From assembly GCA_003599415.1 (NCBI GenBank), contig QZKB01000148.1:1-64000 (forward strand): a DNA stretch of 64,000 nt. The letters run 5' to 3'. The stretch comes from Ignavibacteriales bacterium (GTDB lineage Bacteria; Bacteroidota; Ignavibacteria; Ignavibacteriales; SURF-24). The notes under the pieces were generated by a model. It did not search any database. It was not told where the DNA came from and saw nothing but the letters and a program-made list of their open reading frames with translations. Position 1 is the first letter of the stretch. Every line of letters begins with the position of its first letter. The translations under genes were made by a program, and so were the position numbers. Below, one piece after another: positions 1 to 64,000 of the stretch.

Positions 1-1
1 A

Positions 2-1156
2 ATGAACATTGTAGAAAATATTGAGTATAAATTTTTAAAACTGTTTGGAAAGAAACCTTTAATTGTAAGGTCACCGGGACGTGTAAATCTGATTGGCGAA
101 CATACGGATTATAATGAAGGATTTGTCTTGCCCGCCGCCATTGATAAAGCAATTATCTTTGCAGTTGCTCCTCGGCCCGATAATCTTTGCAAGATTCATT
201 CTGAAGATTTAAATGCCGATTATGAATTTGATGTAACAAACTTTTCTAAGGCAACTCATTCATGGCCGAATTACCTGCTTGGCGTAGTCCATCAGTTAAA
301 AAAGAACGGATATAATTTCTCGGGATTTGAATGTGTCTTCGGCGGAGACATTCCTATTGGCGCCGGGTTATCTTCATCGGCTGCAATTGAAGCGGGACTT
401 GGTTTTGCACTAAGCAAAATGTTTGATCTGAATGTGCCATCTATTGATATTGTTAAAATGGCTCAGCTTGCAGAACACGAGTTTGCCGGCGTAAGATGCG
501 GAATTATGGATCAGTTCATAAATATCTTCGGCAAAAAAGATAAAGTACTTAAACTCGATTGCCGTTCTTTGGATTATGAATATTTTCCTTTCGAGATGAA
601 GGATATAAAAATTGTTCTTTTCGATACGCATGTTAAACATTCGCTTGCTTCCGGGGAATACAATATTCGCCGCGGACAATGTGAAGAAGGCGTTAAACTT
701 ATTCAGAAGCATGATTCCTCAGTAAAAAGTCTACGTGATGTTCCGCTTCAATTATTGCTTGAACATAAGAATGAATTTGAACCGACTGTGTTCAAACGAT
801 GCCACTATGTAATTAAAGAAAATGAAAGATTGCTGAACGGTTGTGAAGACTTAAAGAAAAATGATTTTGATGCTTTCGGAAAATTAATGTATCAATCCCA
901 CGCCGGTTTGCGGGATGAATATGAAGTAAGCTGTAAAGAACTTGATGTTCTTGTTGATATTGTTTCCGGCAAATCAGATGTGCTTGGTGCCCGTATGATG
1001 GGCGGTGGCTTTGGCGGGTGTACAATTAATTTGGTTAAACAAAATTCAGTTGAAAATATTGTTGCTGAAGTTAAAGAAGAATACAAGAAAAAAGTTCAGC
1101 AGGAAGTAAAGGTTTATGTAACTTCAATTATGGGTGGAACTGAAGTGCTTAAATAG
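2..1156 (+). CDS. galK: Galactokinase
   Basis: Phosphorylates alpha-D-galactose with ATP to galactose 1-phosphate, the first committed Leloir step, in the cytoplasm. At 384 aa it is the normal family length. The galactose-binding signature GRVNLIGEHTDY is at residues 26-37, the GHMP-kinase ATP loop PIGAGLSSSAA at 118-128, the catalytic Asp170 in CGIMDQ, and the third GHMP motif MMGGGFGGC near 332-340. The ATG at base 2 gives a complete N-terminus, although upstream sequence is outside the window. A hairpin with a T-run follows the stop, so it is probably transcribed separately from the ABC transporter downstream. The family call is firm; galactose rather than another sugar is the default substrate. 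Confidence 0.95.
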   Translation: MNIVENIEYKFLKLFGKKPLIVRSPGRVNLIGEHTDYNEGFVLPAAIDKAIIFAVAPRPDNLCKIHSEDLNADYEFDVTNFSKATHSWPNYLLGVVHQLKKNGYNFSGFECVFGGDIPIGAGLSSSAAIEAGLGFALSKMFDLNVPSIDIVKMAQLAEHEFAGVRCGIMDQFINIFGKKDKVLKLDCRSLDYEYFPFEMKDIKIVLFDTHVKHSLASGEYNIRRGQCEEGVKLIQKHDSSVKSLRDVPLQLLLEHKNEFEPTVFKRCHYVIKENERLLNGCEDLKKNDFDAFGKLMYQSHAGLRDEYEVSCKELDVLVDIVSGKSDVLGARMMGGGFGGCTINLVKQNSVENIVAEVKEEYKKKVQQEVKVYVTSIMGGTEVLK

Positions 1157-1168
1157 TATTTTATCAAC

Positions 1169-1199
1169 GCCTGCTTGTTAAATTAAGCGGGCAATTTTT
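1169..1199 (+). terminator. Rho-independent terminator after galK
   Basis: An 8-bp stem (GCCTGCTT at 1169-1176 with AAGCGGGC at 1185-1192, one G-T pair) has an 8-nt loop and is followed by AA and five T at 1195-1199. It sits 12 bases after the galK stop and is placed to end that transcript. Confidence 0.65.
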
Positions 1200-1236
1200 C
1201 CCACGGCAAATTTTATACTTTTGTATAAGGTGATTT

Positions 1237-2160
1237 ATGAAACCCAAAATTTTACTCCTCTTTCTATTTGCTATTTCAATCCTCGCTTTTTCATCATGTA
1301 ATAAAAGTTCAGAAAAAAAATCCTATAAAGTAATTGGCGTAACTCTTCTTAAGCGTGGAGATATTTTCTATCTCGATCTTGAAGAAGCGCTGAAAAAAGA
1401 AGCCGCTAAACTAAATTATGAAATCATTGTCACTTCAGCAGATTTTGATCTGGGCAAACAGATAGCCCAGATTGAAGATTTTATTTCACGCAAGGTTGAT
1501 GCAATTGTTGTTTGCCCGGTTGATTCAAAAGGAATTGGACAGGGAATTATTGAAGCTAACAATGCAAACATTCCTGTTTTTACCGCAGACATTGCCGCGC
1601 AGGAAGGGAAGGTTGTTGCTCATATCGCATCTGATAATGTTGCCGGAGGAAGACTTGCCGGTGAGTATCTTGCTAAAGTTTTAAATGGAAAAGGTAAAGT
1701 TGCTGTTGTTAATCAACCGGCAATTACTTCTGTGTTGGACAGAGTTCAGGGTTTTAAAGAAGCAATTCAAAAATATCCCGAAATAATACTTGTTGCTGAT
1801 GTTAATGGTCAGGGAGTTCGTGACCGTTCGCTTCAGGTTACCTCAGATGTTCTTCAATCTAATCCTGATCTGAACGGCATCTTTGGGATTAATGATGAAT
1901 CGGCACTTGGCGCTCTTGATGCGGTTCAGCAGCTTAATAAAAAGGATGTTGCAATTGTTGGTTATGATGCAACTCCACCTGCTGCAGATGCAATTATGAA
2001 AGAGACATCACTTAAGGCTGATGTAATTCAAAAACCCGGACTGATTGGTGAAACAACAATTCAGAAAATAAAAGATTATTTTGAAGGGAAACAGGTTCCT
2101 GCTGTTGTTCCGGTCGCAGTTGGAATTGTTGACAAGGAATCATTGAGTAAGAATAAATAA
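1237..2160 (+). CDS. Sugar ABC transporter substrate-binding lipoprotein (RbsB-like)
   Basis: A periplasmic-binding protein of the ribose/pentose type (Peripla_BP_4) that delivers a sugar to the ATPase and permease encoded next. The N-terminus has a lipoprotein signal with hydrophobic residues 5-18 and a lipobox ending at Cys21 (AFSSC), so it is membrane-anchored. The mature part has family hallmarks: KVDAIVVCPVDS, then HIASDNVAGGRLAGEYL, GKVAVVNQP, and GIFGINDESALGALDA before VAIVGYDATP. At 307 aa it is the usual size. A 25-bp-armed inverted repeat lies between it and the ATPase gene, a typical place for a structure that lets the binding protein be made in excess. The sugar cannot be read from sequence; ribose-like pentoses or hexoses are possible. 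Confidence 0.9.
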   Translation: MKPKILLLFLFAISILAFSSCNKSSEKKSYKVIGVTLLKRGDIFYLDLEEALKKEAAKLNYEIIVTSADFDLGKQIAQIEDFISRKVDAIVVCPVDSKGIGQGIIEANNANIPVFTADIAAQEGKVVAHIASDNVAGGRLAGEYLAKVLNGKGKVAVVNQPAITSVLDRVQGFKEAIQKYPEIILVADVNGQGVRDRSLQVTSDVLQSNPDLNGIFGINDESALGALDAVQQLNKKDVAIVGYDATPPAADAIMKETSLKADVIQKPGLIGETTIQKIKDYFEGKQVPAVVPVAVGIVDKESLSKNK

Positions 2161-2207
2161 AATTAATTGTATGTAATCGCATAATTTATTTTTGGATGAC
2201 CCGATGG

Positions 2208-2276
2208 TGTCATTCCCCTGAAAGGGGGAATCTACTCGGGACATGCTTTTGGATTCCCTTTTTCACGGGAATGACA
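2208..2276. repeat. REP-like inverted repeat between binding-protein and ATPase genes
   Basis: The arms TGTCATTCCC (2208-2217) and GGGAATGACA (2267-2276) are perfectly complementary. The pairing continues inward (TGAAA with TTTCA, then GGGGGAATC with GATTCCCTT including two G-T pairs), giving about 25 bp of stem around a loop of about 19 nt. The left arm can also fold on itself (ATTCCCC ... GGGGGAAT). The layout resembles REP elements such as those between E. coli malE and malF, which stabilise upstream mRNA. Confidence 0.7.
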
Positions 2277-2323
2277 AAAACCAATTGGTCAATGCTACCA
2301 AATAAAACTTTGATATTTGTCTT

Positions 2324-3811
2324 ATGTCTGCTTTGCTGCAAATGAAAAATATTTCCAAGACCTATCCCGGTGTGAAGGCCCTGGAAAATGTTAGTCTTGA
2401 ATTAAAGACTGGTGAAGTTCATTGTCTTGTCGGAGAAAACGGAGCAGGCAAATCAACATTGATGAAAGTATTATCCGGCGCTATAAGTAAAGACTCCGGG
2501 CAAATTTTAATTGATGATATTGAAGTTCAGATAAACTCACCTTATGATTCACAGAAGCTCGGTATAGGAATGATCTATCAGGACTTCCGACTTGTACCTG
2601 AACTTAGTGCTGCTGAAAATATTGTTCTTGGTAACGAACCCGTTCTGAATAGGTTTTCTTTCATCAATAAAAGTAAGGCAAATCAAATTGCTGCCAATGC
2701 GCTTGTTCAGCTTGGTGAAACAATTGATCTCGATAATCCTGTAAAGAAGTTAAGTGTAGCTCAACGCCAGATGGTTGAAATTGCAAAAGCAATTTCAAAG
2801 AAGATAAAAATTCTTGTGATGGATGAACCGACCGCTTCTCTTACTAAAACAGAGACAGAAAAACTTTTTGCTGTAATTAAAAAATTAAAAAACGATGGTG
2901 TTGGCATTATTTATATCTCCCACCGGCTGGAAGAAATTTTTCTTATTGCAGACAGAATAACAATCCTGCGCGACGGCAAATTAATAAATACATGTCCTGC
3001 TGCAGAAGCAGACAGAAATAAACTTATTAAGTGGATGGTTGGACGTGAACTTGAAAATGAATATCCACGTATTGAATCCAAACCGGGCAGGGAAGTTCTT
3101 CGTGTTCAAAATTTAAATTCAGACCGGCTGAAGAAAATTAATTTTTCTCTTTCCACCGGAGAAGTACTTGGATTAGCAGGCTTGGTTGGCGCGGGCAGAA
3201 GCGACCTTGCAAATATTATCTTCGGTGCCGATAAAAAAAGTTCAGGGAAAATTTTTCTTGAAGGAGAAGAAGTAAATTTCAAGGATCCGCGGGATGCAAT
3301 TGATAACGGAATTGCTCTTCTTACAGAAGACCGGAATCTTTATGGATTGATAATGCAGATGTCAATCAGGGAAAATATTTCAATCTCTAATTTGATCTCG
3401 CTGCTCAAAGGTCCGTTCATTCAGTATAAACAGGAAAATAAAGTTGCGAATGAATACTTAGATAAACTTAAAATAAAAGCGCCTTCAATTGAAACTAAAG
3501 TTGAAAGCTTAAGCGGAGGCAACAGGCAAAAAGTTGTTCTTGCCCGCTGGCTTTTTACAAATGCAAAAGTGATAATCTTTGATGAGCCTACAGTTGGAAT
3601 TGACGTTGGAGTGAAGTTTGAAATTTATAATCTTATCAACAGGCTTGTTGAAGAAGGCATCGGGGTAATTGTTATTTCATCTGATATGCCTGAGCTTATC
3701 GGTATTTCCCACAGAATAATTGTAATGAGCAACGGTGAAATATCCGGCGAGCTTACTGGAGATAAAATTCAACAGGAAAATATTATGGAGCTGGCAGTAA
3801 GTAATTTATGA
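2324..3811 (+). CDS. Sugar ABC transporter ATP-binding protein (RbsA/MglA type)
   Basis: A two-domain ATPase that powers carbohydrate uptake by the CUT2-type transporter encoded on either side. The first domain has Walker A GENGAGKS at residues 37-44, signature LSVAQRQMVEIAKAI and Walker B ILVMDEPTAS. The second has the degenerate Walker A GLVGAGRS typical of this family, signature LSGGNRQKVVLARWL and Walker B VIIFDEPTVGID. The 495-aa length is standard. The stop overlaps the permease start in ATGA, implying translational coupling. It belongs to the RbsA/XylG/MglA subfamily; the sugar is unknown. Confidence 0.95.
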   Translation: MSALLQMKNISKTYPGVKALENVSLELKTGEVHCLVGENGAGKSTLMKVLSGAISKDSGQILIDDIEVQINSPYDSQKLGIGMIYQDFRLVPELSAAENIVLGNEPVLNRFSFINKSKANQIAANALVQLGETIDLDNPVKKLSVAQRQMVEIAKAISKKIKILVMDEPTASLTKTETEKLFAVIKKLKNDGVGIIYISHRLEEIFLIADRITILRDGKLINTCPAAEADRNKLIKWMVGRELENEYPRIESKPGREVLRVQNLNSDRLKKINFSLSTGEVLGLAGLVGAGRSDLANIIFGADKKSSGKIFLEGEEVNFKDPRDAIDNGIALLTEDRNLYGLIMQMSIRENISISNLISLLKGPFIQYKQENKVANEYLDKLKIKAPSIETKVESLSGGNRQKVVLARWLFTNAKVIIFDEPTVGIDVGVKFEIYNLINRLVEEGIGVIVISSDMPELIGISHRIIVMSNGEISGELTGDKIQQENIMELAVSNL

Positions 3812-4758
3812 AAAAGTATCTATCAAAAGCTTTGTCAGAATATGGTGTTGGTGTCGCGCTAATTCTTGAAATAATTTTGTTCTCACAACTTTCACAATAT
3901 TTCTTCACCGCAGATAATTTATTGAATGTTACTCTGCAAGTCTCAATCACCGCAATCATTGCGGTCGGAATGACATTCGTAATTTTAACCGGTGGAATCG
4001 ATCTATCCGTTGGCTCGGTTGTGGCAGTTACAGGAATCATCGCTACGTCATTAATAAAATTTGATTTCTCTGCATCACCGTTTCTCCTTATCACCGTTTC
4101 CGTAATTGTTGCATTGGTATTTGGATTCTTAAGCGGCTCGGCTGCAGGTTTCTTCATAACAAAATTTAAAGTAACCCCGTTTATTATAACTCTTGCACTA
4201 ATGACAGTGTGGCGCGGAGCAGCCTTTGTTTATACTGATGGCAGACCGGTTTGGGGATTACCTGAAATGTTCAGCGTGCTTGGCGGAGGAAGATTTATTG
4301 GAATACCAATTCCCACAATAATTATGATTATCATTTTTATTACAGCCCATATCGTTTTAACAAAAACAAGATTCGGCAGATATGTTTATGCCGTTGGAGG
4401 TAATGAAGAGGCTGCAAGACTGGTGGGAATTAAAACAAATAAAATTCTGATTACTGTTTACTCAATATGCGGATTGCTTTCTGCATTAAGCGGAATTCTG
4501 CTTGCATCAAGAATGAATTCCGGTCAGCCGAATGCAGGACAAATGTATGAGCTTGATGTAATTGCTGCCGTTGTAGTTGGTGGTACAAGTCTTAACGGTG
4601 GAAGGGGAACAATCCTGGGAACATTCTTTGGCGCAATGCTTATTGCAATTTTACGAAACGGACTTAACCTGTTAAATGTGAATTCGTACGTCCAGCAGGT
4701 TATTGTTGGAGTTGTAATTCTTCTTGCGGTTTTAATGGACAGAAAGAGGGGAAAATGA
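3808..4758 (+). CDS. Sugar ABC transporter permease (RbsC type)
   Basis: The integral membrane channel of the CUT2-type sugar importer. The 316-aa protein is hydrophobic throughout with about 8-10 helices. Family motifs are VGMTFVILTGGIDLSVGSV near residues 53-71, the cytoplasmic VGGNEEAARLVGIKTNKI segment that contacts the ATPase, and DVIAAVVVGGTSLNGGRG. Its ATG overlaps the ATPase stop by four bases, and its own stop overlaps the next gene's ATG in the same way. With one permease gene it would act as a homodimer, as in RbsC. Confidence 0.95.
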   Translation: MKKYLSKALSEYGVGVALILEIILFSQLSQYFFTADNLLNVTLQVSITAIIAVGMTFVILTGGIDLSVGSVVAVTGIIATSLIKFDFSASPFLLITVSVIVALVFGFLSGSAAGFFITKFKVTPFIITLALMTVWRGAAFVYTDGRPVWGLPEMFSVLGGGRFIGIPIPTIIMIIIFITAHIVLTKTRFGRYVYAVGGNEEAARLVGIKTNKILITVYSICGLLSALSGILLASRMNSGQPNAGQMYELDVIAAVVVGGTSLNGGRGTILGTFFGAMLIAILRNGLNLLNVNSYVQQVIVGVVILLAVLMDRKRGK

Positions 4759-6026
4759 AAACCTTTTTAAGTGATATATTCATAATATTTCTTTCTTCTA
4801 TCATAGTGATAGGGCAAATTAATAATGAGGTTAAAAATTACAGTCCATTGCAGGTTGGAAATGAATGGCAGTATTATAGCAAAAGTATGGGGGCTGATTA
4901 TGTAGGTACATTTGGTGTTATTACAAAGAAAATAGTTGTTGATTCTCTAATTAATGGTGTCAAATATTTTAGATTTAAAGATGATAGTTACCGTTGGATC
5001 AGATATTCTTCTGAAGATAATAAAATGTATGTCAGGTGGCAGGAGACTGATAAAATAATTATGGATTTTAATTTATTTGATAAAGACACCTTTAATGTTT
5101 TCCAATATGGGTCTGGTGATGTAACCGCTTTGTTTCAAGTAGATACTTTAAATTTATTTGGTTCTGATGTTGAACTGAAAGGGCCATTAATTAAATGGCT
5201 TTATGGCTATTCAAAATATCTATATGCAAATAACATAGGTGAAGCGTATATAGAATGGTATTCATCTGATGGTCCTTGGGACAATTATTCCGAGAGAAAA
5301 TTAATTCAGGCAAAAATATTTCAGGGCGATTCTGTTTATTATTATAAGGAAAATTATAAACCAGAAATTAGCCTGATACCCGTTAAGACAATTTCAGATG
5401 CTATTTTTAAACTTAATTTTAAAGTGGATCACTATTTTACAAGTTTTGTTTATCGGTACGGAGAAATATTAGATGGGGTAAACTTTATCGATACAGTATA
5501 CCTGATAAACTATTATGCTAAAAACGATTCTACAATTTTATGTGCAAATATTCCGGCAATAAGAACACCCGCTACTATAGATTACACGGTTGAGAAAAAA
5601 TTGAATCTAGAGTTGTTAAAACAAGGATATAAATTTTACTATAGGATTGTTGCAAGAGATGAAGGTTTATCTCCTAATATTTCCAACAATCCCGAAGATG
5701 GTTACTATTGTGTCGAATATGATTCAGCTTTTACTTTGATCGAAAGTAATAAAGGACAATACCCTGAACGTTTACAAATCAGTTGCTATCCGAATCCATT
5801 TAACTCGCAAACTAAAATATGTTTTTCATTACACAATAGGGAATTTGTTTCTTTGAAAGTTTTTGATGTTTTGGGAAATGAAATAATAGAATTAGTTAAT
5901 GAAGAGAAAATGCCGGGTTTTTATGAAATTGTATTAGATGCAACTGACCTTGCTAGCGGAATCTATTTCAGTATTCTTTGCGCAGGGACAAAACTCTTCT
6001 CTCAAAAAATTCTGTTGATTAAATAA
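4755..6026 (+). CDS. Exported protein with T9SS sorting domain, function unknown
   Basis: No enzymatic domain was recognised in this 423-aa protein. It begins with a Sec signal (MKTFLSDIFIIFLSSIIVIGQ). A beta-rich, Trp/Tyr-rich body follows, which begins with YSPLQVGNEWQYYS, a pattern common in exported proteins of this group. It ends with a T9SS type A sorting domain of about 80 residues (CYPNPFNSQTKI, LKVFDVLGNE, LASGIYFSIL, final KILLIK). It should therefore be delivered to the cell surface or released. Its ATG overlaps the permease stop in ATGA and the mannosidase follows after 9 bases, so it is embedded in the transporter/hydrolase operon and probably has a glycan-related role. That role is inferred from context only. 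Confidence 0.75.
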   Translation: MKTFLSDIFIIFLSSIIVIGQINNEVKNYSPLQVGNEWQYYSKSMGADYVGTFGVITKKIVVDSLINGVKYFRFKDDSYRWIRYSSEDNKMYVRWQETDKIIMDFNLFDKDTFNVFQYGSGDVTALFQVDTLNLFGSDVELKGPLIKWLYGYSKYLYANNIGEAYIEWYSSDGPWDNYSERKLIQAKIFQGDSVYYYKENYKPEISLIPVKTISDAIFKLNFKVDHYFTSFVYRYGEILDGVNFIDTVYLINYYAKNDSTILCANIPAIRTPATIDYTVEKKLNLELLKQGYKFYYRIVARDEGLSPNISNNPEDGYYCVEYDSAFTLIESNKGQYPERLQISCYPNPFNSQTKICFSLHNREFVSLKVFDVLGNEIIELVNEEKMPGFYEIVLDATDLASGIYFSILCAGTKLFSQKILLIK

Positions 6027-6035
6027 GGACTGAAG

Positions 6036-9000
6036 ATGAAAACATTAAAGTTATTTTTATTATTGATCGCTCCTATTCTTATTTTAGCTCAGACACCTGT
6101 TGATAAAGCTTCGTCTCAGCTTGAGCAGCTTAGCGTTCTTTCTATAAATGATTGGAAGATGAGTGAGGGTTTAACCAAGATAAAAGTTACCGGCAATCCT
6201 GCTCAAAGAGATTTTGATGACTCTGAATGGAAAACAGTAAAGCTTGATGATCAATTCAGAATAGATTCCTGCTGGTTCAGAAAAGAATTTGTTATTCCTG
6301 AAAATTATCTTGGAAGAAAAGTAACCGGCAAAATTAAACTTCTCGTTTCTGTTGATGACTATGGCTATATGTACATCAATGGCGAAAACAAAGGCTACTT
6401 TCCATGGGACGGTGATTTTATTCTTTCTGATAATATAAAACCGGGTGATAAAGTTGTTATTGCAATTAAAGCAATAAATACTGGCGGACCGCTTCGCCTG
6501 ATTCGTGCCCAGCTTGAACTTGAAAATGTGAAAGCTTTCCAGAATAAACTTCAGGGATTGGCACTAAGCTTACGAACAGGACAAAAACTTTTAAGCTTCG
6601 ATACTTACCAGGAAAATTCCAACGCAAAGACCGATCCTAAAATTGATAAATCAACAGATAGTAAAGAAGAAAAAATAAAGCTCAACAATCTTTTGCAGGA
6701 ACAGGCTTCCAAAATTGATTTTTCTAAAATTGAAAGCGGTGAACTTGAAGATTTTGAAAAGCAGGTTGATGAGATTAGAACAGCTTTGAAACCTGTTGGT
6801 GATTTTGCCAAAAGATTTACATTGTACTTTACTTCCAATGCTCATATTGATGCCGCATGGTTATGGCGCTCAAAAGAAACTATCGCAGTTTGCGAAAGAA
6901 CATTCAGTTCCGTCTTTAATATAATGGAAGCAAAGCCTGATTTTACATATACGCAAAGCGCCGCCGCATATTACGATTGGATGGAAAAACTTTATCCTGA
7001 TATTTACAATAAAATTAAAAGCAGGATTGCCGACAGCCGCTGGGAAGTTATTGGCGGAATGTGGATTGAACCGGACTGCAATCTTATTGACGGCGTAAGC
7101 TGGATGCATCAGACTTTATATGCAAAAAAATATTTTAAGGAAAAACTTGGACAGGATGTTAAGATTGGATGGAATCCCGATTCGTTCGGCTACAACTGGA
7201 ATATGCCGATGTTCTATAAAAATGCCGGCATTGATGCTTTCATTACACAAAAGATAAGCTGGAACGAAACAAATGTTTTTCCATACAGAGTATTCTGGTG
7301 GCAATCTCCTGATGGCTCACAAATTCTAACTTACTTTCCATTTGATTACGGCAATTCAATTACACAGGTGTTTGATTTTATCGATTGGCTGAGACAGTTT
7401 GAATCAAATACCGGTTACAAAAAACTTATGGTGCTGTTCGGAGTTGGAGACCACGGCGGCGGACCTTCAATTGATATGATTGATAGAATTGAAAATCTCC
7501 GCACTCTCGATATTTTTCCCACGGTAGAATATGGAACCGCTTCAAACTATCTGAACTGGTTAAGAACAACCGATCTATCCAAACTTCCCGTATGGAAAAA
7601 TGAATTGTATCTTGAATACCACCAGGGAACATTTACAACACAGGCAAAGAATAAAGAGTACAACCGTAAAAGCGAAGCTCTTCTTACTAATACGGAAAAG
7701 TTTTCTTCATTTACAAAACTGTTCGGGGCAAAAGATAATTCATCATTACTGGAAAATTCCTGGAAGACAACATTGTTTAATCAATTCCATGATATTCTTC
7801 CCGGTTCAAGCATAAGAGAAGTTTATATTGATGCTCTTGATGAATACAAACAGGCGGAGAGCGTTACTAATTTCGTATTAAAAAATTCTCTTAATGAAAT
7901 CAACAAACAGATTAATACATCAGATATAAAAGATGGAATCCCTTTAACAGTATTTAATTCACTTAACTGGAACAGAAATGATATTGTTAAAGTCCAGCTT
8001 AAAGAAGGCGATAAGACTAAATATTATGTGTTTGATACAAACGGAAAAGAAATTCCAACCTGGGCATATCATAAAGATAATTTGACCAAAGAATTAATTT
8101 TTGTTGCCAAAGATGTTCCTGCACTTGGATATAAATCTTACGAGTTGAGAACGAAGAATGAAGAACGAAAGAATGAAATGGGAAAAGATGATCCGAAAGC
8201 AAATAAGAATCAGCTTGAGAATCAGTTCTTCAAAATTAATCTTGATCTGGAATCGGGCTGGATAAACAGCATTACAGATAAACGGAATGGAAAAGAAATT
8301 CTTAATGGCGCTGGTAATGAACTTCAGCTTCTTGAAGACAAACCGCGTAACTGGGACGCATGGAATGTTGGTCTTACAGGTGTTAAATATCCTTCTACTT
8401 TCAGAAAAGCTGAAGTGGTTGAAGACAATGATGTGCGTAAAGTAGTAAGACTTGAGCGTGATTATTTGCAGCCGGGAGTTAAAAAAGATTTTCCTACTGA
8501 GGATTTTCCTTCATCATTCTTTACACAGGATATAATTCTTTATAAGGAATTGGACAGGATTGATTTTAAAACCAACGTTGACTGGTGGGAAGAAAAGACA
8601 ATGCTTAAAGTTGCCTTCCCGCTTTCATTCAGTGATTCGGTAGCAACTTATGAAATTCCATACGGATCAATTACACGCTCAACAGGAAATACCACAAGCA
8701 TTGAGAAAGCCCAGTATGAAGTTCCTGCAATGCGCTGGGCAGATGTTTCTTCCGGAAATTATGGCGTAACCTTGCTTAATAATTCCAAGTACGGTTACGA
8801 TATTAAAGGAAATGTGATGAGACTTTCACTGCTGCGTTCACCTAAATGGCCTGATCCAACGGCAGACAGAGGCAAACATTCTATTGAGTATTTTCTTTAT
8901 CCTCATACGGGAAACTGGAAAGATGCAGATGTTGTAAAGAAAGGATATGAATTTAACAATCCTTTAATTGCTGTAATGAATGACGTTCACAAAGGTGAAT

Positions 9001-9278
9001 TGCCTTTATCAAAATCATTCGTTCAGCTTAAGGCGGATAATTTAATACTAACACAGATTAAGAAAGCCGAAGATTCTGATGCCTGGATTGTTCAATGGTA
9101 TGAAGCCGAAGGGCGTGATACAAACGCAAATTTATTTTTGCCATTTACTCCAAATAAAGTTTTTATCTCAAATTTCCTTGAGGAAGAAAAGGAACAATTA
9201 TTCTTCGAGAAAAACCTCGTTACTGTTCCAACAAAGAAAAATTCGGTGGTTACTTTGAAAATCTATTTAAACAAATAA
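6036..9278 (+). CDS. Exported GH38 alpha-mannosidase
   Basis: Hydrolyses alpha-mannosidic bonds using a zinc-bound retaining mechanism. The start MKTLKLFLLLIAPILILAQ is a Sec signal, so the enzyme is exported. After an N-terminal beta-sandwich (about 35-165) and a helical stretch, the GH38 catalytic domain begins at AHIDAAWLW, with zinc ligands His270 and Asp272. The nucleophile is Asp382 in WNPDSFGY, and FHDILPGSS supplies the late conserved His. The family's middle and C-terminal beta domains follow. At 1080 aa it is in the normal range for family members with an extra N-terminal sandwich. A short tandem repeat lies in frame in the linker at 8149-8177. A second GH38 without a signal peptide is encoded 2.5 kb downstream. 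Confidence 0.93.
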   Translation: MKTLKLFLLLIAPILILAQTPVDKASSQLEQLSVLSINDWKMSEGLTKIKVTGNPAQRDFDDSEWKTVKLDDQFRIDSCWFRKEFVIPENYLGRKVTGKIKLLVSVDDYGYMYINGENKGYFPWDGDFILSDNIKPGDKVVIAIKAINTGGPLRLIRAQLELENVKAFQNKLQGLALSLRTGQKLLSFDTYQENSNAKTDPKIDKSTDSKEEKIKLNNLLQEQASKIDFSKIESGELEDFEKQVDEIRTALKPVGDFAKRFTLYFTSNAHIDAAWLWRSKETIAVCERTFSSVFNIMEAKPDFTYTQSAAAYYDWMEKLYPDIYNKIKSRIADSRWEVIGGMWIEPDCNLIDGVSWMHQTLYAKKYFKEKLGQDVKIGWNPDSFGYNWNMPMFYKNAGIDAFITQKISWNETNVFPYRVFWWQSPDGSQILTYFPFDYGNSITQVFDFIDWLRQFESNTGYKKLMVLFGVGDHGGGPSIDMIDRIENLRTLDIFPTVEYGTASNYLNWLRTTDLSKLPVWKNELYLEYHQGTFTTQAKNKEYNRKSEALLTNTEKFSSFTKLFGAKDNSSLLENSWKTTLFNQFHDILPGSSIREVYIDALDEYKQAESVTNFVLKNSLNEINKQINTSDIKDGIPLTVFNSLNWNRNDIVKVQLKEGDKTKYYVFDTNGKEIPTWAYHKDNLTKELIFVAKDVPALGYKSYELRTKNEERKNEMGKDDPKANKNQLENQFFKINLDLESGWINSITDKRNGKEILNGAGNELQLLEDKPRNWDAWNVGLTGVKYPSTFRKAEVVEDNDVRKVVRLERDYLQPGVKKDFPTEDFPSSFFTQDIILYKELDRIDFKTNVDWWEEKTMLKVAFPLSFSDSVATYEIPYGSITRSTGNTTSIEKAQYEVPAMRWADVSSGNYGVTLLNNSKYGYDIKGNVMRLSLLRSPKWPDPTADRGKHSIEYFLYPHTGNWKDADVVKKGYEFNNPLIAVMNDVHKGELPLSKSFVQLKADNLILTQIKKAEDSDAWIVQWYEAEGRDTNANLFLPFTPNKVFISNFLEEEKEQLFFEKNLVTVPTKKNSVVTLKIYLNK
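8149..8177 (+). repeat. Tandem 14/15-nt repeat inside the GH38 linker
   Basis: Two adjacent units, GAACGAAGAATGAA (8149-8162) and GAACGAAAGAATGAA (8163-8177), encode the charged stretch RTKNEERKNEMG. It lies between the helical catalytic part and the C-terminal beta domain, which restarts at LENQFFKINLD. The reading frame stays open. Confidence 0.55.
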
Positions 9279-9334
9279 TGTGCATTCAACTAAATAATAA
9301 AATTATTTCAAGGCTCTTTTACTGAGGTGTCTTC

Positions 9335-11107
9335 ATGAATCTTCACATAATTGATCTGATAATTATTGCAATTTATATGCTTGCAATGATTTTACTTGGT
9401 TTGGTAATCCGTAAGCAGGCAACTAAGCATCCTGAGGCATATTACCTTGGCGACAGAAATATTCCCTGGTGGATGCTGGGTTTGTCTGGTTGTTCAAGTT
9501 ATATTGATATCGGTGGTACAATGGCGCTGGTTGGTGCAATGTTTTATCTTGGCTTAAAGTCCATCTGGATGACTCATATTTTCTGGGGCTGGTTGATAAT
9601 TTGTTTTTACATGGCGTTCCAGGGAAAATATATCCGCCGTTCCGGGGTTATGACTTTTGCCGAATGGAATGAAACCCGTTTCGGTGCAACTAAAGATGCA
9701 GAGCTTGCAAGAATATTTGCCGCTTCCTTTTTACTTATACTAATGATTTGCAACCTTATGTTTATGGCGGTAGGTACAGGAAAGTTTGCAGAAGAGTTTT
9801 TACCGTTCGGTAAAATTGAATCTACTGCAATTGTATTTGCAGTGGTTGGAATTTATGTAACTCTCGGCGGGTTCTTCGGAGTAATTCTTACAGACATCTT
9901 TCAGACTTTATTAATTTTTATCGGCGCAATTGTTTTAACAGTGATGGCATTTAATCTTGGTGGTAACAGTTTCATATTAACTAAAAATCCCGAATGGTAT
10001 TCTCTCGCACCTTCCTGGCAGTTATGGAATGGATATATGAAAGAAGCAGCTCCGGCGTACCAGCATTTTAATATGTTCGGACCGGTAATGCTTGCAGGAT
10101 TTTCATGGTTAATTTTCCGTGTGCTTGCCGGGCCAAATGTTTGGGACTTCCAGTTCTTCTTAACAACAAAAAGTCCGCGTGATGCTTCTCTTGCTGCCGG
10201 AATGTGGACTGTCGGTTATACTCTTCGCTGGATTATTGCATGTGCATTTCTTGCTCTTGGTATTTATTATTTTGGTGAACAGGCTGCCGTTAATCCTCAA
10301 TCCTTTGATGCCGAAAAGATAATGCCTTTTGTTCTTAAAAAACTTCCGGTTGGTATGCAGGGTTTGTTTATGGCAGTGTTGCTTGCCGCTTTAATGTCTA
10401 CTCTTAGTGCGATGATAAATGTTACAAGTTCTGTAGCAACAAATGATTTTCTTAAAAGATATTTTGCTACCAAGCTCACGCCAAAACAGGTTGTAAGATA
10501 TGGACAGTATGCTTCTGTATTGGCAATTGTAATTGGTTTTGTAATGAGTCTTTTATTTACAGATATAATTACAGCCTGGGAAACGATGATATTTGTTGTG
10601 GTAACAATGATTCTTGTTCCTTCAACTTTCAGATGGCACTGGTGGCGTTTCAGTGCAAAAGCTTTTGTGTGGGGAATGGTTGCATCAACTGTAATCATTG
10701 CACTCCAGAAAATCTTTTTTGCTGATTGGTCAGCTGCTTTAACGCTTGCTGTTGATATTATCGGTTCGTTCATTGCAACATTGATTATTGGTTTCTTATT
10801 TGAACCAACGGATATGGAAGTGCTGGTAAAGTTTTATTCAAAAGTACGCCCGTTAGGATTCTGGAAACCCGTCCGTCTTGAAGCCGAAAAAAGAGGATTG
10901 GTCCCAATCGGAGATAAGATGCCTGCAATAGATGGATTGAATGGAATACTAACGATTTTCTTCCAGGTGTCGTTAGCATTAATTCCGTTTTATCTTATTC
11001 TCCAGTTCTGGGGAAATATGATGATGTGGATAGGAGTCTTCCTTGTTTTAGGAGTTGTTCTGTACTTTACCTGGTACAAGAATCTTCCTGCTAAGGATGA
11101 AGTATAG
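9335..11107 (+). CDS. Sodium:solute symporter (SSS/SLC5 family), sugar-type
   Basis: A sodium-coupled importer in the inner membrane. The 590-aa protein has about 13-14 hydrophobic helices. Conserved SSS features are the first-helix region MLGLSGCSSYIDIGGTMA near residues 49-66, GVMTFAEWNETRFG, YVTLGGFFGVILTDIFQ, and the helix-8 region MAVLLAALMSTLSAMINVTSS. It sits between two GH38 genes, so it most likely takes up a mono- or disaccharide released by the neighbouring glycosidases. It would be a second import route next to the ABC system. The ATG at 9335 follows GAGGTGTCTTC, a plausible ribosome-binding sequence. Confidence 0.9.
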   Translation: MNLHIIDLIIIAIYMLAMILLGLVIRKQATKHPEAYYLGDRNIPWWMLGLSGCSSYIDIGGTMALVGAMFYLGLKSIWMTHIFWGWLIICFYMAFQGKYIRRSGVMTFAEWNETRFGATKDAELARIFAASFLLILMICNLMFMAVGTGKFAEEFLPFGKIESTAIVFAVVGIYVTLGGFFGVILTDIFQTLLIFIGAIVLTVMAFNLGGNSFILTKNPEWYSLAPSWQLWNGYMKEAAPAYQHFNMFGPVMLAGFSWLIFRVLAGPNVWDFQFFLTTKSPRDASLAAGMWTVGYTLRWIIACAFLALGIYYFGEQAAVNPQSFDAEKIMPFVLKKLPVGMQGLFMAVLLAALMSTLSAMINVTSSVATNDFLKRYFATKLTPKQVVRYGQYASVLAIVIGFVMSLLFTDIITAWETMIFVVVTMILVPSTFRWHWWRFSAKAFVWGMVASTVIIALQKIFFADWSAALTLAVDIIGSFIATLIIGFLFEPTDMEVLVKFYSKVRPLGFWKPVRLEAEKRGLVPIGDKMPAIDGLNGILTIFFQVSLALIPFYLILQFWGNMMMWIGVFLVLGVVLYFTWYKNLPAKDEV

Positions 11108-11108
11108 G

Positions 11109-11166
11109 TTGGGAATTAGAAATTTGAAAATTAGTAATTGGGAACAAGAACTTGGAAATAGGGAAG
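11109..11166 (+). repeat. GGAAATTGG-type repeat, copy 1
   Basis: A purine-rich degenerate stretch built from GGGAATTAGAAATT, ATTAGTAATTGGG and CTTGGAAATAGGG units. It resembles, in opposite orientation, the sequence at 11771-11810. It lies in the otherwise featureless gap between the symporter and the four-helix-bundle gene; nothing else is recognised there. Confidence 0.5.
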
Positions 11167-11314
11167 CCTGATTTTAAAGAGTATTAAGAAATTATAGGAA
11201 GTTAGTACAATAAGTAAATTTTTCTTTTTTATTAATGTGGGAATAGAAAATCGTTTATACAAAAAGAAGATCTATTTAACAAAGTGTGCAAACAATTATT
11301 TCTTGGTGTGTAAA

Positions 11315-11707
11315 ATGAGTGAATTGGGAAAGGTAAACTATTTTACTGATTTGGAATGTTGGAAGTTATCCAGGCAACTAAGACAGGAGATTTATAAAAT
11401 TATTCATCAGCTACCTGAAGAAGAAAAATATGCCCTGGGATTGCAAATGAGAAAAGCTTCTGTTTCTATAACTGCCAATATCGCAGAAGGATTTGGTAGA
11501 TATCATTTTCAGGAGAATATTCAGTTTTGCAGAAATAGCCGTGGTTCACTTTATGAATCTCACGATCATCTAATTACATGTTATGATGAACATTATATTG
11601 ACAAAACAAAATTTGATGATGTCACTAAGTTAATTGAGCCAGCAGCTAAATCATTAAATGGTTATTTAAGATGGCTGAATAAACAGAAAGATGAATTAAA
11701 TAAATAA
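11315..11707 (+). CDS. Four-helix-bundle protein (S23/IVP-like)
   Basis: A small helical protein of the family first found in 23S rRNA intervening sequences (TIGR02436, four helix bundle; also the fold of the Avd accessory protein of diversity-generating retroelements). Characteristic features are FTDLECWKLSRQLRQEIY at the start, then LPEEEKYALGLQMRKASVSI, ANIAEGFGR, and a central FCRNSRGSLYE-like helix. I chose the ATG at 11315 (130 aa), because a longer GTG start at 11237 adds 26 residues that do not fit the family. No rRNA surrounds it, so it is a free-standing copy, flanked by inverted GGAAATTGG repeats. Its role is unknown; family members often sit at scattered loci. Confidence 0.85.
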   Translation: MSELGKVNYFTDLECWKLSRQLRQEIYKIIHQLPEEEKYALGLQMRKASVSITANIAEGFGRYHFQENIQFCRNSRGSLYESHDHLITCYDEHYIDKTKFDDVTKLIEPAAKSLNGYLRWLNKQKDELNK

Positions 11708-11770
11708 AAAAAATAAACAACAAAGATTCAATGAACTGGAAAATGTGAGCGGCTACTTGTGAATGAATAA

Positions 11771-11810
11771 ATTCCAATTTCTAATTTCCATTTTCCAATT
11801 TCCAGTTTGA
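11771..11810 (-). repeat. GGAAATTGG-type repeat, copy 2 (inverted)
   Basis: ATTCCAATTTCTAATTTCC, ATTTTCCAATT and TCCAGTTT in succession. Read on the minus strand this is AAACTGGAAATTGGAAAATG followed by GAAATTAGAAATTGG. That matches copy 3 at 14238-14280 closely and copy 1 at 11109-11166 more loosely. It ends just before the GH38 start and supplies the rejected TTG start at 11807. Confidence 0.6.
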
Positions 11811-11821
11811 ATGAGTATAAC

Positions 11822-14230
11822 ATGAGTACACCAAAGCTTCACTTAATCTGCAATGCACATCTGGATCCGGTATGGCAATGGCAATGGGAAGAAGGATGCG
11901 CAGAAGCTCTTTCTACTTTTAATACTGCAATTCAGATATTAAAAGAGAATGATGAACTTATCTTTAATCATAATGAAGCGGTTCTTTACAGGTGGGTTCA
12001 AAAATATAATCCTGCAATGTTTAAACAAATTCAAAAGCTTGTTGAGCAAGGACGATGGTGTATTAGCGGCGGCTGGCATCTTCAGCCGGATGTTAATCTG
12101 CCCGGTATCGAATCAATCATAAGAAATATAATAGAAGGAAAGAAATTCTTTAAAGAATATTTTGATGCCGAACCTAAAGTCGCTTATAACTTTGATTCGT
12201 TCGGTCACTCCGGCGGATTGCCCCAGGTGCTTAACCTTGCAGGTTATAAAATGTATGTTCATATGCGCCCGCATCACCCTGAATTAATTCTTCCTGCTTC
12301 AATTTATAAATGGCGCGGAGTTGATGGCTCGGAAATTTTGAGCTACAGAATTGAAGTTGGTCTTTATCATACTGAATATGAAAACATTGAACAAAGATTA
12401 AGTGAAGGTACCGAGCTTGCAATTAAACTTAACCGTGATGTTGCAGTATTCTGGGGAATAGGCGACCACGGCGGCGGCGCAACAAGAGAAGATTTGAAGA
12501 AAATAAATAATTTTAAAGAACACGAAAATAAGGTTGAGATTATCCATTCAACAACAGAAAAATTTTACGAGGCAATTCTTCCTTTAGCGAATGATGCTCC
12601 TGTTGTGGGAGGAGATCTGCAGAAAATATTTACCGGCTGTTATACATCATTATCCAGAGTAAAGCGCGGAGCAAATAAAGATCTTGCCCGGTTACTGCAG
12701 GCTGAAAAATTAGCAACCGCTGCTTGGTGGATTGGAAATCATAATTATCCAAATGAGAAATTTGAAGAACTCTGGCGGGATCATATCTTTAATGATTTTC
12801 ATGATATTCTTCCAGGCAGCTGTATTGAACCGGCTGAAAACGATGCGCTCAATTTATATGGGAAGATTTCAGAAGAGTTGAAAAGAATAAATCTGAGATC
12901 TGCAGTTTCATTCAACGGTGATGATTACCAGGATCTTTATTTGCCTCTTACTGTTATGAATTCAAATGCTTCTCTCACCAATGTTCCTGTTGAAGCTGAG
13001 TGCATGATTTCTTATAGGCCTAAATGGGAAGGTAAATGGCATTTGAAATTATCCGACCTGAATGGGAATGAAATTATCTGCCAGGAAGAACAACCCGAAG
13101 CATTGCTGCCATTTAACGGCTGGCGAAGAAAAATTTCATTTGTTACAAATCTTCCATCCGTGGGAATTAAGAATTTTAAAATTGAAGCTGCACAGGGAGA
13201 AGTTAATCAGCAGGAAGTTAAACCGAAACTGACTTTTACGTTTGATAAAATAAAAGGTTTGGTTAATAGAATTATAATTAATCAAAACAATCTTCTTATT
13301 GGAAATTTGCTTGAACCAATTGTAGTAGATGATGAAGCGGATTCCTGGGGAACAAACTATAAAGGATATCACTCGGAGGCGGGAAGATTTTCTCTTGTTC
13401 CTGGCAACTTCAGAGTAATAGAAAAAGGTCCGGTCAGAACTATAACAGAGTCAATCCTTGAATTCAATAAAAGTAAAATTGTTATTAACGTAATTGGTTA
13501 TGCAGAAATAGATATACTTGAATTCAGAATAAGAGTTCACTGGAATGAAGAAAGAAAAAGACTGAAGCTGTCTGTACCCACCATTTTTGATGATGAAAAA
13601 ATTCTATGCGAAGTTCCGGGCGGAGCAATTGAAAGAGTTGCAGATGGTGAAGAACAGGTGAATGGAAGATGGCTGATGGTTAGTGGAAAATTGGATAATG
13701 AAAATGCAGGCTTAGCCCTTGTTCATAATGGGCAGCATGGATTTGATTTTAAAAACGGGGAGATTAAACTCTCTGTTCTTCGAAGCGCAGCATATTGCCA
13801 CGAACAGGGATTTAAAATTGAAGAATTCCCGTATAGAAAATTCAGCGATATTGGTGTGCACGATATTCACCTGATTATTAAAGCCGGCGCAAAGGATGAG
13901 GTGTTGAACTCATTGCCGGGCCTGGCAGAATTTGTATCTGTTCCGCCAATTGCTTATTCACATCTGCCTGTTGGAAAAGCTGCATTAGAAGAAAATCTGG
14001 TTAGTGTTTCGAACCCGGCTGTTCAGGTATTAGCAGCAAAAAAATCTTTTGAGAACGAAGCTCTTATTTTAAGATTACAGAATTCATTAAATCAATTATG
14101 TGATGCTGAAATAGAATTGAAATTACCGGCGATTAAATTTAATCTTACACTTAAACCCTATGAGATAAAAACTATTTGTATAACTAAAGATGGTAACTGG
14201 AAAGAAGTAAATATTATAACGGAGGAGTAA
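11822..14230 (+). CDS. Cytoplasmic GH38 alpha-mannosidase
   Basis: A second GH38 retaining, zinc-dependent alpha-mannosidase. It has no signal peptide: the protein begins MSTPKLHLICNAHLDPVWQW, so it should act in the cytoplasm on imported oligosaccharides. Zinc ligands are His13 and Asp15, the nucleophile is Asp125 in YNFDSFGHS, and FHDILPGSC contributes the later conserved His. The GIGDHGGGATREDL segment is also typical. The start chosen is the ATG at 11822 (802 aa); a TTG at 11807 lies inside a repeat and adds only five residues. Pairing with the exported 1080-aa GH38 suggests staged degradation outside and inside the cell. Mannose as the released sugar is the family default. Confidence 0.92.
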   Translation: MSTPKLHLICNAHLDPVWQWQWEEGCAEALSTFNTAIQILKENDELIFNHNEAVLYRWVQKYNPAMFKQIQKLVEQGRWCISGGWHLQPDVNLPGIESIIRNIIEGKKFFKEYFDAEPKVAYNFDSFGHSGGLPQVLNLAGYKMYVHMRPHHPELILPASIYKWRGVDGSEILSYRIEVGLYHTEYENIEQRLSEGTELAIKLNRDVAVFWGIGDHGGGATREDLKKINNFKEHENKVEIIHSTTEKFYEAILPLANDAPVVGGDLQKIFTGCYTSLSRVKRGANKDLARLLQAEKLATAAWWIGNHNYPNEKFEELWRDHIFNDFHDILPGSCIEPAENDALNLYGKISEELKRINLRSAVSFNGDDYQDLYLPLTVMNSNASLTNVPVEAECMISYRPKWEGKWHLKLSDLNGNEIICQEEQPEALLPFNGWRRKISFVTNLPSVGIKNFKIEAAQGEVNQQEVKPKLTFTFDKIKGLVNRIIINQNNLLIGNLLEPIVVDDEADSWGTNYKGYHSEAGRFSLVPGNFRVIEKGPVRTITESILEFNKSKIVINVIGYAEIDILEFRIRVHWNEERKRLKLSVPTIFDDEKILCEVPGGAIERVADGEEQVNGRWLMVSGKLDNENAGLALVHNGQHGFDFKNGEIKLSVLRSAAYCHEQGFKIEEFPYRKFSDIGVHDIHLIIKAGAKDEVLNSLPGLAEFVSVPPIAYSHLPVGKAALEENLVSVSNPAVQVLAAKKSFENEALILRLQNSLNQLCDAEIELKLPAIKFNLTLKPYEIKTICITKDGNWKEVNIITEE

Positions 14231-14237
14231 CATAATG

Positions 14238-14280
14238 AAAACTGGGAAATGGAAAATGGGAAATGGAAATCCGGGAAAAT
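14238..14280 (+). repeat. GGAAATTGG-type repeat, copy 3
   Basis: AAACTGGGAAATGGAAAATG followed by GGAAATGGAAATCCGGG. It is directly comparable with the reverse complement of 11771-11810, so the GH38 gene lies between two opposed copies. It can be read in frame with the downstream GH2 (KTGKWKMGNGNPGK), which makes a false N-terminal extension. Confidence 0.6.
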
Positions 14281-14309
14281 TTGAAATAAGCTTTGTTTAT
14301 GAAAATAAG

Positions 14310-17300
14310 ATGAAATTTATTGTGTCTGTTTTTTTTATCTCATTTATCCTTTTAGGAATTTCATTAAGAGCACAGGAAATAATTAATCTTCCTGATAACA
14401 GCTGGCGCTTATGGTGCGATACCTCTGCTCAATGGCAGAATGATAAATTACATTTGCCGGGAGAATTTGTTGTCGATAATCTTCCCGTTAATCCTCCCAC
14501 CGGCGGATGGAATGTTCTGAATGAACAGCAGGGAATACCTGTTAACCTTCCCACAACAGTTGAAGAACATTTCTGGGGAAAATTCGGATTCAAACCTTAT
14601 ACTGAAGATGATTATTGGTTCGGCAGGGAAGATACACAAGTTAAGAATGGAAATTACATCGGCGTTTCATGGTGGTGGACTTACATTGATGTGCCTGAAT
14701 CTTTTGATGATAAAATCGCAAAACTTTTTATACGTGGAGCAAGATTACGTGCAGAAGTATATCTGAATGAAAAACTTGTCGGCTATAATATTCTAAATGA
14801 AGTATCCTTTGCCTGTAATGTTACAGATGCAATTGTTCCCGGTGAGAAAAATATTCTTGCTATTAGAATAACTAATCCCGGCGGCAGGTTAGATTGGGTT
14901 GATACGCGTCTTCAGGAATGGGGCGATTATAAGTTTCAGAAAAGCCATGGTTTTGGCGGATTGGACAGGGGAATTACATTAACGTCTCACAACCCTGTAT
15001 TTATTGATGAATTTTATGTCTTGAATAATCCTGAAATTACGAAAGTAACAGGGCATGCAAAAATTAAAAACTTAAGCGGAAAAGATTTTAACGGAAAAAT
15101 TCAGTTCGAAGTATTTGATCCCGCCAAACCCGAAAAGATTTTAACCACTGCCGAATTGAATATTAAGGTTACTAAAGATGAACAGATTGAATTTGCCAGA
15201 GATATAACTTATGATAAAGCAGAATTGTGGAGCGATAAAAATCCAAAGCTGTACAAGGTAAAAGCGAAATTAATTTCCGGCAAAAGTGTTCTTGATGAAA
15301 GTGAAAAAACTTTCGGCTTTCGTTGGTTCTGCGCTGATGGTATTAATTCCAATGCTGTGCTAAGATTAAACAGTAACAGAATAAGATTAGTCTCTGCAAT
15401 CTCATGGGGCTTCTGGGGCTATAATGGGTTATTTCCTACTCCTGAACTTGCAGAGAAAGAAGTAAAATCAGCAAAACAGCTCGGACTTAATTGTATTCAA
15501 TTCCATCGGAATGCTGGTAAGGCAGAAGTGTTGGATAAGCAGGACGAACTTGGTCTGTTAAGATATATGGAACCGGGCGGCGGTCAGGCAGCACTCGGAG
15601 AAAAATTTTCTATGTATGCAAAATCTCCTACAGAAAAAATTGATGCATCAGGTAAAAACGGAGAACCGCAGACATTTACAGAAAAATATACTGAAGAAAA
15701 AATTCTTCAGATGATAAGAGATCATAGAAGTCATCCTTCTTTAATTATCTATTGTGTTCAAAATGAAATCAATCCTGATCTAAAGAATCCACGCGTTTTC
15801 AATCTGATTAAGAAAATGCACAAGGAAGATCCAAGCAGGGTTGTAATTCTTAAGTCGGGTATTCCTCCGAACAACCAGGTTTGGATGCAGCCTTATGATG
15901 AAAAAGTTTATTATGATACCGGCGACGGCTTCAGCGGCTGGTGGGACCAGCATACCGTTGGCGGACCGGGCGTTTGGCGCGATAATATGTACAAAGGTCC
16001 AAATGATTTTACTCATCGATCTGAAAACAAAAAAGAAATTGTAACATGGGGAGAAATGCTGGGCGCGGCTGTTCCGGATAATCATCCTTTGATGATTCAG
16101 CAGATTAAAGATCACGGTACAAGCTATGATCTTCAGGAGCATCAGCAGGTGCTTGAAGCGTATGATAAATTTTTAGACAAATGGAATTTCAGAAATGCAT
16201 TTAAAACTTCTTCAGACTTGTTTAAGGAAATCGGGAATAAGAGTTACGATTTCTGGGGTCGTGTTATTGAAACAGCAAAACTTTCTGATGAAAATGATTT
16301 TCTTGTAATCAGCGGATGGGAATCAACTGCAATTGAAAACCATTCCGGATTGCTCGATAATCTTCGTAACTTCAAAGGTGATACTGAATTAATTAGCTCC
16401 AGATTGGCTCAGGTTAAACCGGTCTTAAAGTTTCGCAATCTTATCCTTCCGAAAGGAGAAAAAGCTACTTATGATATTTACTGGCTGAATGAATTGAGCA
16501 AGCCGATAGGTGCGAGACTATATTTATATATGACTGATCCTTCAGGCATGCGGTTAGCAATTGATACGGTAAATGTACTTGATTTTCAGAAAGACCAGTT
16601 TGCTTATAAAATTGCAATGGATTGTAAAACTCCAATTCTTGATAAAGCCGGGAAATATTATTTCAGGTTTCAGCGCGGCGCAGATACAACAATGTACACC
16701 GAAGATGAAATTCTTGTGGTTGATCCGGCTTCAACCGGAAAACTTCCCCAGCTAGTTGGAGTAATAAGTAACGATGCTAAGTTTGTTAATGCAATCGACT
16801 CATTACCAAACGTTAATGCAGAAAAATATTCCCCTTCAAAAAAATATGATGCTGCAATAATTACCACACGGTTAAAATACGGTTGGCGGTCTGAAGTGGA
16901 TTCATCTGTAGAAATAGAAAATACTGACGACGATGTTTTATTCCATACTGAAAGCTGGGGATACTGGGAAAATCTTGAATATGTTTTTGAGAATCTTCCA
17001 AAGGGAAAAGCCAAAGTTACTTTACGTTTTGCTGAAGTAACACTAAGCAAGCCTAAAGCGAGAATATTTGATGTTGCAATCAATGGTGATACAGTACTTA
17101 AGAACTTTGATGTTTTTGAAGAAGCGGGAGGCAGAAATAAAGCAATCGATAAAGTATTTACAGTTGACGTTACTGATGGTATGATTAAGATTATTGTACC
17201 TAAGCTTACTACAAATTACGGCAAGTTCAGTGCAATAAAAATTGAAGCAGGTGATTCTGTAATTGCAATCAACTGCGGAGGAAAACCTTACAAAGATAAA

Positions 17301-17819
17301 AATGGCCTGGTGTGGAAATCATACGAAGCAAAGTTGAATCTTGATAATGAAATTCTTGATAAAGTAAAAAGCGGAATGCCGCTTCTTGTATTGCCGGAAG
17401 GCGAGGAAGCCTCTCTTGCTTATGGCAAAAAATTAGGTGATGCAGGTGCCTTTAATTTTTATGGTCATGTTGGAGCAACGCGTGCGCCCTGGATGGGCTC
17501 ATGGTACTTTGTGAGAGAACACCCTGTGTACGAAGGTCTTCCTGTTAACTGTGCGATGAGCAGCTATTATCAGGCACCGGTCGATGGTTCAGATGGAATT
17601 CTGCTTGACGGTGAAAACGTAGAAGTGTTTGCCGGTTACGGAAGAGACCACGATACAAATATCGGAGCCGCAAGTTTTTCATCTAAACTTGGTGATGGTA
17701 AAATTTTATTCCATACAATTCCGGGAATTGTCTCGGGATTAAAAGGAAATCCTGACGGCATTCAGCCTGTAATTCTCAAAAAACTTTTATTGAATTCATT
17801 TAGTTACTTGGTAAAGTAA
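14310..17819 (+). CDS. Exported GH2-type glycoside hydrolase with malectin-like module
   Basis: A large (1169 aa) clan-A beta-glycosidase of the GH2 type. The Sec signal MKFIVSVFFISFILLGISLRAQ supports the ATG at 14310; a start at 14235 would translate the GGAAATTGG repeat. Order of domains: jelly-roll sugar-binding domain with WWWTYIDVP and a GARLRAEVYLN strand, an immunoglobulin-like domain (about 225-340), and a TIM barrel. The acid/base is Glu486 in CVQNEINPD, and Glu582 in VTWGEML is a plausible nucleophile. A malectin-like carbohydrate-binding module (about 855-990) and a C-terminal domain with a GHVGATRAPWMGSWYF segment follow. There is no T9SS tail, so it is probably periplasmic. Beta-mannosidase, galactosidase or glucuronidase activity cannot be distinguished. 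Confidence 0.85.
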   Translation: MKFIVSVFFISFILLGISLRAQEIINLPDNSWRLWCDTSAQWQNDKLHLPGEFVVDNLPVNPPTGGWNVLNEQQGIPVNLPTTVEEHFWGKFGFKPYTEDDYWFGREDTQVKNGNYIGVSWWWTYIDVPESFDDKIAKLFIRGARLRAEVYLNEKLVGYNILNEVSFACNVTDAIVPGEKNILAIRITNPGGRLDWVDTRLQEWGDYKFQKSHGFGGLDRGITLTSHNPVFIDEFYVLNNPEITKVTGHAKIKNLSGKDFNGKIQFEVFDPAKPEKILTTAELNIKVTKDEQIEFARDITYDKAELWSDKNPKLYKVKAKLISGKSVLDESEKTFGFRWFCADGINSNAVLRLNSNRIRLVSAISWGFWGYNGLFPTPELAEKEVKSAKQLGLNCIQFHRNAGKAEVLDKQDELGLLRYMEPGGGQAALGEKFSMYAKSPTEKIDASGKNGEPQTFTEKYTEEKILQMIRDHRSHPSLIIYCVQNEINPDLKNPRVFNLIKKMHKEDPSRVVILKSGIPPNNQVWMQPYDEKVYYDTGDGFSGWWDQHTVGGPGVWRDNMYKGPNDFTHRSENKKEIVTWGEMLGAAVPDNHPLMIQQIKDHGTSYDLQEHQQVLEAYDKFLDKWNFRNAFKTSSDLFKEIGNKSYDFWGRVIETAKLSDENDFLVISGWESTAIENHSGLLDNLRNFKGDTELISSRLAQVKPVLKFRNLILPKGEKATYDIYWLNELSKPIGARLYLYMTDPSGMRLAIDTVNVLDFQKDQFAYKIAMDCKTPILDKAGKYYFRFQRGADTTMYTEDEILVVDPASTGKLPQLVGVISNDAKFVNAIDSLPNVNAEKYSPSKKYDAAIITTRLKYGWRSEVDSSVEIENTDDDVLFHTESWGYWENLEYVFENLPKGKAKVTLRFAEVTLSKPKARIFDVAINGDTVLKNFDVFEEAGGRNKAIDKVFTVDVTDGMIKIIVPKLTTNYGKFSAIKIEAGDSVIAINCGGKPYKDKNGLVWKSYEAKLNLDNEILDKVKSGMPLLVLPEGEEASLAYGKKLGDAGAFNFYGHVGATRAPWMGSWYFVREHPVYEGLPVNCAMSSYYQAPVDGSDGILLDGENVEVFAGYGRDHDTNIGAASFSSKLGDGKILFHTIPGIVSGLKGNPDGIQPVILKKLLLNSFSYLVK

Positions 17820-17836
17820 ATACAATTAGAAACAAT

Positions 17837-20461
17837 ATGAATAATATTTCCAGGCGGGAATTTGTTAAAACATCTGCGTTAAGCGGAGCCGGATTTTTTA
17901 TCTTTCCTTCTCTTAAGAAGGAAGGAAAGAAAGAAATTCTTCTTCCGGAACAAATTGATGACATAAAAATATCATCTCAGCAATATCTTGATCTGGCACC
18001 CGCCGAATGGATATGGTATCCCTCCGAAAGAACTTTACAGAATACGATGATTCTTTTCAGGAAGAAAATTGTAATAACAAAAAAAATTAGATCCGCTTCC
18101 GGCTGGATACTTGCAGACAGCAGGTATGTGTTTTATGTAAATGAAAAGAGAATTCAATTCGGTCCCGCACCATCGGACCCGCGATGGATAGAGGTTGACC
18201 CGCTTGAGCTTACAAATAATTTAACTTCCGGTGAAAATGTTTTGGGTGCGCAGGTTTTGTTTTACGGAAGCGGGGACGGTACATCACCAATTGGCAAACC
18301 CGGTTTCCTGTTCTATCTTAAAATTGAATTTGAAGATGGGACTAATGAAATAGTTGTTTCTAATGGAGAATGGAAATCTTACCTGCCTAAAAGCTGGAAA
18401 GCAGGCCAGTATAAAAGATGGTACCTGCGTTCTTTCCAGGAAGAATTTGATGCAAGAAAATTTCCTTACGGCTGGCTGAACAAATCATTCCGGGAAAATA
18501 ATGATTGGCTTGCAGCAATGAAGTTAGATTGCCCGCCCGATAAACCTTCGATCTGTTCTTATTATTATGAATATCTTTATGAAACCTGGGGGGACAGGAA
18601 AATTAGTTATTTAACTCCGCGCAGTATTCCATTGATGAATGAAGAAACAGTTTCGGGTTTTAAACTTGCAGAAGCATATCAGATTTTATGGAATAGGCAG
18701 CCGGAAGAATACTTTGATTTTCTTGTCCCGGATTCTTTTACCAGGGGGAAAGAAGTTTCTGTAAATAAAGTTCAGGACGAATTTCAACTTACTTTAAATG
18801 AAAATGAAGCTGCAGTCCTGACCTTTGAACTTGATGAGCAGGTAGTGGGCTGGCCTAAGTTTACTGTAGATGCGCCTGAAGGAACAATAATAGAAATGAT
18901 GGTGCACGAGGCACATAAAGCCAGCGGACCTGTGCTGTTGAATTCGCATTTTAATTCCTGGACCAGATTTATTTGTAAGGAAGGAGTTAACAATTTCTCT
19001 GTCTTTGATTTTGAAAGCTTCCGATGGATTCAATTACATATAAGGAATGGCGGAGGAAAAATTACTTTAAGCAATCTTAATGTGATAAGAAGAGTTTATC
19101 CATGGCAGAACAAACATAATATTATTCTTTATGATGCAGCGTTGCAAAAATTAATGGATGCCTGCGTAAACACGTTAAAAAATTCTGCACAGGAAACAAT
19201 AGTTGATGGTATGGCCCGCGAACGCCAGCAATATAGTGGAGACGGCGGTCATCAGCTTCATGCCCTCTACTATTCTTTCGGTGAAACGAAACAACAAGCG
19301 AGGTTTATAAAAACATTTTCTCAGGGGCAAACTCCCGATGGATATTTTCTTGATTGCTGGCCTGCTTATGATCGTCTTGCAAGATTAATGGAAAGACAGC
19401 TTCAGCTTACAGACTGGGGACCACTGTTAGATCATGGAATAGGTTTTAATTTTGATTGCTACTACTATTATCTGTATACAGGAAATCTGGAAGCTCTTGA
19501 AGAAGCATTTCCAAGATTGATTAAATTCTTCTACTATCTTAAAAGTATTATTCGTGAAGACGGACTTCTGCCTGTGGAAAATACAGGATTGCCAAGTGTG
19601 TGGATTGATCATGAGGCTTTCAGGCAGCAAAGACATAAACAATGCTCTTTCAATCTTTATGCTTCAGCTATGATGTTGAATGCGCTTGCCCCTCTTTGCC
19701 ATTCATTTAAGAAATTTAAAATTGAGGAAGATGTAAAACAGATAGGTAAGAACATCCTGAACGCAGCAGTAAAAAAATTCTGGAGTGATGACAAAAAGTT
19801 ATTCGTTGATAATCTTCCATGGCTTCAGGAGGAGAATGAAATCAGATTATCGGACAGAACTCTTGCCACCGCAATTCTTTTTGATCAATGTCCGGGTGCT
19901 GATAGTAACTCAATAAAAACTTTGGCTGATGCACCTGAAGAATTAGGAGTCTCTTATCCTCCCAATGCAATATGGAGATACTGGGCATTGGCTAAATCAG
20001 GAAAGATGGAAGTTGTTGTAGATGATTTCAGAAAAAGATGGGCAACGATGGATTCGGTTCTTTTAAATAATACTATTCAGGAAGGATGGAAATCTTTACC
20101 TGATAACTGGTCGCAATGGAGCCATTGCGGAGTCGTTCCTTTAATAATTTTATTTCAAGGTATTGCGGGAATTATGCCGCTTGAACCGGGATTTAATTCA
20201 TATAAGATTTATCCCCAGCTTGCGGATTTGGGAAAACTTGAACTTACTGCTTATACAGTGAAAGGTAGGATAGAGTTTTCTTCTGTGGGAAAATATGGTA
20301 ACCGAGAATTAAAAATAAAAACACTTCCGAATGCAAAAGGTGAGCTTATAATATCAGATAAAGAAAAAACCGATCTGCCGGTTATACGAAGATTTGAAAA
20401 TAAAATAGCCTGCGCTTTACCGGAAAATAAGGAAGTGAAAATTTCCTTAAACTTTACGTGA
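17837..20461 (+). CDS. Tat-exported alpha-L-rhamnosidase-like protein (GH78)
   Basis: An 874-aa protein with a twin-arginine signal, SRREFVK at residues 5-11 followed by TSALSGAGFFIF, so it is exported folded. The N-terminal beta domain contains WIWYPSE and the GH78-type pattern ASGWILADSRYVFYVN. The central catalytic part is an alpha6/alpha6 barrel beginning near the family's signature region: VDGMARERQQYSGDGGHQL here corresponds to the VDCPQRERxGWxGD motif of GH78, followed by GYFLDCWPAY and LTDWGPLLDHG. The C-terminal beta domain closes with YKIYPQLADLGKLELT. Inverting hydrolysis of terminal alpha-L-rhamnosides is expected, but the divergent signature leaves other deoxy- or methyl-sugar glycosides possible. 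Confidence 0.8.
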   Translation: MNNISRREFVKTSALSGAGFFIFPSLKKEGKKEILLPEQIDDIKISSQQYLDLAPAEWIWYPSERTLQNTMILFRKKIVITKKIRSASGWILADSRYVFYVNEKRIQFGPAPSDPRWIEVDPLELTNNLTSGENVLGAQVLFYGSGDGTSPIGKPGFLFYLKIEFEDGTNEIVVSNGEWKSYLPKSWKAGQYKRWYLRSFQEEFDARKFPYGWLNKSFRENNDWLAAMKLDCPPDKPSICSYYYEYLYETWGDRKISYLTPRSIPLMNEETVSGFKLAEAYQILWNRQPEEYFDFLVPDSFTRGKEVSVNKVQDEFQLTLNENEAAVLTFELDEQVVGWPKFTVDAPEGTIIEMMVHEAHKASGPVLLNSHFNSWTRFICKEGVNNFSVFDFESFRWIQLHIRNGGGKITLSNLNVIRRVYPWQNKHNIILYDAALQKLMDACVNTLKNSAQETIVDGMARERQQYSGDGGHQLHALYYSFGETKQQARFIKTFSQGQTPDGYFLDCWPAYDRLARLMERQLQLTDWGPLLDHGIGFNFDCYYYYLYTGNLEALEEAFPRLIKFFYYLKSIIREDGLLPVENTGLPSVWIDHEAFRQQRHKQCSFNLYASAMMLNALAPLCHSFKKFKIEEDVKQIGKNILNAAVKKFWSDDKKLFVDNLPWLQEENEIRLSDRTLATAILFDQCPGADSNSIKTLADAPEELGVSYPPNAIWRYWALAKSGKMEVVVDDFRKRWATMDSVLLNNTIQEGWKSLPDNWSQWSHCGVVPLIILFQGIAGIMPLEPGFNSYKIYPQLADLGKLELTAYTVKGRIEFSSVGKYGNRELKIKTLPNAKGELIISDKEKTDLPVIRRFENKIACALPENKEVKISLNFT

Positions 20462-20538
20462 TTACTTAAAAGAAAAATAAATCTTAATATGCAGATTAAT
20501 AGAAATGATTGTATTTTGCCGACAATAAAATTTAACAG

Positions 20539-21564
20539 ATGAGAATGCGCCCGGATATTAAGACTTTTCTTACAACATTAAAACGCGGCAAAGGGAATCA
20601 TATTCCTCTCTGCGAACTTGGTGTTCATCCTATCATAAAAGAAAAACTTATCGGTAGACCGGTGAAAGAACTTAAAGATGATATTGAGTTCTGGTACAAA
20701 GCCGGTTATGATTATATCAAACTTCAGCCGGTTGCTGATTTTAATCCTGCAGGAATTGGTTTATCAAATAATGTTACTTTCAACCAGGATGGTACAGTAT
20801 TCAGAAAATGGGCATCAGAAAATCATGGTGTAATTTCAAATTTTGATGATTTTGAGAATTATGTGTTCCCAACGAAAGAAGATTTTAGTTATGAAAAATT
20901 TGATAAAGTAAAACCGGTGCTTCCCCACGGAATGGGAGTGGTTGGTCAGTATGGAGATATTTTTACAATGACCTGGGAAATGATGGGCTTTGAAACTTTC
21001 TCGATTAGCCTTTTTGAAAATCCTGATCTGATAGAAGTTCTTAATAATAAAGTCGGTGAATTGGTTTACAGTATGTTTGAGAATATGGCTCCTCACCCCA
21101 ATGTTGATGCTCTTTGGTATAGCGATGATATTGCGTATACAAATGGTCTGCTTGTTTCTCCTGCTGTTCTTGATCAATTCTTTTTCCCGTGGCTAAAGAA
21201 AATCGGAGACCTTGCAAGAAAATATAACAAGCCGCTTATTTACCATACCGATGGAATTTTGTACGATGTTTTTGATAAAATTATAGATTGCGGGGTTGAT
21301 GCAATTCATCCAATTGAACCGAAAGCGATGGACATTGCAGAAGTTAAAAAACAATATGGTGATAAACTTTGTGTAATCGGCAATATAGATGTTGATTTAC
21401 TTTCGAGGGGAACTGTTGATGAAGTAAAGGAACAAATCATATTAAATATTGAAAAGGTTGGAATGAACGGCGGGTACTGCATTGGCTCGGGTAATTCTAT
21501 TCCGGAGTATGTTAAATATGAAAATTATATTGCAATGCTGGAAATAATAAATGAGAATTACTGA
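20539..21564 (+). CDS. URO-D-like protein (methyltransferase type), divergent zinc motif
   Basis: A uroporphyrinogen-decarboxylase superfamily (beta/alpha)8 protein of 341 aa. The genomic setting fits the corrinoid methyltransferase branch (MtaA/MtbA/CmuA), not haem synthesis. Family features are WYSDDIAYTNGLLVSP, YHTDGILYDVFDKIIDCGVDAIHPIEP and VIGNIDVDLLSRGT. The usual HxCG zinc site is altered to His236-Thr-Asp238-Gly. The later conserved loop is GYCIGSGNSIP, with Ser where MtaA has its third cysteine. This paralog may thus bind metal differently, or bind a substrate rather than zinc-thiolate. It is one of five URO-D proteins in the window and follows the GH78 gene. Confidence 0.82.
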   Translation: MRMRPDIKTFLTTLKRGKGNHIPLCELGVHPIIKEKLIGRPVKELKDDIEFWYKAGYDYIKLQPVADFNPAGIGLSNNVTFNQDGTVFRKWASENHGVISNFDDFENYVFPTKEDFSYEKFDKVKPVLPHGMGVVGQYGDIFTMTWEMMGFETFSISLFENPDLIEVLNNKVGELVYSMFENMAPHPNVDALWYSDDIAYTNGLLVSPAVLDQFFFPWLKKIGDLARKYNKPLIYHTDGILYDVFDKIIDCGVDAIHPIEPKAMDIAEVKKQYGDKLCVIGNIDVDLLSRGTVDEVKEQIILNIEKVGMNGGYCIGSGNSIPEYVKYENYIAMLEIINENY

Positions 21565-21632
21565 CGGGTTTTAGATTTTCTTAATTGCTCAAATTAAAAA
21601 CCATTTATATTCTTTAACTAATTGAGGGTGTC

Positions 21633-22052
21633 ATGAAATATTTAAGCTGTGTTCTGCTTTTTACGACTTTACTTTTAGTATCTAGCTGCAAGGATAATTC
21701 AACTGAAGCAACTGATGAATTCAGTAATGTATTAACATTAGGAACCGGACTTAATCCGCAAAATTTATTTCAACTTACTGGGGAAGGTACTGCTTTTACA
21801 AAGAACACTCCTATATTTTTCAGGTTGGAAAGCAAAGATGATATGGCTGGTTCAACAGTCAGGATAAAAATTGAATTAAAAACAAATGGTACTTATGGTG
21901 AAAATAAATCATTTGATTTTCCTAATCCTCAGAGTTACGGACATATTCTGCTTTCCTCGTTTACTTTAGATGCGGCTGGTAGTTACAGGGCAACAGGAAT
22001 TTTAGTTACCGGAAATAAAACCCTTGCCACAAAGGAGTTTGTTGTTAATTAG
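21633..22052 (+). CDS. Small lipoprotein of unknown function
   Basis: A 139-aa protein with a lipoprotein signal: hydrophobic residues 6-16 and lipobox LVSSC with Cys19. The mature part starts with an acidic, flexible KDNSTEATDEF linker. It then looks like a single beta-sandwich (STVRIKIELKTNG, SFTLDAAGSYRATGILVTGNK). No family was recognised. It lies between two URO-D genes on the same strand, so it may be co-expressed with them. A surface or periplasmic sugar-binding role is only a guess. Confidence 0.7.
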   Translation: MKYLSCVLLFTTLLLVSSCKDNSTEATDEFSNVLTLGTGLNPQNLFQLTGEGTAFTKNTPIFFRLESKDDMAGSTVRIKIELKTNGTYGENKSFDFPNPQSYGHILLSSFTLDAAGSYRATGILVTGNKTLATKEFVVN

Positions 22053-22104
22053 AATTTTGTAATATAAATAATGCATCTTGTATGAAAATTTTTTGTTTTA
22101 AGCA

Positions 22105-23121
22105 ATGACATCTAAAGAACGAATTAAAAATATTATTAATCGAAAACAGGCAGACCGTTGTGGATTCTGGCTTGGCAATCCGCATCCAGATACCTGGCCA
22201 ATACTCCATAAATATTTCGGCACTAACACAGAAGAAGAACTTCGCATAAAACTTAATGACGATTTCAGATGGATTACTCCGCAGTATATGGATTCTACTT
22301 ACCGGCATCCCGAAGGTAAAGGTATATTTGATATATGGAAACACAAGAAAAGTCATAACCAGGAAGGGCCGCTTGCAAATTGCGGGAGAGTTGAAGAAGT
22401 AGATGAATATGACTGGCCGGAATTAAAATATTTAGATTTTAAAGAGTGCCTTGCTGTTTTGAAAAGTTCGGGAAGTTATTATATTGCAAGTGGATTTTGG
22501 GTGCCTTTCTTTCATGACATAATAGATTTGTTTGGAATGGAGAATTACTTCCTTAAGATGTACACTAATCCAGACATTATTCACAGGGTAACGGAAAAAG
22601 TTTGTTCATTCTATTTGGAAGCTAATAAAAAATTCTTTGATGAAGCGGGTAATCTTGTTGATGCCTATTTCTTTGGTAATGATTTCGGAACACAAACGGG
22701 TTTGATTTTAAATCCTGTACAGTTTGATGAATTCATTTTACCATGGTTTAATAAGTTTGTCCTTCAGGCTCATAGTTTTGGATACCAGCTTATTCTGCAT
22801 TCTTGCGGTTCGGTCTTTAATGTAATTCAAAAATTAATTGATGCGGGAGTTGATTGCCTTCATCCTTTACAGGCAAAAGCAAAAGATATGGACGCAGAAA
22901 CATTGGCTGACCGGTTTAAAGGAAAAATTACTTTTATGGGTGGAATCGATACACAGGAACTGCTTGTTAACGGAACGCCTGCTCAGGTTAAGAACGAAGT
23001 TAAAAGAATTATAAATATACTTGGACCAGACCTCATCGTAAGTCCAAGTCACGAAGCATTATTACCGAATATTCCACCGCAAAATGTTGCCGCAATGGCA
23101 GAAGCGGTTTTGGAAACTTGA
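22105..23121 (+). CDS. URO-D-like corrinoid methyltransferase-type protein
   Basis: A 338-aa URO-D superfamily protein. It has the zinc-type motif His232-Ser-Cys234-Gly in LILHSCGSVFNVI, followed by DAGVDCLHPLQAKAKDMDAETLADRFKG split over the next strands. The barrel continues with MGGIDTQELLVNGTP. The third-ligand loop reads SPSHEALLPNIPP, with His near the place of the MtaA cysteine. These features suit methyl transfer to or from a corrinoid protein, as in MtaA/CmuA, more than tetrapyrrole decarboxylation. The corrinoid partner is encoded on the opposite strand at 33773-34441. The substrate is unknown. Confidence 0.85.
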   Translation: MTSKERIKNIINRKQADRCGFWLGNPHPDTWPILHKYFGTNTEEELRIKLNDDFRWITPQYMDSTYRHPEGKGIFDIWKHKKSHNQEGPLANCGRVEEVDEYDWPELKYLDFKECLAVLKSSGSYYIASGFWVPFFHDIIDLFGMENYFLKMYTNPDIIHRVTEKVCSFYLEANKKFFDEAGNLVDAYFFGNDFGTQTGLILNPVQFDEFILPWFNKFVLQAHSFGYQLILHSCGSVFNVIQKLIDAGVDCLHPLQAKAKDMDAETLADRFKGKITFMGGIDTQELLVNGTPAQVKNEVKRIINILGPDLIVSPSHEALLPNIPPQNVAAMAEAVLET

Positions 23122-23140
23122 ATTAATTTTAAGGATGATT

Positions 23141-24937
23141 ATGAAATCTCTTCTTACTCTTCTTCTCTTTACCGCATATGTGTTTGCACAGGTTAATATT
23201 TTGCCAAGACCCGAACATCCAAGACCCCAGTTCGAAAGAAGCGACTGGATAAATTTAAATGGAGAATGGACTTACTCATTTGATTTTGGAAATTCAGGTC
23301 GTGATAAAAACTGGATGAGCAAAGAAAAATTTGACGGGAAAATTATTGTTCCTTTCTGCCCGGAAAGTAAATTATCCGGTGTTGAGTATAAAGATTTTAT
23401 TGAGCATATGTGGTACCAGAGAACATTAGACATTCCTGCTAACTGGAATGGGAAGAGAATCATTTTGAATTTTGGAGCGGTTGATTATGAAAGTGAAGTC
23501 TATATTGATGGCAAATCTGTTGGTGTTCATTATGGAGGAACGTCATCATTCGGATATGATATTACCCGTTATGTGGCTGCGGGTAAAACACATAACCTGG
23601 TCGTAAGAATTGCTGACGATAGTCGAAACGGCGAGCAGCCCTCAGGCAAACAATGCTATGCTTATAATTCTGAAGGATGTTTCTATACGCGTACAACAGG
23701 AATCTGGCAGACAGTCTGGCTCGAAGCTGTAAACCAGTTCGGACTAAAAGATTGTTATATTATACCGGATCTTGATAATAACCAGTTCAATTTTATTCCA
23801 CGATTTTATGAAATGAAACAGGGATTAAAACTTAGAATCACTTTGTCTAACGGACAGGAAAAAGTCGCTCAGACTTCAGCATCTGTTTCAAGTGGAAATA
23901 TGATAAGTGTTCAGGTAAAAAATCCAGTTACCTGGTCACCTGAGAATCCTTTCCTGTATAATATTTTATTAGAAATAATTGATCCTTCCGGAAATGTTTT
24001 GGATAAAGTGAGCAGTTACTCCGGGATGAGGAAGGTTCATATTGAGGGAAATAAAATTTATTTAAATAACAAACCATATTACCTGCGTTTTGTGTTAGAC
24101 CAGGGATTTTATTCTGATGGAATCTGGACGGCGCCTACAGATGAAGCATTGAAGCATGATATAGAGTTATCTATGAATGCAGGTTTTAACGGTGCCCGGC
24201 TGCATCAGAAAGTTTTTGAAGAAAGATTCCATTACTGGGCAGATAAACTTGGTTATCTCACCTGGGGTGAATCTTCAAGCTGGGGATGTAACACCAATAA
24301 AGTTGAAGCGGCAAGAAATTTTTTAAGCGAATGGGAAGAGATTGTTGTAAGAGACAGGAATCATCCTTCAATTATTACCTGGACTCCATTCAATGAAACA
24401 TGGGAAAGATCCGAGAGCGATGGCAAACAACATAACAGGTTTCTTACGGATGCATATAAACTTACTCACAACCTGGACTATACAAGACCGGTTCATGATG
24501 TAAGCGGAAATTACCACGTCAAAACAGATATCTGGACGGTTCATTTGTATGACCAGGATCCGGAGAAGTTGAAACAAAATTTAACTGTTGATCCTGAAAA
24601 AGGTGTTTATAGAAATAACCCTAAATATGAAGTTGAATATACCGGCCAGCCATATCTTGTTGATGAGTACGGCGGAATTAAATGGATTGCAGGAAACGCA
24701 TTTGCTCAAAACTCATGGGGCTATGGAACCGGACCAAAAACTTTGGATGAGTTCTACAACAGACTTGATGCGCTGACAAATGTCATTCTAAATTTCGACC
24801 ACATAGTGGGTTATTGTTATACACAGCTTACCGATATTGAGCAGGAGCAAAATGGAATTTATAACTACGACAGGTCGGAAAAATTCGATATGGCAAAAAT
24901 TAAAAACATATTCGGCAGATCAAAAGAAATAAAGTAA
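23141..24937 (+). CDS. Exported GH2 beta-glycosidase
   Basis: A 598-aa GH2 family retaining beta-glycosidase. The ATG at 23141 begins a Sec signal (MKSLLTLLLFTAYVFAQ) and follows AAGGATGATT; a longer start at 23084 would overlap the previous gene and bury the signal. The sugar-binding domain has WINLNGEWTYSFDFG and the strand VDYESEVYIDGKSVG. An immunoglobulin-like domain follows, then a TIM barrel with acid/base Glu419 in PFNETWERS and nucleophile Glu509 in LVDEYGGIKW. Acting in the periplasm, it probably removes a beta-linked galactosyl, glucuronyl or mannosyl residue. It lacks the long C-terminal extension of the GH2 at 14310. Confidence 0.88.
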   Translation: MKSLLTLLLFTAYVFAQVNILPRPEHPRPQFERSDWINLNGEWTYSFDFGNSGRDKNWMSKEKFDGKIIVPFCPESKLSGVEYKDFIEHMWYQRTLDIPANWNGKRIILNFGAVDYESEVYIDGKSVGVHYGGTSSFGYDITRYVAAGKTHNLVVRIADDSRNGEQPSGKQCYAYNSEGCFYTRTTGIWQTVWLEAVNQFGLKDCYIIPDLDNNQFNFIPRFYEMKQGLKLRITLSNGQEKVAQTSASVSSGNMISVQVKNPVTWSPENPFLYNILLEIIDPSGNVLDKVSSYSGMRKVHIEGNKIYLNNKPYYLRFVLDQGFYSDGIWTAPTDEALKHDIELSMNAGFNGARLHQKVFEERFHYWADKLGYLTWGESSSWGCNTNKVEAARNFLSEWEEIVVRDRNHPSIITWTPFNETWERSESDGKQHNRFLTDAYKLTHNLDYTRPVHDVSGNYHVKTDIWTVHLYDQDPEKLKQNLTVDPEKGVYRNNPKYEVEYTGQPYLVDEYGGIKWIAGNAFAQNSWGYGTGPKTLDEFYNRLDALTNVILNFDHIVGYCYTQLTDIEQEQNGIYNYDRSEKFDMAKIKNIFGRSKEIK

Positions 24938-24967
24938 TAAATGTTTTTTATATAATTGGAGAGGCTA

Positions 24968-25714
24968 ATGTACCAGGAAATTAATAGCTCAGTCTTTAGT
25001 TTGCCAAAGGCATTGCTAAAGCTTGGAAATTATTCACGTGGTGAGTCCGATGATTTGATTCAACAGGGAAAAGTTACCGTAAACCAAAAAGTTGTTAAGG
25101 AAACGAATACAAGGGTGAACCTTATTACGGATGTAATAAAAGTTGATGGGCATACCGTCGAACATAAAGATAAAGTTTATATTATGCTGAATAAACCAAG
25201 CGGAGTTATTACAACGGCATCAGATGATATCAGGAGAGAAACTGTTTACGATTATTTAAAAGATGACCGGATGCCCTGGGTTGTTCCTGTTGGTAAATTA
25301 GATAAAGCAAGTGAAGGTTTGATCTTTCTGACTAACGATTATAAATGGGCGGAAAAGTTGGCTGCTGCAGAACCAAAGCTTGAAAAAACTTATCACATGA
25401 AAATTAATCTTGTTCCTGATGAAGAGATGATTGAAAAAATGAAGACGGGTGTCAAAACAGATTCGGGTGAAGTAATTTCATTTAAAGAAGTAAAGATTAA
25501 TAAAGCGGCGGACAAATTCAGCTGGGTAGAATTTGTTATTATCGAGGGTAAGGATAAACAGATTCGCAGGCTTTTATCTGCATTGAATTTAAATGCATTC
25601 AGATTAATAAAAGCAGCTATCGGTCCGGTAAGAATCGGTGAATTACAGAAGGGACGATACAGAAGACTAAATGAAGTTGAAATGGAAGCCCTGAAAGATC
25701 TTATTTCATCATAG
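24968..25714 (+). CDS. Pseudouridine synthase, RsuA/RluB/RluF family
   Basis: Isomerises a specific uridine in rRNA. The N-terminal S4-like RNA-binding domain (SLPKALLKLGNYSRGESDDL then GKVTVNQKVV) covers about residues 10-60. The catalytic domain has VGKLDKASEGLIFLTND with catalytic Asp112, and GKDKQIRRLLSAL. The ATG at 24968 (248 aa) is preceded by GGAGAGG three bases upstream, better than the TTG at 24956. A housekeeping gene, it ends the plus-strand gene run. Its last 14 bases overlap the 3' end of the convergent GH31 gene. Confidence 0.9.
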   Translation: MYQEINSSVFSLPKALLKLGNYSRGESDDLIQQGKVTVNQKVVKETNTRVNLITDVIKVDGHTVEHKDKVYIMLNKPSGVITTASDDIRRETVYDYLKDDRMPWVVPVGKLDKASEGLIFLTNDYKWAEKLAAAEPKLEKTYHMKINLVPDEEMIEKMKTGVKTDSGEVISFKEVKINKAADKFSWVEFVIIEGKDKQIRRLLSALNLNAFRLIKAAIGPVRIGELQKGRYRRLNEVEMEALKDLISS

Positions 25715-28088
25715 TAATTTTTGCCTGTGTAATTCCCTTCAGCTTTATGTTTATGAATTTGTCCCTGTAGCTAAATTTACAACCGGTAATTTGTGCTGTG
25801 TCTGATGTATGTAAACCTGCAGATTTAATTCCAACTTCAGAAAATATATTCAGCTCATAATTTCTTTTTACCTGTCCGGATATTTCAAAAATTATTTTGC
25901 TCGTATCCTGCGAACAGGAATATTTTGTAATTAAGTTATCCTCGTACTGGGTATAGTTAGAATCATCGGAAGGATAAACTGTTATTATTAACTTATCAAT
26001 AAACTTTTCGGGAATTCGTTTTCGCAATTCCATCATCGGAATAATTGCCCCTTCTCTTACATAAACGGGCATATCCTCAAGCGGCATTGTAATGTTTTTA
26101 TTCGCAATCCCATTAACAACTTCACCGTTATGAAAATCAATCCACTTACCTTTGGGGAAATAAACTGTTCTTGTGTTGGTTTTATTATAAATCGGGGCTA
26201 CAAGAAAATGCGGACCGAACATAAATTCCAGGTCTTTATTGTATGTATTAGGGTCATCCGGAAAAATTAATGGAAGCGCACGCAAAACCGGCATACCTGT
26301 AAGACCGGCCTCAATTGCAGCGCTGTAAATATATGGGAACAGTTGGTATCTTAGAATAATATACTTGCGTACATAAGCCAATGCTACTTCACCAAAATAC
26401 ATCGGCTCGCGCGGGCTGTCTCCATGCATCCTGCTGTGCGAACAGAATAAACCAAACTGTGCCCATCTAATAAATAATTCCTCCGAAGGTATACCACGGT
26501 AACCGCCAATATCATTACTCCAGAAAGATACTCCCGACATTCCTATTGATAATCCTCCGCGGATTGTACCTGCAAGACTTTCAAAATCTGCCGCGGGATC
26601 TGCAGACCAGCAAACAGGATATCTCTGATTTCCTGTAGTGCCGGAACGGCTCCAGACGAAACCATAACCTTTTTCTTCATTCGTTACTTCACTTACCGCT
26701 TTGTTGTAAATAAGAGGATAAAGATTGTGCATTGTCTTGCCGGTCTGTCCGTTAAAAAAAACAGAATCCTCTGGAATGTCTTCACCAAAATCTGTTTTAA
26801 ATACACTAACGCCATCTCTTAATATCGCGCGATGTAAATCTTTGTACCAGTTATAGGCATCAGGATTTGTCAGATCAATTATTGCTACACGGGCATTCCA
26901 GGAATTTTGTTGTGTAGCAGTTCGTATTATTCCATCAGGCCTTGGTGCTAATGATAATCCATAATCGATTATATATGGCTTGCCCGATGGAGTTTTAACA
27001 AAGTAATCTTTCTCAATCCCAATTTTGTAAAGGTCGCTTTCAATTGAAATATAGGGATGCTCCCAAAGGCAAACTTTTAATCCTTTGGAATTAAGGTCGG
27101 CAATAAATTTTTCTATTTCAGGAAAAGCTTCCCTGTTCCATTTAAAATTGCAGTACTCGCGCCACTGCATCCACCACGGATCAATATGAATTACATCAGC
27201 AGGCAAATTATTTTCTTCAATTTCATTTACAAGCTTTTCCATAGCTTCCTGGTTGCGGTATGTTCCTCCTGATGAATACCACAACCCAAATGACCATTTT
27301 GGAGGCACAGGTGATCTTCCTGTAAGCAGTGTGTAATTATATAAAATGTTTTTTGGCTCCGGTCCGTAAATTATATATACATCAAGAATGCCTGATTCAT
27401 TTTTTATTGTATAAGACTGGCAGGATTCAGTTCCCAGTTCCCATGTAATTTTAGAGCTTGAATTAACAAACAGTCCGTAGCCTTTAGTGCTCCAAAGGAA
27501 AGGAATATTTTTGTGTGAGCGTTCGCTTGTGGAGCCGAATGCATCCATTGTCCAGGAAATTATTTTTTGTCCCACCTTATTAAGGGGAACGAATTTTTCG
27601 CCTAACCCAAACAATGCTTCATCGGGACGTAAATAAAAAGATTGGGTTGTAAGGTTAATATCTTTTTCTTTTTTTGTAAATCCGAGTGGAAGTACAAAAG
27701 GTCTTCCAAGTCCGTCAATATCAAGAATGTTCTCACGGAGAATTTCATTGCCATTCTCATCAAGGAAGTAAATACAAAACGGATCCCTGCATACAACAAG
27801 TTTAAGTTTTGTCCCGGTAATTTCAATTCCGCATGCTGTTTCATGGACTTCAAGCTGAATCTTGTCATCACTTTCAAATTGAACGAACTCTTTTAGAATT
27901 TCATTTCCGGATTCCGGCGGGAAGAATGAGTATTTCCAGATTTCATCAGTTACTGCCTTGAATAGCAGTTCTGCATTCCACCCATATGCAGTAGAGCAAT
28001 TTAAAAGAATTATATTTCCCTTCAGATACCAGTTCTTGAAATTAATTATCCAATCAAAATTTTCCGGTGCGTTATGGGGTATCAGCAT
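25701..28088 (-). CDS. GH31 alpha-xylosidase-like (YicI type), cytoplasmic
   Basis: A 795-aa GH31 retaining alpha-glycosidase without a signal peptide, so it is cytoplasmic. The nucleophile is Asp433 in FKTDFGEDIPED; the KTDFGE form is that of E. coli YicI alpha-xylosidase, not the WxDMNE of alpha-glucosidases. Asp497 in CWSADPAAD is the acid/base, and the spacing from the nucleophile (64 residues) is close to YicI's (66). GVSFWSNDIGGY and LFCSHSRMHG also match. It is the last gene of the corrinoid/URO-D operon, 44 bases after a URO-D gene. Release of alpha-xylose, possibly modified, is the likely activity. Confidence 0.9.
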   Translation of the reverse strand: MLIPHNAPENFDWIINFKNWYLKGNIILLNCSTAYGWNAELLFKAVTDEIWKYSFFPPESGNEILKEFVQFESDDKIQLEVHETACGIEITGTKLKLVVCRDPFCIYFLDENGNEILRENILDIDGLGRPFVLPLGFTKKEKDINLTTQSFYLRPDEALFGLGEKFVPLNKVGQKIISWTMDAFGSTSERSHKNIPFLWSTKGYGLFVNSSSKITWELGTESCQSYTIKNESGILDVYIIYGPEPKNILYNYTLLTGRSPVPPKWSFGLWYSSGGTYRNQEAMEKLVNEIEENNLPADVIHIDPWWMQWREYCNFKWNREAFPEIEKFIADLNSKGLKVCLWEHPYISIESDLYKIGIEKDYFVKTPSGKPYIIDYGLSLAPRPDGIIRTATQQNSWNARVAIIDLTNPDAYNWYKDLHRAILRDGVSVFKTDFGEDIPEDSVFFNGQTGKTMHNLYPLIYNKAVSEVTNEEKGYGFVWSRSGTTGNQRYPVCWSADPAADFESLAGTIRGGLSIGMSGVSFWSNDIGGYRGIPSEELFIRWAQFGLFCSHSRMHGDSPREPMYFGEVALAYVRKYIILRYQLFPYIYSAAIEAGLTGMPVLRALPLIFPDDPNTYNKDLEFMFGPHFLVAPIYNKTNTRTVYFPKGKWIDFHNGEVVNGIANKNITMPLEDMPVYVREGAIIPMMELRKRIPEKFIDKLIITVYPSDDSNYTQYEDNLITKYSCSQDTSKIIFEISGQVKRNYELNIFSEVGIKSAGLHTSDTAQITGCKFSYRDKFINIKLKGITQAKITMMK

Positions 28089-28132
28089 ATTTGTTATTGT
28101 TCAGTTGAAGTAAAAAAAATTTTTGTTTTTAT

Positions 28133-29275
28133 TTATTCTGCATTAAGCAGTTTATAGATTTCAAAAAGATCAGTTTCCGGCCAGTGCTCATCTATCAATC
28201 CGTTGGTGACATCAACATTAATAAAAAGACCGCGATTGGTTTTCTTTGCTTTAAGTATTCGTTCAACATAATCTTTTATACTGTTGAACCTGATATTCTG
28301 ATTAAAACCTATTCTGCAAGCAAGAGGAATCTTCCCGTTAAATTGTCTGAGCACTTCTTCATAATTTGCTTCGCTTGCTCCAAATTCAAGTCCTCTCAGA
28401 TTTTTAATCTTCTCCAAACTTGAAAATTGGTGTAGCCAGTTACCGCAGGAATGAATATATATTCCGCCAAACTCTTCGGAGAGTTGATTTATATAAGGAA
28501 GATGAAATTCATCATGCATCTCTGCAGAGATCATAACACACTCATCATTTGAAATTGAAACACCCGAGCCATCCGGCAGCCATGGCTGGAACATTGCCGG
28601 AACGAATTCAACACCTGCTTCTTTAACTATTCTTCTCTGTTCTTTAACAAAATCAATTGTAAGATCAGTAACCATTTTCATCAGGTGATGAACTTCCGTA
28701 GGATTTGTATGCATTGCCATTAATAAATTATTATGGCCAAAGATCAATGCTGCGCTATCCAAAGGTCCTTGGATATCAGTCAGACGAATAGGAAACTTTC
28801 CGGATGTTTCTTTAATAAAGTACTTTGAATAATCAAGCACTCTTTTAAGTTCACCGGAATCAACTTTTGGTTTTTCTATTTTATATACGTCACCAGGGTC
28901 ATCACTTAAAGCTGCTTTGCAGGAAGGGAAATCATTATTCCACCAAACAACTTCACATCCGAATGCCGAAGGTATTGCAACAACTCCGAGTGAAGGGCAA
29001 AGCGATGGAACATAATCACCTTTTAATTTAATCTGTCCGGCAATTTCAGTTAACTGTGCTTTAAGATATTTCTCCGGGTCAAGAAGCCTGTCGTTTACGG
29101 TGTCAATTCCATCAGTAGAGAAGAGTGCACTTTTAACAGGTTCACCACCTTTCACTTTAGGGCCAACGTAGCTTATCATAAAAGCCGGGCGTTCATTGTT
29201 TTCAAGATTCCAGAATTTGTTCAGGAAATCTTTGCTCTGTTTGGAAATATTTGTTACTGGATTAATTGGGTTCAT
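28133..29275 (-). CDS. URO-D-like corrinoid methyltransferase-type protein
   Basis: A 380-aa URO-D superfamily protein with the zinc-type motif His275-Ser-Cys277-Gly in YIHSCGNWLHQF. It has an N-terminal extension relative to the 340-aa paralogs. Its C-terminal loop (LFINVDVTNGLIDEHW) lacks the third cysteine of MtaA and resembles neither the SPSHE nor the SPSDH loops of the other paralogs, suggesting a distinct substrate. It is encoded between GH31 and another URO-D gene in the minus-strand operon (44- and 27-base gaps), downstream of the corrinoid protein. Confidence 0.85.
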   Translation of the reverse strand: MNPINPVTNISKQSKDFLNKFWNLENNERPAFMISYVGPKVKGGEPVKSALFSTDGIDTVNDRLLDPEKYLKAQLTEIAGQIKLKGDYVPSLCPSLGVVAIPSAFGCEVVWWNNDFPSCKAALSDDPGDVYKIEKPKVDSGELKRVLDYSKYFIKETSGKFPIRLTDIQGPLDSAALIFGHNNLLMAMHTNPTEVHHLMKMVTDLTIDFVKEQRRIVKEAGVEFVPAMFQPWLPDGSGVSISNDECVMISAEMHDEFHLPYINQLSEEFGGIYIHSCGNWLHQFSSLEKIKNLRGLEFGASEANYEEVLRQFNGKIPLACRIGFNQNIRFNSIKDYVERILKAKKTNRGLFINVDVTNGLIDEHWPETDLFEIYKLLNAE

Positions 29276-29302
29276 AAGTCTTAATTGTGTGCACTTTAAA
29301 AA

Positions 29303-30481
29303 TTACTGTTGAGATAAATCGATTGCAGCCAGCATCATTGCATTTATATTTTCTATTGGGGTACCGGGAGGAATATTACTTCCGTCCTGTAATATGAATC
29401 CTTTATAAGGTGCAAGCTTACCAATAACTTTTTTGCATTCAAGTTTTATTTGCTCCGGTGTACCTGAATAAATTAACATCGGGTTAACGTTACCTACTAA
29501 AACTACTTTCCCTCCCATAACTTCGGCTATATAATCCAAATCAACCTGGTAACCAAATCCCTGCAGTTCATTTATTCTTAAATCATCACGAAAAACTTTC
29601 AGAAGGTGATCGCTTTTACCGCACATATGCAATGAAAGGTAACCATCGAAGTTATCTCTCAGCCTCTTTTCAAACGGAAGAACTATTTCCCGGAATTGTT
29701 CTTCTGAAAGCGAAACTGCAAAATCATCTGTCCAGGCAAAATCTTTTGGTACGGGAAGTTTTTCTTCCTGCCAGCAAAAATCTAAATACTCAATCAACTT
29801 GTCAGTTACAATTCTTAAAAGTTCTTTAACAAACTCGGGGCGTTCAAAGATTGCTTCAAAAATTTCTGTGTTGCCCATTAAATCACTTGCAATACCAAAC
29901 GGTCCGTCCGATGTATGTGTTAATGATGGACTTAATCCGGGATAAAATATTTCTCCGCCTAAAAATTGAACCGGATATTTTTCGGCAATATCAATCATTT
30001 GATTTCTGTATTCAATCTGCTTTGCATTTATACCGGAATGAATGAAATCCATATCTTCAAGTTTTTTCAAATCGCTGTCATCTTTTATCCATGGTTTCCC
30101 AACCCAGGGAATATCGTCATCGGGAAAAATAATATTGCAGCCAAGGCTGCCTGATTCAAATGTATTCTGGAAGTCTGTCCATGCCCCTGTCCAAGGGCCT
30201 GTAATTGAATACGCATCTGTTCTAATATTTTCCAGAAGCCATTTTTGTGCAAGTATCTGGGTTCTAAGCATCGTTTCCGGATCACGATAATAATCCTTGA
30301 AACTTGTTCCGGTTTTAGGAATTAGAAACCGATGAGCAATTGCGGGAATTACAGGTACACGGTCTACAGCTTTAAATCTTTTTGCGTTTTCAACTCTTTG
30401 TTTCCTGTCAGCTAATTCTTCTGTTGTTATATTTATAGTAATTGGTTCATTCATTTTAATAAATGCATTTCCTTGCTTCAT
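29303..30481 (-). CDS. URO-D-like corrinoid methyltransferase-type protein
   Basis: A 392-aa URO-D superfamily protein with His285-Met-Cys287-Gly in LSLHMCGKSDHLL, the metal-site motif of methyltransferase members. The barrel continues with VVLVGNVNPMLIYSGTPEQI, close to MtaA-like sequences, and a final loop FILQDGSNIPPGTPIENI. The start at 30481 overlaps the upstream URO-D gene by 26 bases. An ATG at 30454 (383 aa) would leave a one-base gap and is equally possible. It probably transfers methyl groups between a substrate or carrier and the operon's corrinoid protein. Confidence 0.85.
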   Translation of the reverse strand: MKQGNAFIKMNEPITINITTEELADRKQRVENAKRFKAVDRVPVIPAIAHRFLIPKTGTSFKDYYRDPETMLRTQILAQKWLLENIRTDAYSITGPWTGAWTDFQNTFESGSLGCNIIFPDDDIPWVGKPWIKDDSDLKKLEDMDFIHSGINAKQIEYRNQMIDIAEKYPVQFLGGEIFYPGLSPSLTHTSDGPFGIASDLMGNTEIFEAIFERPEFVKELLRIVTDKLIEYLDFCWQEEKLPVPKDFAWTDDFAVSLSEEQFREIVLPFEKRLRDNFDGYLSLHMCGKSDHLLKVFRDDLRINELQGFGYQVDLDYIAEVMGGKVVLVGNVNPMLIYSGTPEQIKLECKKVIGKLAPYKGFILQDGSNIPPGTPIENINAMMLAAIDLSQQ

Positions 30482-31610
30482 CAGAAAAAGCTTTAAGTAA
30501 ATTTAAATCAGCATCAAAAAAATGATCTGAAGGGGAAAGAATAAATCCACCGCCTTCACCTGCATCTTCAAAACATTTTCTTACAGCTTTTCTTGTTTCG
30601 TTTTCCGAACAATCTTTTAAATAATGAAACTGGTCGAAACCGCCAATCATACATACACGATTCCCGATTCGTTTCTTAGCTTCACTTAGAATTGTATCTC
30701 CGCCCATTTCTGCCGGAGTAAATGTTTCCATTGCATCTGTGTTCATATCAGCAATCATTTCAAGGAAGGGCATCATACCACCACAAGTGTGATAAACTAT
30801 TTTTTGTCCGGCCTGGTGGGCAATATTAATTAATTCTGCATCGTACGGTGAGACAAATTCTTCAAAAATATTCGGAGAGATAACGGTGCTTGAAGCATCG
30901 CCGCCGCCGTGTTCTATCAAATCATATTTAGCCCCTTTAAGGGATTGCGTGTAAATCTTTTTCTTTTCAAAAAGAATTTTAAGAAATGTATGAACCCAAT
31001 CGGCATCATCGAATGTAGCCATAATTAAATTTTCAATTCCAAACAGAACGGATGCATCCTGCCAGCAGCCGGATTGCCCGTACACATCAAAAAAGTTTAT
31101 TAAGCCTCTAATCATTCCGCGCTCGCCGTACACTTCCGCCTGCCGGTTTATTTCTGCAACGTTACATTTAGGGGCAACAGCAAATTCTGCAATAATTTCT
31201 ATGTCGGATTTATCTTTAATTAATCTTTCGGAAACCCAGCTTGTATATTCATTGCTTTGCAGGACCATTGACAGAGTCTTCTTTGGAGTAACGAATTTAT
31301 ATCTTATAGTTTTATAGGTTTCATTGGGAATTTCTTCAGTAAAAATTCTCCAGGTATCTGTTGAAATTCTTCTTGCTTCAAGATAACCGGGAACATGAAG
31401 AGGATCGTAATATTCACCTTTTGATTCATCCGGCATATAAGCCTGAACCCAATTGATCGGATCCAGTTCAAATTCATCAAAGAATTCCTGGTTTGTTTTT
31501 CCATCAAGATATTTGTCAAGAAAATAAGTCTGTACATGATGAGTTGTAACCGGAAGCCTGTCTGGCTTTTGTCTGTTTATTGCTGCGTTAAACCTTTGTT
31601 TGGAAGTCAT
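30456..31610 (-). CDS. URO-D-like corrinoid methyltransferase-type protein
   Basis: A 384-aa URO-D superfamily protein. The motif His274-Thr-Cys276-Gly is in IVYHTCGGMMPFLEMI, followed by TDAMETFTPAEMGG, VCMIGGFDQFHYL and the loop FILSPSDHFFDADL. The SPSDH loop recalls the SPSHE loop of the plus-strand paralog at 22105. It starts MTSKQRFNAAINRQKPDRLP, the classic N-terminus of methyltransferase-type URO-Ds. It sits between ribose pyranase (60-base gap) and another URO-D gene (overlap). Its exact methyl donor is unknown. Confidence 0.86.
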   Translation of the reverse strand: MTSKQRFNAAINRQKPDRLPVTTHHVQTYFLDKYLDGKTNQEFFDEFELDPINWVQAYMPDESKGEYYDPLHVPGYLEARRISTDTWRIFTEEIPNETYKTIRYKFVTPKKTLSMVLQSNEYTSWVSERLIKDKSDIEIIAEFAVAPKCNVAEINRQAEVYGERGMIRGLINFFDVYGQSGCWQDASVLFGIENLIMATFDDADWVHTFLKILFEKKKIYTQSLKGAKYDLIEHGGGDASSTVISPNIFEEFVSPYDAELINIAHQAGQKIVYHTCGGMMPFLEMIADMNTDAMETFTPAEMGGDTILSEAKKRIGNRVCMIGGFDQFHYLKDCSENETRKAVRKCFEDAGEGGGFILSPSDHFFDADLNLLKAFSDEARKCIY

Positions 31611-31670
31611 ACTGAATCTTTCCGAAAAAAGAGTGAATTATTTAATTGAATGCAATGAACCAAAATTATT

Positions 31671-32075
31671 TTAAAAAACGACTCCGGCAACTAAAATGAA
31701 GTTTGCAAACGGAGTAGCCTCGCCAGTCTTAACAAACGTAATATTTCTTTGTTCGTTATTTATTTTTTTAAATTCCTCGTGGCATATTTTTTTTATCGGT
31801 ATATTTTCCGGAACAATTTCTTTAAGTGATTTAAGAATGTGAGAACTTCTTTGCTCCATTTCGTTGGTAATTATTATACTCTCAATTTTTAACTCATCAA
31901 GTATTGCTTTCGCGACATCAATTATACGCGGAAGATTAATCGTAACTGAAAGATCAATAACTTTTGCGCCGTGCGGAATGGGGTAACCGCAATCGCATAT
32001 TACAAGCCAATCCCCGTGACCAAAAGATGCAATTGTTTGGGCAAGCTGAGCATTCAGAATTCCGCCTTTCTTCAT
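31671..32075 (-). CDS. rbsD: D-ribose pyranase
   Basis: Interconverts pyranose and furanose forms of ribose so that ribokinase can use it. At 134 aa it is the usual RbsD length. It begins MKKGGILNAQLAQTIASFGH, with catalytic His20 and Asp28 at the family positions (GHGDWLVICDCG), and PIPHGAKVIDLSV follows. The ribokinase stop lies one base upstream of its start, the normal rbsD/rbsK partnership. Finding both inside a corrinoid/URO-D operon suggests that a pentose, possibly demethylated ribose, is a product of this pathway. Confidence 0.93.
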   Translation of the reverse strand: MKKGGILNAQLAQTIASFGHGDWLVICDCGYPIPHGAKVIDLSVTINLPRIIDVAKAILDELKIESIIITNEMEQRSSHILKSLKEIVPENIPIKKICHEEFKKINNEQRNITFVKTGEATPFANFILVAGVVF

Positions 32076-32076
32076 T

Positions 32077-33003
32077 TTAAACCTTTGTACTTAATCTTAA
32101 AAAATGCTCAACATCCTTTCGTAACGGAATGGAAGGTTGAGCGCCGGATTTAGTTACAGACAATGCTGAAGCCGCATTACCGAATATTGCTGCTTCAATC
32201 AAAGATTTATCTTCTGCCAATGCAGTTACGAGTGCGCCGTTAAAAACGTCTCCTGCGGCTGTTGTATCAACAGCATCAACTTTAAATGACGTAATAAATT
32301 CTCTGATGTCTTTTGTAGCCAGGAAAATTCCTTTTGCACCAAGCGTTATAATAACTGTGTCAATTCCTTTTGCCATAAGAAATTCTGCCGCATCAGAAAT
32401 ATCATTATCAGATTTAATGTTTTTCCCTGTTAAGATTTCCGCTTCTGTTTCGTTTGGAGTAATGATAGAAATACACTTTAGCAATTCATCATCCAGGTAT
32501 TGTGCCGGTGCTGGATTTAGAATTATCTTTTTATTTAAATGATTAGCAATCTTTGCAGCAGCTTTAACCGTTTCCAATGGAATTTCAAGCTGCATTAAGA
32601 GAAAATCGTTTTGTTCAATTAACTCTGAAATATTTTGAATGTCTTCCGGGGTTATTTTCATATTTGCACCGGAAGCAACTGCAATACTATTCTCACCATC
32701 TTCAGAAACATAAATTAAAGCAACACCGGTCGACTCGTTCTCATCAATTAAAATATATTCTGTATTTATACCGTCCAGCCTGTAACCTTCTAGCGATTGT
32801 TTTCCAAAGCTATCTTTACCAACCTTGGAAACAAATGTTACGTTTCCGCCGGATCTTGCCGCTGCAACAGCCTGGTTAGCCCCTTTACCGCCTGCAGCTA
32901 AAAGAAATCTACCACCGAGAATAGTTTCTCCCGGTTTGGGAATCCTGGGAACGTTCACAATCATATCTGTATTCGAGCTGCCGATAACCAGGATTCTTTT
33001 CAT
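32077..33003 (-). CDS. rbsK: Ribokinase
   Basis: ATP-dependent phosphorylation of ribose at O5, in the cytoplasm. The 308-aa PfkB-family protein has the sugar-binding GGKGANQA at residues 38-45 and the catalytic signature DTTAAGD with Asp252, the same form as E. coli RbsK. NPAPAQYLDDELL and ITLGAKGIFLA are also family features. It is followed one base later by rbsD and preceded two bases earlier by the MetH-activation-like gene, so the four genes upstream of the URO-Ds are tightly co-transcribed. Other pentose or PfkB substrates cannot be excluded. Confidence 0.92.
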   Translation of the reverse strand: MKRILVIGSSNTDMIVNVPRIPKPGETILGGRFLLAAGGKGANQAVAAARSGGNVTFVSKVGKDSFGKQSLEGYRLDGINTEYILIDENESTGVALIYVSEDGENSIAVASGANMKITPEDIQNISELIEQNDFLLMQLEIPLETVKAAAKIANHLNKKIILNPAPAQYLDDELLKCISIITPNETEAEILTGKNIKSDNDISDAAEFLMAKGIDTVIITLGAKGIFLATKDIREFITSFKVDAVDTTAAGDVFNGALVTALAEDKSLIEAAIFGNAASALSVTKSGAQPSIPLRKDVEHFLRLSTKV

Positions 33004-33005
33004 AT

Positions 33006-33698
33006 TTATTTTGTCCTTCTTCTAAAGCAGCTTTCCATTTCACAGATAGAGCATTGATAATCATATTTTTTAACATTGGTTCCTATGCCAACAATTCCGC
33101 TAACAGATTTAATTGGAATCATTAGTGCGCTTTCAGTTAGTGATATGCCGCAGAAATTTTGTGGAAGGAGAGAAAAAAGTTTGTGTTGTTCTTTCACTAT
33201 CCAACCGCAATAACCAGGGCTGTAGCGGTTAGTAATTTTGAAATTATTATCAGAAACTATTTCCTGTAGTTTTATTTCAAGAAGATCTGCTGCACATTCA
33301 ACCACTTCAGAACCAATAGCATCAAGTATATAACCTTTTAAAATATCTATCCCGCTCAGATAATCTTTAGACATCGTTTCAATTTCAGGTCCGGCCGTAG
33401 CAACAAAGATTGCAGCAGCAGTAGAATTTCTTAACGGCTTTGCAATAATTGCTCCGGTATTAAATTGTATATTTTCTATAAATAAGGAATCTTTTTTGTC
33501 GTTTAGGTGAATTGAATCAAAAATTCTGAAACCGGCTTTTACGTGAATTAATCTATCAATAACAGGCAGGAGTTCATCAATGGAATGCAAAACCGGTTCT
33601 GGGGCAGAACTATTTTTATAACCAATTGCTTTTAATATAGACGGAACAGAAATTTTAATTTCATTGCCGGAGAATGAATATTCGTAAAGGTCTTTCAC
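33006..33698 (-). CDS. MetH activation-domain-like protein (corrinoid reactivation candidate)
   Basis: A 230-aa protein resembling the AdoMet-binding activation domain of B12-dependent methionine synthase, as in the stand-alone T. maritima TM0269. The AdoMet-site-like motif RYSPGYCGW is at residues 158-166, and the helix IGSEVVECAADLLE precedes it. The C-terminus has cysteines at 216, 219 and 224 (CSICEMESC) next to RRR, suggesting a metal site. It lies between the corrinoid-protein gene and ribokinase. Likely role: reductive remethylation of cob(II)alamin formed when the neighbouring corrinoid protein is oxidised. This is inferred from family and position. Confidence 0.8.
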   Translation of the reverse strand: MKDLYEYSFSGNEIKISVPSILKAIGYKNSSAPEPVLHSIDELLPVIDRLIHVKAGFRIFDSIHLNDKKDSLFIENIQFNTGAIIAKPLRNSTAAAIFVATAGPEIETMSKDYLSGIDILKGYILDAIGSEVVECAADLLEIKLQEIVSDNNFKITNRYSPGYCGWIVKEQHKLFSLLPQNFCGISLTESALMIPIKSVSGIVGIGTNVKKYDYQCSICEMESCFRRRTK

Positions 33699-33772
33699 AA
33701 ATCTTGTCTTCTTTTTGGTAATACAGGTAAACTATTATTGTCTATAAAATCTTTATCTGAATGAATTATTTG

Positions 33773-34441
33773 TCAGGCAAATACGGTATTCAGGTAATCA
33801 AGCGCACCCTGCGGATCAGGCGCATATAAATCTGCACCGATTTTATTTGCAAAATCATTTGTTAAAGGAGCGCCGCCAACCAGTACTTTTATTTCCGGAA
33901 AAACTTCTTTGATATTCTTTGTAATGGTTTCCATGTTCTGCATTGTAGTTGTAAGCAATGCACTTAAGCCAACAGCTTTAACTTTATGCTCTTTAATGGC
34001 ATTTAAAAATTTATCTGCCCCGGCATCAACTCCAAGATCAATAACATTCCATCCGCCGCCTTCAATAACCATAGAAACAATATTTTTTCCGATATCATGT
34101 AAATCGCCTGTAACAGTACCAAGTACAATTGATCCTTTATGTTTTACCTGGCCGCTCTGGAAATAAGGTTTAAGCAATTCCATAGCGCTTTTCATTGCTT
34201 TTGCTGCAATTAAAACATCTGGAACGAAAACTTTATTGTCACGGAATTTTACGCCTATCTTACCCATTCCAACCATTAATCCATTGTTAAGAATATCCTG
34301 TGGATTAATTCCTTCTTCCAAAGCTTTCTTTGTTATCTCGTATGCTCCATCCTGTCCTTTCATATCAGGAGGATAAGGAGATTGAACGTTAATCTTTCCT
34401 CTTTCAACACAGACCGCAAGTTTTTCAAGTAGTTCGTTCAT
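33773..34441 (-). CDS. Corrinoid-binding methyl-carrier protein (MtbC/MtaC-like)
   Basis: A 222-aa cobalamin carrier. Residues 1-90 are the helical cap domain (KKALEEGINPQDILNNGLM, VFVPDVLIAAKAMKSAM). Residues 103-222 are the Rossmann-like B12 domain with Asp113-Leu-His115-Asp-Ile-Gly118, where His115 is the cobalt lower ligand. GLSALLTTTMQ and LVGGAPLTNDFANKIGADLYAPD follow. It is the first gene of the minus-strand operon and would shuttle a methyl group between the URO-D-type methyltransferases and an acceptor. No substrate methyltransferase of the MttB, MtaB or MtrH type is seen in the window. Confidence 0.93.
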   Translation of the reverse strand: MNELLEKLAVCVERGKINVQSPYPPDMKGQDGAYEITKKALEEGINPQDILNNGLMVGMGKIGVKFRDNKVFVPDVLIAAKAMKSAMELLKPYFQSGQVKHKGSIVLGTVTGDLHDIGKNIVSMVIEGGGWNVIDLGVDAGADKFLNAIKEHKVKAVGLSALLTTTMQNMETITKNIKEVFPEIKVLVGGAPLTNDFANKIGADLYAPDPQGALDYLNTVFA

Positions 34442-34465
34442 AAATGTTCCGTTTTTTGTTTTTAA

Positions 34466-34481
34466 ATGTTATCGTTAACAT
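34466..34481 (-). promoter_or_regulatory. LacI/GalR-type operator upstream of the corrinoid operon
   Basis: The 16-bp near-palindrome ATGTTATCGTTAACAT has half-sites matching at 7 of 8 positions around a central CG, the layout of LacI-family operators. It lies about 25-40 bases before the corrinoid gene start and about 13 bases after the -7-like element. A bound repressor there would block transcription. No LacI-family gene is in the window. Confidence 0.5.
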
Positions 34482-34493
34482 AAAAGACTGTCA

Positions 34494-34526
34494 CAATACT
34501 AACATTTAGCATGAAAACATGCAAAT
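34494..34526 (-). promoter_or_regulatory. Bacteroidota-type promoter candidate for the corrinoid operon
   Basis: On the minus strand, ATTTGC (34526-34521) and TAGTATTG (34501-34494) are 19 bases apart. They fit the -33 TTTG and -7 TAnnTTTG consensus with one mismatch. The spacer contains a small hairpin, GCATG-AAAA-CATGC (34509-34522). The predicted transcript start falls just before the LacI-type operator. Confidence 0.45.
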
Positions 34527-34599
34527 AGTATTTTCCGGAGTAAAAACTCACTGATTCTCTGTCGATATTTTTTGTTATCCCGGTGATCAACGAAGAGTT

Positions 34600-36615
34600 T
34601 TATTTAAGAATAGAAATCATTTGACTGGATTTACTTTCAGTTCCTTCCTTCGTAATGCTACGAATGTAATAATTGTATCTTTCGTTCTTTACAACAGATT
34701 TGTCGAGGAATTCAAATGGTTCACTTGTAATCGTTGCTATCGGTTTTTCTTTCTCCCTGCCTTTGCTTCTATATATTCTATAAGAGTATCCTTCGCTGTT
34801 AACCGGTTCGTCCCAGGTTAGTCTAATTCCTTCCGGAGTTGATTCAGCAAGTATTCCTGCGGGAGCAATAGGAGTTTTTATTTTAATTTCTACAACTGCC
34901 GATGAGCTGAAATCGCTTAAACCGTCATATAAATCTTTTATCTGAACAGAATACTCGTATATTTTTCCTTTTTCAAAAGTTGAATCAATAAATGATAACT
35001 GACTTGGAGTAATCAAACTATCAGTTAACTTTTTCCTTGGAGAAATTTCTTTCCCTTTACTACTAATTTCTCTTCTGTAAATGTAGTAACCATTTATACT
35101 TTGTTCGAAAGGTTTCATATCTGCCCAGCTTAAAAATATTTTATTGCCAATCATTTTTGCAGTTAGATTGAGAGGAGCAGGCGGCGTTGTCGGTTTCAAT
35201 GGACGGGCCGAGATTGTATCTGAAAATTCACTTAGAACTCCGCTCGTGTTTTCTGCTTTAATGGCGTAATTATAAAATACCTTGCCGGAAAGTTCAGCGC
35301 TTGAATCTGTGAAAATAGTTTTTCCTTCATTCCACAAGACTATTCCGGAAATTGGTTGAAGCCTGGTATCGAAGGTATTGCTTCTATATACGCGGTAACC
35401 TTTAATTAATAATTCATCTGAGAAAATTTCAAAGCTGATTCCGTTTTTAAGTCCAACCGCATTTTTTATCCTTGGCGGAAGCGGTGCAGTAGTAGATTTA
35501 TACAAACCGTAAACTTTAGCCGTCTTTGGAGAAACTTCGTTAAGAATTCCAATCATTTCCATTTCATAATAATAAATTTTCATTGGCTCGATATTCTGAT
35601 CTGAATAAACTGAATCGTATGGTGATACTTCGGCAATTAATTTCCCTTTATCCGACCATGACTCGCTTCTGTAAATTCTTAAACTTTTGATGTATTGTAT
35701 ATCTGTTAGTTGCCAGCTTATTCTTAACCCGTTTCCTGTAGTTAAATTCATAACTGTGATTTTTTTAGGCAGGGGAACAGACGAAAAATTATATGCTGCT
35801 ACAAGAATAGTATCCGATGAATTTCCTATGCTTCCGAAATAATCAGCCGGTAAAATATAGTACTGATAAATCTGATTTGCCTGAATAAGTGTATCGCGGA
35901 GCGAGTAGATGATTGTATCACCTTTTGCAGAGATTGTCTTTAGAGAGGGAATAAAATTATAATTTCCGGCTAAACCATCTCTTCTGAAAAGCTTAACGGC
36001 AAACGGTTTTTTACCGCTTAGGGATTTATACTGAATGAAAATAGAATTATCCAGATACTGCTTATCAATTGCTTTAATAGGGTTAAAATCCACTTTAACG
36101 GGATATGAAATTTGGTTTGATAAGTAACTCACTTTAACATTGCCATCAGTTTCAACTCTTGAAATTCTGTATTCATATTTAATTTCTTTTTGAGCAGTAG
36201 TATCAAGATAAGCTATTCCTAAAGCAAGCTGTACCGGAAGGGTGTTAGCCCAGGCTTTTAACGAATCGATTTTTTTGTATTCAACTAACTTGTTCCATAA
36301 CATCTCAGCCGGAATTTGTTTTATAGCTGACGGATCCGGCAGATAAACTGAAAATCTGTTTAGTCTGAATTTAAATTCTTCAAGTGAAGCTGGCGCTGAT
36401 ATCTCGACCAATTTAATCCAATTATTTTCTGAGAGATTTCTTCTTTCAATTATGTTTGCTTTAAGATGATCAAGTGATTGCGAAGCTATCTGGTAACCGA
36501 CAAGTACAAAGATGCCATATTGTGATGGTCTTGCAAGGTTGTCTATTCTCTGCTGGGCAAACAAGCATGCATTAAACGATAAAAGACAAGCAATAAAACA
36601 GGTTCGCATTTTCAT
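34600..36615 (-). CDS. Exported fibronectin type III repeat protein (second cassette copy)
   Basis: A 671-aa protein with a Sec signal (MKMRTCFIACLLSFNACLFAQ). After an N-terminal region of about 160 residues it is built of repeated FN3-like domains. Examples are LPPRIKNAVGLKNGISFEIF ... GYRVYRS, PPAPLNLTAKMIGNKIFLSW ... GYYIYRR, and APAGILAESTPEGIRLTWDE ... YRIYRS. It ends exactly at the close of the last FN3 domain with no T9SS tail, so it probably stays in the periplasm or outer membrane. It follows the 1809-aa giant by 48 bases, mirroring the 662-aa FN3 gene after the 1419-aa giant. A scaffold or partner of the giant is likely; function unknown. Confidence 0.75.
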   Translation of the reverse strand: MKMRTCFIACLLSFNACLFAQQRIDNLARPSQYGIFVLVGYQIASQSLDHLKANIIERRNLSENNWIKLVEISAPASLEEFKFRLNRFSVYLPDPSAIKQIPAEMLWNKLVEYKKIDSLKAWANTLPVQLALGIAYLDTTAQKEIKYEYRISRVETDGNVKVSYLSNQISYPVKVDFNPIKAIDKQYLDNSIFIQYKSLSGKKPFAVKLFRRDGLAGNYNFIPSLKTISAKGDTIIYSLRDTLIQANQIYQYYILPADYFGSIGNSSDTILVAAYNFSSVPLPKKITVMNLTTGNGLRISWQLTDIQYIKSLRIYRSESWSDKGKLIAEVSPYDSVYSDQNIEPMKIYYYEMEMIGILNEVSPKTAKVYGLYKSTTAPLPPRIKNAVGLKNGISFEIFSDELLIKGYRVYRSNTFDTRLQPISGIVLWNEGKTIFTDSSAELSGKVFYNYAIKAENTSGVLSEFSDTISARPLKPTTPPAPLNLTAKMIGNKIFLSWADMKPFEQSINGYYIYRREISSKGKEISPRKKLTDSLITPSQLSFIDSTFEKGKIYEYSVQIKDLYDGLSDFSSSAVVEIKIKTPIAPAGILAESTPEGIRLTWDEPVNSEGYSYRIYRSKGREKEKPIATITSEPFEFLDKSVVKNERYNYYIRSITKEGTESKSSQMISILK

Positions 36616-36663
36616 TCTTAAAACTCCATAGTACAGTTTAATATATTCAATGAATATTTTTTT

Positions 36664-39600
36664 TCAGTTACATAATCCAAGCGCACAAAATTTTGGTCCG
36701 CCTTCACCAAGACGAACTTTTAACATTGGGATTGTTTTGGAGCCGCTCCATCCATCGGATATACAGCCACCGCAGACACAGACATCAAATTCTTCAAGGG
36801 CACAATCACAGTCGCTGTCGCAGCATCCAACACCTACATAAGCACTTCCGCTTAAAATTAAATCTGCTCCACCTTCAACGAACCAGCTTCCCGAAGAAAG
36901 ATTCAATTCTCCTTGTCCGTAAAGAACAACTGTTCCGGAAAGCGAAGCGCCTGCACAGCCTACAATTACCGAAGCCCCCAAACCTGCGGTTACACTAACA
37001 TAAACTCCTGCATTTAAATAATAAGCATTGCTTGGACCGAAGTTCATACCAAGCGCCATGAAACCACCGAATGTTGGGGTTACGTAACAATCTAAAACCG
37101 GATCCAATTCAATCTCAATTGTTGGTAGTATTGGGAAAGGAACCGTTGCCCGGCCTGTGAAATAAAAACCACTCAGTTGATCCTGCAGGTATTGAGGAAC
37201 CATTCCGTTGTATGTGTATTTATTTGGATCGGCAAGAAATATCTGTTGAAACTCATCTGTGTTTGCAATTGAAGGATAATGACCAAAAATAATTGCTGCG
37301 GCAAGATTGATCACAGGTTTATCAAGTATAAAGTTTCCTGCACCTAAAAAGTACCAGCCTTTGTCATCAATTACAGTTGAAAGATGCCCATCAACATGAA
37401 CTTTACCGGATAAATCCATATTGATATCCATACTGCCTACTAATCTGCCGTGTTCAAAATCCAGCAGGAATGCAAGCTGACCAAATGGAGTATCAATATT
37501 TTCTAATTTAAGCTGCTGAGGTCCCGGCAATATTGATCCGACAACTTCAAATCCAAGTTTGCCTGATGCTCCAGTTGCACCGGTAAGATCACCATTAAAA
37601 TGAAAATTATCCCAGGCGGAAGAACTGACAACCCGCATTGTTCCAACAAGGTTCGTGAGCATTCGTGTGTTGTTTTTTGTAAAAACAAATTTCTGGTTTG
37701 TTTCTAACCATAATGAAGTTGAATCCTTTGTTCTGTACAACCAGACGTTGAATTTAAACATATCAGGTTTCTCTTCATCGATAATTGTTCCTTTGGCTTT
37801 AAATCCAAAATCACTAAACTCTTCGACATTTCCATCGAACTGCGCATAAATTCCGTTTGTTGAAATGAAGAATGGGAAGTTGTCGAATCCGAAAGTAATG
37901 TTTCCGTTTTTAACCGAGTAATTAAGGGCAGTGCTTTTAACAGAAGTACCCGGGACATTTAAATTAATTGCTCCGTTTATCTGAAGTAAATTATTTCCGG
38001 CAGTTAATGCTGAAGGACTAAATGCAGCCACTTTATAAATAGTCAGCGGCGGAGTAGTTGGAGAAATATTAAAAGCATCAAAGCCTTCGCTTACTAAAGT
38101 AAAATTACTGATGAAAACAGAATCAGTCATTTCCATTCCCGGCAGGTAAGTAAAGAATGCAGTTCTGCCGGAGTTGGAGGCAACGCCCAATATCCATTTT
38201 TGCTTTGAAGCATCATATCCAAATTGTTTTGTTGAAGCAGGTTCAATTTTAATCGGCACAAATCCGGCTAAAGTCATTGCATCAAGGTTGAATATTCCGT
38301 TTACTAATTTAAATTTGTTTCCTGTTGAGGGGAGAATATTTAAATCAGTGAAAGGTACATCAAGACTTCCCGTAATGAGTTTTCCCTCTTTTAAATTGAA
38401 TCCTTTATTCTGATCCAATGACCATTTGGTTGTTTGGAGAGACCACTTTTGTGAAAGAGTTATATTTAACGGCGAGTTTCCATTTACTTCTTCAATTGAA
38501 TTATGATGAAGCACTAAATCGAAAAATACATTTATCGAAGAAGCATTTTCAATATCACCTTTTAATGATGAGTTTAATCTTATTGTATCGCCTGATAAAT
38601 ATGATTTACCCGATACCGATTCCAAATCAAAACTAAAGTATGAATAATTCAGAGCATTACCGTTATTATCAGATACAAGAAATTTTTCAGGCGAAAGATT
38701 AATATTGCTGCCGGGAGCAGAAAGAGAATTAATAATCATATCTTCAGCTTTTATTTTTGCCCCGGCCTTTGAAAATGAAGTTTGTGAAATGTAAAACCCG
38801 TCAAGTTCTAATTCATTTATATTCTGAAGCGAGGTTGCGGCATTAAAAAATATTTTCCCTTTCAAAACACCAATTCCGTTCCCGGTTTTTGTTTCGCTTA
38901 ATGCAATTCCGTTTTCATCCTCAAGAGTTACATTGAAAACATTATTCATCTTAAGATTTAACGATGACTGAATTAATCTAACAGGTAAAGTTTTTGGAAC
39001 AGCAATAGGTACCCCATTTGAGTTTAACTGCTTACCGGGAATTATATAAACGTTTGCAAATCCTAAACTGGCATTGGAATTTGCCGGAGCAAAAATGCTG
39101 TCCTTCTGCAATTCAAATATTTCGCCGGAAATTTTGATTCCCTGTGAAGTAGAATCCAGTGACTGCACCGCAACCGGAAATCCGAGTAGTTTAGTTATAT
39201 CCATCCCATCATAAACTTTAAGATGAAAATCTACATTCTCTTTTCCACCCTGAGGACAATCAATGGATTGAGTATCTCCGACATATTGAGACTTACCTTT
39301 TACAGCAGCAAACTGATGCGTGCCGATAGGAATTCCTTTTAAAATATAAGCGCCATTTGCATCAGTCCAGGTTTCAATTTTATCCGAAGTAGTTTGACCG
39401 ACAAGGTAAACGTGTGCATAAGAAACAGGTTTATTGTCTTTACCAACGTAAACGTGTCCGGAAATTCTTGTTGCCTTTTTTACCTTTACAGGATATGAAA
39501 CAGGATTTTCAGAAACCTGGTTATCTATTGCCAGTTCTCTTGCGACAATATCTTCGTTAAAGCTTGAGCCTTTGATCTTAACTACGAACTGATTTCCACA

Positions 39601-42093
39601 GCTTTCAAATGGCTGTAATGCTCCAAGACCGTCATCGTCTGTATAGGTGAAAGGAGCTAAATCATCAATTCCGACTAAAGCATTTTCAACGGGAGGCAAA
39701 AGGGCAAACGGAATATTTATGCTACCGGAATATTTAACAACTAAATTCATTCTGTGCAGCTTCTTCTTAACAAAAAACAATCCTAAATCCTGGTTTTGTG
39801 TTGTAACTGATCTATAAATCGTTGTTGGGAAATACCCGCTGAACGGCTGAATATAAACAGGTTGATGATGACCAAGAGCAGCCGTAGTTTCAAACCATCC
39901 AAAAGTTGGCATAAACAAATCAATGTTTCCCATTTTTTTCTTTTCAACTTTTGTTGTTGTTGTTACAAGAGGTCCATCACCAAGTTTAACATTAGATTCA
40001 ACCCCAACATTCAATTCGTCTGCGGACATAATTCTTCCTCTTGCATTTCCAAATGGTTGCAATAGTATGGGAGCTTCAAAAACAAATTGTTCTCCTTTAT
40101 TTAGCGGGGCAGAGTTATTAATTGCGAGCATCGTGTCCCTGAATCCATATTTAAAAATCGGCAAAGCTCTGTACGGTCCAACAACATCACCCTGGGTGTT
40201 AATTTCCGGCAGAAGATTTCTAAAAAAGAAATACCCGTTTGAAAGAGTTTTCATCTCGCGTTCAATTTTATTTCCCTGCGATAAAGAAAGGCTCCAGATT
40301 CTTACAGTTGCGTCTTTAACCGGTTGAGCCTGGTTATCTGCTCTGTAAACATAACCTGCAACACGCGGATTAACAGGTGTAAGATATTTTGTAACGCTCA
40401 TATTAAATGGAGTATACTCATTTCTGAATACGGCATAATCATTAAAGCTCTGCGGGAACTGATAACTTGAATAAAGCAATTGGTAATAATATTTACCGCG
40501 TGTTGTATCAGTCTCCATTCTAATCCAGTAGCTGTCGTTAGGGCCAATGTTTTTTACAAGCCGGCGGAATTTAATTTCTCCGTTGTCATCAGTTTCACCT
40601 TCTGCTAATATTTCATAGCTGCCAAGATTCTCACGAGGCATCTCTGCAGTTCCTTCATCTACAGGAACACCAACAGGACGGTTAATCCTTAGCAGTTTTA
40701 CATTTACAAATTTCAATGGCGATGTTGTTAACTGACCCTGAACATTTTGTTCGGGCATAACTTTAACTGTCAGTTGGTAACTTCTGAACGTTGTAAACAA
40801 TGTTCCGACTTCTCTTGATTCTCCCGGTTGAATAATTAAACTTGTCGTTGGACTTGTGAAATACGGATTATCAACTATAATCTTGGCAACAATTTTCAAA
40901 TCGCCGTAATGATGTGTTCCCATTTCGCCGCCGGTATAGTAATCATAGTTGTTCTTAATTACTCCCATTGTTGTTGTATCAACATAAAAGAAATTAAACT
41001 TACCCTGATCATCTGTTACTGCAGTTGCAAGAGTAGATTTAATGTCGCTCCAGCTTGATCCGTACAAAGGACCTATGACATAATTGCCAACTTCTTTTGC
41101 AAGAACCAACCTGATGTTAGTATTTTTAAGCGAGCGGGCAGCACCATCACCTGCCTGACCCGACTGATAAAAAATTTCTCCGCTAACTGTTGTAATTCCC
41201 TGCACAACGTCCCAGATTCCACCAGTTACTTTTACTGAAGCAATATCTACATCATCTGATTTGCGGAAATTTTTATCAAATAACGCAGGGCTAGATTTGT
41301 ATTTAAATGTCCATATTTCACTCTTTCCATTGTTAGAAGAAATCGGTTCGTTAGAATCAAGATCAAAAGCCTGTAGTTGCCATACATAAGTTTTCCCGGA
41401 TTCAAGGGGGAATGCATCCGGCGGGTACTGCAAAATATTTGATGAGATAATCTGTGCTTCGTGAATAGGGTTATTTGCACTTAAGGCTTTCTGCGGAGTT
41501 TGCCCGTAAAGCACTTCGCATAATTTGAATTTATAAACAATAGTTACTTCAGGGGGAACAATTACCGGCGTCCATTGAAAAGCGGGCAGATTTGTAGTAA
41601 TTGAATCTCCGTTAGCGGGCGCCAATAACTGCGGGGGATCAGGAAGCAGAATTTTAAAATCAGCACAAGCTTCTGTTAATTTTGAATTGCCTTTCATTAC
41701 GTAGATACAGAAAGTATAATTGCCTTCCGGTAATCTACCTGTTCGCGTTACAAAATCTTTGATCTTCGAATTATATTTAACTGAATTCCAGTCAAGATAA
41801 TCAAGCGAAGTAAAAGTCTGCGTAGCCTGGCCGGTAAAAAAACTGATCGTCCGGCTGTTCGCTTTAAGCATTTCACCGGATCTGCTTTCACTTATTCTAA
41901 GATCCAATGTAATATCCTGCGATGAAGCTCCGGTATAAGTAATTGTAAGAACCGCAACGTTTGGATCTCTTTCCCATCTGCTTACAAATGGAGATGGATT
42001 AGGATTTACAGTAAGCATTGCATTCCATTGCGCATTCATTTCAGAGAAAGCAAGCAGTATTAGTAGAAATGCAATCGTCTTCATTTTTGTCAT
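36664..42093 (-). CDS. Giant exported beta-rich protein with cysteine-rich tail (copy B)
   Basis: 1809 aa, function not recognised. A Sec signal (MKTIAFLLILLAFSEMNAQ) starts at Met4. Residues 25-265 match the start of the 1419-aa giant (YLDWNSVKYN, LPEGNYTFC, YKFKLCE, GQTPQKAL near 196, LQYPPDAFPLE). Two carboxypeptidase-regulatory-like folds lie near 578 (VAGYVYRADNQAQPVKDATV) and 874 (ISGHVYVGKDNKPVSYAHVY). The long middle is beta-strand repeat. The last 250 residues are glycine-rich amphipathic strands ending in nine cysteines within about 60 residues, and there is no T9SS tail. It lies 48 bases after the beta-barrel gene. An outer-membrane or periplasmic structural role is plausible. Confidence 0.75.
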   Translation of the reverse strand: MTKMKTIAFLLILLAFSEMNAQWNAMLTVNPNPSPFVSRWERDPNVAVLTITYTGASSQDITLDLRISESRSGEMLKANSRTISFFTGQATQTFTSLDYLDWNSVKYNSKIKDFVTRTGRLPEGNYTFCIYVMKGNSKLTEACADFKILLPDPPQLLAPANGDSITTNLPAFQWTPVIVPPEVTIVYKFKLCEVLYGQTPQKALSANNPIHEAQIISSNILQYPPDAFPLESGKTYVWQLQAFDLDSNEPISSNNGKSEIWTFKYKSSPALFDKNFRKSDDVDIASVKVTGGIWDVVQGITTVSGEIFYQSGQAGDGAARSLKNTNIRLVLAKEVGNYVIGPLYGSSWSDIKSTLATAVTDDQGKFNFFYVDTTTMGVIKNNYDYYTGGEMGTHHYGDLKIVAKIIVDNPYFTSPTTSLIIQPGESREVGTLFTTFRSYQLTVKVMPEQNVQGQLTTSPLKFVNVKLLRINRPVGVPVDEGTAEMPRENLGSYEILAEGETDDNGEIKFRRLVKNIGPNDSYWIRMETDTTRGKYYYQLLYSSYQFPQSFNDYAVFRNEYTPFNMSVTKYLTPVNPRVAGYVYRADNQAQPVKDATVRIWSLSLSQGNKIEREMKTLSNGYFFFRNLLPEINTQGDVVGPYRALPIFKYGFRDTMLAINNSAPLNKGEQFVFEAPILLQPFGNARGRIMSADELNVGVESNVKLGDGPLVTTTTKVEKKKMGNIDLFMPTFGWFETTAALGHHQPVYIQPFSGYFPTTIYRSVTTQNQDLGLFFVKKKLHRMNLVVKYSGSINIPFALLPPVENALVGIDDLAPFTYTDDDGLGALQPFESCGNQFVVKIKGSSFNEDIVARELAIDNQVSENPVSYPVKVKKATRISGHVYVGKDNKPVSYAHVYLVGQTTSDKIETWTDANGAYILKGIPIGTHQFAAVKGKSQYVGDTQSIDCPQGGKENVDFHLKVYDGMDITKLLGFPVAVQSLDSTSQGIKISGEIFELQKDSIFAPANSNASLGFANVYIIPGKQLNSNGVPIAVPKTLPVRLIQSSLNLKMNNVFNVTLEDENGIALSETKTGNGIGVLKGKIFFNAATSLQNINELELDGFYISQTSFSKAGAKIKAEDMIINSLSAPGSNINLSPEKFLVSDNNGNALNYSYFSFDLESVSGKSYLSGDTIRLNSSLKGDIENASSINVFFDLVLHHNSIEEVNGNSPLNITLSQKWSLQTTKWSLDQNKGFNLKEGKLITGSLDVPFTDLNILPSTGNKFKLVNGIFNLDAMTLAGFVPIKIEPASTKQFGYDASKQKWILGVASNSGRTAFFTYLPGMEMTDSVFISNFTLVSEGFDAFNISPTTPPLTIYKVAAFSPSALTAGNNLLQINGAINLNVPGTSVKSTALNYSVKNGNITFGFDNFPFFISTNGIYAQFDGNVEEFSDFGFKAKGTIIDEEKPDMFKFNVWLYRTKDSTSLWLETNQKFVFTKNNTRMLTNLVGTMRVVSSSAWDNFHFNGDLTGATGASGKLGFEVVGSILPGPQQLKLENIDTPFGQLAFLLDFEHGRLVGSMDINMDLSGKVHVDGHLSTVIDDKGWYFLGAGNFILDKPVINLAAAIIFGHYPSIANTDEFQQIFLADPNKYTYNGMVPQYLQDQLSGFYFTGRATVPFPILPTIEIELDPVLDCYVTPTFGGFMALGMNFGPSNAYYLNAGVYVSVTAGLGASVIVGCAGASLSGTVVLYGQGELNLSSGSWFVEGGADLILSGSAYVGVGCCDSDCDCALEEFDVCVCGGCISDGWSGSKTIPMLKVRLGEGGPKFCALGLCN

Positions 42094-42141
42094 AACCTGC
42101 TCCGTTAAAATTTCACAGAAACCCGGCTGTAAATTTTTGTA

Positions 42142-43815
42142 TTAAAATTTGTGTGTATAAGTAAAATTAGCTTTATGTTCATTAAAGTCTGATGTATTCT
42201 TCAGATTATTAAATGATGATCTTAAGTTAAATGAAACCGCATCTGCCGATGTTAATGCATAAGCGGAAGTAAATCCGATTACAGTTGACTGTATGCTTTC
42301 TGAATTTGTATATCCCAGGGCAACAGAACTTGATAGTTTATTATTGAACATTTTATTGTTTACACGAAAGTTAAATGTTGATGTAGAAGTTGTTCCGGTT
42401 CTTTCTATATCCAGTATGTTAAACATAATTGAAGGAGAAACCGACCAGTTCGGAGTTATTGTACTTGTTACAGAGAAGAGAATATTCTGAACATTAACTC
42501 CGTTGCCTTTCCTGAAAATATTGTTGTCTTCAGCATTTTGAGTTGTGTAGCTTAAAACGATTACCTGGCTCTGTTTAAACATAAGAAATTGTGAAGTGGC
42601 ATTAATCATATATGTCGAATTTATATTATCAACTCTGAATGTATCGCTGGACGCATCGTTTTCCATTGAATTAATCATTGTTCCGAAAGTCAGATTCAAT
42701 TCATTAATTGGTCTTCCTGTTATTGTAAAATTTATGTTCGACCTTGTCGTAGTGTAAAGTTTCTGTGAAAGGAGATTATCTGATTGCGTTTGAAAACTTC
42801 CCTGTAATGTTAATTTGTTATCGAGCAGCCGAACTCCTGCACCAAAGTTAATAGTCTTTCTGTCATTTATAATTGAAGTTAAACCCAAAGATGTATAACC
42901 CGGATTTATTAATGAGTAACCAAGTTTTGCATTTACGATATCATAATTGAAATCTAACTGAGTGGAGTAAGCGTAATCCAGGTTGGTAGAAATATTTATT
43001 TTATAAAGACTCTTTACTGTTGAAGGTATTTTATCTGTTTCAAGATCATGGCTAAACATATCCCGTGTAAAAATATCTCCGGCTGCTTCTCCTGTAAATT
43101 TGATCATGTTATCGAACAATTTAATTTCAGTATTCATGCCAAGGACAAGATTTTCCTGTGGAGTTACAAGTTGAGCAAAGGTTGTAGTATCGTTAAATAA
43201 ATTTCTCGGGAGAGAAGCAACATTATCTCTTACACGGATTACATTCAAATCAAAAAAAGAGGACTCAGGTTTTCCATATCCGAGTTTAACACCTGTAAGA
43301 TATCTTGAAAAGACTGAATTATATGGGCCATCATTTATGGCTTTTTGAATTTGTCCACCGACTATTTGAAGCCGCAAGTTCCATGGATATAACTCAACGC
43401 CAGCACCGCGTATATTTACTCCGCTTAAAGTAAGGGGAGAGAACTCATGAGCAAAATCTCCAAGGTGAGCCTTGCCCCAACTCCATTCGGGATGAATAGC
43501 AAGTTGATTTATTGACTGCCTTGCAGAACTTCCTTCTGTAGATAAAAGTATATCAAATGAAAGATCAAAATTTTCTAAGAGTGTTAGTGTTGGTCTGAAG
43601 AAAATCATACCTGAAGACGAAGGTCGTCTTCGTTCTCTTCCTGAGATTGAATAGAGTTCACCCGATATTCCCGCTTCACCGGATAACTGAAAATATTTAA
43701 CTGAGCCCGATGTGCTGTCGGCAATTGAAGGCGGCGATTCGTTTGTTTGTGAAGCTGAATCAATTTGAAGAGAAAGCAGAATAAGAAGGGCAACTATATT
43801 AATTCTGAACTTCAT
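42142..43815 (-). CDS. Outer-membrane beta-barrel protein
   Basis: A 557-aa protein with a Sec signal (MKFRINIVALLILLSLQIDSASQ). A run of alternating amphipathic strands follows to the end (for example LGYSLINPGYTSLGLTSIIN, KLTLQGSFQTQSDNLLSQ, VSFNLRSSFNNLKNTSDF), and it finishes with the aromatic-terminated FTYTHKF typical of outer-membrane barrels. No specific porin or receptor family was recognised. It sits between the two giant/FN3 cassettes with gaps of 48 and 77 bases, so it could be the membrane anchor or export pore for the giants. That link is inferred from position. Confidence 0.78.
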   Translation of the reverse strand: MKFRINIVALLILLSLQIDSASQTNESPPSIADSTSGSVKYFQLSGEAGISGELYSISGRERRRPSSSGMIFFRPTLTLLENFDLSFDILLSTEGSSARQSINQLAIHPEWSWGKAHLGDFAHEFSPLTLSGVNIRGAGVELYPWNLRLQIVGGQIQKAINDGPYNSVFSRYLTGVKLGYGKPESSFFDLNVIRVRDNVASLPRNLFNDTTTFAQLVTPQENLVLGMNTEIKLFDNMIKFTGEAAGDIFTRDMFSHDLETDKIPSTVKSLYKINISTNLDYAYSTQLDFNYDIVNAKLGYSLINPGYTSLGLTSIINDRKTINFGAGVRLLDNKLTLQGSFQTQSDNLLSQKLYTTTRSNINFTITGRPINELNLTFGTMINSMENDASSDTFRVDNINSTYMINATSQFLMFKQSQVIVLSYTTQNAEDNNIFRKGNGVNVQNILFSVTSTITPNWSVSPSIMFNILDIERTGTTSTSTFNFRVNNKMFNNKLSSSVALGYTNSESIQSTVIGFTSAYALTSADAVSFNLRSSFNNLKNTSDFNEHKANFTYTHKF

Positions 43816-43892
43816 TTTTTGCCTGCAATATAAAGATTAAAATGAATTAACCGCAATAATTATTAATCAGTCTCCGGTAAACCTTTCTTTGA

Positions 43893-45881
43893 TTATTTTA
43901 CTTCAAGCTTTGCCGATTTACTTTCCGAGATGTTCCCTTTCGTATCAAATGCTTTTACTATGTAATAAAAAGTTTTTCCCAGCGAAATATCTTTATCAAC
44001 AAAGGTGTTTTCCTTCTGCAACGGACTAATTGCATTGTCAAAATTATCACTTTCATTTTCTTTTCTGAACACAACATAACCAAGAAGATTATCGCCTTTT
44101 ATCTGGGACCATGATAATGATACTTCATTCTTGTTCTTGCTTAATTTTTGAGTAAATCCTTCAACAGCAGGGAAAGTAGTATTTATAAAATATTCTGCAG
44201 ATAAAATATTTGAGCGGACGGATTTATTACCGGCGCTATCAATCGAAATAACACAATAAAAATATATTCCTCCAGCCATCATACTATCTTTGTAAGTATC
44301 AGTTTCTTTATTTAACTGTATTTTGTTAAGCTGGTTCCATTTTGATGAATCATCCTTTGCGCTTCTGTAAACAAAGTGACCGGCAATATCTTCAACAGTA
44401 CTGCTAACCCATTGAAGCAAAATATAATTATCTGTTAAATCTGCGTTTACTAATTTAGGCGCCGGCGGGGGAGTTAAATCTTTTAATTTAACATTAACCA
44501 CATCTGAGTAAGGACTTAAATTATACTTCTTATCAACAGCCACAATTTTATATTGAAAATAATTTCTTGATTCTTTCTTCAGTGTATCAACATATGAAAC
44601 TGCATTTACAGGTTTTGGATTAAGCAGAACAAATTCATCTTCCGTATTTGTAACCGAGCGGTAAATAAAATATCCCAACAAATCTTTCTCCGTTCCTTTT
44701 TTCCAGCTTAGTTTAACTAATCCAACTTCGCCAAGTGCTTTAAGATTAACAGGTTTGGCAGGCGCTTCCCAATCCGGAATCTGGGCAATTGTACTCAAAC
44801 TCTGGCTCTTGTTTGAAGAATTATCCTCTGCAGTAAGATAATAATAATATCTTTCTTCGGGGGATGCTATTTTGTCAACATAACTTGTATCGGATTTATC
44901 AATTAAAGTTTTGTTAATCTTATTATATGGTCCTTTGAAATCTCTGCTTCTGAAAATATTAAATCCTTTCAGGTCTTTTACATAAATTGATTTCCATGTA
45001 ATCTGTACATCATTTTTAATTGCTGTTGCTCTTACTTTTGTTGGTGCAGGCGGAGGAGTTAAATCCTTTGGTGTAACTGCAATTGTTGCGCTTCTTTTAC
45101 TTTCCCTGCCAAGATAATCTGTGCCCGTTAACTCGTAGTAATATGTAACTCCGTTTGTAAGTCCGGTATCACTGTAGAAGAATTCATTTGTATGATAGTT
45201 GCCTGCGGAATCCGGAAATTCAAAAACATGAATTGGAGTGTTATTTATTAATGTCTTCCTGGAATTCTGATTTTCTCCGCGGTAGATGTTATAAACAAAA
45301 AATCTATTTTCATCCCGTTCCCAATTAAAATTTACAATTCCGTCTTTGGCAAAAGCATTAAGTTTGTCCGGCGCAGCAGAAGCAGAATATTTATCAATTT
45401 TTACCGGTTCCGAAACAGCAGACAGATTTTCTTTGCTGTCTTTAATCATTACTACTTTATATTCGTAAGTTTTTCCTTCAACAATATTTTCATCGTTATA
45501 TTGCATTCCGTAAGCAAGCGAGAATTTATCGTCGAGAATTCCTTTGGTTAACAAAATAAGCTCATAGGTTTCTCTGTCTTCACTGTTATCCGGAATGTTA
45601 TAAATAATTGAGCTTGCAATAGCTAATGAAGTATCCGCAATATCCGGAGAGACTTTCTCTATCTTTTTAATAGGCTCCTGCGTAAGCTTTGTCCATTCAT
45701 TTTGATTTTTTTCTCTGCGGAAGAGAACTACACCTTCATCATTAAATTCTTCCGAAGAGAACCATCTTACTTTTACTTTACCGGATTCTGTAAGTCCTGC
45801 TACTACTCCAAATTCCTGTCCATAGAAATCCGGAGTTATAAACAGAAATAGTAAAACGATAGCTGATATTATTGTTTTCAT
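43893..45881 (-). CDS. Exported fibronectin type III repeat protein (first cassette copy)
   Basis: A 662-aa protein with a Sec signal (MKTIISAIVLLFLFITPDFYGQ), made of about six FN3-like domains. Repeated cores are PPPAPTKVRATAIKNDVQIT ... GFNIFRS, PAKPVNLKALGEVGLVKLSW ... GYFIYRS, PPPAPKLVNADLTDNYILLQ ... GHFVYRS and a last LSWSQIKGDNLLGYVVFRKE. It ends inside the final FN3 strand (SKSAKLEVK) without a sorting tail. It follows the 1419-aa giant by 41 bases and precedes the beta-barrel gene. Domain order and the N-terminal region (VKVRWFSSEEF) differ from the 671-aa partner, so the two are diverged paralogs. Confidence 0.75.
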   Translation of the reverse strand: MKTIISAIVLLFLFITPDFYGQEFGVVAGLTESGKVKVRWFSSEEFNDEGVVLFRREKNQNEWTKLTQEPIKKIEKVSPDIADTSLAIASSIIYNIPDNSEDRETYELILLTKGILDDKFSLAYGMQYNDENIVEGKTYEYKVVMIKDSKENLSAVSEPVKIDKYSASAAPDKLNAFAKDGIVNFNWERDENRFFVYNIYRGENQNSRKTLINNTPIHVFEFPDSAGNYHTNEFFYSDTGLTNGVTYYYELTGTDYLGRESKRSATIAVTPKDLTPPPAPTKVRATAIKNDVQITWKSIYVKDLKGFNIFRSRDFKGPYNKINKTLIDKSDTSYVDKIASPEERYYYYLTAEDNSSNKSQSLSTIAQIPDWEAPAKPVNLKALGEVGLVKLSWKKGTEKDLLGYFIYRSVTNTEDEFVLLNPKPVNAVSYVDTLKKESRNYFQYKIVAVDKKYNLSPYSDVVNVKLKDLTPPPAPKLVNADLTDNYILLQWVSSTVEDIAGHFVYRSAKDDSSKWNQLNKIQLNKETDTYKDSMMAGGIYFYCVISIDSAGNKSVRSNILSAEYFINTTFPAVEGFTQKLSKNKNEVSLSWSQIKGDNLLGYVVFRKENESDNFDNAISPLQKENTFVDKDISLGKTFYYIVKAFDTKGNISESKSAKLEVK

Positions 45882-45922
45882 AGTTTGATATAAATTATTT
45901 TCAGCAAATGCTCTTAATTAGT

Positions 45923-48900
45923 TTAAGATGAACATTCATCTTTTAATGCAAAGGAACCATTCTTATATCTTATTTTGAATGATGCGCTCCTGCACAACTT
46001 ACAACCGATTACACAAACTTTAATGCAGGCTTTAGCATCAACTTTGCCTGCAAAGCAAACAGGATCCGGAAACATTACCTGCATTACAGCATTCATTTCA
46101 CCTGAAAGAAGACTAAGATAACCGGTGAAAAATTTAACATCTACATATACACCAATTTCTCCGGATGCTGACATTGATGCTGTACTTACGAACTGAAGCG
46201 GTTTATAATAAATTGTGCTGCTCATTCTAATACTTCCTGCTGCTTTTCCATAAAAGCCAAGACCGGCGCCCCACTTTTGCGGACCGGTATCAAATGTAAA
46301 ACCTGCAGCAGTTGTCATATAATTCTGGTCGATTGTAAAGTATCCGTAGAAACCCTGTGCGGTACAGAACATCCTTAATGTAATCGGTTTTTCAGGTGTA
46401 CCTATGTGAAGATACCACTCGCTTTCGGAAATGTGCATCTGCATTTCTCCGTCTCCGCAAAGCCCGTCCCAGAAGTTTGCTTCTATAGTACATTGAGAAT
46501 CAAAGATTTTTGGATTAGTGGAAATAAAGATTGTAGCCGTACCTTTTATCTTGGCGTCCTCCTTCATAAAGCCGCTTGAGAGTACATAGATTTCGCCGTA
46601 TAATGTGCTCTGGAAACCATTACCAACACGGATCTCTAAAGCTACCTTTCCCCAGAATTTGGAACCGTCATCGGAAACGGATTGAATTGGACACATTGCG
46701 TATACGCCGAAAGTATTATTTTTATCGGGCACATAATCGCTTCCAAGAATACCGTCACCTTTATGTTTCATATGAGAATAGACTCTGCCTGTAAATCCTC
46801 TTATACCAATATCCATTACAGTTGTAATTGCAACCGGAAAGATTGCACCAGCTTCAACAAACCAATAGCTGAACCCATTTCCGTTATCTGTCTTTCCGAT
46901 AATTATTTTGCTGAATGCGCTGAATTCAGTCGGGTCATGCATAGTCAAATTAAATGATGCAAGAAATCCTTTACCGTAAACAGGGTCATCATTGAAGACA
47001 ATTAACTGGGCGCCAAAGCTGGTTTCACCATTACCGAAATCAACTCCAATCGGTTCTACTTCAACTTCGCTGTTGGGAACTTCTGTTCCGCTTTTGCCCA
47101 GACTGTACCGGGCAACAACTATACTTGCATCAAAAGGAGAGCCGTTCTGCGAAGATAAATCCTCTGCAACCACAATTGTCCCGGCAATTCCAAATGCATA
47201 ATTCGCATATGTCTTTATCCTGAATTTATCCAGCATAATTGGAAAGCCGTTATATTTGCCTGGTTTGGTAACGCTTAAATTTATCCAGCCTTCAGGGTCT
47301 GAACCAAAAGCAGAAACAGAACCTGTGCTGTCTATGAAGACATTTGAAACGGGAAGTTTCTCTGTCGTTAATCCATCAGTTCCGGTGCAATCGAATTTAA
47401 AATATCCGTTAAGCCAGAAACAGTTTATACCCGCGAGATAAGAAATAGTAACTATCTGCAATTTTAAAGTGCTTTTATCTCCCGGTTGACCTCCGCTAAT
47501 TGCAATCCAGTTTGAAATTCCGTCTAACGAGACAATACCGTTTGAGAAACCATTAGAGGTAATATTATAAGTTATGTCAGCTTCCTTTTTAATAAACGGA
47601 ATAAATATTTTGCCCTTAAGGAAATTTCCGGAGTTTCTGAATATGGAATTCTTGAGTATGTTGTTTTCATAATTAAGGCTGAACCGTTTGATGTTGAAAG
47701 CATAACCACGGTATGATCCTTCTAAATTAAGATTGTTTTTATGAATATAGCCGTGCAGCCCGGTAGCGATTATTCTGAAGTTATCTTTATCGTCCAAAGC
47801 GATTGGCGGGTAAGTCATCTTTGCCTGATCAAAAAATATCTCTCCCTGTTTTATGCCGACTAACCCGGCATACAAATCAACATTTGCTTCTATAAACCTA
47901 CACCGCACATCATAGTTACTAACAAGTTTAATGTTGATTAAATCGTTGGTTGCCACATCAAGCAGGAATTTAAAATCATTCTTATTATAAAACCGTAATG
48001 CAATTCTCTGCCCGTTTGAATTTTTTACGCTCACGGGTAAAAGTAATTCGCCCTGAAGTTTTAAAGTAAGCTTGTTGGCATTTACAAGAAACTCACTCTG
48101 CGTCCTTCCGATATTAAGATTGAAATTAAGTGGAGTAAGCATAAAGAAATTATAATCCGTCTTTGGGTAAGCATGCTGGTTTTGACCTACAGTAATTTTA
48201 TGAACGGGATCTACATTAAACCAGATCTCACCGGATTCCATTACGAGATTAGCAGAAGAACCTAAATTTTTAACAAGCAGGCTTGACTTAAAATTAATTG
48301 AGCCGAGTAATGTTGCCCTGTCTGGCTCTAATCTTATAGCAGTAGCTTTTAAAAATGAACTGCCAGGAATAGTTAGTTGTAATGAAATATTGGTTGGTGT
48401 AATGCTCGTCCATATTTCACCTTCGTTTACTTTCCATTCCGGAATTTGTCCGGTGGATATTACCTGTTGAAGCTTTAGTCCGTGAAAATCAAATTGAATT
48501 TTTGGTCCTCCGTGCCATAAAAGAACTTCACCTTTACCGCCAAAATAATTTGCGTTCTTATTTGTAATGGAAAGCAAGTTTACTTTATATTGCCCGATTA
48601 TAAAATAATTAATGCTGTCAATCAGCGTAACGCCATTTTTAATCGTAAAACTTTCTGCTTCACTAGAAGCAGTTAAACCATTATAAGCTTGTGAATAAGT
48701 TGTAACCTGCCAGGCATATCTTTGTTTGTCTTTCAGCTTTCCGGTTTCTTCAGGTAAAATATAAGATGACCAGGATGGAGGAATTTTATCATTATAAAAA
48801 ACGTAAGGATTTTCTTTAAGTGCCCGGGCTGGAGTTTGTCCTTCATTTATCTCTGCAATCTTCAAACGAAAATTTGTTATTGATTTTACAAGCTTTGAAT

Positions 48901-50182
48901 TATCCCAACTGAAAAGGTATGTCCTGCTGTGAGACTGGCTATGTAAAGTATCAGCTTCAAAATCCGCATTGTCCACAGGTGATAATAACGGGATAAATTC
49001 AACACTGCTTTGTACGGTAAACTTCCAGATGCTGCTTGAATCAATTAATCCTCCCCACGGTTCCGAATAAAGCCAGACACGCCAGGCATATTGTTTTTGA
49101 TTTATTAAACTTCCTTCTTCTTCGGTTATCCAGTACATCGGTTGTGTAGGCAGGATATCATTCTTAAAAAAAACAGGTGGATTATTATTCAATGCAGATT
49201 CAGCATTCTGCCCCGGTAAAATTTCTGCAATCTTCAACCAGAAATTTGTTATTGTCTTTTTCAGGTTGATTGTTGTCCATGTAAACTTGAATGCTTTTGA
49301 GTACTGGCTTACCTGGGTTGCTGATAAGGTTGAATTATCAGCGGGTGAAACAAGTTCAACGGTTTTTTCTTCTTTAAATATTTTGAATGACCATACTTCA
49401 CTTTTACCGTCAGTTTTGAATTGTACTACAGAAGGACTGCCTGAACCGCTTACTGCCTGAACCTGCCATGCATATTGTTTCCCTTCTTCAAGAGGGAGAG
49501 CTTCCGGCGGATATTGTAAAATTGTTTGACTTGTAAGAACAGTTTCATAAACAGGCTGATTGGATTGAACAGCTTTCAGCGGTGTTTGCCCTGGAAGCAT
49601 TTCACACAATTTAAATTTGTAATCAACAAGTAAAGGCGGAGGAACTTCAACCTGCCACCACTGTAACACGGGCATCGTTGTGTTAATTACACTCATATGT
49701 GTCGGCAAGGATAAAGCGGGCGATCCGGCGAGTATTATTGCAAAATCTGCACACGACTGCGAAAGCATTGTGTTTACCTGCTTAACTTCAGCGCAGGTTG
49801 TATAATCTCCCTCAGGCAAATTACCGGTTTGGACAATTATATTTTTGAAGCTGGCATTATATTTAATTGAATTCCAGTCAAGGTAATCCATTGTTTGAAA
49901 AACCTGGCTTTCACCGGCAGCAAAAAGTATGGTCTTACTACTCGCACTTAATATTTCACCAACACTTTTCTTTGTCACTTTAAGAAAGATTACAACTTCT
50001 TTACTTTCCGTACCTGTATTAGTAATTGTTAATGTTGCAATACCAGGATTATTTTCCCAGCTGGAAATCGTTGGTACAGGGTAATATGAAGACATGGTTA
50101 AGGATGATATCCATTGCTGCGGAGAGGATGTTGATAATAACAGAGTGAGTAAAACTAAAACTGATCGTTTAACCATAATCAC
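45923..50182 (-). CDS. Giant exported beta-rich protein with cysteine-rich tail (copy A)
   Basis: 1419 aa, function not recognised. A Sec signal (VKRSVLVLLTLLLSTSSPQQ) precedes an N-terminal domain shared with the 1809-aa giant (YLDWNSIKYN, LPEGDYTTC). Three tandem modules of about 125 residues follow, each with a KxxE...GQ(T/N)...AL..N signature near residues 197, 324 and 447, separated by SPxDN turns. The middle is beta-rich. The C-terminal third has glycine-rich amphipathic strands, ending with six cysteines in about 50 residues (ACIKVCVIGCKLC ... DEC). It lacks T9SS and carboxypeptidase-regulatory-like domains. It is the first gene of the five-gene set, preceded by a 234-base gap in which no clear promoter was seen. 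Confidence 0.75.
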   Translation of the reverse strand: MIMVKRSVLVLLTLLLSTSSPQQWISSLTMSSYYPVPTISSWENNPGIATLTITNTGTESKEVVIFLKVTKKSVGEILSASSKTILFAAGESQVFQTMDYLDWNSIKYNASFKNIIVQTGNLPEGDYTTCAEVKQVNTMLSQSCADFAIILAGSPALSLPTHMSVINTTMPVLQWWQVEVPPPLLVDYKFKLCEMLPGQTPLKAVQSNQPVYETVLTSQTILQYPPEALPLEEGKQYAWQVQAVSGSGSPSVVQFKTDGKSEVWSFKIFKEEKTVELVSPADNSTLSATQVSQYSKAFKFTWTTINLKKTITNFWLKIAEILPGQNAESALNNNPPVFFKNDILPTQPMYWITEEEGSLINQKQYAWRVWLYSEPWGGLIDSSSIWKFTVQSSVEFIPLLSPVDNADFEADTLHSQSHSRTYLFSWDNSKLVKSITNFRLKIAEINEGQTPARALKENPYVFYNDKIPPSWSSYILPEETGKLKDKQRYAWQVTTYSQAYNGLTASSEAESFTIKNGVTLIDSINYFIIGQYKVNLLSITNKNANYFGGKGEVLLWHGGPKIQFDFHGLKLQQVISTGQIPEWKVNEGEIWTSITPTNISLQLTIPGSSFLKATAIRLEPDRATLLGSINFKSSLLVKNLGSSANLVMESGEIWFNVDPVHKITVGQNQHAYPKTDYNFFMLTPLNFNLNIGRTQSEFLVNANKLTLKLQGELLLPVSVKNSNGQRIALRFYNKNDFKFLLDVATNDLINIKLVSNYDVRCRFIEANVDLYAGLVGIKQGEIFFDQAKMTYPPIALDDKDNFRIIATGLHGYIHKNNLNLEGSYRGYAFNIKRFSLNYENNILKNSIFRNSGNFLKGKIFIPFIKKEADITYNITSNGFSNGIVSLDGISNWIAISGGQPGDKSTLKLQIVTISYLAGINCFWLNGYFKFDCTGTDGLTTEKLPVSNVFIDSTGSVSAFGSDPEGWINLSVTKPGKYNGFPIMLDKFRIKTYANYAFGIAGTIVVAEDLSSQNGSPFDASIVVARYSLGKSGTEVPNSEVEVEPIGVDFGNGETSFGAQLIVFNDDPVYGKGFLASFNLTMHDPTEFSAFSKIIIGKTDNGNGFSYWFVEAGAIFPVAITTVMDIGIRGFTGRVYSHMKHKGDGILGSDYVPDKNNTFGVYAMCPIQSVSDDGSKFWGKVALEIRVGNGFQSTLYGEIYVLSSGFMKEDAKIKGTATIFISTNPKIFDSQCTIEANFWDGLCGDGEMQMHISESEWYLHIGTPEKPITLRMFCTAQGFYGYFTIDQNYMTTAAGFTFDTGPQKWGAGLGFYGKAAGSIRMSSTIYYKPLQFVSTASMSASGEIGVYVDVKFFTGYLSLLSGEMNAVMQVMFPDPVCFAGKVDAKACIKVCVIGCKLCRSASFKIRYKNGSFALKDECSS

Positions 50183-50416
50183 TCCAGATAAAAATGACAG
50201 GTCTTAAAACATTATTTAGTTTCGAAAATATCCGGACCGGTCACTCTTCATTTCAATTAAAAATACTAACTAATTTAAACCGAGTTATATTTGTTTTAAA
50301 AAGAGCAACCATCTGTTAATGGCGTCATTCAAAAAATTCCACACGCATTTTATTAAAAAGGAACGGCCGTGTCAAGTAAAAACTTGGATATCGATGCTTC
50401 AAATCACCAAAAAGTT

Positions 50417-53344
50417 TTACTTAATCAAAATCATTTTCTTTGATGCTATATATGAACCTGCCCGCAAGGTGTAAAAATAAATTCCACTTGATAAACTGCT
50501 TCCATTAAATTCAACATCATATGTCCCGGCAGATAATTCTTTGTTTATTAAGGTGATTATTTCTTTACCAAGAATATTGTATATACGTAGAGACGTCATA
50601 TATGACGTCTCTACCGCTGGTAACGTAAATTTTATTGTTGTGGTTGGATTAAACGGGTTGGGATAATTCTGCTCAAGATTGAATGTGAGATTTTTGCTGC
50701 TTTCAGATTCAAGTAAGGTTGGATTTCCATTTCCATACGCTTCAACTCCAAACCATAATGTTTTTTCATTGCTCAGATCAAACTCAACTAAAAAATTATT
50801 TGGCAAAACCGGGTGATGCATTCTGAATGTTCCCTTTTCCTTGCCTGTATTATCAAGCGGAATCACTTTTAATGAATCTGCGGACACATTAAGATTCAAC
50901 ACAATTACGGTTGGTTTAATCTGGGTTGGAGTCCTGCCCCAATTATTGTGGAATGTTGTTGTGCCGTCCCAAACCATACCTGTATTTTGTGTTACAGTAG
51001 AAATTGTAATAAGAGATTTATCAGAAACAAAAATTGAATCATCAGTTAACGAAACCCAAGTTATGGTAGCAAAATCATCCGCACTCTTTATCTGAAGATT
51101 GCCTGCTTTGGAATTTATAAAGTTGTTAAGGAAACCGCTTACACCAATAAATTTCTCTGTTGTAACAGTTATCAGACCATTTGTATTCCAGATAATTTCA
51201 TCAGTATCCGACACATAAGGACTTGCCGGTTCCTGCTGGTAAGCTGAAAAATCTGTTGGCGCTGCACTATTAAAAGATTCATTCCTGAATGAATGTATTA
51301 AAGATAATTTTTTGTTAAAGAAAGAAGGGCCATACCAATCTCCGGTTTCGTACTTCGGTAAGAGATTAATCATTTCATTACTGAAGTTTAGTTTAATTGT
51401 TTCTTTAGCCGGGGCAATGAAACCATTCCTGTATGCATAAGCGCAGGAAGGTATCAACGCCATTACAGCGTTATTGCGATGAATACTAAAATAGCTGTCA
51501 ACTCTGTCTGCTATCCATTCTGATCCGCCGTTGTAATCGAAATACATTACAGCATCAGTATTATGAAATGATGAATAGGCTGTAGTAAAAATTAATCCTT
51601 CAGTTTGGTAACGGTTAGGGAAGCAGTAATTTATTTCGCTAACAGTAAAAGGTTTACCTACGGAAGCCACACCGGCAAAAACAGATGTTGTTCCCGTTGA
51701 AGACGATTTTACCATCGGCTCATTTGAAATTAACCAATCTGTTGATGACCAGGGTTCATTAGGAAACTGAGGATGATCCCAGTATGTATGATTATCAATG
51801 TAATCTAATTTAGATTGCGAAACCAAATCACCAGGACCAACATTCCAGTTGGTACCTACAATCGGCACTTTAACCTTAAGTGTATTTTTTAAGTAATCTT
51901 TCATTTCAGCATAAAAGTCATCCTGCAGCTTAATATAGAATGATGAAATATCTGCAATTCTTGCATCGGTATAAGTTACACATTCTGTGTAGTCAATCCT
52001 TTTTACATTTCTGCTTTCGATTGATTCTCCTGCGATTAAACCTGTCATACCGGTAATACCAAGTTTAATGATGTCAAACCAATACGTACCAAGATTATTA
52101 TTAAATGAAAATGATAATCTTCCGGTGTTTATTGTTTCGCTTGCTTTGAAGCTGAAAGAATAAATTTTCCAGTCTGTTGTAACACCAAAACTTTTAGAGC
52201 CGTAAGTAGTGTAAGGGCTATCATCACGCATTATTGAGACGGAAATGGATTTGTTAGCGTCTGTCCTTGCGGCAAATTCAACTGTGTAAAGAGAATCTTT
52301 TTTTAATTTTATGTTTACCTGCTTCCATTGAATATGCCAGCTTGTGCCTGTTGTTTTTGTTACAGTGATTTTTGCAGATTTTAATCCTTCATAAGGATTT
52401 ACAATATCTTTGCTCTGAGAAGCCGAGGCTGATTCGTGCAGTTCAACAATCCAGTTTGAGATTGTTGTGCCTGTTTCAAAGTTGCCGTCAACAATTTGAT
52501 TTACAAAGTTTCCGATGCTAGCGCCTGCATTCCAGGCTGCAGCAATGTTTTGAGTAGAGGTATACTTGTCAGATAAAAATTTATTCCAGAGGCTATCCAG
52601 CATGTGGTTGTGCCGCCAGATTAATTTTCCTCCGTCACCAAATGTTTTTAAATTTCCGTCCCGCCACATTCTGTATAGTGAATTTTCATTTACAATTTCT
52701 ACCATTGCCATTACAGGATCATCTACCAATGGAAGGATTGTGTAAGGATTAATGTGAGTTAAAAGCTGTTCAGCATATTCTTTCTCAAGTTGAATAAGAT
52801 AAGGATCAAATATAGTTACGCCTTTTGCGTAATCGGGAATTGAATCCGCATACTGAATTCCGTCTGTTACTTTAAACGGTCTTGATACATTCAGATTCAT
52901 ATTTATATACACGCCGTTTTTCTTCAACTCTGCAATATTGTTTTCAAGCAAATCAAGGTTGAACGGATTGAGCGATCTTGTATTTACCGCGTCACTAAAT
53001 AAACTTTTACTGCTCCATGGGTTATCAAGATGATGGAGCCTCATCAGGTTGAATCCCATTTTTCTTATTCGTCCTGCAATCATTGCAGCCTTGTTATAAT
53101 CAGGAAATGCGCCGTCACCTGCCATGTTCCCACCCCAGAATCTTATTCGCTCTTCACCGGATGCAAAATTTCCGTCAGAGTTAATTGAAATGAAATTTTT
53201 TATTTCTTTAACGGGAAATTGCGGCAGGAATTTCTGGGTGGTTGTATCATTCCATGGTAAATTAAAATTAAACCCGTTTGAAAAGTTTTGTGATAAAATA
53301 AAACTGTTCAGAAAAAATATTACAGTAAAAATTTTTTTAATCAT
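50417..53344 (-). CDS. T9SS-exported clan-A glycosidase with inserted carbohydrate-binding module
   Basis: A 975-aa surface glycosidase. A Sec signal (MIKKIFTVIFFLNSFILSQ) is followed by a TIM barrel opening with RFWGGNMAGDGAFPD and MGFNLMRLHHLD. Candidate acid/base is Glu220 in VEIVNENSLY and nucleophile Glu570 in FTVSEINYCF, the pattern of GH5-like clan-A enzymes. A CBM4/9-like module is inserted at about 285-430 (VDGNFETGTTISNWIVELHE ... LSFSFNNNLGTYWFDIIKL). The C-terminus is a T9SS sorting domain (NYPNPFNPTTTIKF ... SGIYFYTLRAG ... KMILIK). A 28-bp palindrome is translated within it as VETSYMTSL. It follows the CotH gene by 84 bases. The exact family and substrate are unknown. Confidence 0.8.
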   Translation of the reverse strand: MIKKIFTVIFFLNSFILSQNFSNGFNFNLPWNDTTTQKFLPQFPVKEIKNFISINSDGNFASGEERIRFWGGNMAGDGAFPDYNKAAMIAGRIRKMGFNLMRLHHLDNPWSSKSLFSDAVNTRSLNPFNLDLLENNIAELKKNGVYINMNLNVSRPFKVTDGIQYADSIPDYAKGVTIFDPYLIQLEKEYAEQLLTHINPYTILPLVDDPVMAMVEIVNENSLYRMWRDGNLKTFGDGGKLIWRHNHMLDSLWNKFLSDKYTSTQNIAAAWNAGASIGNFVNQIVDGNFETGTTISNWIVELHESASASQSKDIVNPYEGLKSAKITVTKTTGTSWHIQWKQVNIKLKKDSLYTVEFAARTDANKSISVSIMRDDSPYTTYGSKSFGVTTDWKIYSFSFKASETINTGRLSFSFNNNLGTYWFDIIKLGITGMTGLIAGESIESRNVKRIDYTECVTYTDARIADISSFYIKLQDDFYAEMKDYLKNTLKVKVPIVGTNWNVGPGDLVSQSKLDYIDNHTYWDHPQFPNEPWSSTDWLISNEPMVKSSSTGTTSVFAGVASVGKPFTVSEINYCFPNRYQTEGLIFTTAYSSFHNTDAVMYFDYNGGSEWIADRVDSYFSIHRNNAVMALIPSCAYAYRNGFIAPAKETIKLNFSNEMINLLPKYETGDWYGPSFFNKKLSLIHSFRNESFNSAAPTDFSAYQQEPASPYVSDTDEIIWNTNGLITVTTEKFIGVSGFLNNFINSKAGNLQIKSADDFATITWVSLTDDSIFVSDKSLITISTVTQNTGMVWDGTTTFHNNWGRTPTQIKPTVIVLNLNVSADSLKVIPLDNTGKEKGTFRMHHPVLPNNFLVEFDLSNEKTLWFGVEAYGNGNPTLLESESSKNLTFNLEQNYPNPFNPTTTIKFTLPAVETSYMTSLRIYNILGKEIITLINKELSAGTYDVEFNGSSLSSGIYFYTLRAGSYIASKKMILIK
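50587..50614. repeat. In-frame 28-bp palindromic element, copy 1
   Basis: A perfect 28-bp palindrome with arms GTAGAGACGTCATA and TATGACGTCTCTAC. On the coding strand it reads GTA GAG ACG TCA TAT ATG ACG TCT CTA C, adding VETSYMTSL between the first and second strands of the T9SS sorting domain. The outer nine bases (GTAGAGACG/CGTCTCTAC) match copy 2 at 53614 except for one base. Confidence 0.85.
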
Positions 53345-53428
53345 AAATCAGTCGGTAATGTTTAGTTTTGTTCCTGATGTAAAATTGAATTCCCTGTTCG
53401 GACTTAATTATTCTTGTGGTATTTGTAT

Positions 53429-55987
53429 TTATTTCATCAAAACCATTTTTTTCGATTCTATATATGAACCTGCCCGCAAGGTGTAAAAATAAATTCCGCT
53501 TGAAAGGTTACTACCATCAAAATTAACTTCGTATTCTCCTCCCGGATTTTTTTCATTTAAAAGAACAGCAACCTCATTACCAAGTATATCAAAAATCTTT
53601 AATGTTACATTTTGTAAAGACGGGGCATGCCCCGTCTCTACATGTGGAATTGTAAATTTTATTGTTGTGGTTGGATTAAACGGGTTCGGATAATTCTGTG
53701 ATAAGAAATATTTTTCCGGCTTGTTATTATCAGTTTCATCAACAGAGGTGCCGGTATCATTTTTTCTTCCCGGTGTACCATAATTTAAAGAAGCCATCCA
53801 GTTGGTGGCAACCGAATTATCACTAAGCGGATCAATTAATGCAAGCGTAGCTCCTGTCCCGTCCGCTTCAACAGGCCATGGAGAATTATCATCGAAAGTA
53901 AGCGAATCAATTATTCCTAAATTCCAGTCGAACAATCTTATTTTTTCTCCGCCGTTGTTCAACCCGAAATTAAAATCGCCAAGTTTGTTTTTAACTGACG
54001 GAAATGCAAGTGAGAACTTTGCTGTATCTCTGCATACAACCAAATAATCATTCGCTTTTATTATTGTGTTGGCAGGAAAAGCAAATGTGTGAGCATCATC
54101 TTCATCTTTAAATATCCAACCGGAAATATCGGCATCAATTGTATCTGTATTGTATAATTCAAACCAGTCTTCACAATCAAGTTCCGCTGAAGGATTATAA
54201 TTGATTTCGTTTATTACAACTTTGTTAGTATAATCGCTGTCTGCTTCAAACACTGCTGTAGCAGAAAAAGCGGTTTCGGTTGGTAATGTAATAGTTTCCT
54301 TGTTGCCTCCTTCAATTCCATTCCACTCCTTAAATTTATAACCCGGTTTAGCTATTGCGGTTAATGTTACGGGATTTCCTTTATAATAGAATCCGTACCA
54401 TGGAAATGAATTAAGCTCAAGCGAATTTAATTTTATCTTTCCTGCTGTCGCATCGGAAAGATTCAGGTAAACAAGCAACGTTGAATTAATCTTAAATTGA
54501 TCTTTAAAAAATCCGGACAGGTAACCGATTCTCTCATCTGCAAATTTTTCAAGTTTTGCTACATTAGCGTTCCAGTTGTCAATATCGCCGCCCCATCGTT
54601 CAATGTGTTCAGGCATTTCCTTTTCAATACCTGTTTTCAACCTTTTGATAACTTTCTTAACGTTCTCTGCTTTAAATATTGTATTTGAAAAATCTGCAAA
54701 CCGATTGATAAAACTTGTTTTAAATTCTTCATTAAGCAATAACCGTCTTAATAAGAGAGTAGACCATGGCGGATTTGGCCAGCTTGGTCCGTTTGCTTCC
54801 AAAGCAAATTTCAGAGTATTGTGTGTGGCTCCCTGATTGAAAAGACCGAACCCGAAATCTGTATCGTATAAAATCCATCGCCACTTGCCGTCGTCTTTCT
54901 GCGGTCTCCAGAATTTAATATTGTTACTCGGCCAGTCTGTATTTCCAAAATATATCTCGGCAATTGTATAATTAATAAACTCATCCACATCCATTCTTAA
55001 TTTTACAAACTCATAGTTAAGTTGCTGGCTCATATCTTTCTTGGAAATAAAATCCAGCAGGGCTTTGTAATGAGAATTACTTCCTTGTATTACAGTTGCG
55101 TTACCTTCAAGAAGGTCAAGACTATCCGGGTTAACGTTGTGGTGCGATGCAAGGTAATGCTCATTTACTTTTTCGCGGATGTTATGGATTCCCCAGTACT
55201 TTCCGTTCAGGTAAACAATGGCGGGGCGGTAAGCAAGCATATCAATATCTTTATTCCTTACGAGAGTATGCATTAAACCGTCTCTGAACAAAGTATAACT
55301 CCAGTCGTTCCCTCCATTACGGAGAATAAAGCTCTCGAACTTATCAATCTCAAGATCAGGGAAGATTTGATATTTTATTTTTCCGGTGCCGTAAGTGTTG
55401 CGTGCAAAAACAGCAAGTGACTTTTGCGGCTGTGCCCTGCTCCAACCACCAAATATTTTTACTCCTGCATCAATACTAAAGGCCTGTGTTCCATCCGGTT
55501 CATACATTTCAATATGGATTGGCTTTTCCCAATCCTGCCAGAAGTTTGCGCCGAAGTTTGGGTTTGCTGTTTCTGCACTGTCACCCAGGACGTAGATTCC
55601 AAAATCATTATCCCAGAGATTAGGCGGATTTGTTGTAATCGATACGGTTGGCAGATCCGTTGGATTGTTTATTATATATGTGTTTGTAATTGTATTGCTT
55701 GATGTTGTATCATTTAAAAAAGATTTGGCTCTTACAACGGTTGTTTTATTTAAAGTGATTGGCGAATTGTATTTATATGATTTTGTTGTCGGCTCTGAGC
55801 CGTCGCTTGTAAGATAAATTTTTTCATCCGGTGAGTTTGATGTGATGGACAAGGAAACCGGGACGTTAAATATTCCGCCATTGATAGAAAAAACAGGCGG
55901 CTGCAACGTTGTATTATTTTGTCCAATGATATTATAGTTTAAAATAACTGTAAGAAAACAAGTAACCGATATTAGAAAACTTTTCAT
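53429..55987 (-). CDS. T9SS-exported CotH-kinase-family protein with lamin-tail domain
   Basis: An 852-aa surface protein. After a Sec signal comes a chitobiase/hexosaminidase C-terminal-like domain (about 30-110, YLTSDGSEPTTKSYKYNSP). A CotH kinase domain (about 135-460) follows, with KIFGGWSRAQPQKSLAVFAR, an NGKYWGIHNIREKVNEHYL segment and the metal-binding DTD in WILYDTDFGFGL. Then come a lamin-tail-type domain (about 600-700, INEINYNPSAELDCEDWFEL) and a T9SS tail. CotH proteins are atypical protein kinases related to Fam20. It is 17 bases downstream of DUF4956 and belongs to the VTC-DUF4956-CotH set. A palindrome in the tail reads as VETGHAPSL. Confidence 0.9.
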   Translation of the reverse strand: MKSFLISVTCFLTVILNYNIIGQNNTTLQPPVFSINGGIFNVPVSLSITSNSPDEKIYLTSDGSEPTTKSYKYNSPITLNKTTVVRAKSFLNDTTSSNTITNTYIINNPTDLPTVSITTNPPNLWDNDFGIYVLGDSAETANPNFGANFWQDWEKPIHIEMYEPDGTQAFSIDAGVKIFGGWSRAQPQKSLAVFARNTYGTGKIKYQIFPDLEIDKFESFILRNGGNDWSYTLFRDGLMHTLVRNKDIDMLAYRPAIVYLNGKYWGIHNIREKVNEHYLASHHNVNPDSLDLLEGNATVIQGSNSHYKALLDFISKKDMSQQLNYEFVKLRMDVDEFINYTIAEIYFGNTDWPSNNIKFWRPQKDDGKWRWILYDTDFGFGLFNQGATHNTLKFALEANGPSWPNPPWSTLLLRRLLLNEEFKTSFINRFADFSNTIFKAENVKKVIKRLKTGIEKEMPEHIERWGGDIDNWNANVAKLEKFADERIGYLSGFFKDQFKINSTLLVYLNLSDATAGKIKLNSLELNSFPWYGFYYKGNPVTLTAIAKPGYKFKEWNGIEGGNKETITLPTETAFSATAVFEADSDYTNKVVINEINYNPSAELDCEDWFELYNTDTIDADISGWIFKDEDDAHTFAFPANTIIKANDYLVVCRDTAKFSLAFPSVKNKLGDFNFGLNNGGEKIRLFDWNLGIIDSLTFDDNSPWPVEADGTGATLALIDPLSDNSVATNWMASLNYGTPGRKNDTGTSVDETDNNKPEKYFLSQNYPNPFNPTTTIKFTIPHVETGHAPSLQNVTLKIFDILGNEVAVLLNEKNPGGEYEVNFDGSNLSSGIYFYTLRAGSYIESKKMVLMK
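53614..53641. repeat. In-frame 28-bp palindromic element, copy 2
   Basis: A 28-bp palindrome with one mismatched pair: arms GTAAAGACGGGGCA and TGCCCCGTCTCTAC. On the coding strand it reads GTA GAG ACG GGG CAT GCC CCG TCT TTA C (VETGHAPSL). Its position in the sorting domain and its codon phase are identical to copy 1 at 50587-50614. The outer arms are conserved and the central ten bases differ. Confidence 0.85.
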
Positions 55988-56004
55988 GAATGTACACCAG
56001 AATT

Positions 56005-56676
56005 TTAAAAATGTTCTTCGTCAAAAAAGAGATTTATGTGCTCAATGCCGACAATATTTTTTAAGTCTCTTAAAAACTCATTGTTTTTATCTTTATTCCG
56101 CAATTGGACGTAGTAGGACAATTCCAATCCCTCTTCGCTGCCGAGTGATTTAACGTTGATCAGTTTATAGCTTTTACAATATTTCTTTATCACTTTCTGA
56201 TACGGAACTTCATTTGAATCATCTGTGTAGTAAAACTGCAGCAGGTATTCTTCACGTGTTGAGGGGAGTGAGTTGAACTTTGACAGTGCAAGCAGAACGA
56301 CCCCAATAAAGATTGTTCCGGCAATTGCTATCGACAATAATCCAACGCCTGTTGCCATACCGATTGCGAGCGAGTAAAAAATAAAAACTATATCGAGAGT
56401 ATCCTTAACCGCGGTTCTGAATCTTATAATAGACATTGCTCCGACTAATCCAAATGCGCGGGCAAGATTATTTCCTATTACCATAATTACGATTGTGGTT
56501 ATCAGTGACAAGGTAATCAGGGAAATTACAAAGGAATTTGTGTAGCCGGTGCCCTTGTAAGATGTCTTGTAAAAGAAAGCAATTATTAACCCGCACAAAA
56601 ACGAAACAATTAAATTTGCAAAGACATCGCCGAACGAAACTGAGAAATTAACAATACCTTGAAATTCCCGGGACAT
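56005..56676 (-). CDS. DUF4956 membrane protein
   Basis: A 223-aa inner-membrane protein of the DUF4956 family. There are about four helices in residues 20-130 and the family hallmark GLVGAMSIIRFRTAVKDTLD on a loop after the second helix. A soluble C-terminal domain of about 85 residues follows, ACT-like in pattern (SYYVQLRNKDKNNEFLRDL). It starts two bases after the VTC gene ends and is followed 17 bases later by CotH. This gene trio recurs in other bacteria, to my knowledge without a settled function. A coupling or export role for a VTC product is inferred. Confidence 0.88.
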   Translation of the reverse strand: MSREFQGIVNFSVSFGDVFANLIVSFLCGLIIAFFYKTSYKGTGYTNSFVISLITLSLITTIVIMVIGNNLARAFGLVGAMSIIRFRTAVKDTLDIVFIFYSLAIGMATGVGLLSIAIAGTIFIGVVLLALSKFNSLPSTREEYLLQFYYTDDSNEVPYQKVIKKYCKSYKLINVKSLGSEEGLELSYYVQLRNKDKNNEFLRDLKNIVGIEHINLFFDEEHF

Positions 56677-56678
56677 TT

Positions 56679-57470
56679 TCAGATAGCTTCCTTACGTGAG
56701 ATTTTATCCTTCCAAACCGGGTTGCCCAGAGCAAGAAATTTTTTATTTGACGTTGGTCTCAGTTCTTTATCGGCATCAATGCAAATTGAATATTTTGAAA
56801 CTGCTAACCGTATTAACTGGAATTTATTAATGATCTTTGAGAAGTGTTCCGGAAAGCCCTGGTAAAACTTCATCTCAAACACGAAATGATTTTTAATTGC
56901 AGGCTTCAGAATATTATCTTCATACAAATCGGCAAACAACGGAAGGGAGTAGTACCTTAGATTTTTGTCAAAAGTTATTCTGATGTTAGTGTCGAACCTG
57001 GAAAAGTATGCTTCACGTTCATACACAACAAGAGAGATCGGTTTTAATAATTTTTTGTTAACGTGGAAAAAGAATCTTTGTGCGTTTTTAATTGAATCCG
57101 CATCACTTTGAATTATGTAACTATCAAGATCGCCGGTATAAAAAATATCATCAAGATTTTTATAGTAAATTTTTGAGCGATGCTTGTCAATAAAATTTTC
57201 TCTTTTCCTTTTTATCTCAAGAAATACAACGCAGTCGTCCATAAATTTATTATAACCGCGGATTCTTAATTTCTTGCGGATTTTCAATCCTTCAATCTTT
57301 TCATGGTAAAAATCAAGATTGGGTGAATCGTAATAAATACTTCTAACAGTATATTGATTATTCTCGCAGGCCGAAGCAAATCTATCTGTTTCCACGAACG
57401 GCAACATTTCATTGCGGATATCGTCAAGATATTTATTTGGCACAAGATATTTATATTCCCGGCGCAGCAA
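56679..57470 (-). CDS. VTC-domain triphosphate-tunnel protein (polyphosphate-polymerase-like)
   Basis: A 263-aa protein of the VTC/CYTH superfamily, whose eukaryotic member Vtc4 makes polyphosphate from ATP. Tunnel-lining motifs are present: REYKYLV at the N-terminus, YTVRSIYYDS, KKLRIRGYN, VVFLEIKRKR, and FEMKFYQGFP near the end. It lacks the SPX domain and membrane helices of yeast Vtc proteins; DUF4956 encoded next could supply the membrane part. The start is a TTG at 57470 preceded by GGAACAGGATA; no better in-frame ATG was found. It leads the operon VTC, DUF4956, CotH. Product (polyphosphate or another phosphate polymer) not proven. Confidence 0.88.
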   Translation of the reverse strand: MLRREYKYLVPNKYLDDIRNEMLPFVETDRFASACENNQYTVRSIYYDSPNLDFYHEKIEGLKIRKKLRIRGYNKFMDDCVVFLEIKRKRENFIDKHRSKIYYKNLDDIFYTGDLDSYIIQSDADSIKNAQRFFFHVNKKLLKPISLVVYEREAYFSRFDTNIRITFDKNLRYYSLPLFADLYEDNILKPAIKNHFVFEMKFYQGFPEHFSKIINKFQLIRLAVSKYSICIDADKELRPTSNKKFLALGNPVWKDKISRKEAI

Positions 57471-57527
57471 TATCCTGTTCCCAAAGAGAAATTAAAATTT
57501 GATTCGTAAACCTTTTCATTTTAGCAG

Positions 57528-57547
57528 CTGTAAATTTTATTTTACAG
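57528..57547. promoter_or_regulatory. Inverted repeat upstream of the VTC operon
   Basis: CTGTAAA (57528-57534) and TTTACAG (57541-57547) form a perfect 7-bp inverted repeat around TTTTAT, 58 bases before the VTC start. It could be an operator or an mRNA hairpin. No T-run typical of a terminator follows on the minus strand. Confidence 0.3.
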
Positions 57548-57657
57548 AAAAATCCTTTCAATTACCTTTTTACAGGTCTAATATAACTAAAAATATGTGT
57601 TATATATAATTGAAAAAATCACCCCGATCTCTGCCGCAAAGAATATTATCCGAAATA

Positions 57658-59466
57658 CTATTTGAGTACAAGAAGCTTTCTTGTTAAAGATTTATTGCTA
57701 CATCGCAAAGTGTAAAAATATATGCCGGAAGAGACTGTTGTATTCGATTCATTTTTTGAATCCCAGGTAATCATATTCTCTCCCGGGAGAGATAAATCGA
57801 TATGTTTTGAATAAATTGTCTTCCCGAGTGCATCAAATATATAAAAATCGAGAGGTGTTTCCTTAGCTACATTATATTTTATTATTGTTCTTCCGTTAAA
57901 AGGATTTGGAAAATTCTGGTGAAGCTGGAATTCATCGGGTACAATATTTCCTGTTTCAATTTCACCGGTTGATAACTGATCAATTATAATTCCGTTTAGT
58001 AAAGTATTATCAATTTCAGCCGCAAAATATAAATCAAGAATTTCATCGGTTACGTGTATGTTTTCAAACGTAAGTACATAAGCGTTATTTTTACCGGCAA
58101 CCTGGAATACATCCAGGTTATCTGCACTTAAAGAATCCTCGATATAAATATCGAATACTCTGCTCCCTGCAGTTGAAAAATAATTTTCGCTTAACAGCAG
58201 TTGTAACTTATATAAACCATTCGGCACTCTTACTTTGTATGCAACCAGGCCATATTGTTCAGACTGAAAGATAGAATCGTCCTCTGTGTTATTTATTTGT
58301 GTTTCGGCAGGAACTTCCGAAGTCGAACCTTCACAATAACCATATTCTGTTGTTTCATTGAATCTTTGATCGGGCAGAAATCCCATTGCTTCCGGACCGC
58401 CGATGTTTATTTTAACAGGAAAACTTAACGGCTTAGACATATTAATGCTTACTGCTCTTAAGGTGCTTGTATTTGGGGGAACAAAAAGGTCTTTTATGCC
58501 AGCGTAAGTTATCAGGTTATATGATTTGTTGAGATCAAGATTTGATGTAAAGAGGAGCATGGTTTTTTTATCATCTTGAAGACGGACGCTGTCTATTGTT
58601 ACTCCGCTAACAAGATAAAGATTTTTATTTTCGGCAGAAGTTTTATCAAGTTCTTCAGAATATTTTGCTACAAACCTGCCGGGTTCCGCTCTAACCCAAA
58701 GCAGGTATGGAGGTTTTACATCTGTATACCCGATGTTAGTGTTATTTGTTAAGCAAAGAATTAGCTTGCCGTCACTGAACACGGCATTATCATGAATGAA
58801 TGAGCAATTGTTACCGTTCCATGTATGTGTTCCTTTCTCCCACTTTGTCTCATCCCAGGAATCCAGGTTATCAGTCCAAAGATGCGTGAAGTTATTTTGG
58901 GAACCATAACTGCCTGTGCCCGGGGTATATGAATAGTAACTTACAAAATCATAATAGGCGAAGGCAGGCAGTGCATTTTCATTCCATGTACCTACCCAGT
59001 TATCATAAGCCGGGTTCCAGATATTCATCATTATTTTTTGAGGATGAACCAATGTGCTGATATGTTCACCCGTCTGACGATAAACTTCTTCACCGTCAAT
59101 AAACCATGCAACATAATCAGGTGTCCACTCAAAAGCGTAAGTGTGATAATCTAAAGACGGGTTGAAATTAACGGGCTGTGAACGTACATGATTTTTTTGT
59201 CCCGGAGTTATTGTATTGAATTGAATATTGTTCTCATAGCGGCCGAGTATTTCAATATCAATCTCGTTCCAGTTGCTTGTGCCAACACCATCGTAATAAG
59301 TAAAAAAGGAAGCAAGCATTCCATCTCTTTGTGCCGCTTTAATCTTAGCCTCGAACCGGCCGTAGGTATAAGCTTCTTTTGTCCTGTACTCTGCGCCGTA
59401 ATAATCCTTTGCATGTAAAAATCCCGTAAGAGACACTAATAAAAATAAAATGATTGCTTTTTTCAT
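57658..59466 (-). CDS. T9SS-exported GH16 endo-beta-glucanase/galactanase type with malectin-like module
   Basis: A 602-aa protein. A Sec signal (MKKAIILFLLVSLTGFLHAK) precedes a GH16 domain (about 21-190) with catalytic Glu68, Asp70 and Glu72 in NEIDIEILG, and AFEWTPDYVAWFIDGEEV. GH16 enzymes cut beta-1,3/1,4-glucans, galactans or related polymers. Residues of about 345-505 form a malectin-like carbohydrate-binding module (INIGGPEAMGF ... SENYFSTAGSRVFDIYIED). The last 85 residues are a T9SS tail (NFPNPFNGRTIIKY ... SGIYFYTLRC). It lies 29 bases after the LamG/phosphoesterase gene. The polymer substrate is not determinable here. Confidence 0.9.
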   Translation of the reverse strand: MKKAIILFLLVSLTGFLHAKDYYGAEYRTKEAYTYGRFEAKIKAAQRDGMLASFFTYYDGVGTSNWNEIDIEILGRYENNIQFNTITPGQKNHVRSQPVNFNPSLDYHTYAFEWTPDYVAWFIDGEEVYRQTGEHISTLVHPQKIMMNIWNPAYDNWVGTWNENALPAFAYYDFVSYYSYTPGTGSYGSQNNFTHLWTDNLDSWDETKWEKGTHTWNGNNCSFIHDNAVFSDGKLILCLTNNTNIGYTDVKPPYLLWVRAEPGRFVAKYSEELDKTSAENKNLYLVSGVTIDSVRLQDDKKTMLLFTSNLDLNKSYNLITYAGIKDLFVPPNTSTLRAVSINMSKPLSFPVKINIGGPEAMGFLPDQRFNETTEYGYCEGSTSEVPAETQINNTEDDSIFQSEQYGLVAYKVRVPNGLYKLQLLLSENYFSTAGSRVFDIYIEDSLSADNLDVFQVAGKNNAYVLTFENIHVTDEILDLYFAAEIDNTLLNGIIIDQLSTGEIETGNIVPDEFQLHQNFPNPFNGRTIIKYNVAKETPLDFYIFDALGKTIYSKHIDLSLPGENMITWDSKNESNTTVSSGIYFYTLRCSNKSLTRKLLVLK

Positions 59467-59495
59467 AACGGTAAATCCATCTGTTATTTATAAAA

Positions 59496-62400
59496 CTATT
59501 TCACTAAAATTAATTTTTTTGTAGAGATAAAATTTTCCGCCTTCAACTGGTAATAATAAATTCCGCTTGATAAGCTGCTTCCGTCGAAATGAATTTCATA
59601 CCTGCCCGCTTGTTTCTCTTCATTCGTAAGCGTAAGTATTTCTTTTCCCAATATATCGTAAATTTTTAACGATACAAAACCTGCTTCAGGAATCTGATAA
59701 CGGATTGTTGTAGCAGGGTTGAATGGATTCGGAAAATTTTGTTCCAGTTCGTATTTATCGGGCACCCCGGTCAGTTCAACTCCGGTGGTAATGTCAAATG
59801 CTACATTATCTGAATAAGGAGTCCAGCGAAGATTCTGATCACGATATTTTACTCTGTAATAATAAGTTTTCCCATCTGTAAATTTTGATTTACTTAAAGT
59901 AAGCGTTGATAGATCAATGCCGGCATTTTTGTCAACAGGATTAAAATTACCATCAACTCCGTAAATATTCTGCCAGTTGGAGATTGAATCAATTACGGTC
60001 GATTTGAAGTTCGGATCCTCACTTACCTGGAATCTTGAACTCATCAAAGCATCACTTCCTGTAAAAGCAGAAGCGTTAAAAACAATGCTGCTCTCGTTTT
60101 TAATAGGGTTGTTTGCAACGGGTTTTTCAGGTGCAGGTTGGTTTAATCTTCTGTGCCATCTATCTAACAATTCTGCATTAAGAGTTTTACTTTCATTGCC
60201 AAGGCTGTACATAGATTCTTCGAAAGTTTTATTCTCAATATCAATTTCCATTAAGAGAAAATGGTAATGATCAAACGAAGTGTGAATCTGCGGGTAATCC
60301 TTGTTTATGAATTCACCCCAGTTATCTGTAGCGCCGCCGCCGCCGCCGGCACATACTGTTCTGAAATCCCCATTATCTTTATCTGATTCTATTACTCCTC
60401 TTTCAAAGGCATGAGTATGACCATAAGTAACCTGCTGTACTTTTGAATATTTTTTTAGAATCGGAAACAGTTCATTTCTTACCCAGTTCGGCCCGCCATC
60501 AAATGTTAATGCTTCAACCCATAATTCTGTTAGGAAAGGATGATGGAAAATGAAGAATACAAAATCAATATTAGGATTGCTTTCGAATTCTTTTAATTTC
60601 ATTTCTACCCACACTTTTTGAAGTGTGCCGGCTGACTTTACAATGTTTGTGTTAAGACTTATTATAGCTGTGTTTCCAACTGTGAACGAATAGAATTTTT
60701 CATTCTGTGCACTTGGGTAAGGGAATGCAGAAAATTCATCGTAGTGAAAATAATCATAATAGAACTGGGTCTCTCCCTCATGATTTCCTGTTGTTGTCAT
60801 AATTGGGACATACGGAGAAAGGGGAGCGAATGGTGCAAAGTACTGATCAGTAAACTGGTTAATTGCACTTCCGTTTACAACCAAATCCCCGGAATGAAGA
60901 ATAAGGTTAATCTGGTTCTGGATATCAGTACCATATAATTCTTCAACTTTTTGTTTTGCAGCCCTTATAACTTTCATGGCCATGCTTGTATCGCTGGAAT
61001 GAGTATCGCTGAACTGCAGAATTCTGATTTTTCCTTTATATGTTGAATCAGGGTAAGTTTTAAATGAATATATTTTTGATTCACCGCTTCCGCTTATTGC
61101 TTTGTAGAAATAAGTAGTATTGGGCTGCAGGTTTGTTAATTTAACCGTATGCCATCTGAAAGGATCGCTGATAACTTCATTTGTACCTGCAACAGATTGA
61201 CCAAGGGACTCGGTCGTGCCGTATTCAACATTTGTAATAGCTGCGGCAGTATCATGCCAGCATATAAATGTAGAAGTAGGAGTTGTAGACTGAAGGTAGG
61301 GGAGTAGTACTAATTGTTTAATACCGGTCTGGTGTCCGAATCCTCCGAGGTTTTTAACCTCGTCATCGGTTAGGGAGTAATTCCATATCTTTAATTCAGA
61401 ACAATAAATCTCGCTGTCTTCACCATCGTTATCTGCAAAAATTAAAAGTTTATCAGCAAGAGCAAATCTTCCGTCTACACTTTGTGCGGTTCCATTATGA
61501 ATTAATTTTCCGTCAACGAAGTACTTGTACTGTTTTCCGTTCTCAACAGAAATTACAAGGCGGTACCATTCGTTTTTTTCAATCTGGCTGCTTGAATAGC
61601 CGGTTGCTCCAACACCGATATTTCCAGTAGGATTAATAAAACAATCGCCATCATCACCATTCCCGGTGCTGGTCTGAAAAAATGAATACCAGGGGCCCAA
61701 ATCAGGAATTTTAAAATCGAATTGCAATGTGTAACTGTTAACAGATAAACCCCCGCCGTTTGCAGAAATTCCGTGTGTCATTTTATAATAACTACCTATT
61801 CCAATTTTAACGGCGTCATTACCATTGGCTGGTCCGTCAACAATTTCGTGTGTGCCTATTAATTCTAAAGGAAGCCCAAGATCCGGTTCTGCCTTTAAAA
61901 CATCATTCGGGTCATCAAATTTCCAGTTACCAACAAGCTTGGGAGTATTAGCTGTTGTATCGCCTAATACATGTCCGAATCCGCCTAATGCCATAATCTC
62001 ACTTTCGGCTAAAGCTCTGCTCCAGATGGAAGTCTGTGCTATATCCATTACACCGTCTTCTCCATCGTTATCTGCAAAAAGAAGTAACGTCGCAGGTAAT
62101 GAAAATCTACTGTCAATATTCTGTTTATTTCCATCCAGCAGAAGCTGCCCGTCTAGATAAGTGCGGAAAAATTCTCCATTCTTTACTGCAATTATCAGCC
62201 TGTACCATTCATTTGGTGAGACGGAGTAAGCCCCGTAACCAGTTGCATTTGTTCCTAATTTTCCTTCAGTATTAATGAAAAAATCGGCGTCATCTGAATT
62301 GGTTTGAGTTGTCTGGAAAAAGGCCTTCCAACTTGTAATATCAGGAACCTTGAAATCGAACTGAAGAGTATATTCATTTACTAATGAACCACCGCCATTT

Positions 62401-63269
62401 GCAGAAATTCCATGTTCTGCCTGGTAGTAGCTTCCAGGGCCGATTCGTACTGCTTTATTATTTTGCGAAGGGCCATCGACCTGCTGGTGGGTACCAACAA
62501 GGGTTAAATCTTTTCCAAGGAATCCTTCAGCCAGATTATCACTGTTATCAAATTTCCAGGTGCAAGCTGGTTGAAGGATGTCTACTGGTAATAAATGTCC
62601 ATATCCACCAAGGTTTTGAACTTGATATGAAGTTAACGGTTTATCCCAAATTGCTACTTCAGCAACATCAATTTCACCATCATCACCATCATTATCTCCG
62701 AAAAGTAAAACAATATTTTCAAGACTAAATCTGTCATCAATTACCTGTGCGGTTCCATCTAATAAAAGCTGGCCATCAAGGTAATACCTGTAATGTGTTC
62801 CGTTATTAACTGAGATTACAAGACGATACCATTCCCCTGCAGAAACAGCATAGGAAGAATAGCCGGTTGCCTGTAGACCAATATTACCGCTTGTATTTAT
62901 AAACCCTTCACCGTCATCACTGTTCAAAGGATTGGTTTGTAAAAAGGTATACCAACTTCCAATGCCTGGTACCTTAAAATCAAATTGAATAGTATATTCA
63001 TTAACTAATAATCCGCCGCCATTAGCGGATATGCCATGTGTCATTTTATAATAACTGCCAACACCTATACGTACAGCATTATTTCCGGTTGCCGGGCCTT
63101 CAACGCTTGATTGGGTACCGACTAATTCAAGGTTAGAACCTACCTCAGATTTTGTAAGGTCAGAAGAATCATCAAACTTCCATTGACCAACCGGATTAGG
63201 AGTTTGTGAAAAAATTATCTGATAGTTTACTAAAAATAAAACGAGTAGAAAACGGAATGAACTTTTCAT
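59496..63269 (-). CDS. T9SS-exported triple LamG, purple-acid-phosphatase-like phosphoesterase
   Basis: A 1257-aa surface protein with a Sec signal (MKSSFRFLLVLFLVNYQIIF). Three tandem LamG/concanavalin-type domains (about 25-228, 235-435, 445-650) each carry SYYKMTHGISANGG- or YYQAEHGISANGG-like and EWYRLV-like motifs. A purple-acid-phosphatase N-terminal domain (about 655-750, PNTTYFYKAISG) is followed by a metallophosphoesterase. Its metal-ligand motifs are FSDTHSS, HSGDLVVNG, TTGNHEGE, FHHPF and YGHTHAFERG, in that order. An FN3-like linker and a T9SS tail (NFPNPFNPATTIRY ... SGIYYYQLKAE) close it. It probably hydrolyses phosphate esters at the cell surface while bound to glycan. The LamG copies look like internal duplications. 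Confidence 0.9.
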   Translation of the reverse strand: MKSSFRFLLVLFLVNYQIIFSQTPNPVGQWKFDDSSDLTKSEVGSNLELVGTQSSVEGPATGNNAVRIGVGSYYKMTHGISANGGGLLVNEYTIQFDFKVPGIGSWYTFLQTNPLNSDDGEGFINTSGNIGLQATGYSSYAVSAGEWYRLVISVNNGTHYRYYLDGQLLLDGTAQVIDDRFSLENIVLLFGDNDGDDGEIDVAEVAIWDKPLTSYQVQNLGGYGHLLPVDILQPACTWKFDNSDNLAEGFLGKDLTLVGTHQQVDGPSQNNKAVRIGPGSYYQAEHGISANGGGSLVNEYTLQFDFKVPDITSWKAFFQTTQTNSDDADFFINTEGKLGTNATGYGAYSVSPNEWYRLIIAVKNGEFFRTYLDGQLLLDGNKQNIDSRFSLPATLLLFADNDGEDGVMDIAQTSIWSRALAESEIMALGGFGHVLGDTTANTPKLVGNWKFDDPNDVLKAEPDLGLPLELIGTHEIVDGPANGNDAVKIGIGSYYKMTHGISANGGGLSVNSYTLQFDFKIPDLGPWYSFFQTSTGNGDDGDCFINPTGNIGVGATGYSSSQIEKNEWYRLVISVENGKQYKYFVDGKLIHNGTAQSVDGRFALADKLLIFADNDGEDSEIYCSELKIWNYSLTDDEVKNLGGFGHQTGIKQLVLLPYLQSTTPTSTFICWHDTAAAITNVEYGTTESLGQSVAGTNEVISDPFRWHTVKLTNLQPNTTYFYKAISGSGESKIYSFKTYPDSTYKGKIRILQFSDTHSSDTSMAMKVIRAAKQKVEELYGTDIQNQINLILHSGDLVVNGSAINQFTDQYFAPFAPLSPYVPIMTTTGNHEGETQFYYDYFHYDEFSAFPYPSAQNEKFYSFTVGNTAIISLNTNIVKSAGTLQKVWVEMKLKEFESNPNIDFVFFIFHHPFLTELWVEALTFDGGPNWVRNELFPILKKYSKVQQVTYGHTHAFERGVIESDKDNGDFRTVCAGGGGGATDNWGEFINKDYPQIHTSFDHYHFLLMEIDIENKTFEESMYSLGNESKTLNAELLDRWHRRLNQPAPEKPVANNPIKNESSIVFNASAFTGSDALMSSRFQVSEDPNFKSTVIDSISNWQNIYGVDGNFNPVDKNAGIDLSTLTLSKSKFTDGKTYYYRVKYRDQNLRWTPYSDNVAFDITTGVELTGVPDKYELEQNFPNPFNPATTIRYQIPEAGFVSLKIYDILGKEILTLTNEEKQAGRYEIHFDGSSLSSGIYYYQLKAENFISTKKLILVK

Positions 63270-63421
63270 ATTTATCCTGCATTTAAAATAGATTTTTTGA
63301 AAAGGGAACTACTGGAATGCAAAAATAGAAGAGGGAGCATGGAATCACAATCGCATGTTCATGGTATTATGGTGTTTTAAAAAAACAGTACTTATAAGGA
63401 AATTTTAAGGCAGGTTAATTT

Positions 63422-63450
63422 GAAAAAAAAGGGGAGCTTCTGCTCCCCTT
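63422..63450 (-). terminator. Rho-independent terminator
   Basis: A perfect 9-bp stem, AAGGGGAGC (63429-63437) with GCTCCCCTT (63442-63450), with a 4-base loop. On the minus strand it is followed by eight T (A at 63423-63430). It lies 28 bases after the stop of the gene ending at 63478 and separates it from the LamG gene. Confidence 0.85.
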
Positions 63451-63477
63451 AAATGTGGAAATTAAGTACGGACAAAT

Positions 63478-64000
63478 TTACTTCATTAAGATCATCTTTC
63501 TTGTCTGAATGTAATTCCCGGCTTGCATTCTGAAAAAATAAATTCCGCTTGCATATCCGGCTCCGTTGAAGGAGATTTCATAAGTACCAGCTTCCTTCTC
63601 TTCATTCACCAGGTTAGCTACTTCCCTGCCTAAAGCATCAAAAATTCTTATATTAACTTTTGATGAGACCGGTAATTCATAGTTAAATTTTGTTTCAGGA
63701 TTAAATGGATTCGGGAAATTCTGTGAAAGAGAATATTCTTTCGGAACATTCTTTCCTGATTCAACAATCTGGGAATACCATGCAGAACCGTCAAGATCAA
63801 TCTGTTTCAGGCGGTAATAGTAATTACCAGCTTTAATATTCCTATCAATAAAAGAGTAGCTATGTTTTTCAGTTGATGTTCCAAATCCCGCAACAAACCC
63901 GATTTTTATGAAATCTGTTTTATTGCTGCTCTTTTGTATTTCGAATCCGGCATTATTTGTTTCAGTAGCTGTTGACCATTTCAAATTAACATTGTTTGCG
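63478..64000 (-). CDS. C-terminal part of a T9SS-exported protein (cut by window edge)
   Basis: The reading frame stays open to the window edge (residues before LKWSTATETNNAGFEIQKSS read ANNVN), so this is the last 170 or so residues of a larger protein. It contains a domain of the WSTATETNN...F-type that often precedes sorting tails in this group (YYYRLKQIDLDGS). A T9SS type A domain follows (NFPNPFNPETKFNY ... IRIFDALGREVANLVNEEKE ... SGIYFFRMQAG ... RKMILMK). The rest of the protein, and hence its function, is outside the window. A strong terminator follows. Confidence 0.85.
   Translation of the reverse strand, partial: ANNVNLKWSTATETNNAGFEIQKSSNKTDFIKIGFVAGFGTSTEKHSYSFIDRNIKAGNYYYRLKQIDLDGSAWYSQIVESGKNVPKEYSLSQNFPNPFNPETKFNYELPVSSKVNIRIFDALGREVANLVNEEKEAGTYEISFNGAGYASGIYFFRMQAGNYIQTRKMILMK

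Follow-up and report, generated by a model that had tools for sequence, protein, structure and literature searches.

A predicted corrinoid-dependent demethylation system for O-methylated sugars in a glycan-degradation locus of an Ignavibacteriales bacterium

Why would a bacterium keep five diverged URO-D proteins and a single corrinoid carrier among its glycoside hydrolases? This arrangement occurs on contig QZKB01000148.1 of assembly GCA_003599415.1 (Ignavibacteriales), within the 64,000-nucleotide stretch that was analyzed as a whole and is called the window here. The original prediction was that different URO-Ds demethylate different O-methyl sugars released by the hydrolases and pass the methyl groups to the one corrinoid protein. 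O-methyl sugars are common, occurring in xylan (as 4-O-methylglucuronate), in algal N-glycans, and in algal and microbial polysaccharides. The demethylation found documented for such sugars requires oxygen and a P450 (PMC10033563), and no published corrinoid sugar O-demethylase was found in the searchable literature. The genes named in the original prediction (positions 20539-34441), namely the five URO-Ds, the corrinoid carrier, the MetH-activation-like protein, ribokinase and ribose pyranase among GH38, GH2, GH78-like and GH31 genes, are all intact open reading frames at the coordinates below, and the functional locus extends past this interval: it begins no later than base 2 and takes in the ABC sugar transporter, GH38a and the SSF symporter:

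1237..4758, plus strand: sugar ABC transporter (binding protein, double ATPase, permease)
6036..9278, plus: GH38a, GH38 alpha-mannosidase
9335..11107, plus: SSF sodium:solute symporter, conserved beside GH38b
11807..14230, plus: GH38b, GH38 alpha-mannosidase; no signal peptide seen; kept in related loci
14235..17819, plus: GH2a, GH2 with malectin domain; kept in related loci
17837..20461, plus: GH78-like protein; 56% identical copy beside COR-ACT-RbsK-LYX-UD5 in locus L077
20539..21564, plus: UD1 (P0001), URO-D; HTD replaces HxC
21633..22052, plus: small putative lipoprotein, no family
22105..23121, plus: UD2 (P0003), URO-D; HSC, no third Cys
23084..24937, plus: GH2; nearest solved relative annotated as beta-glucuronidase (7xyr)
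25701..28088, minus strand: GH31, alpha-xylosidase/alpha-glucosidase of the YicI type; conserved neighbor of UD3; no signal peptide seen
28133..29275, minus: UD3 (P0007), URO-D; HSC, no third Cys
29303..30481, minus: UD4 (P0008), URO-D; HMC, third zinc ligand replaced
30456..31610, minus: UD5 (P0009), URO-D; HTC, no third Cys; predicted fold nearest methylcobalamin:CoM methyltransferase
31671..32075, minus: D-ribose pyranase, RbsD family (Pfam RbsD_FucU)
32077..33003, minus: sugar kinase of the PfkB family (Pfam PfkB); above the cut-off of the ribokinase equivalog model
33006..33698, minus: ACT (P0012), putative corrinoid reactivase, the activation domain of MetH as a protein of its own; RxxxGY at residue 158, CxxCx4C at 216-224
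33773..34441, minus: COR (P0013), MtgC/MtbC-like corrinoid carrier; DxHxxG at residue 113, GGAP at 189

UD1-UD5, COR, ACT, the two ribose-type genes and the glycoside hydrolases are distributed over two operons. On the minus strand, intergenic gaps from COR to GH31 are only -26 to +74 bp, consistent with a single operon, and UD1 and UD2 on the plus strand belong to the same run as GH38, GH2 and GH78-like genes. The hydrolases neighboring the URO-Ds comprise two GH38, two GH2, one GH78-like and a GH31 protein.

UD1-UD5 match the Pfam URO-D family with 61.9-135.9 bits (cut-off 23.9), share only 22-28% pairwise identity, and account for five of the nine URO-D genes in the genome, all five within 11 kb. 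They score better on MtaA/CmuA models than on HemE, although the best score on the curated MtaA, MtbA and mtaA_cmuA models (91 bits) stays under the cut-off of 244, and the best structural match of the UD5 model is the methylcobalamin:CoM methyltransferase 4ay8/4ay7. The third Cys ligand of the zinc site is absent in all five, which counts in favor of sugar demethylation; UD1 also lacks the Cys of HxC, a point against it. The HTD of UD1, like the terminal CxxCx4C of P0012, had been overlooked in the original prediction. In a URO-D tree rooted on HemE, the HemE set erroneously included two flanking ORFs and long branches joined each other, so that only the well-supported inner clades, not the root, were used; many Ignavibacteria loci of COR-ACT(-SMT) type contain a member of the UD1 clade (SMT, homocysteine-type S-methyltransferase), and association with sugar genes recurs in distinct URO-D clades. 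URO-D proteins are known to act as substrate methyltransferases, as in MtvB, OdmB, VdmB, MtoB and CdmB (PMC13222342), so a separate MtaB or MttB is unnecessary and the substrate methyltransferase originally reported as missing is not a gap. By family, and for UD5 also by predicted fold, UD1-UD5 are candidate substrate methyltransferases of a known MTI fold.

The carrier COR contains Pfam B12-binding and B12-binding_2 domains with both the DxHxxG and GGAP motifs. As the original prediction noted, no RamA-type activator is visible, and RACo_C_ter, sought as a sign of an ATP-dependent Ram/RACE activator, was found nowhere in the genome (88.5% complete), but a predicted activator is present in the cluster. 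It is P0012, of the MetH type. ACT matches Pfam Met_synt_B12, carries the AdoMet-binding motif RxxxGY as RYSPGY, and by Foldseek is most similar to TM0269 (TM 0.75/0.87), with 1j6r and MetH reactivation domains among the best matches. Thermotoga maritima TM0268/TM0269 likewise has a stand-alone MetH activation domain with the fold of P0012, but TM0269 serves methionine synthase, and its aligned length leaves no space for the invariant C-terminal cysteine addition of ACT. The complete MetH of this genome is another gene, on contig C2, and the homocysteine, folate, B12 and activation domains are not in one chain at the locus. No acceptor methyltransferase lies inside the window cluster. An SMT is encoded on contig C42, 43% identical to the module SMT of relatives, compared with 35% for the genome's own MetH domain; the gene is plainly there, and its partnership with COR is inferred. 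Its position outside the cluster and its identity of only 43% weigh against the main reading.

Related loci in other genomes supply the acceptor that the original prediction had not identified. The combination of URO-D, corrinoid protein, MetH-type activator and glycoside hydrolases recurs there, and the COR/ACT/URO-D linkage is conserved over several families. Among 91 non-duplicate ACT loci, 77 contain COR, 46 a URO-D, 37 an SMT and 31 a pterin-binding methyltransferase. An acceptor methyltransferase adjoins the carrier in many relatives, and the COR/ACT pair has two settings, one with a stand-alone MetH-type homocysteine methyltransferase and one with a pterin-binding methyltransferase plus MetF. 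A URO-D is also encoded in 30 of the 37 SMT loci versus 3 of the 31 pterin-type loci. We had expected URO-Ds adjacent to the pterin-type Bacteroidales loci, which proved false in 28 of 31, and this scarcity of nearby URO-Ds weighs against the main reading. In each of the ten pterin-type genomes tested, the hub locus is accompanied by URO-Ds encoded elsewhere (1-20 hits), some of which adjoin GH38, GH29, GH2, GH123 or sugar transporters. Locus L104 encodes a URO-D-COR fusion protein beside ACT, and three other genomes keep GH38b, GH2a and SSF around a set of the window type. The COR/ACT module of relatives resembles a methionine synthase split into its parts, to which URO-Ds would donate the methyl groups.

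The locus is, with good probability, an oxygen-independent, corrinoid-dependent demethylation system for O-methylated sugars, as judged from gene content. Glycoside hydrolases and transporters would bring O-methyl sugars into the cytoplasm, where each URO-D, going by fold, family and neighborhood, would bind one methylated sugar and transfer its methyl group to Co(I) of the shared COR. Methyl-COR would then methylate homocysteine through the stand-alone MetH-type S-methyltransferase, encoded on C42 here and beside COR in relatives; in Bacteroidales relatives the acceptor may instead be tetrahydrofolate, with MetF adjoining. When COR is accidentally oxidized, ACT would restore it through reductive methylation with SAM, the service that TM0269 performs for MetH, with electrons perhaps passing through the extra cysteine cluster. 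The released sugar would proceed to the mutarotase and then the PfkB kinase. The multi-URO-D scheme of the original prediction thus survives as the best-supported reading, with neighborhoods in many genomes in agreement, although two of its premises, concerning the substrate methyltransferase and the activator, were off.

Which sugar is used at this locus is a more tentative matter. O-methylated mannosides or related sugars are the likeliest substrates, a possibility to which we give less than even odds and that is suggested by the conserved partners around the window's URO-Ds. Ribokinase and RbsD point to ribose, a poor fit to mannosides, which weighs against this reading. Naming the sugar from these two genes was dropped, since in relatives a D-lyxose/D-mannose isomerase (PDB match 7nzo) accompanies them; its absence from this genome (G000) and G268 is a further counter-argument, and it is missing from G244 too. 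It also weighs against the main reading that many genes of polysaccharide loci are neighbors for general reasons.

A clearer case comes from a second URO-D clade, with a copy on contig C70 of this genome (L062:9535-10563). In seven of eight genomes, GH115 (xylan glucuronidase) lies on the same contig as this URO-D, 0.2-22 kb away. Overall, 52 of the 396 genomes encode GH115, and the Fisher test of its link to the clade gives p=3e-6, uncorrected for kinship. A single run of GH115-GH43-COR-SMT-ACT-URO-D also occurs, with mannonate dehydratase nearby. Two Bacteroidales URO-Ds of this type adjoin glycine dehydrogenase, not GH115, so the link is not universal. The substrate of the C70 URO-D is likely 4-O-methylglucuronate from xylan.

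The closest known systems are the acetogen and archaeal O-demethylases (MtvBCA, OdmB/VdmB, MtoBC, CdmBCA), in which, as proposed here, a substrate methyltransferase of the URO-D type works with an MtgC/MtbC-like carrier and transfer to the acceptor is left to another enzyme. Their activator is an ATP-dependent RACE protein, whereas a MetH domain is predicted to serve here; homocysteine is the acceptor in many relatives of the window locus, and several URO-Ds per carrier sit in a sugar context, not an aromatic or haloalkane one. That UD1-UD5 demethylate methoxylated lignin-type aromatics or glycan-attached feruloyl groups, like MtvB, OdmB and MtoB, is unlikely: the closest characterized URO-D O-demethylases do use methoxy-aromatics (PMC13222342), zinc-ligand loss is known among them, and UD4 matches CdmB (E=1e-8), but the conserved neighbors are sugar kinases, sugar isomerases, mutarotase, mannosidases and glucuronidases, and aromatic-ring genes are absent among the families scanned.

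A single corrinoid protein likewise accompanies several URO-Ds in the type 1 mlp gene clusters of Kountz and Balskus (PMC10418091), which also lack a folate methyltransferase. UD1-UD5 could by analogy be S- or Se-demethylases that salvage methyl-sulfur or methyl-selenium compounds, consistent with the superfamily matches, the homocysteine enzyme of the acceptor module in relatives, and the His-Cys-Cys set of the genome's own C8 URO-D. This zinc set is the rule for S-methyltransferases (PMC10418091), however, and occurs in none of the five; the mlp clusters pair it with Ram/RACE and a sulfur/selenium context, whereas the window locus has neither and a glycan context, and its scanned neighbors include many sugar genes and zero selenium or sulfur genes, making this explanation improbable.

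The direction of methyl transfer is not readable from sequence, and the URO-Ds might run another corrinoid-linked sugar reaction or methylate sugars in reverse at a biosynthetic locus. Hydroxyl methylation from methyl-cobalamin is energetically poor, and the identified neighbors indicate breakdown and uptake, so that such a role is very improbable. Despite the Pfam name, the idea that the five are merely HemE paralogues of haem metabolism whose neighbors have no connection with them is effectively ruled out by a separate, full HemE on contig C8 (484.7 bits), by the HemE equivalog model, which only UD4 matches (33.7 bits; cut-off 302.95), by the preference for MtaA/CmuA models, and by linkage kept over several families.

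For sugar demethylation, two other systems offer partial parallels. Ruegeria MtgC/MtgD with its split methionine synthase (PMC12478193) likewise uses one corrinoid protein for demethylation and methionine synthesis, with MetH modules as separate genes, but its donor enzyme acts on glycine betaine, not as a URO-D type in sugar loci. The marine-bacterial P450 that demethylates 6-O-methyl-D-galactose also strips an O-methyl sugar during polysaccharide degradation, but it needs oxygen and releases formaldehyde (PMC10033563), whereas the proposed route would need no oxygen and conserve the methyl group.

We lean slightly toward a broader hypothesis of widespread anaerobic O-demethylation of methylated glycans, in which one corrinoid hub of separated methionine-synthase parts serves many URO-Ds, each for one O-methyl sugar in its own polysaccharide locus, and methyl groups enter the methionine or folate pool. 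If true, a corrinoid route would explain anaerobic use of O-methyl sugars, give a function to many unassigned URO-Ds (one Bacteroidales genome has as many as 20 hits), and connect the degradation of glycans with methionine and C1 metabolism, the clearest prediction being that the GH115-linked URO-D clade demethylates 4-O-methylglucuronate.

The genes listed by the original prediction are present in the window, where families were assigned with Pfam and NCBIfam:

34441 down to 25701, minus strand: eight genes, in order the corrinoid carrier (COR, P0013), the MetH-activation-like protein (ACT, P0012), ribokinase, ribose pyranase (RbsD), UD5, UD4, UD3 and GH31.
Plus strand: a GH38 alpha-mannosidase (GH38b), a malectin-domain GH2 (GH2a) and a GH78-like gene, then UD1 and UD2, then a second GH2.

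Intergenic gaps in the eight-gene run are -26 to +74 bp. Upstream of the listed genes, the stretch from base 2 onwards encodes a galactokinase-like protein, a sugar ABC transporter, another GH38 and a sodium:solute symporter (SSF), so the functional locus extends beyond 20539-34441. The minus strand also encodes a putative surface protein of 1809 residues (36664-42093), with other fn3-domain and large secreted-looking proteins nearby (34600-55987).

The five diverged URO-D proteins (UD1-UD5) share 22-28% pairwise identity, too little for recent duplicates, and a separate HemE is encoded elsewhere in the genome. All five score higher with methylcobalamin methyltransferase models than with HemE, yet far under every curated cut-off. 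The predicted structure of UD5 (pLDDT 92.5) best matches methylcobalamin:CoM methyltransferase (4ay8/4ay7), then HemE, then MetE. Aligned with 4ay7, UD4 retains the zinc-site His and Cys and lacks the third ligand; in the family alignment the third Cys is absent from all five proteins, and in UD1 HTD replaces HxC. S-methyltransferases of this superfamily carry His-Cys-Cys, and O-methyltransferases have another residue at one or both Cys positions (Kountz and Balskus, PMC10418091), and zinc is not needed by CdmB or the Moorella O-demethylase (PMC13222342). The earlier concern that no substrate methyltransferase was visible is unnecessary, because MtvB, OdmB, VdmB, MtoB and CdmB are URO-D enzymes that themselves fill this role (PMC13222342). 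A 649-residue fusion of a URO-D (1-397) and a corrinoid domain (441-642), encoded beside ACT on a Myxococcota contig (L104:6440-8389, minus strand), supports a direct partnership between URO-D and corrinoid proteins; the direction and substrate of methyl transfer we infer. The architecture of this fusion is CmuA-like. Elsewhere in the window's own genome (contig C8, L061:203-1216), a URO-D with an intact His-Cys-Cys site is possibly an alternative methyl-corrinoid:thiol acceptor enzyme.

A PDB sequence search with ACT returned one convincing relative, TM0269, and structural matches to its model (pLDDT 88.7) at E<0.001 were confined to TM0269 and MetH reactivation domains. ACT carries RxxxGY (RYSPGY) at residue 158, the AdoMet-binding motif of MetH. 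Unlike TM0269, which is too short for it judging by aligned length, ACT ends in a CxxCx4C motif, all three cysteines of which are conserved without exception in 19 aligned sequences; this tail, a low-confidence region of the predicted structure, might conceivably bind an iron-sulfur cluster. No RACo was found in the genome assembly. Reactivation of Thermotoga methionine synthase needs TM0269, according to the title of Huang et al. (2007; cited in PMC7857596).

ACT relatives were gathered from 396 genomes of the phylum and 80 named contigs spanning Bacteroidota, Ignavibacteriota, Calditrichota, Spirochaetota, Fibrobacterota and others. This gene-neighbourhood search yielded 91 non-duplicate loci, with COR near 77, a URO-D near 46, a stand-alone MetH-type homocysteine S-methyltransferase (SMT, PF02574) near 37 and a pterin-binding methyltransferase (PF00809) near 31, the last adjoined in most cases by MetV-MetF. 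The COR/ACT set corresponds to a methionine synthase split into single-domain genes, with either the homocysteine or the folate module retained. URO-Ds accompany 30 of the 37 SMT loci, and 28 of the 31 pterin-type loci have none nearby. URO-Ds away from this hub were present in each of the ten pterin-type genomes tested (1-20 hits, fragments counted); the neighbours in 20 such regions from three of these genomes, taken without a matched background, included GH38 (2), GH29 (2), GH2, GH123 and sugar transporters. SMT is absent from the window's cluster; a stand-alone copy with the zinc motif GGCCG lies on contig C42 of the same genome and is 43% identical to that of G116 (L042), where the whole set forms one run (COR-ACT-SMT-RbsK-RbsD-LYX-UD5-UD4-UD3-GH31; LYX, D-lyxose/D-mannose isomerase). 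Homocysteine would be the presumed acceptor in the window's organism. About a dozen loci (L088, L090, L107, L125, L149 and others) place a CobW-like GTPase, which may serve metal or cobalamin loading, between SMT and ACT. An ADP-ribosylglycohydrolase-family protein is encoded immediately upstream of COR at L042:7537-8853. In L086, L105, L102 and similar Bacteroidales loci, mostly without a nearby URO-D, COR-pterin methyltransferase-MetVF-ACT adjoins xylose isomerase-like and xylulokinase genes.

The sugar of the window's locus is presumed from gene content. UD2-UD5 each fall in a well-supported clade with L041, L042 and/or L050, GH38b, GH2a and SSF are again found close to the operon in G268, G116 and G093, and relatives add D-lyxose/D-mannose isomerase, which together favour O-methyl mannosides; ribose would fit the ribokinase and RbsD. 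Chlorella vulgaris, for example, has oligomannosidic N-glycans that are highly methylated and contain O-methyl mannosides (PMC6344472). Searches of the open-access literature returned corrinoid systems for aromatic, haloalkane, amine and sulfur/selenium substrates and no corrinoid sugar O-demethylase; an oxygen-dependent P450 route is known for 6-O-methylgalactose (PMC10033563). In G093, a dioxygenase of the oxygen-dependent PhyH family sits between UD5 and RbsD (L050:14254-15084), within a presumed oxygen-sensitive pathway.

On contig C70 of the window's own genome (L062:9535-13710), a URO-D directly adjoins GH115, an alpha-glucuronidase family, in a xylan-type locus that also holds a GH10-like xylanase (by eye, with weak xylanase support) and a GH8-like protein (by eye). 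This URO-D clade (at least 59% identity) occurs in 8 of 396 genomes, with GH115 on the same contig in seven, 0.2-22 kb off; GH115 itself occurs in 52 genomes (Fisher p=3e-6 for the linkage, the genomes not being independent). The order GH115-GH43-COR-SMT-ACT-URO-D is found in G188 and G334, followed in G334 by a mannonate dehydratase (by eye), an SDR, a xylulokinase-type kinase and a xylose isomerase-like gene. In two Bacteroidales genomes, URO-Ds of the GH115-linked type (53-54% identity) have a glycine dehydrogenase gene (GcvP) as their neighbour (L221:8110-12078, L235:4871-8976). Since GH115 frees 4-O-methylglucuronate, the GH115-linked URO-D is a strong candidate for a 4-O-methylglucuronate demethylase.
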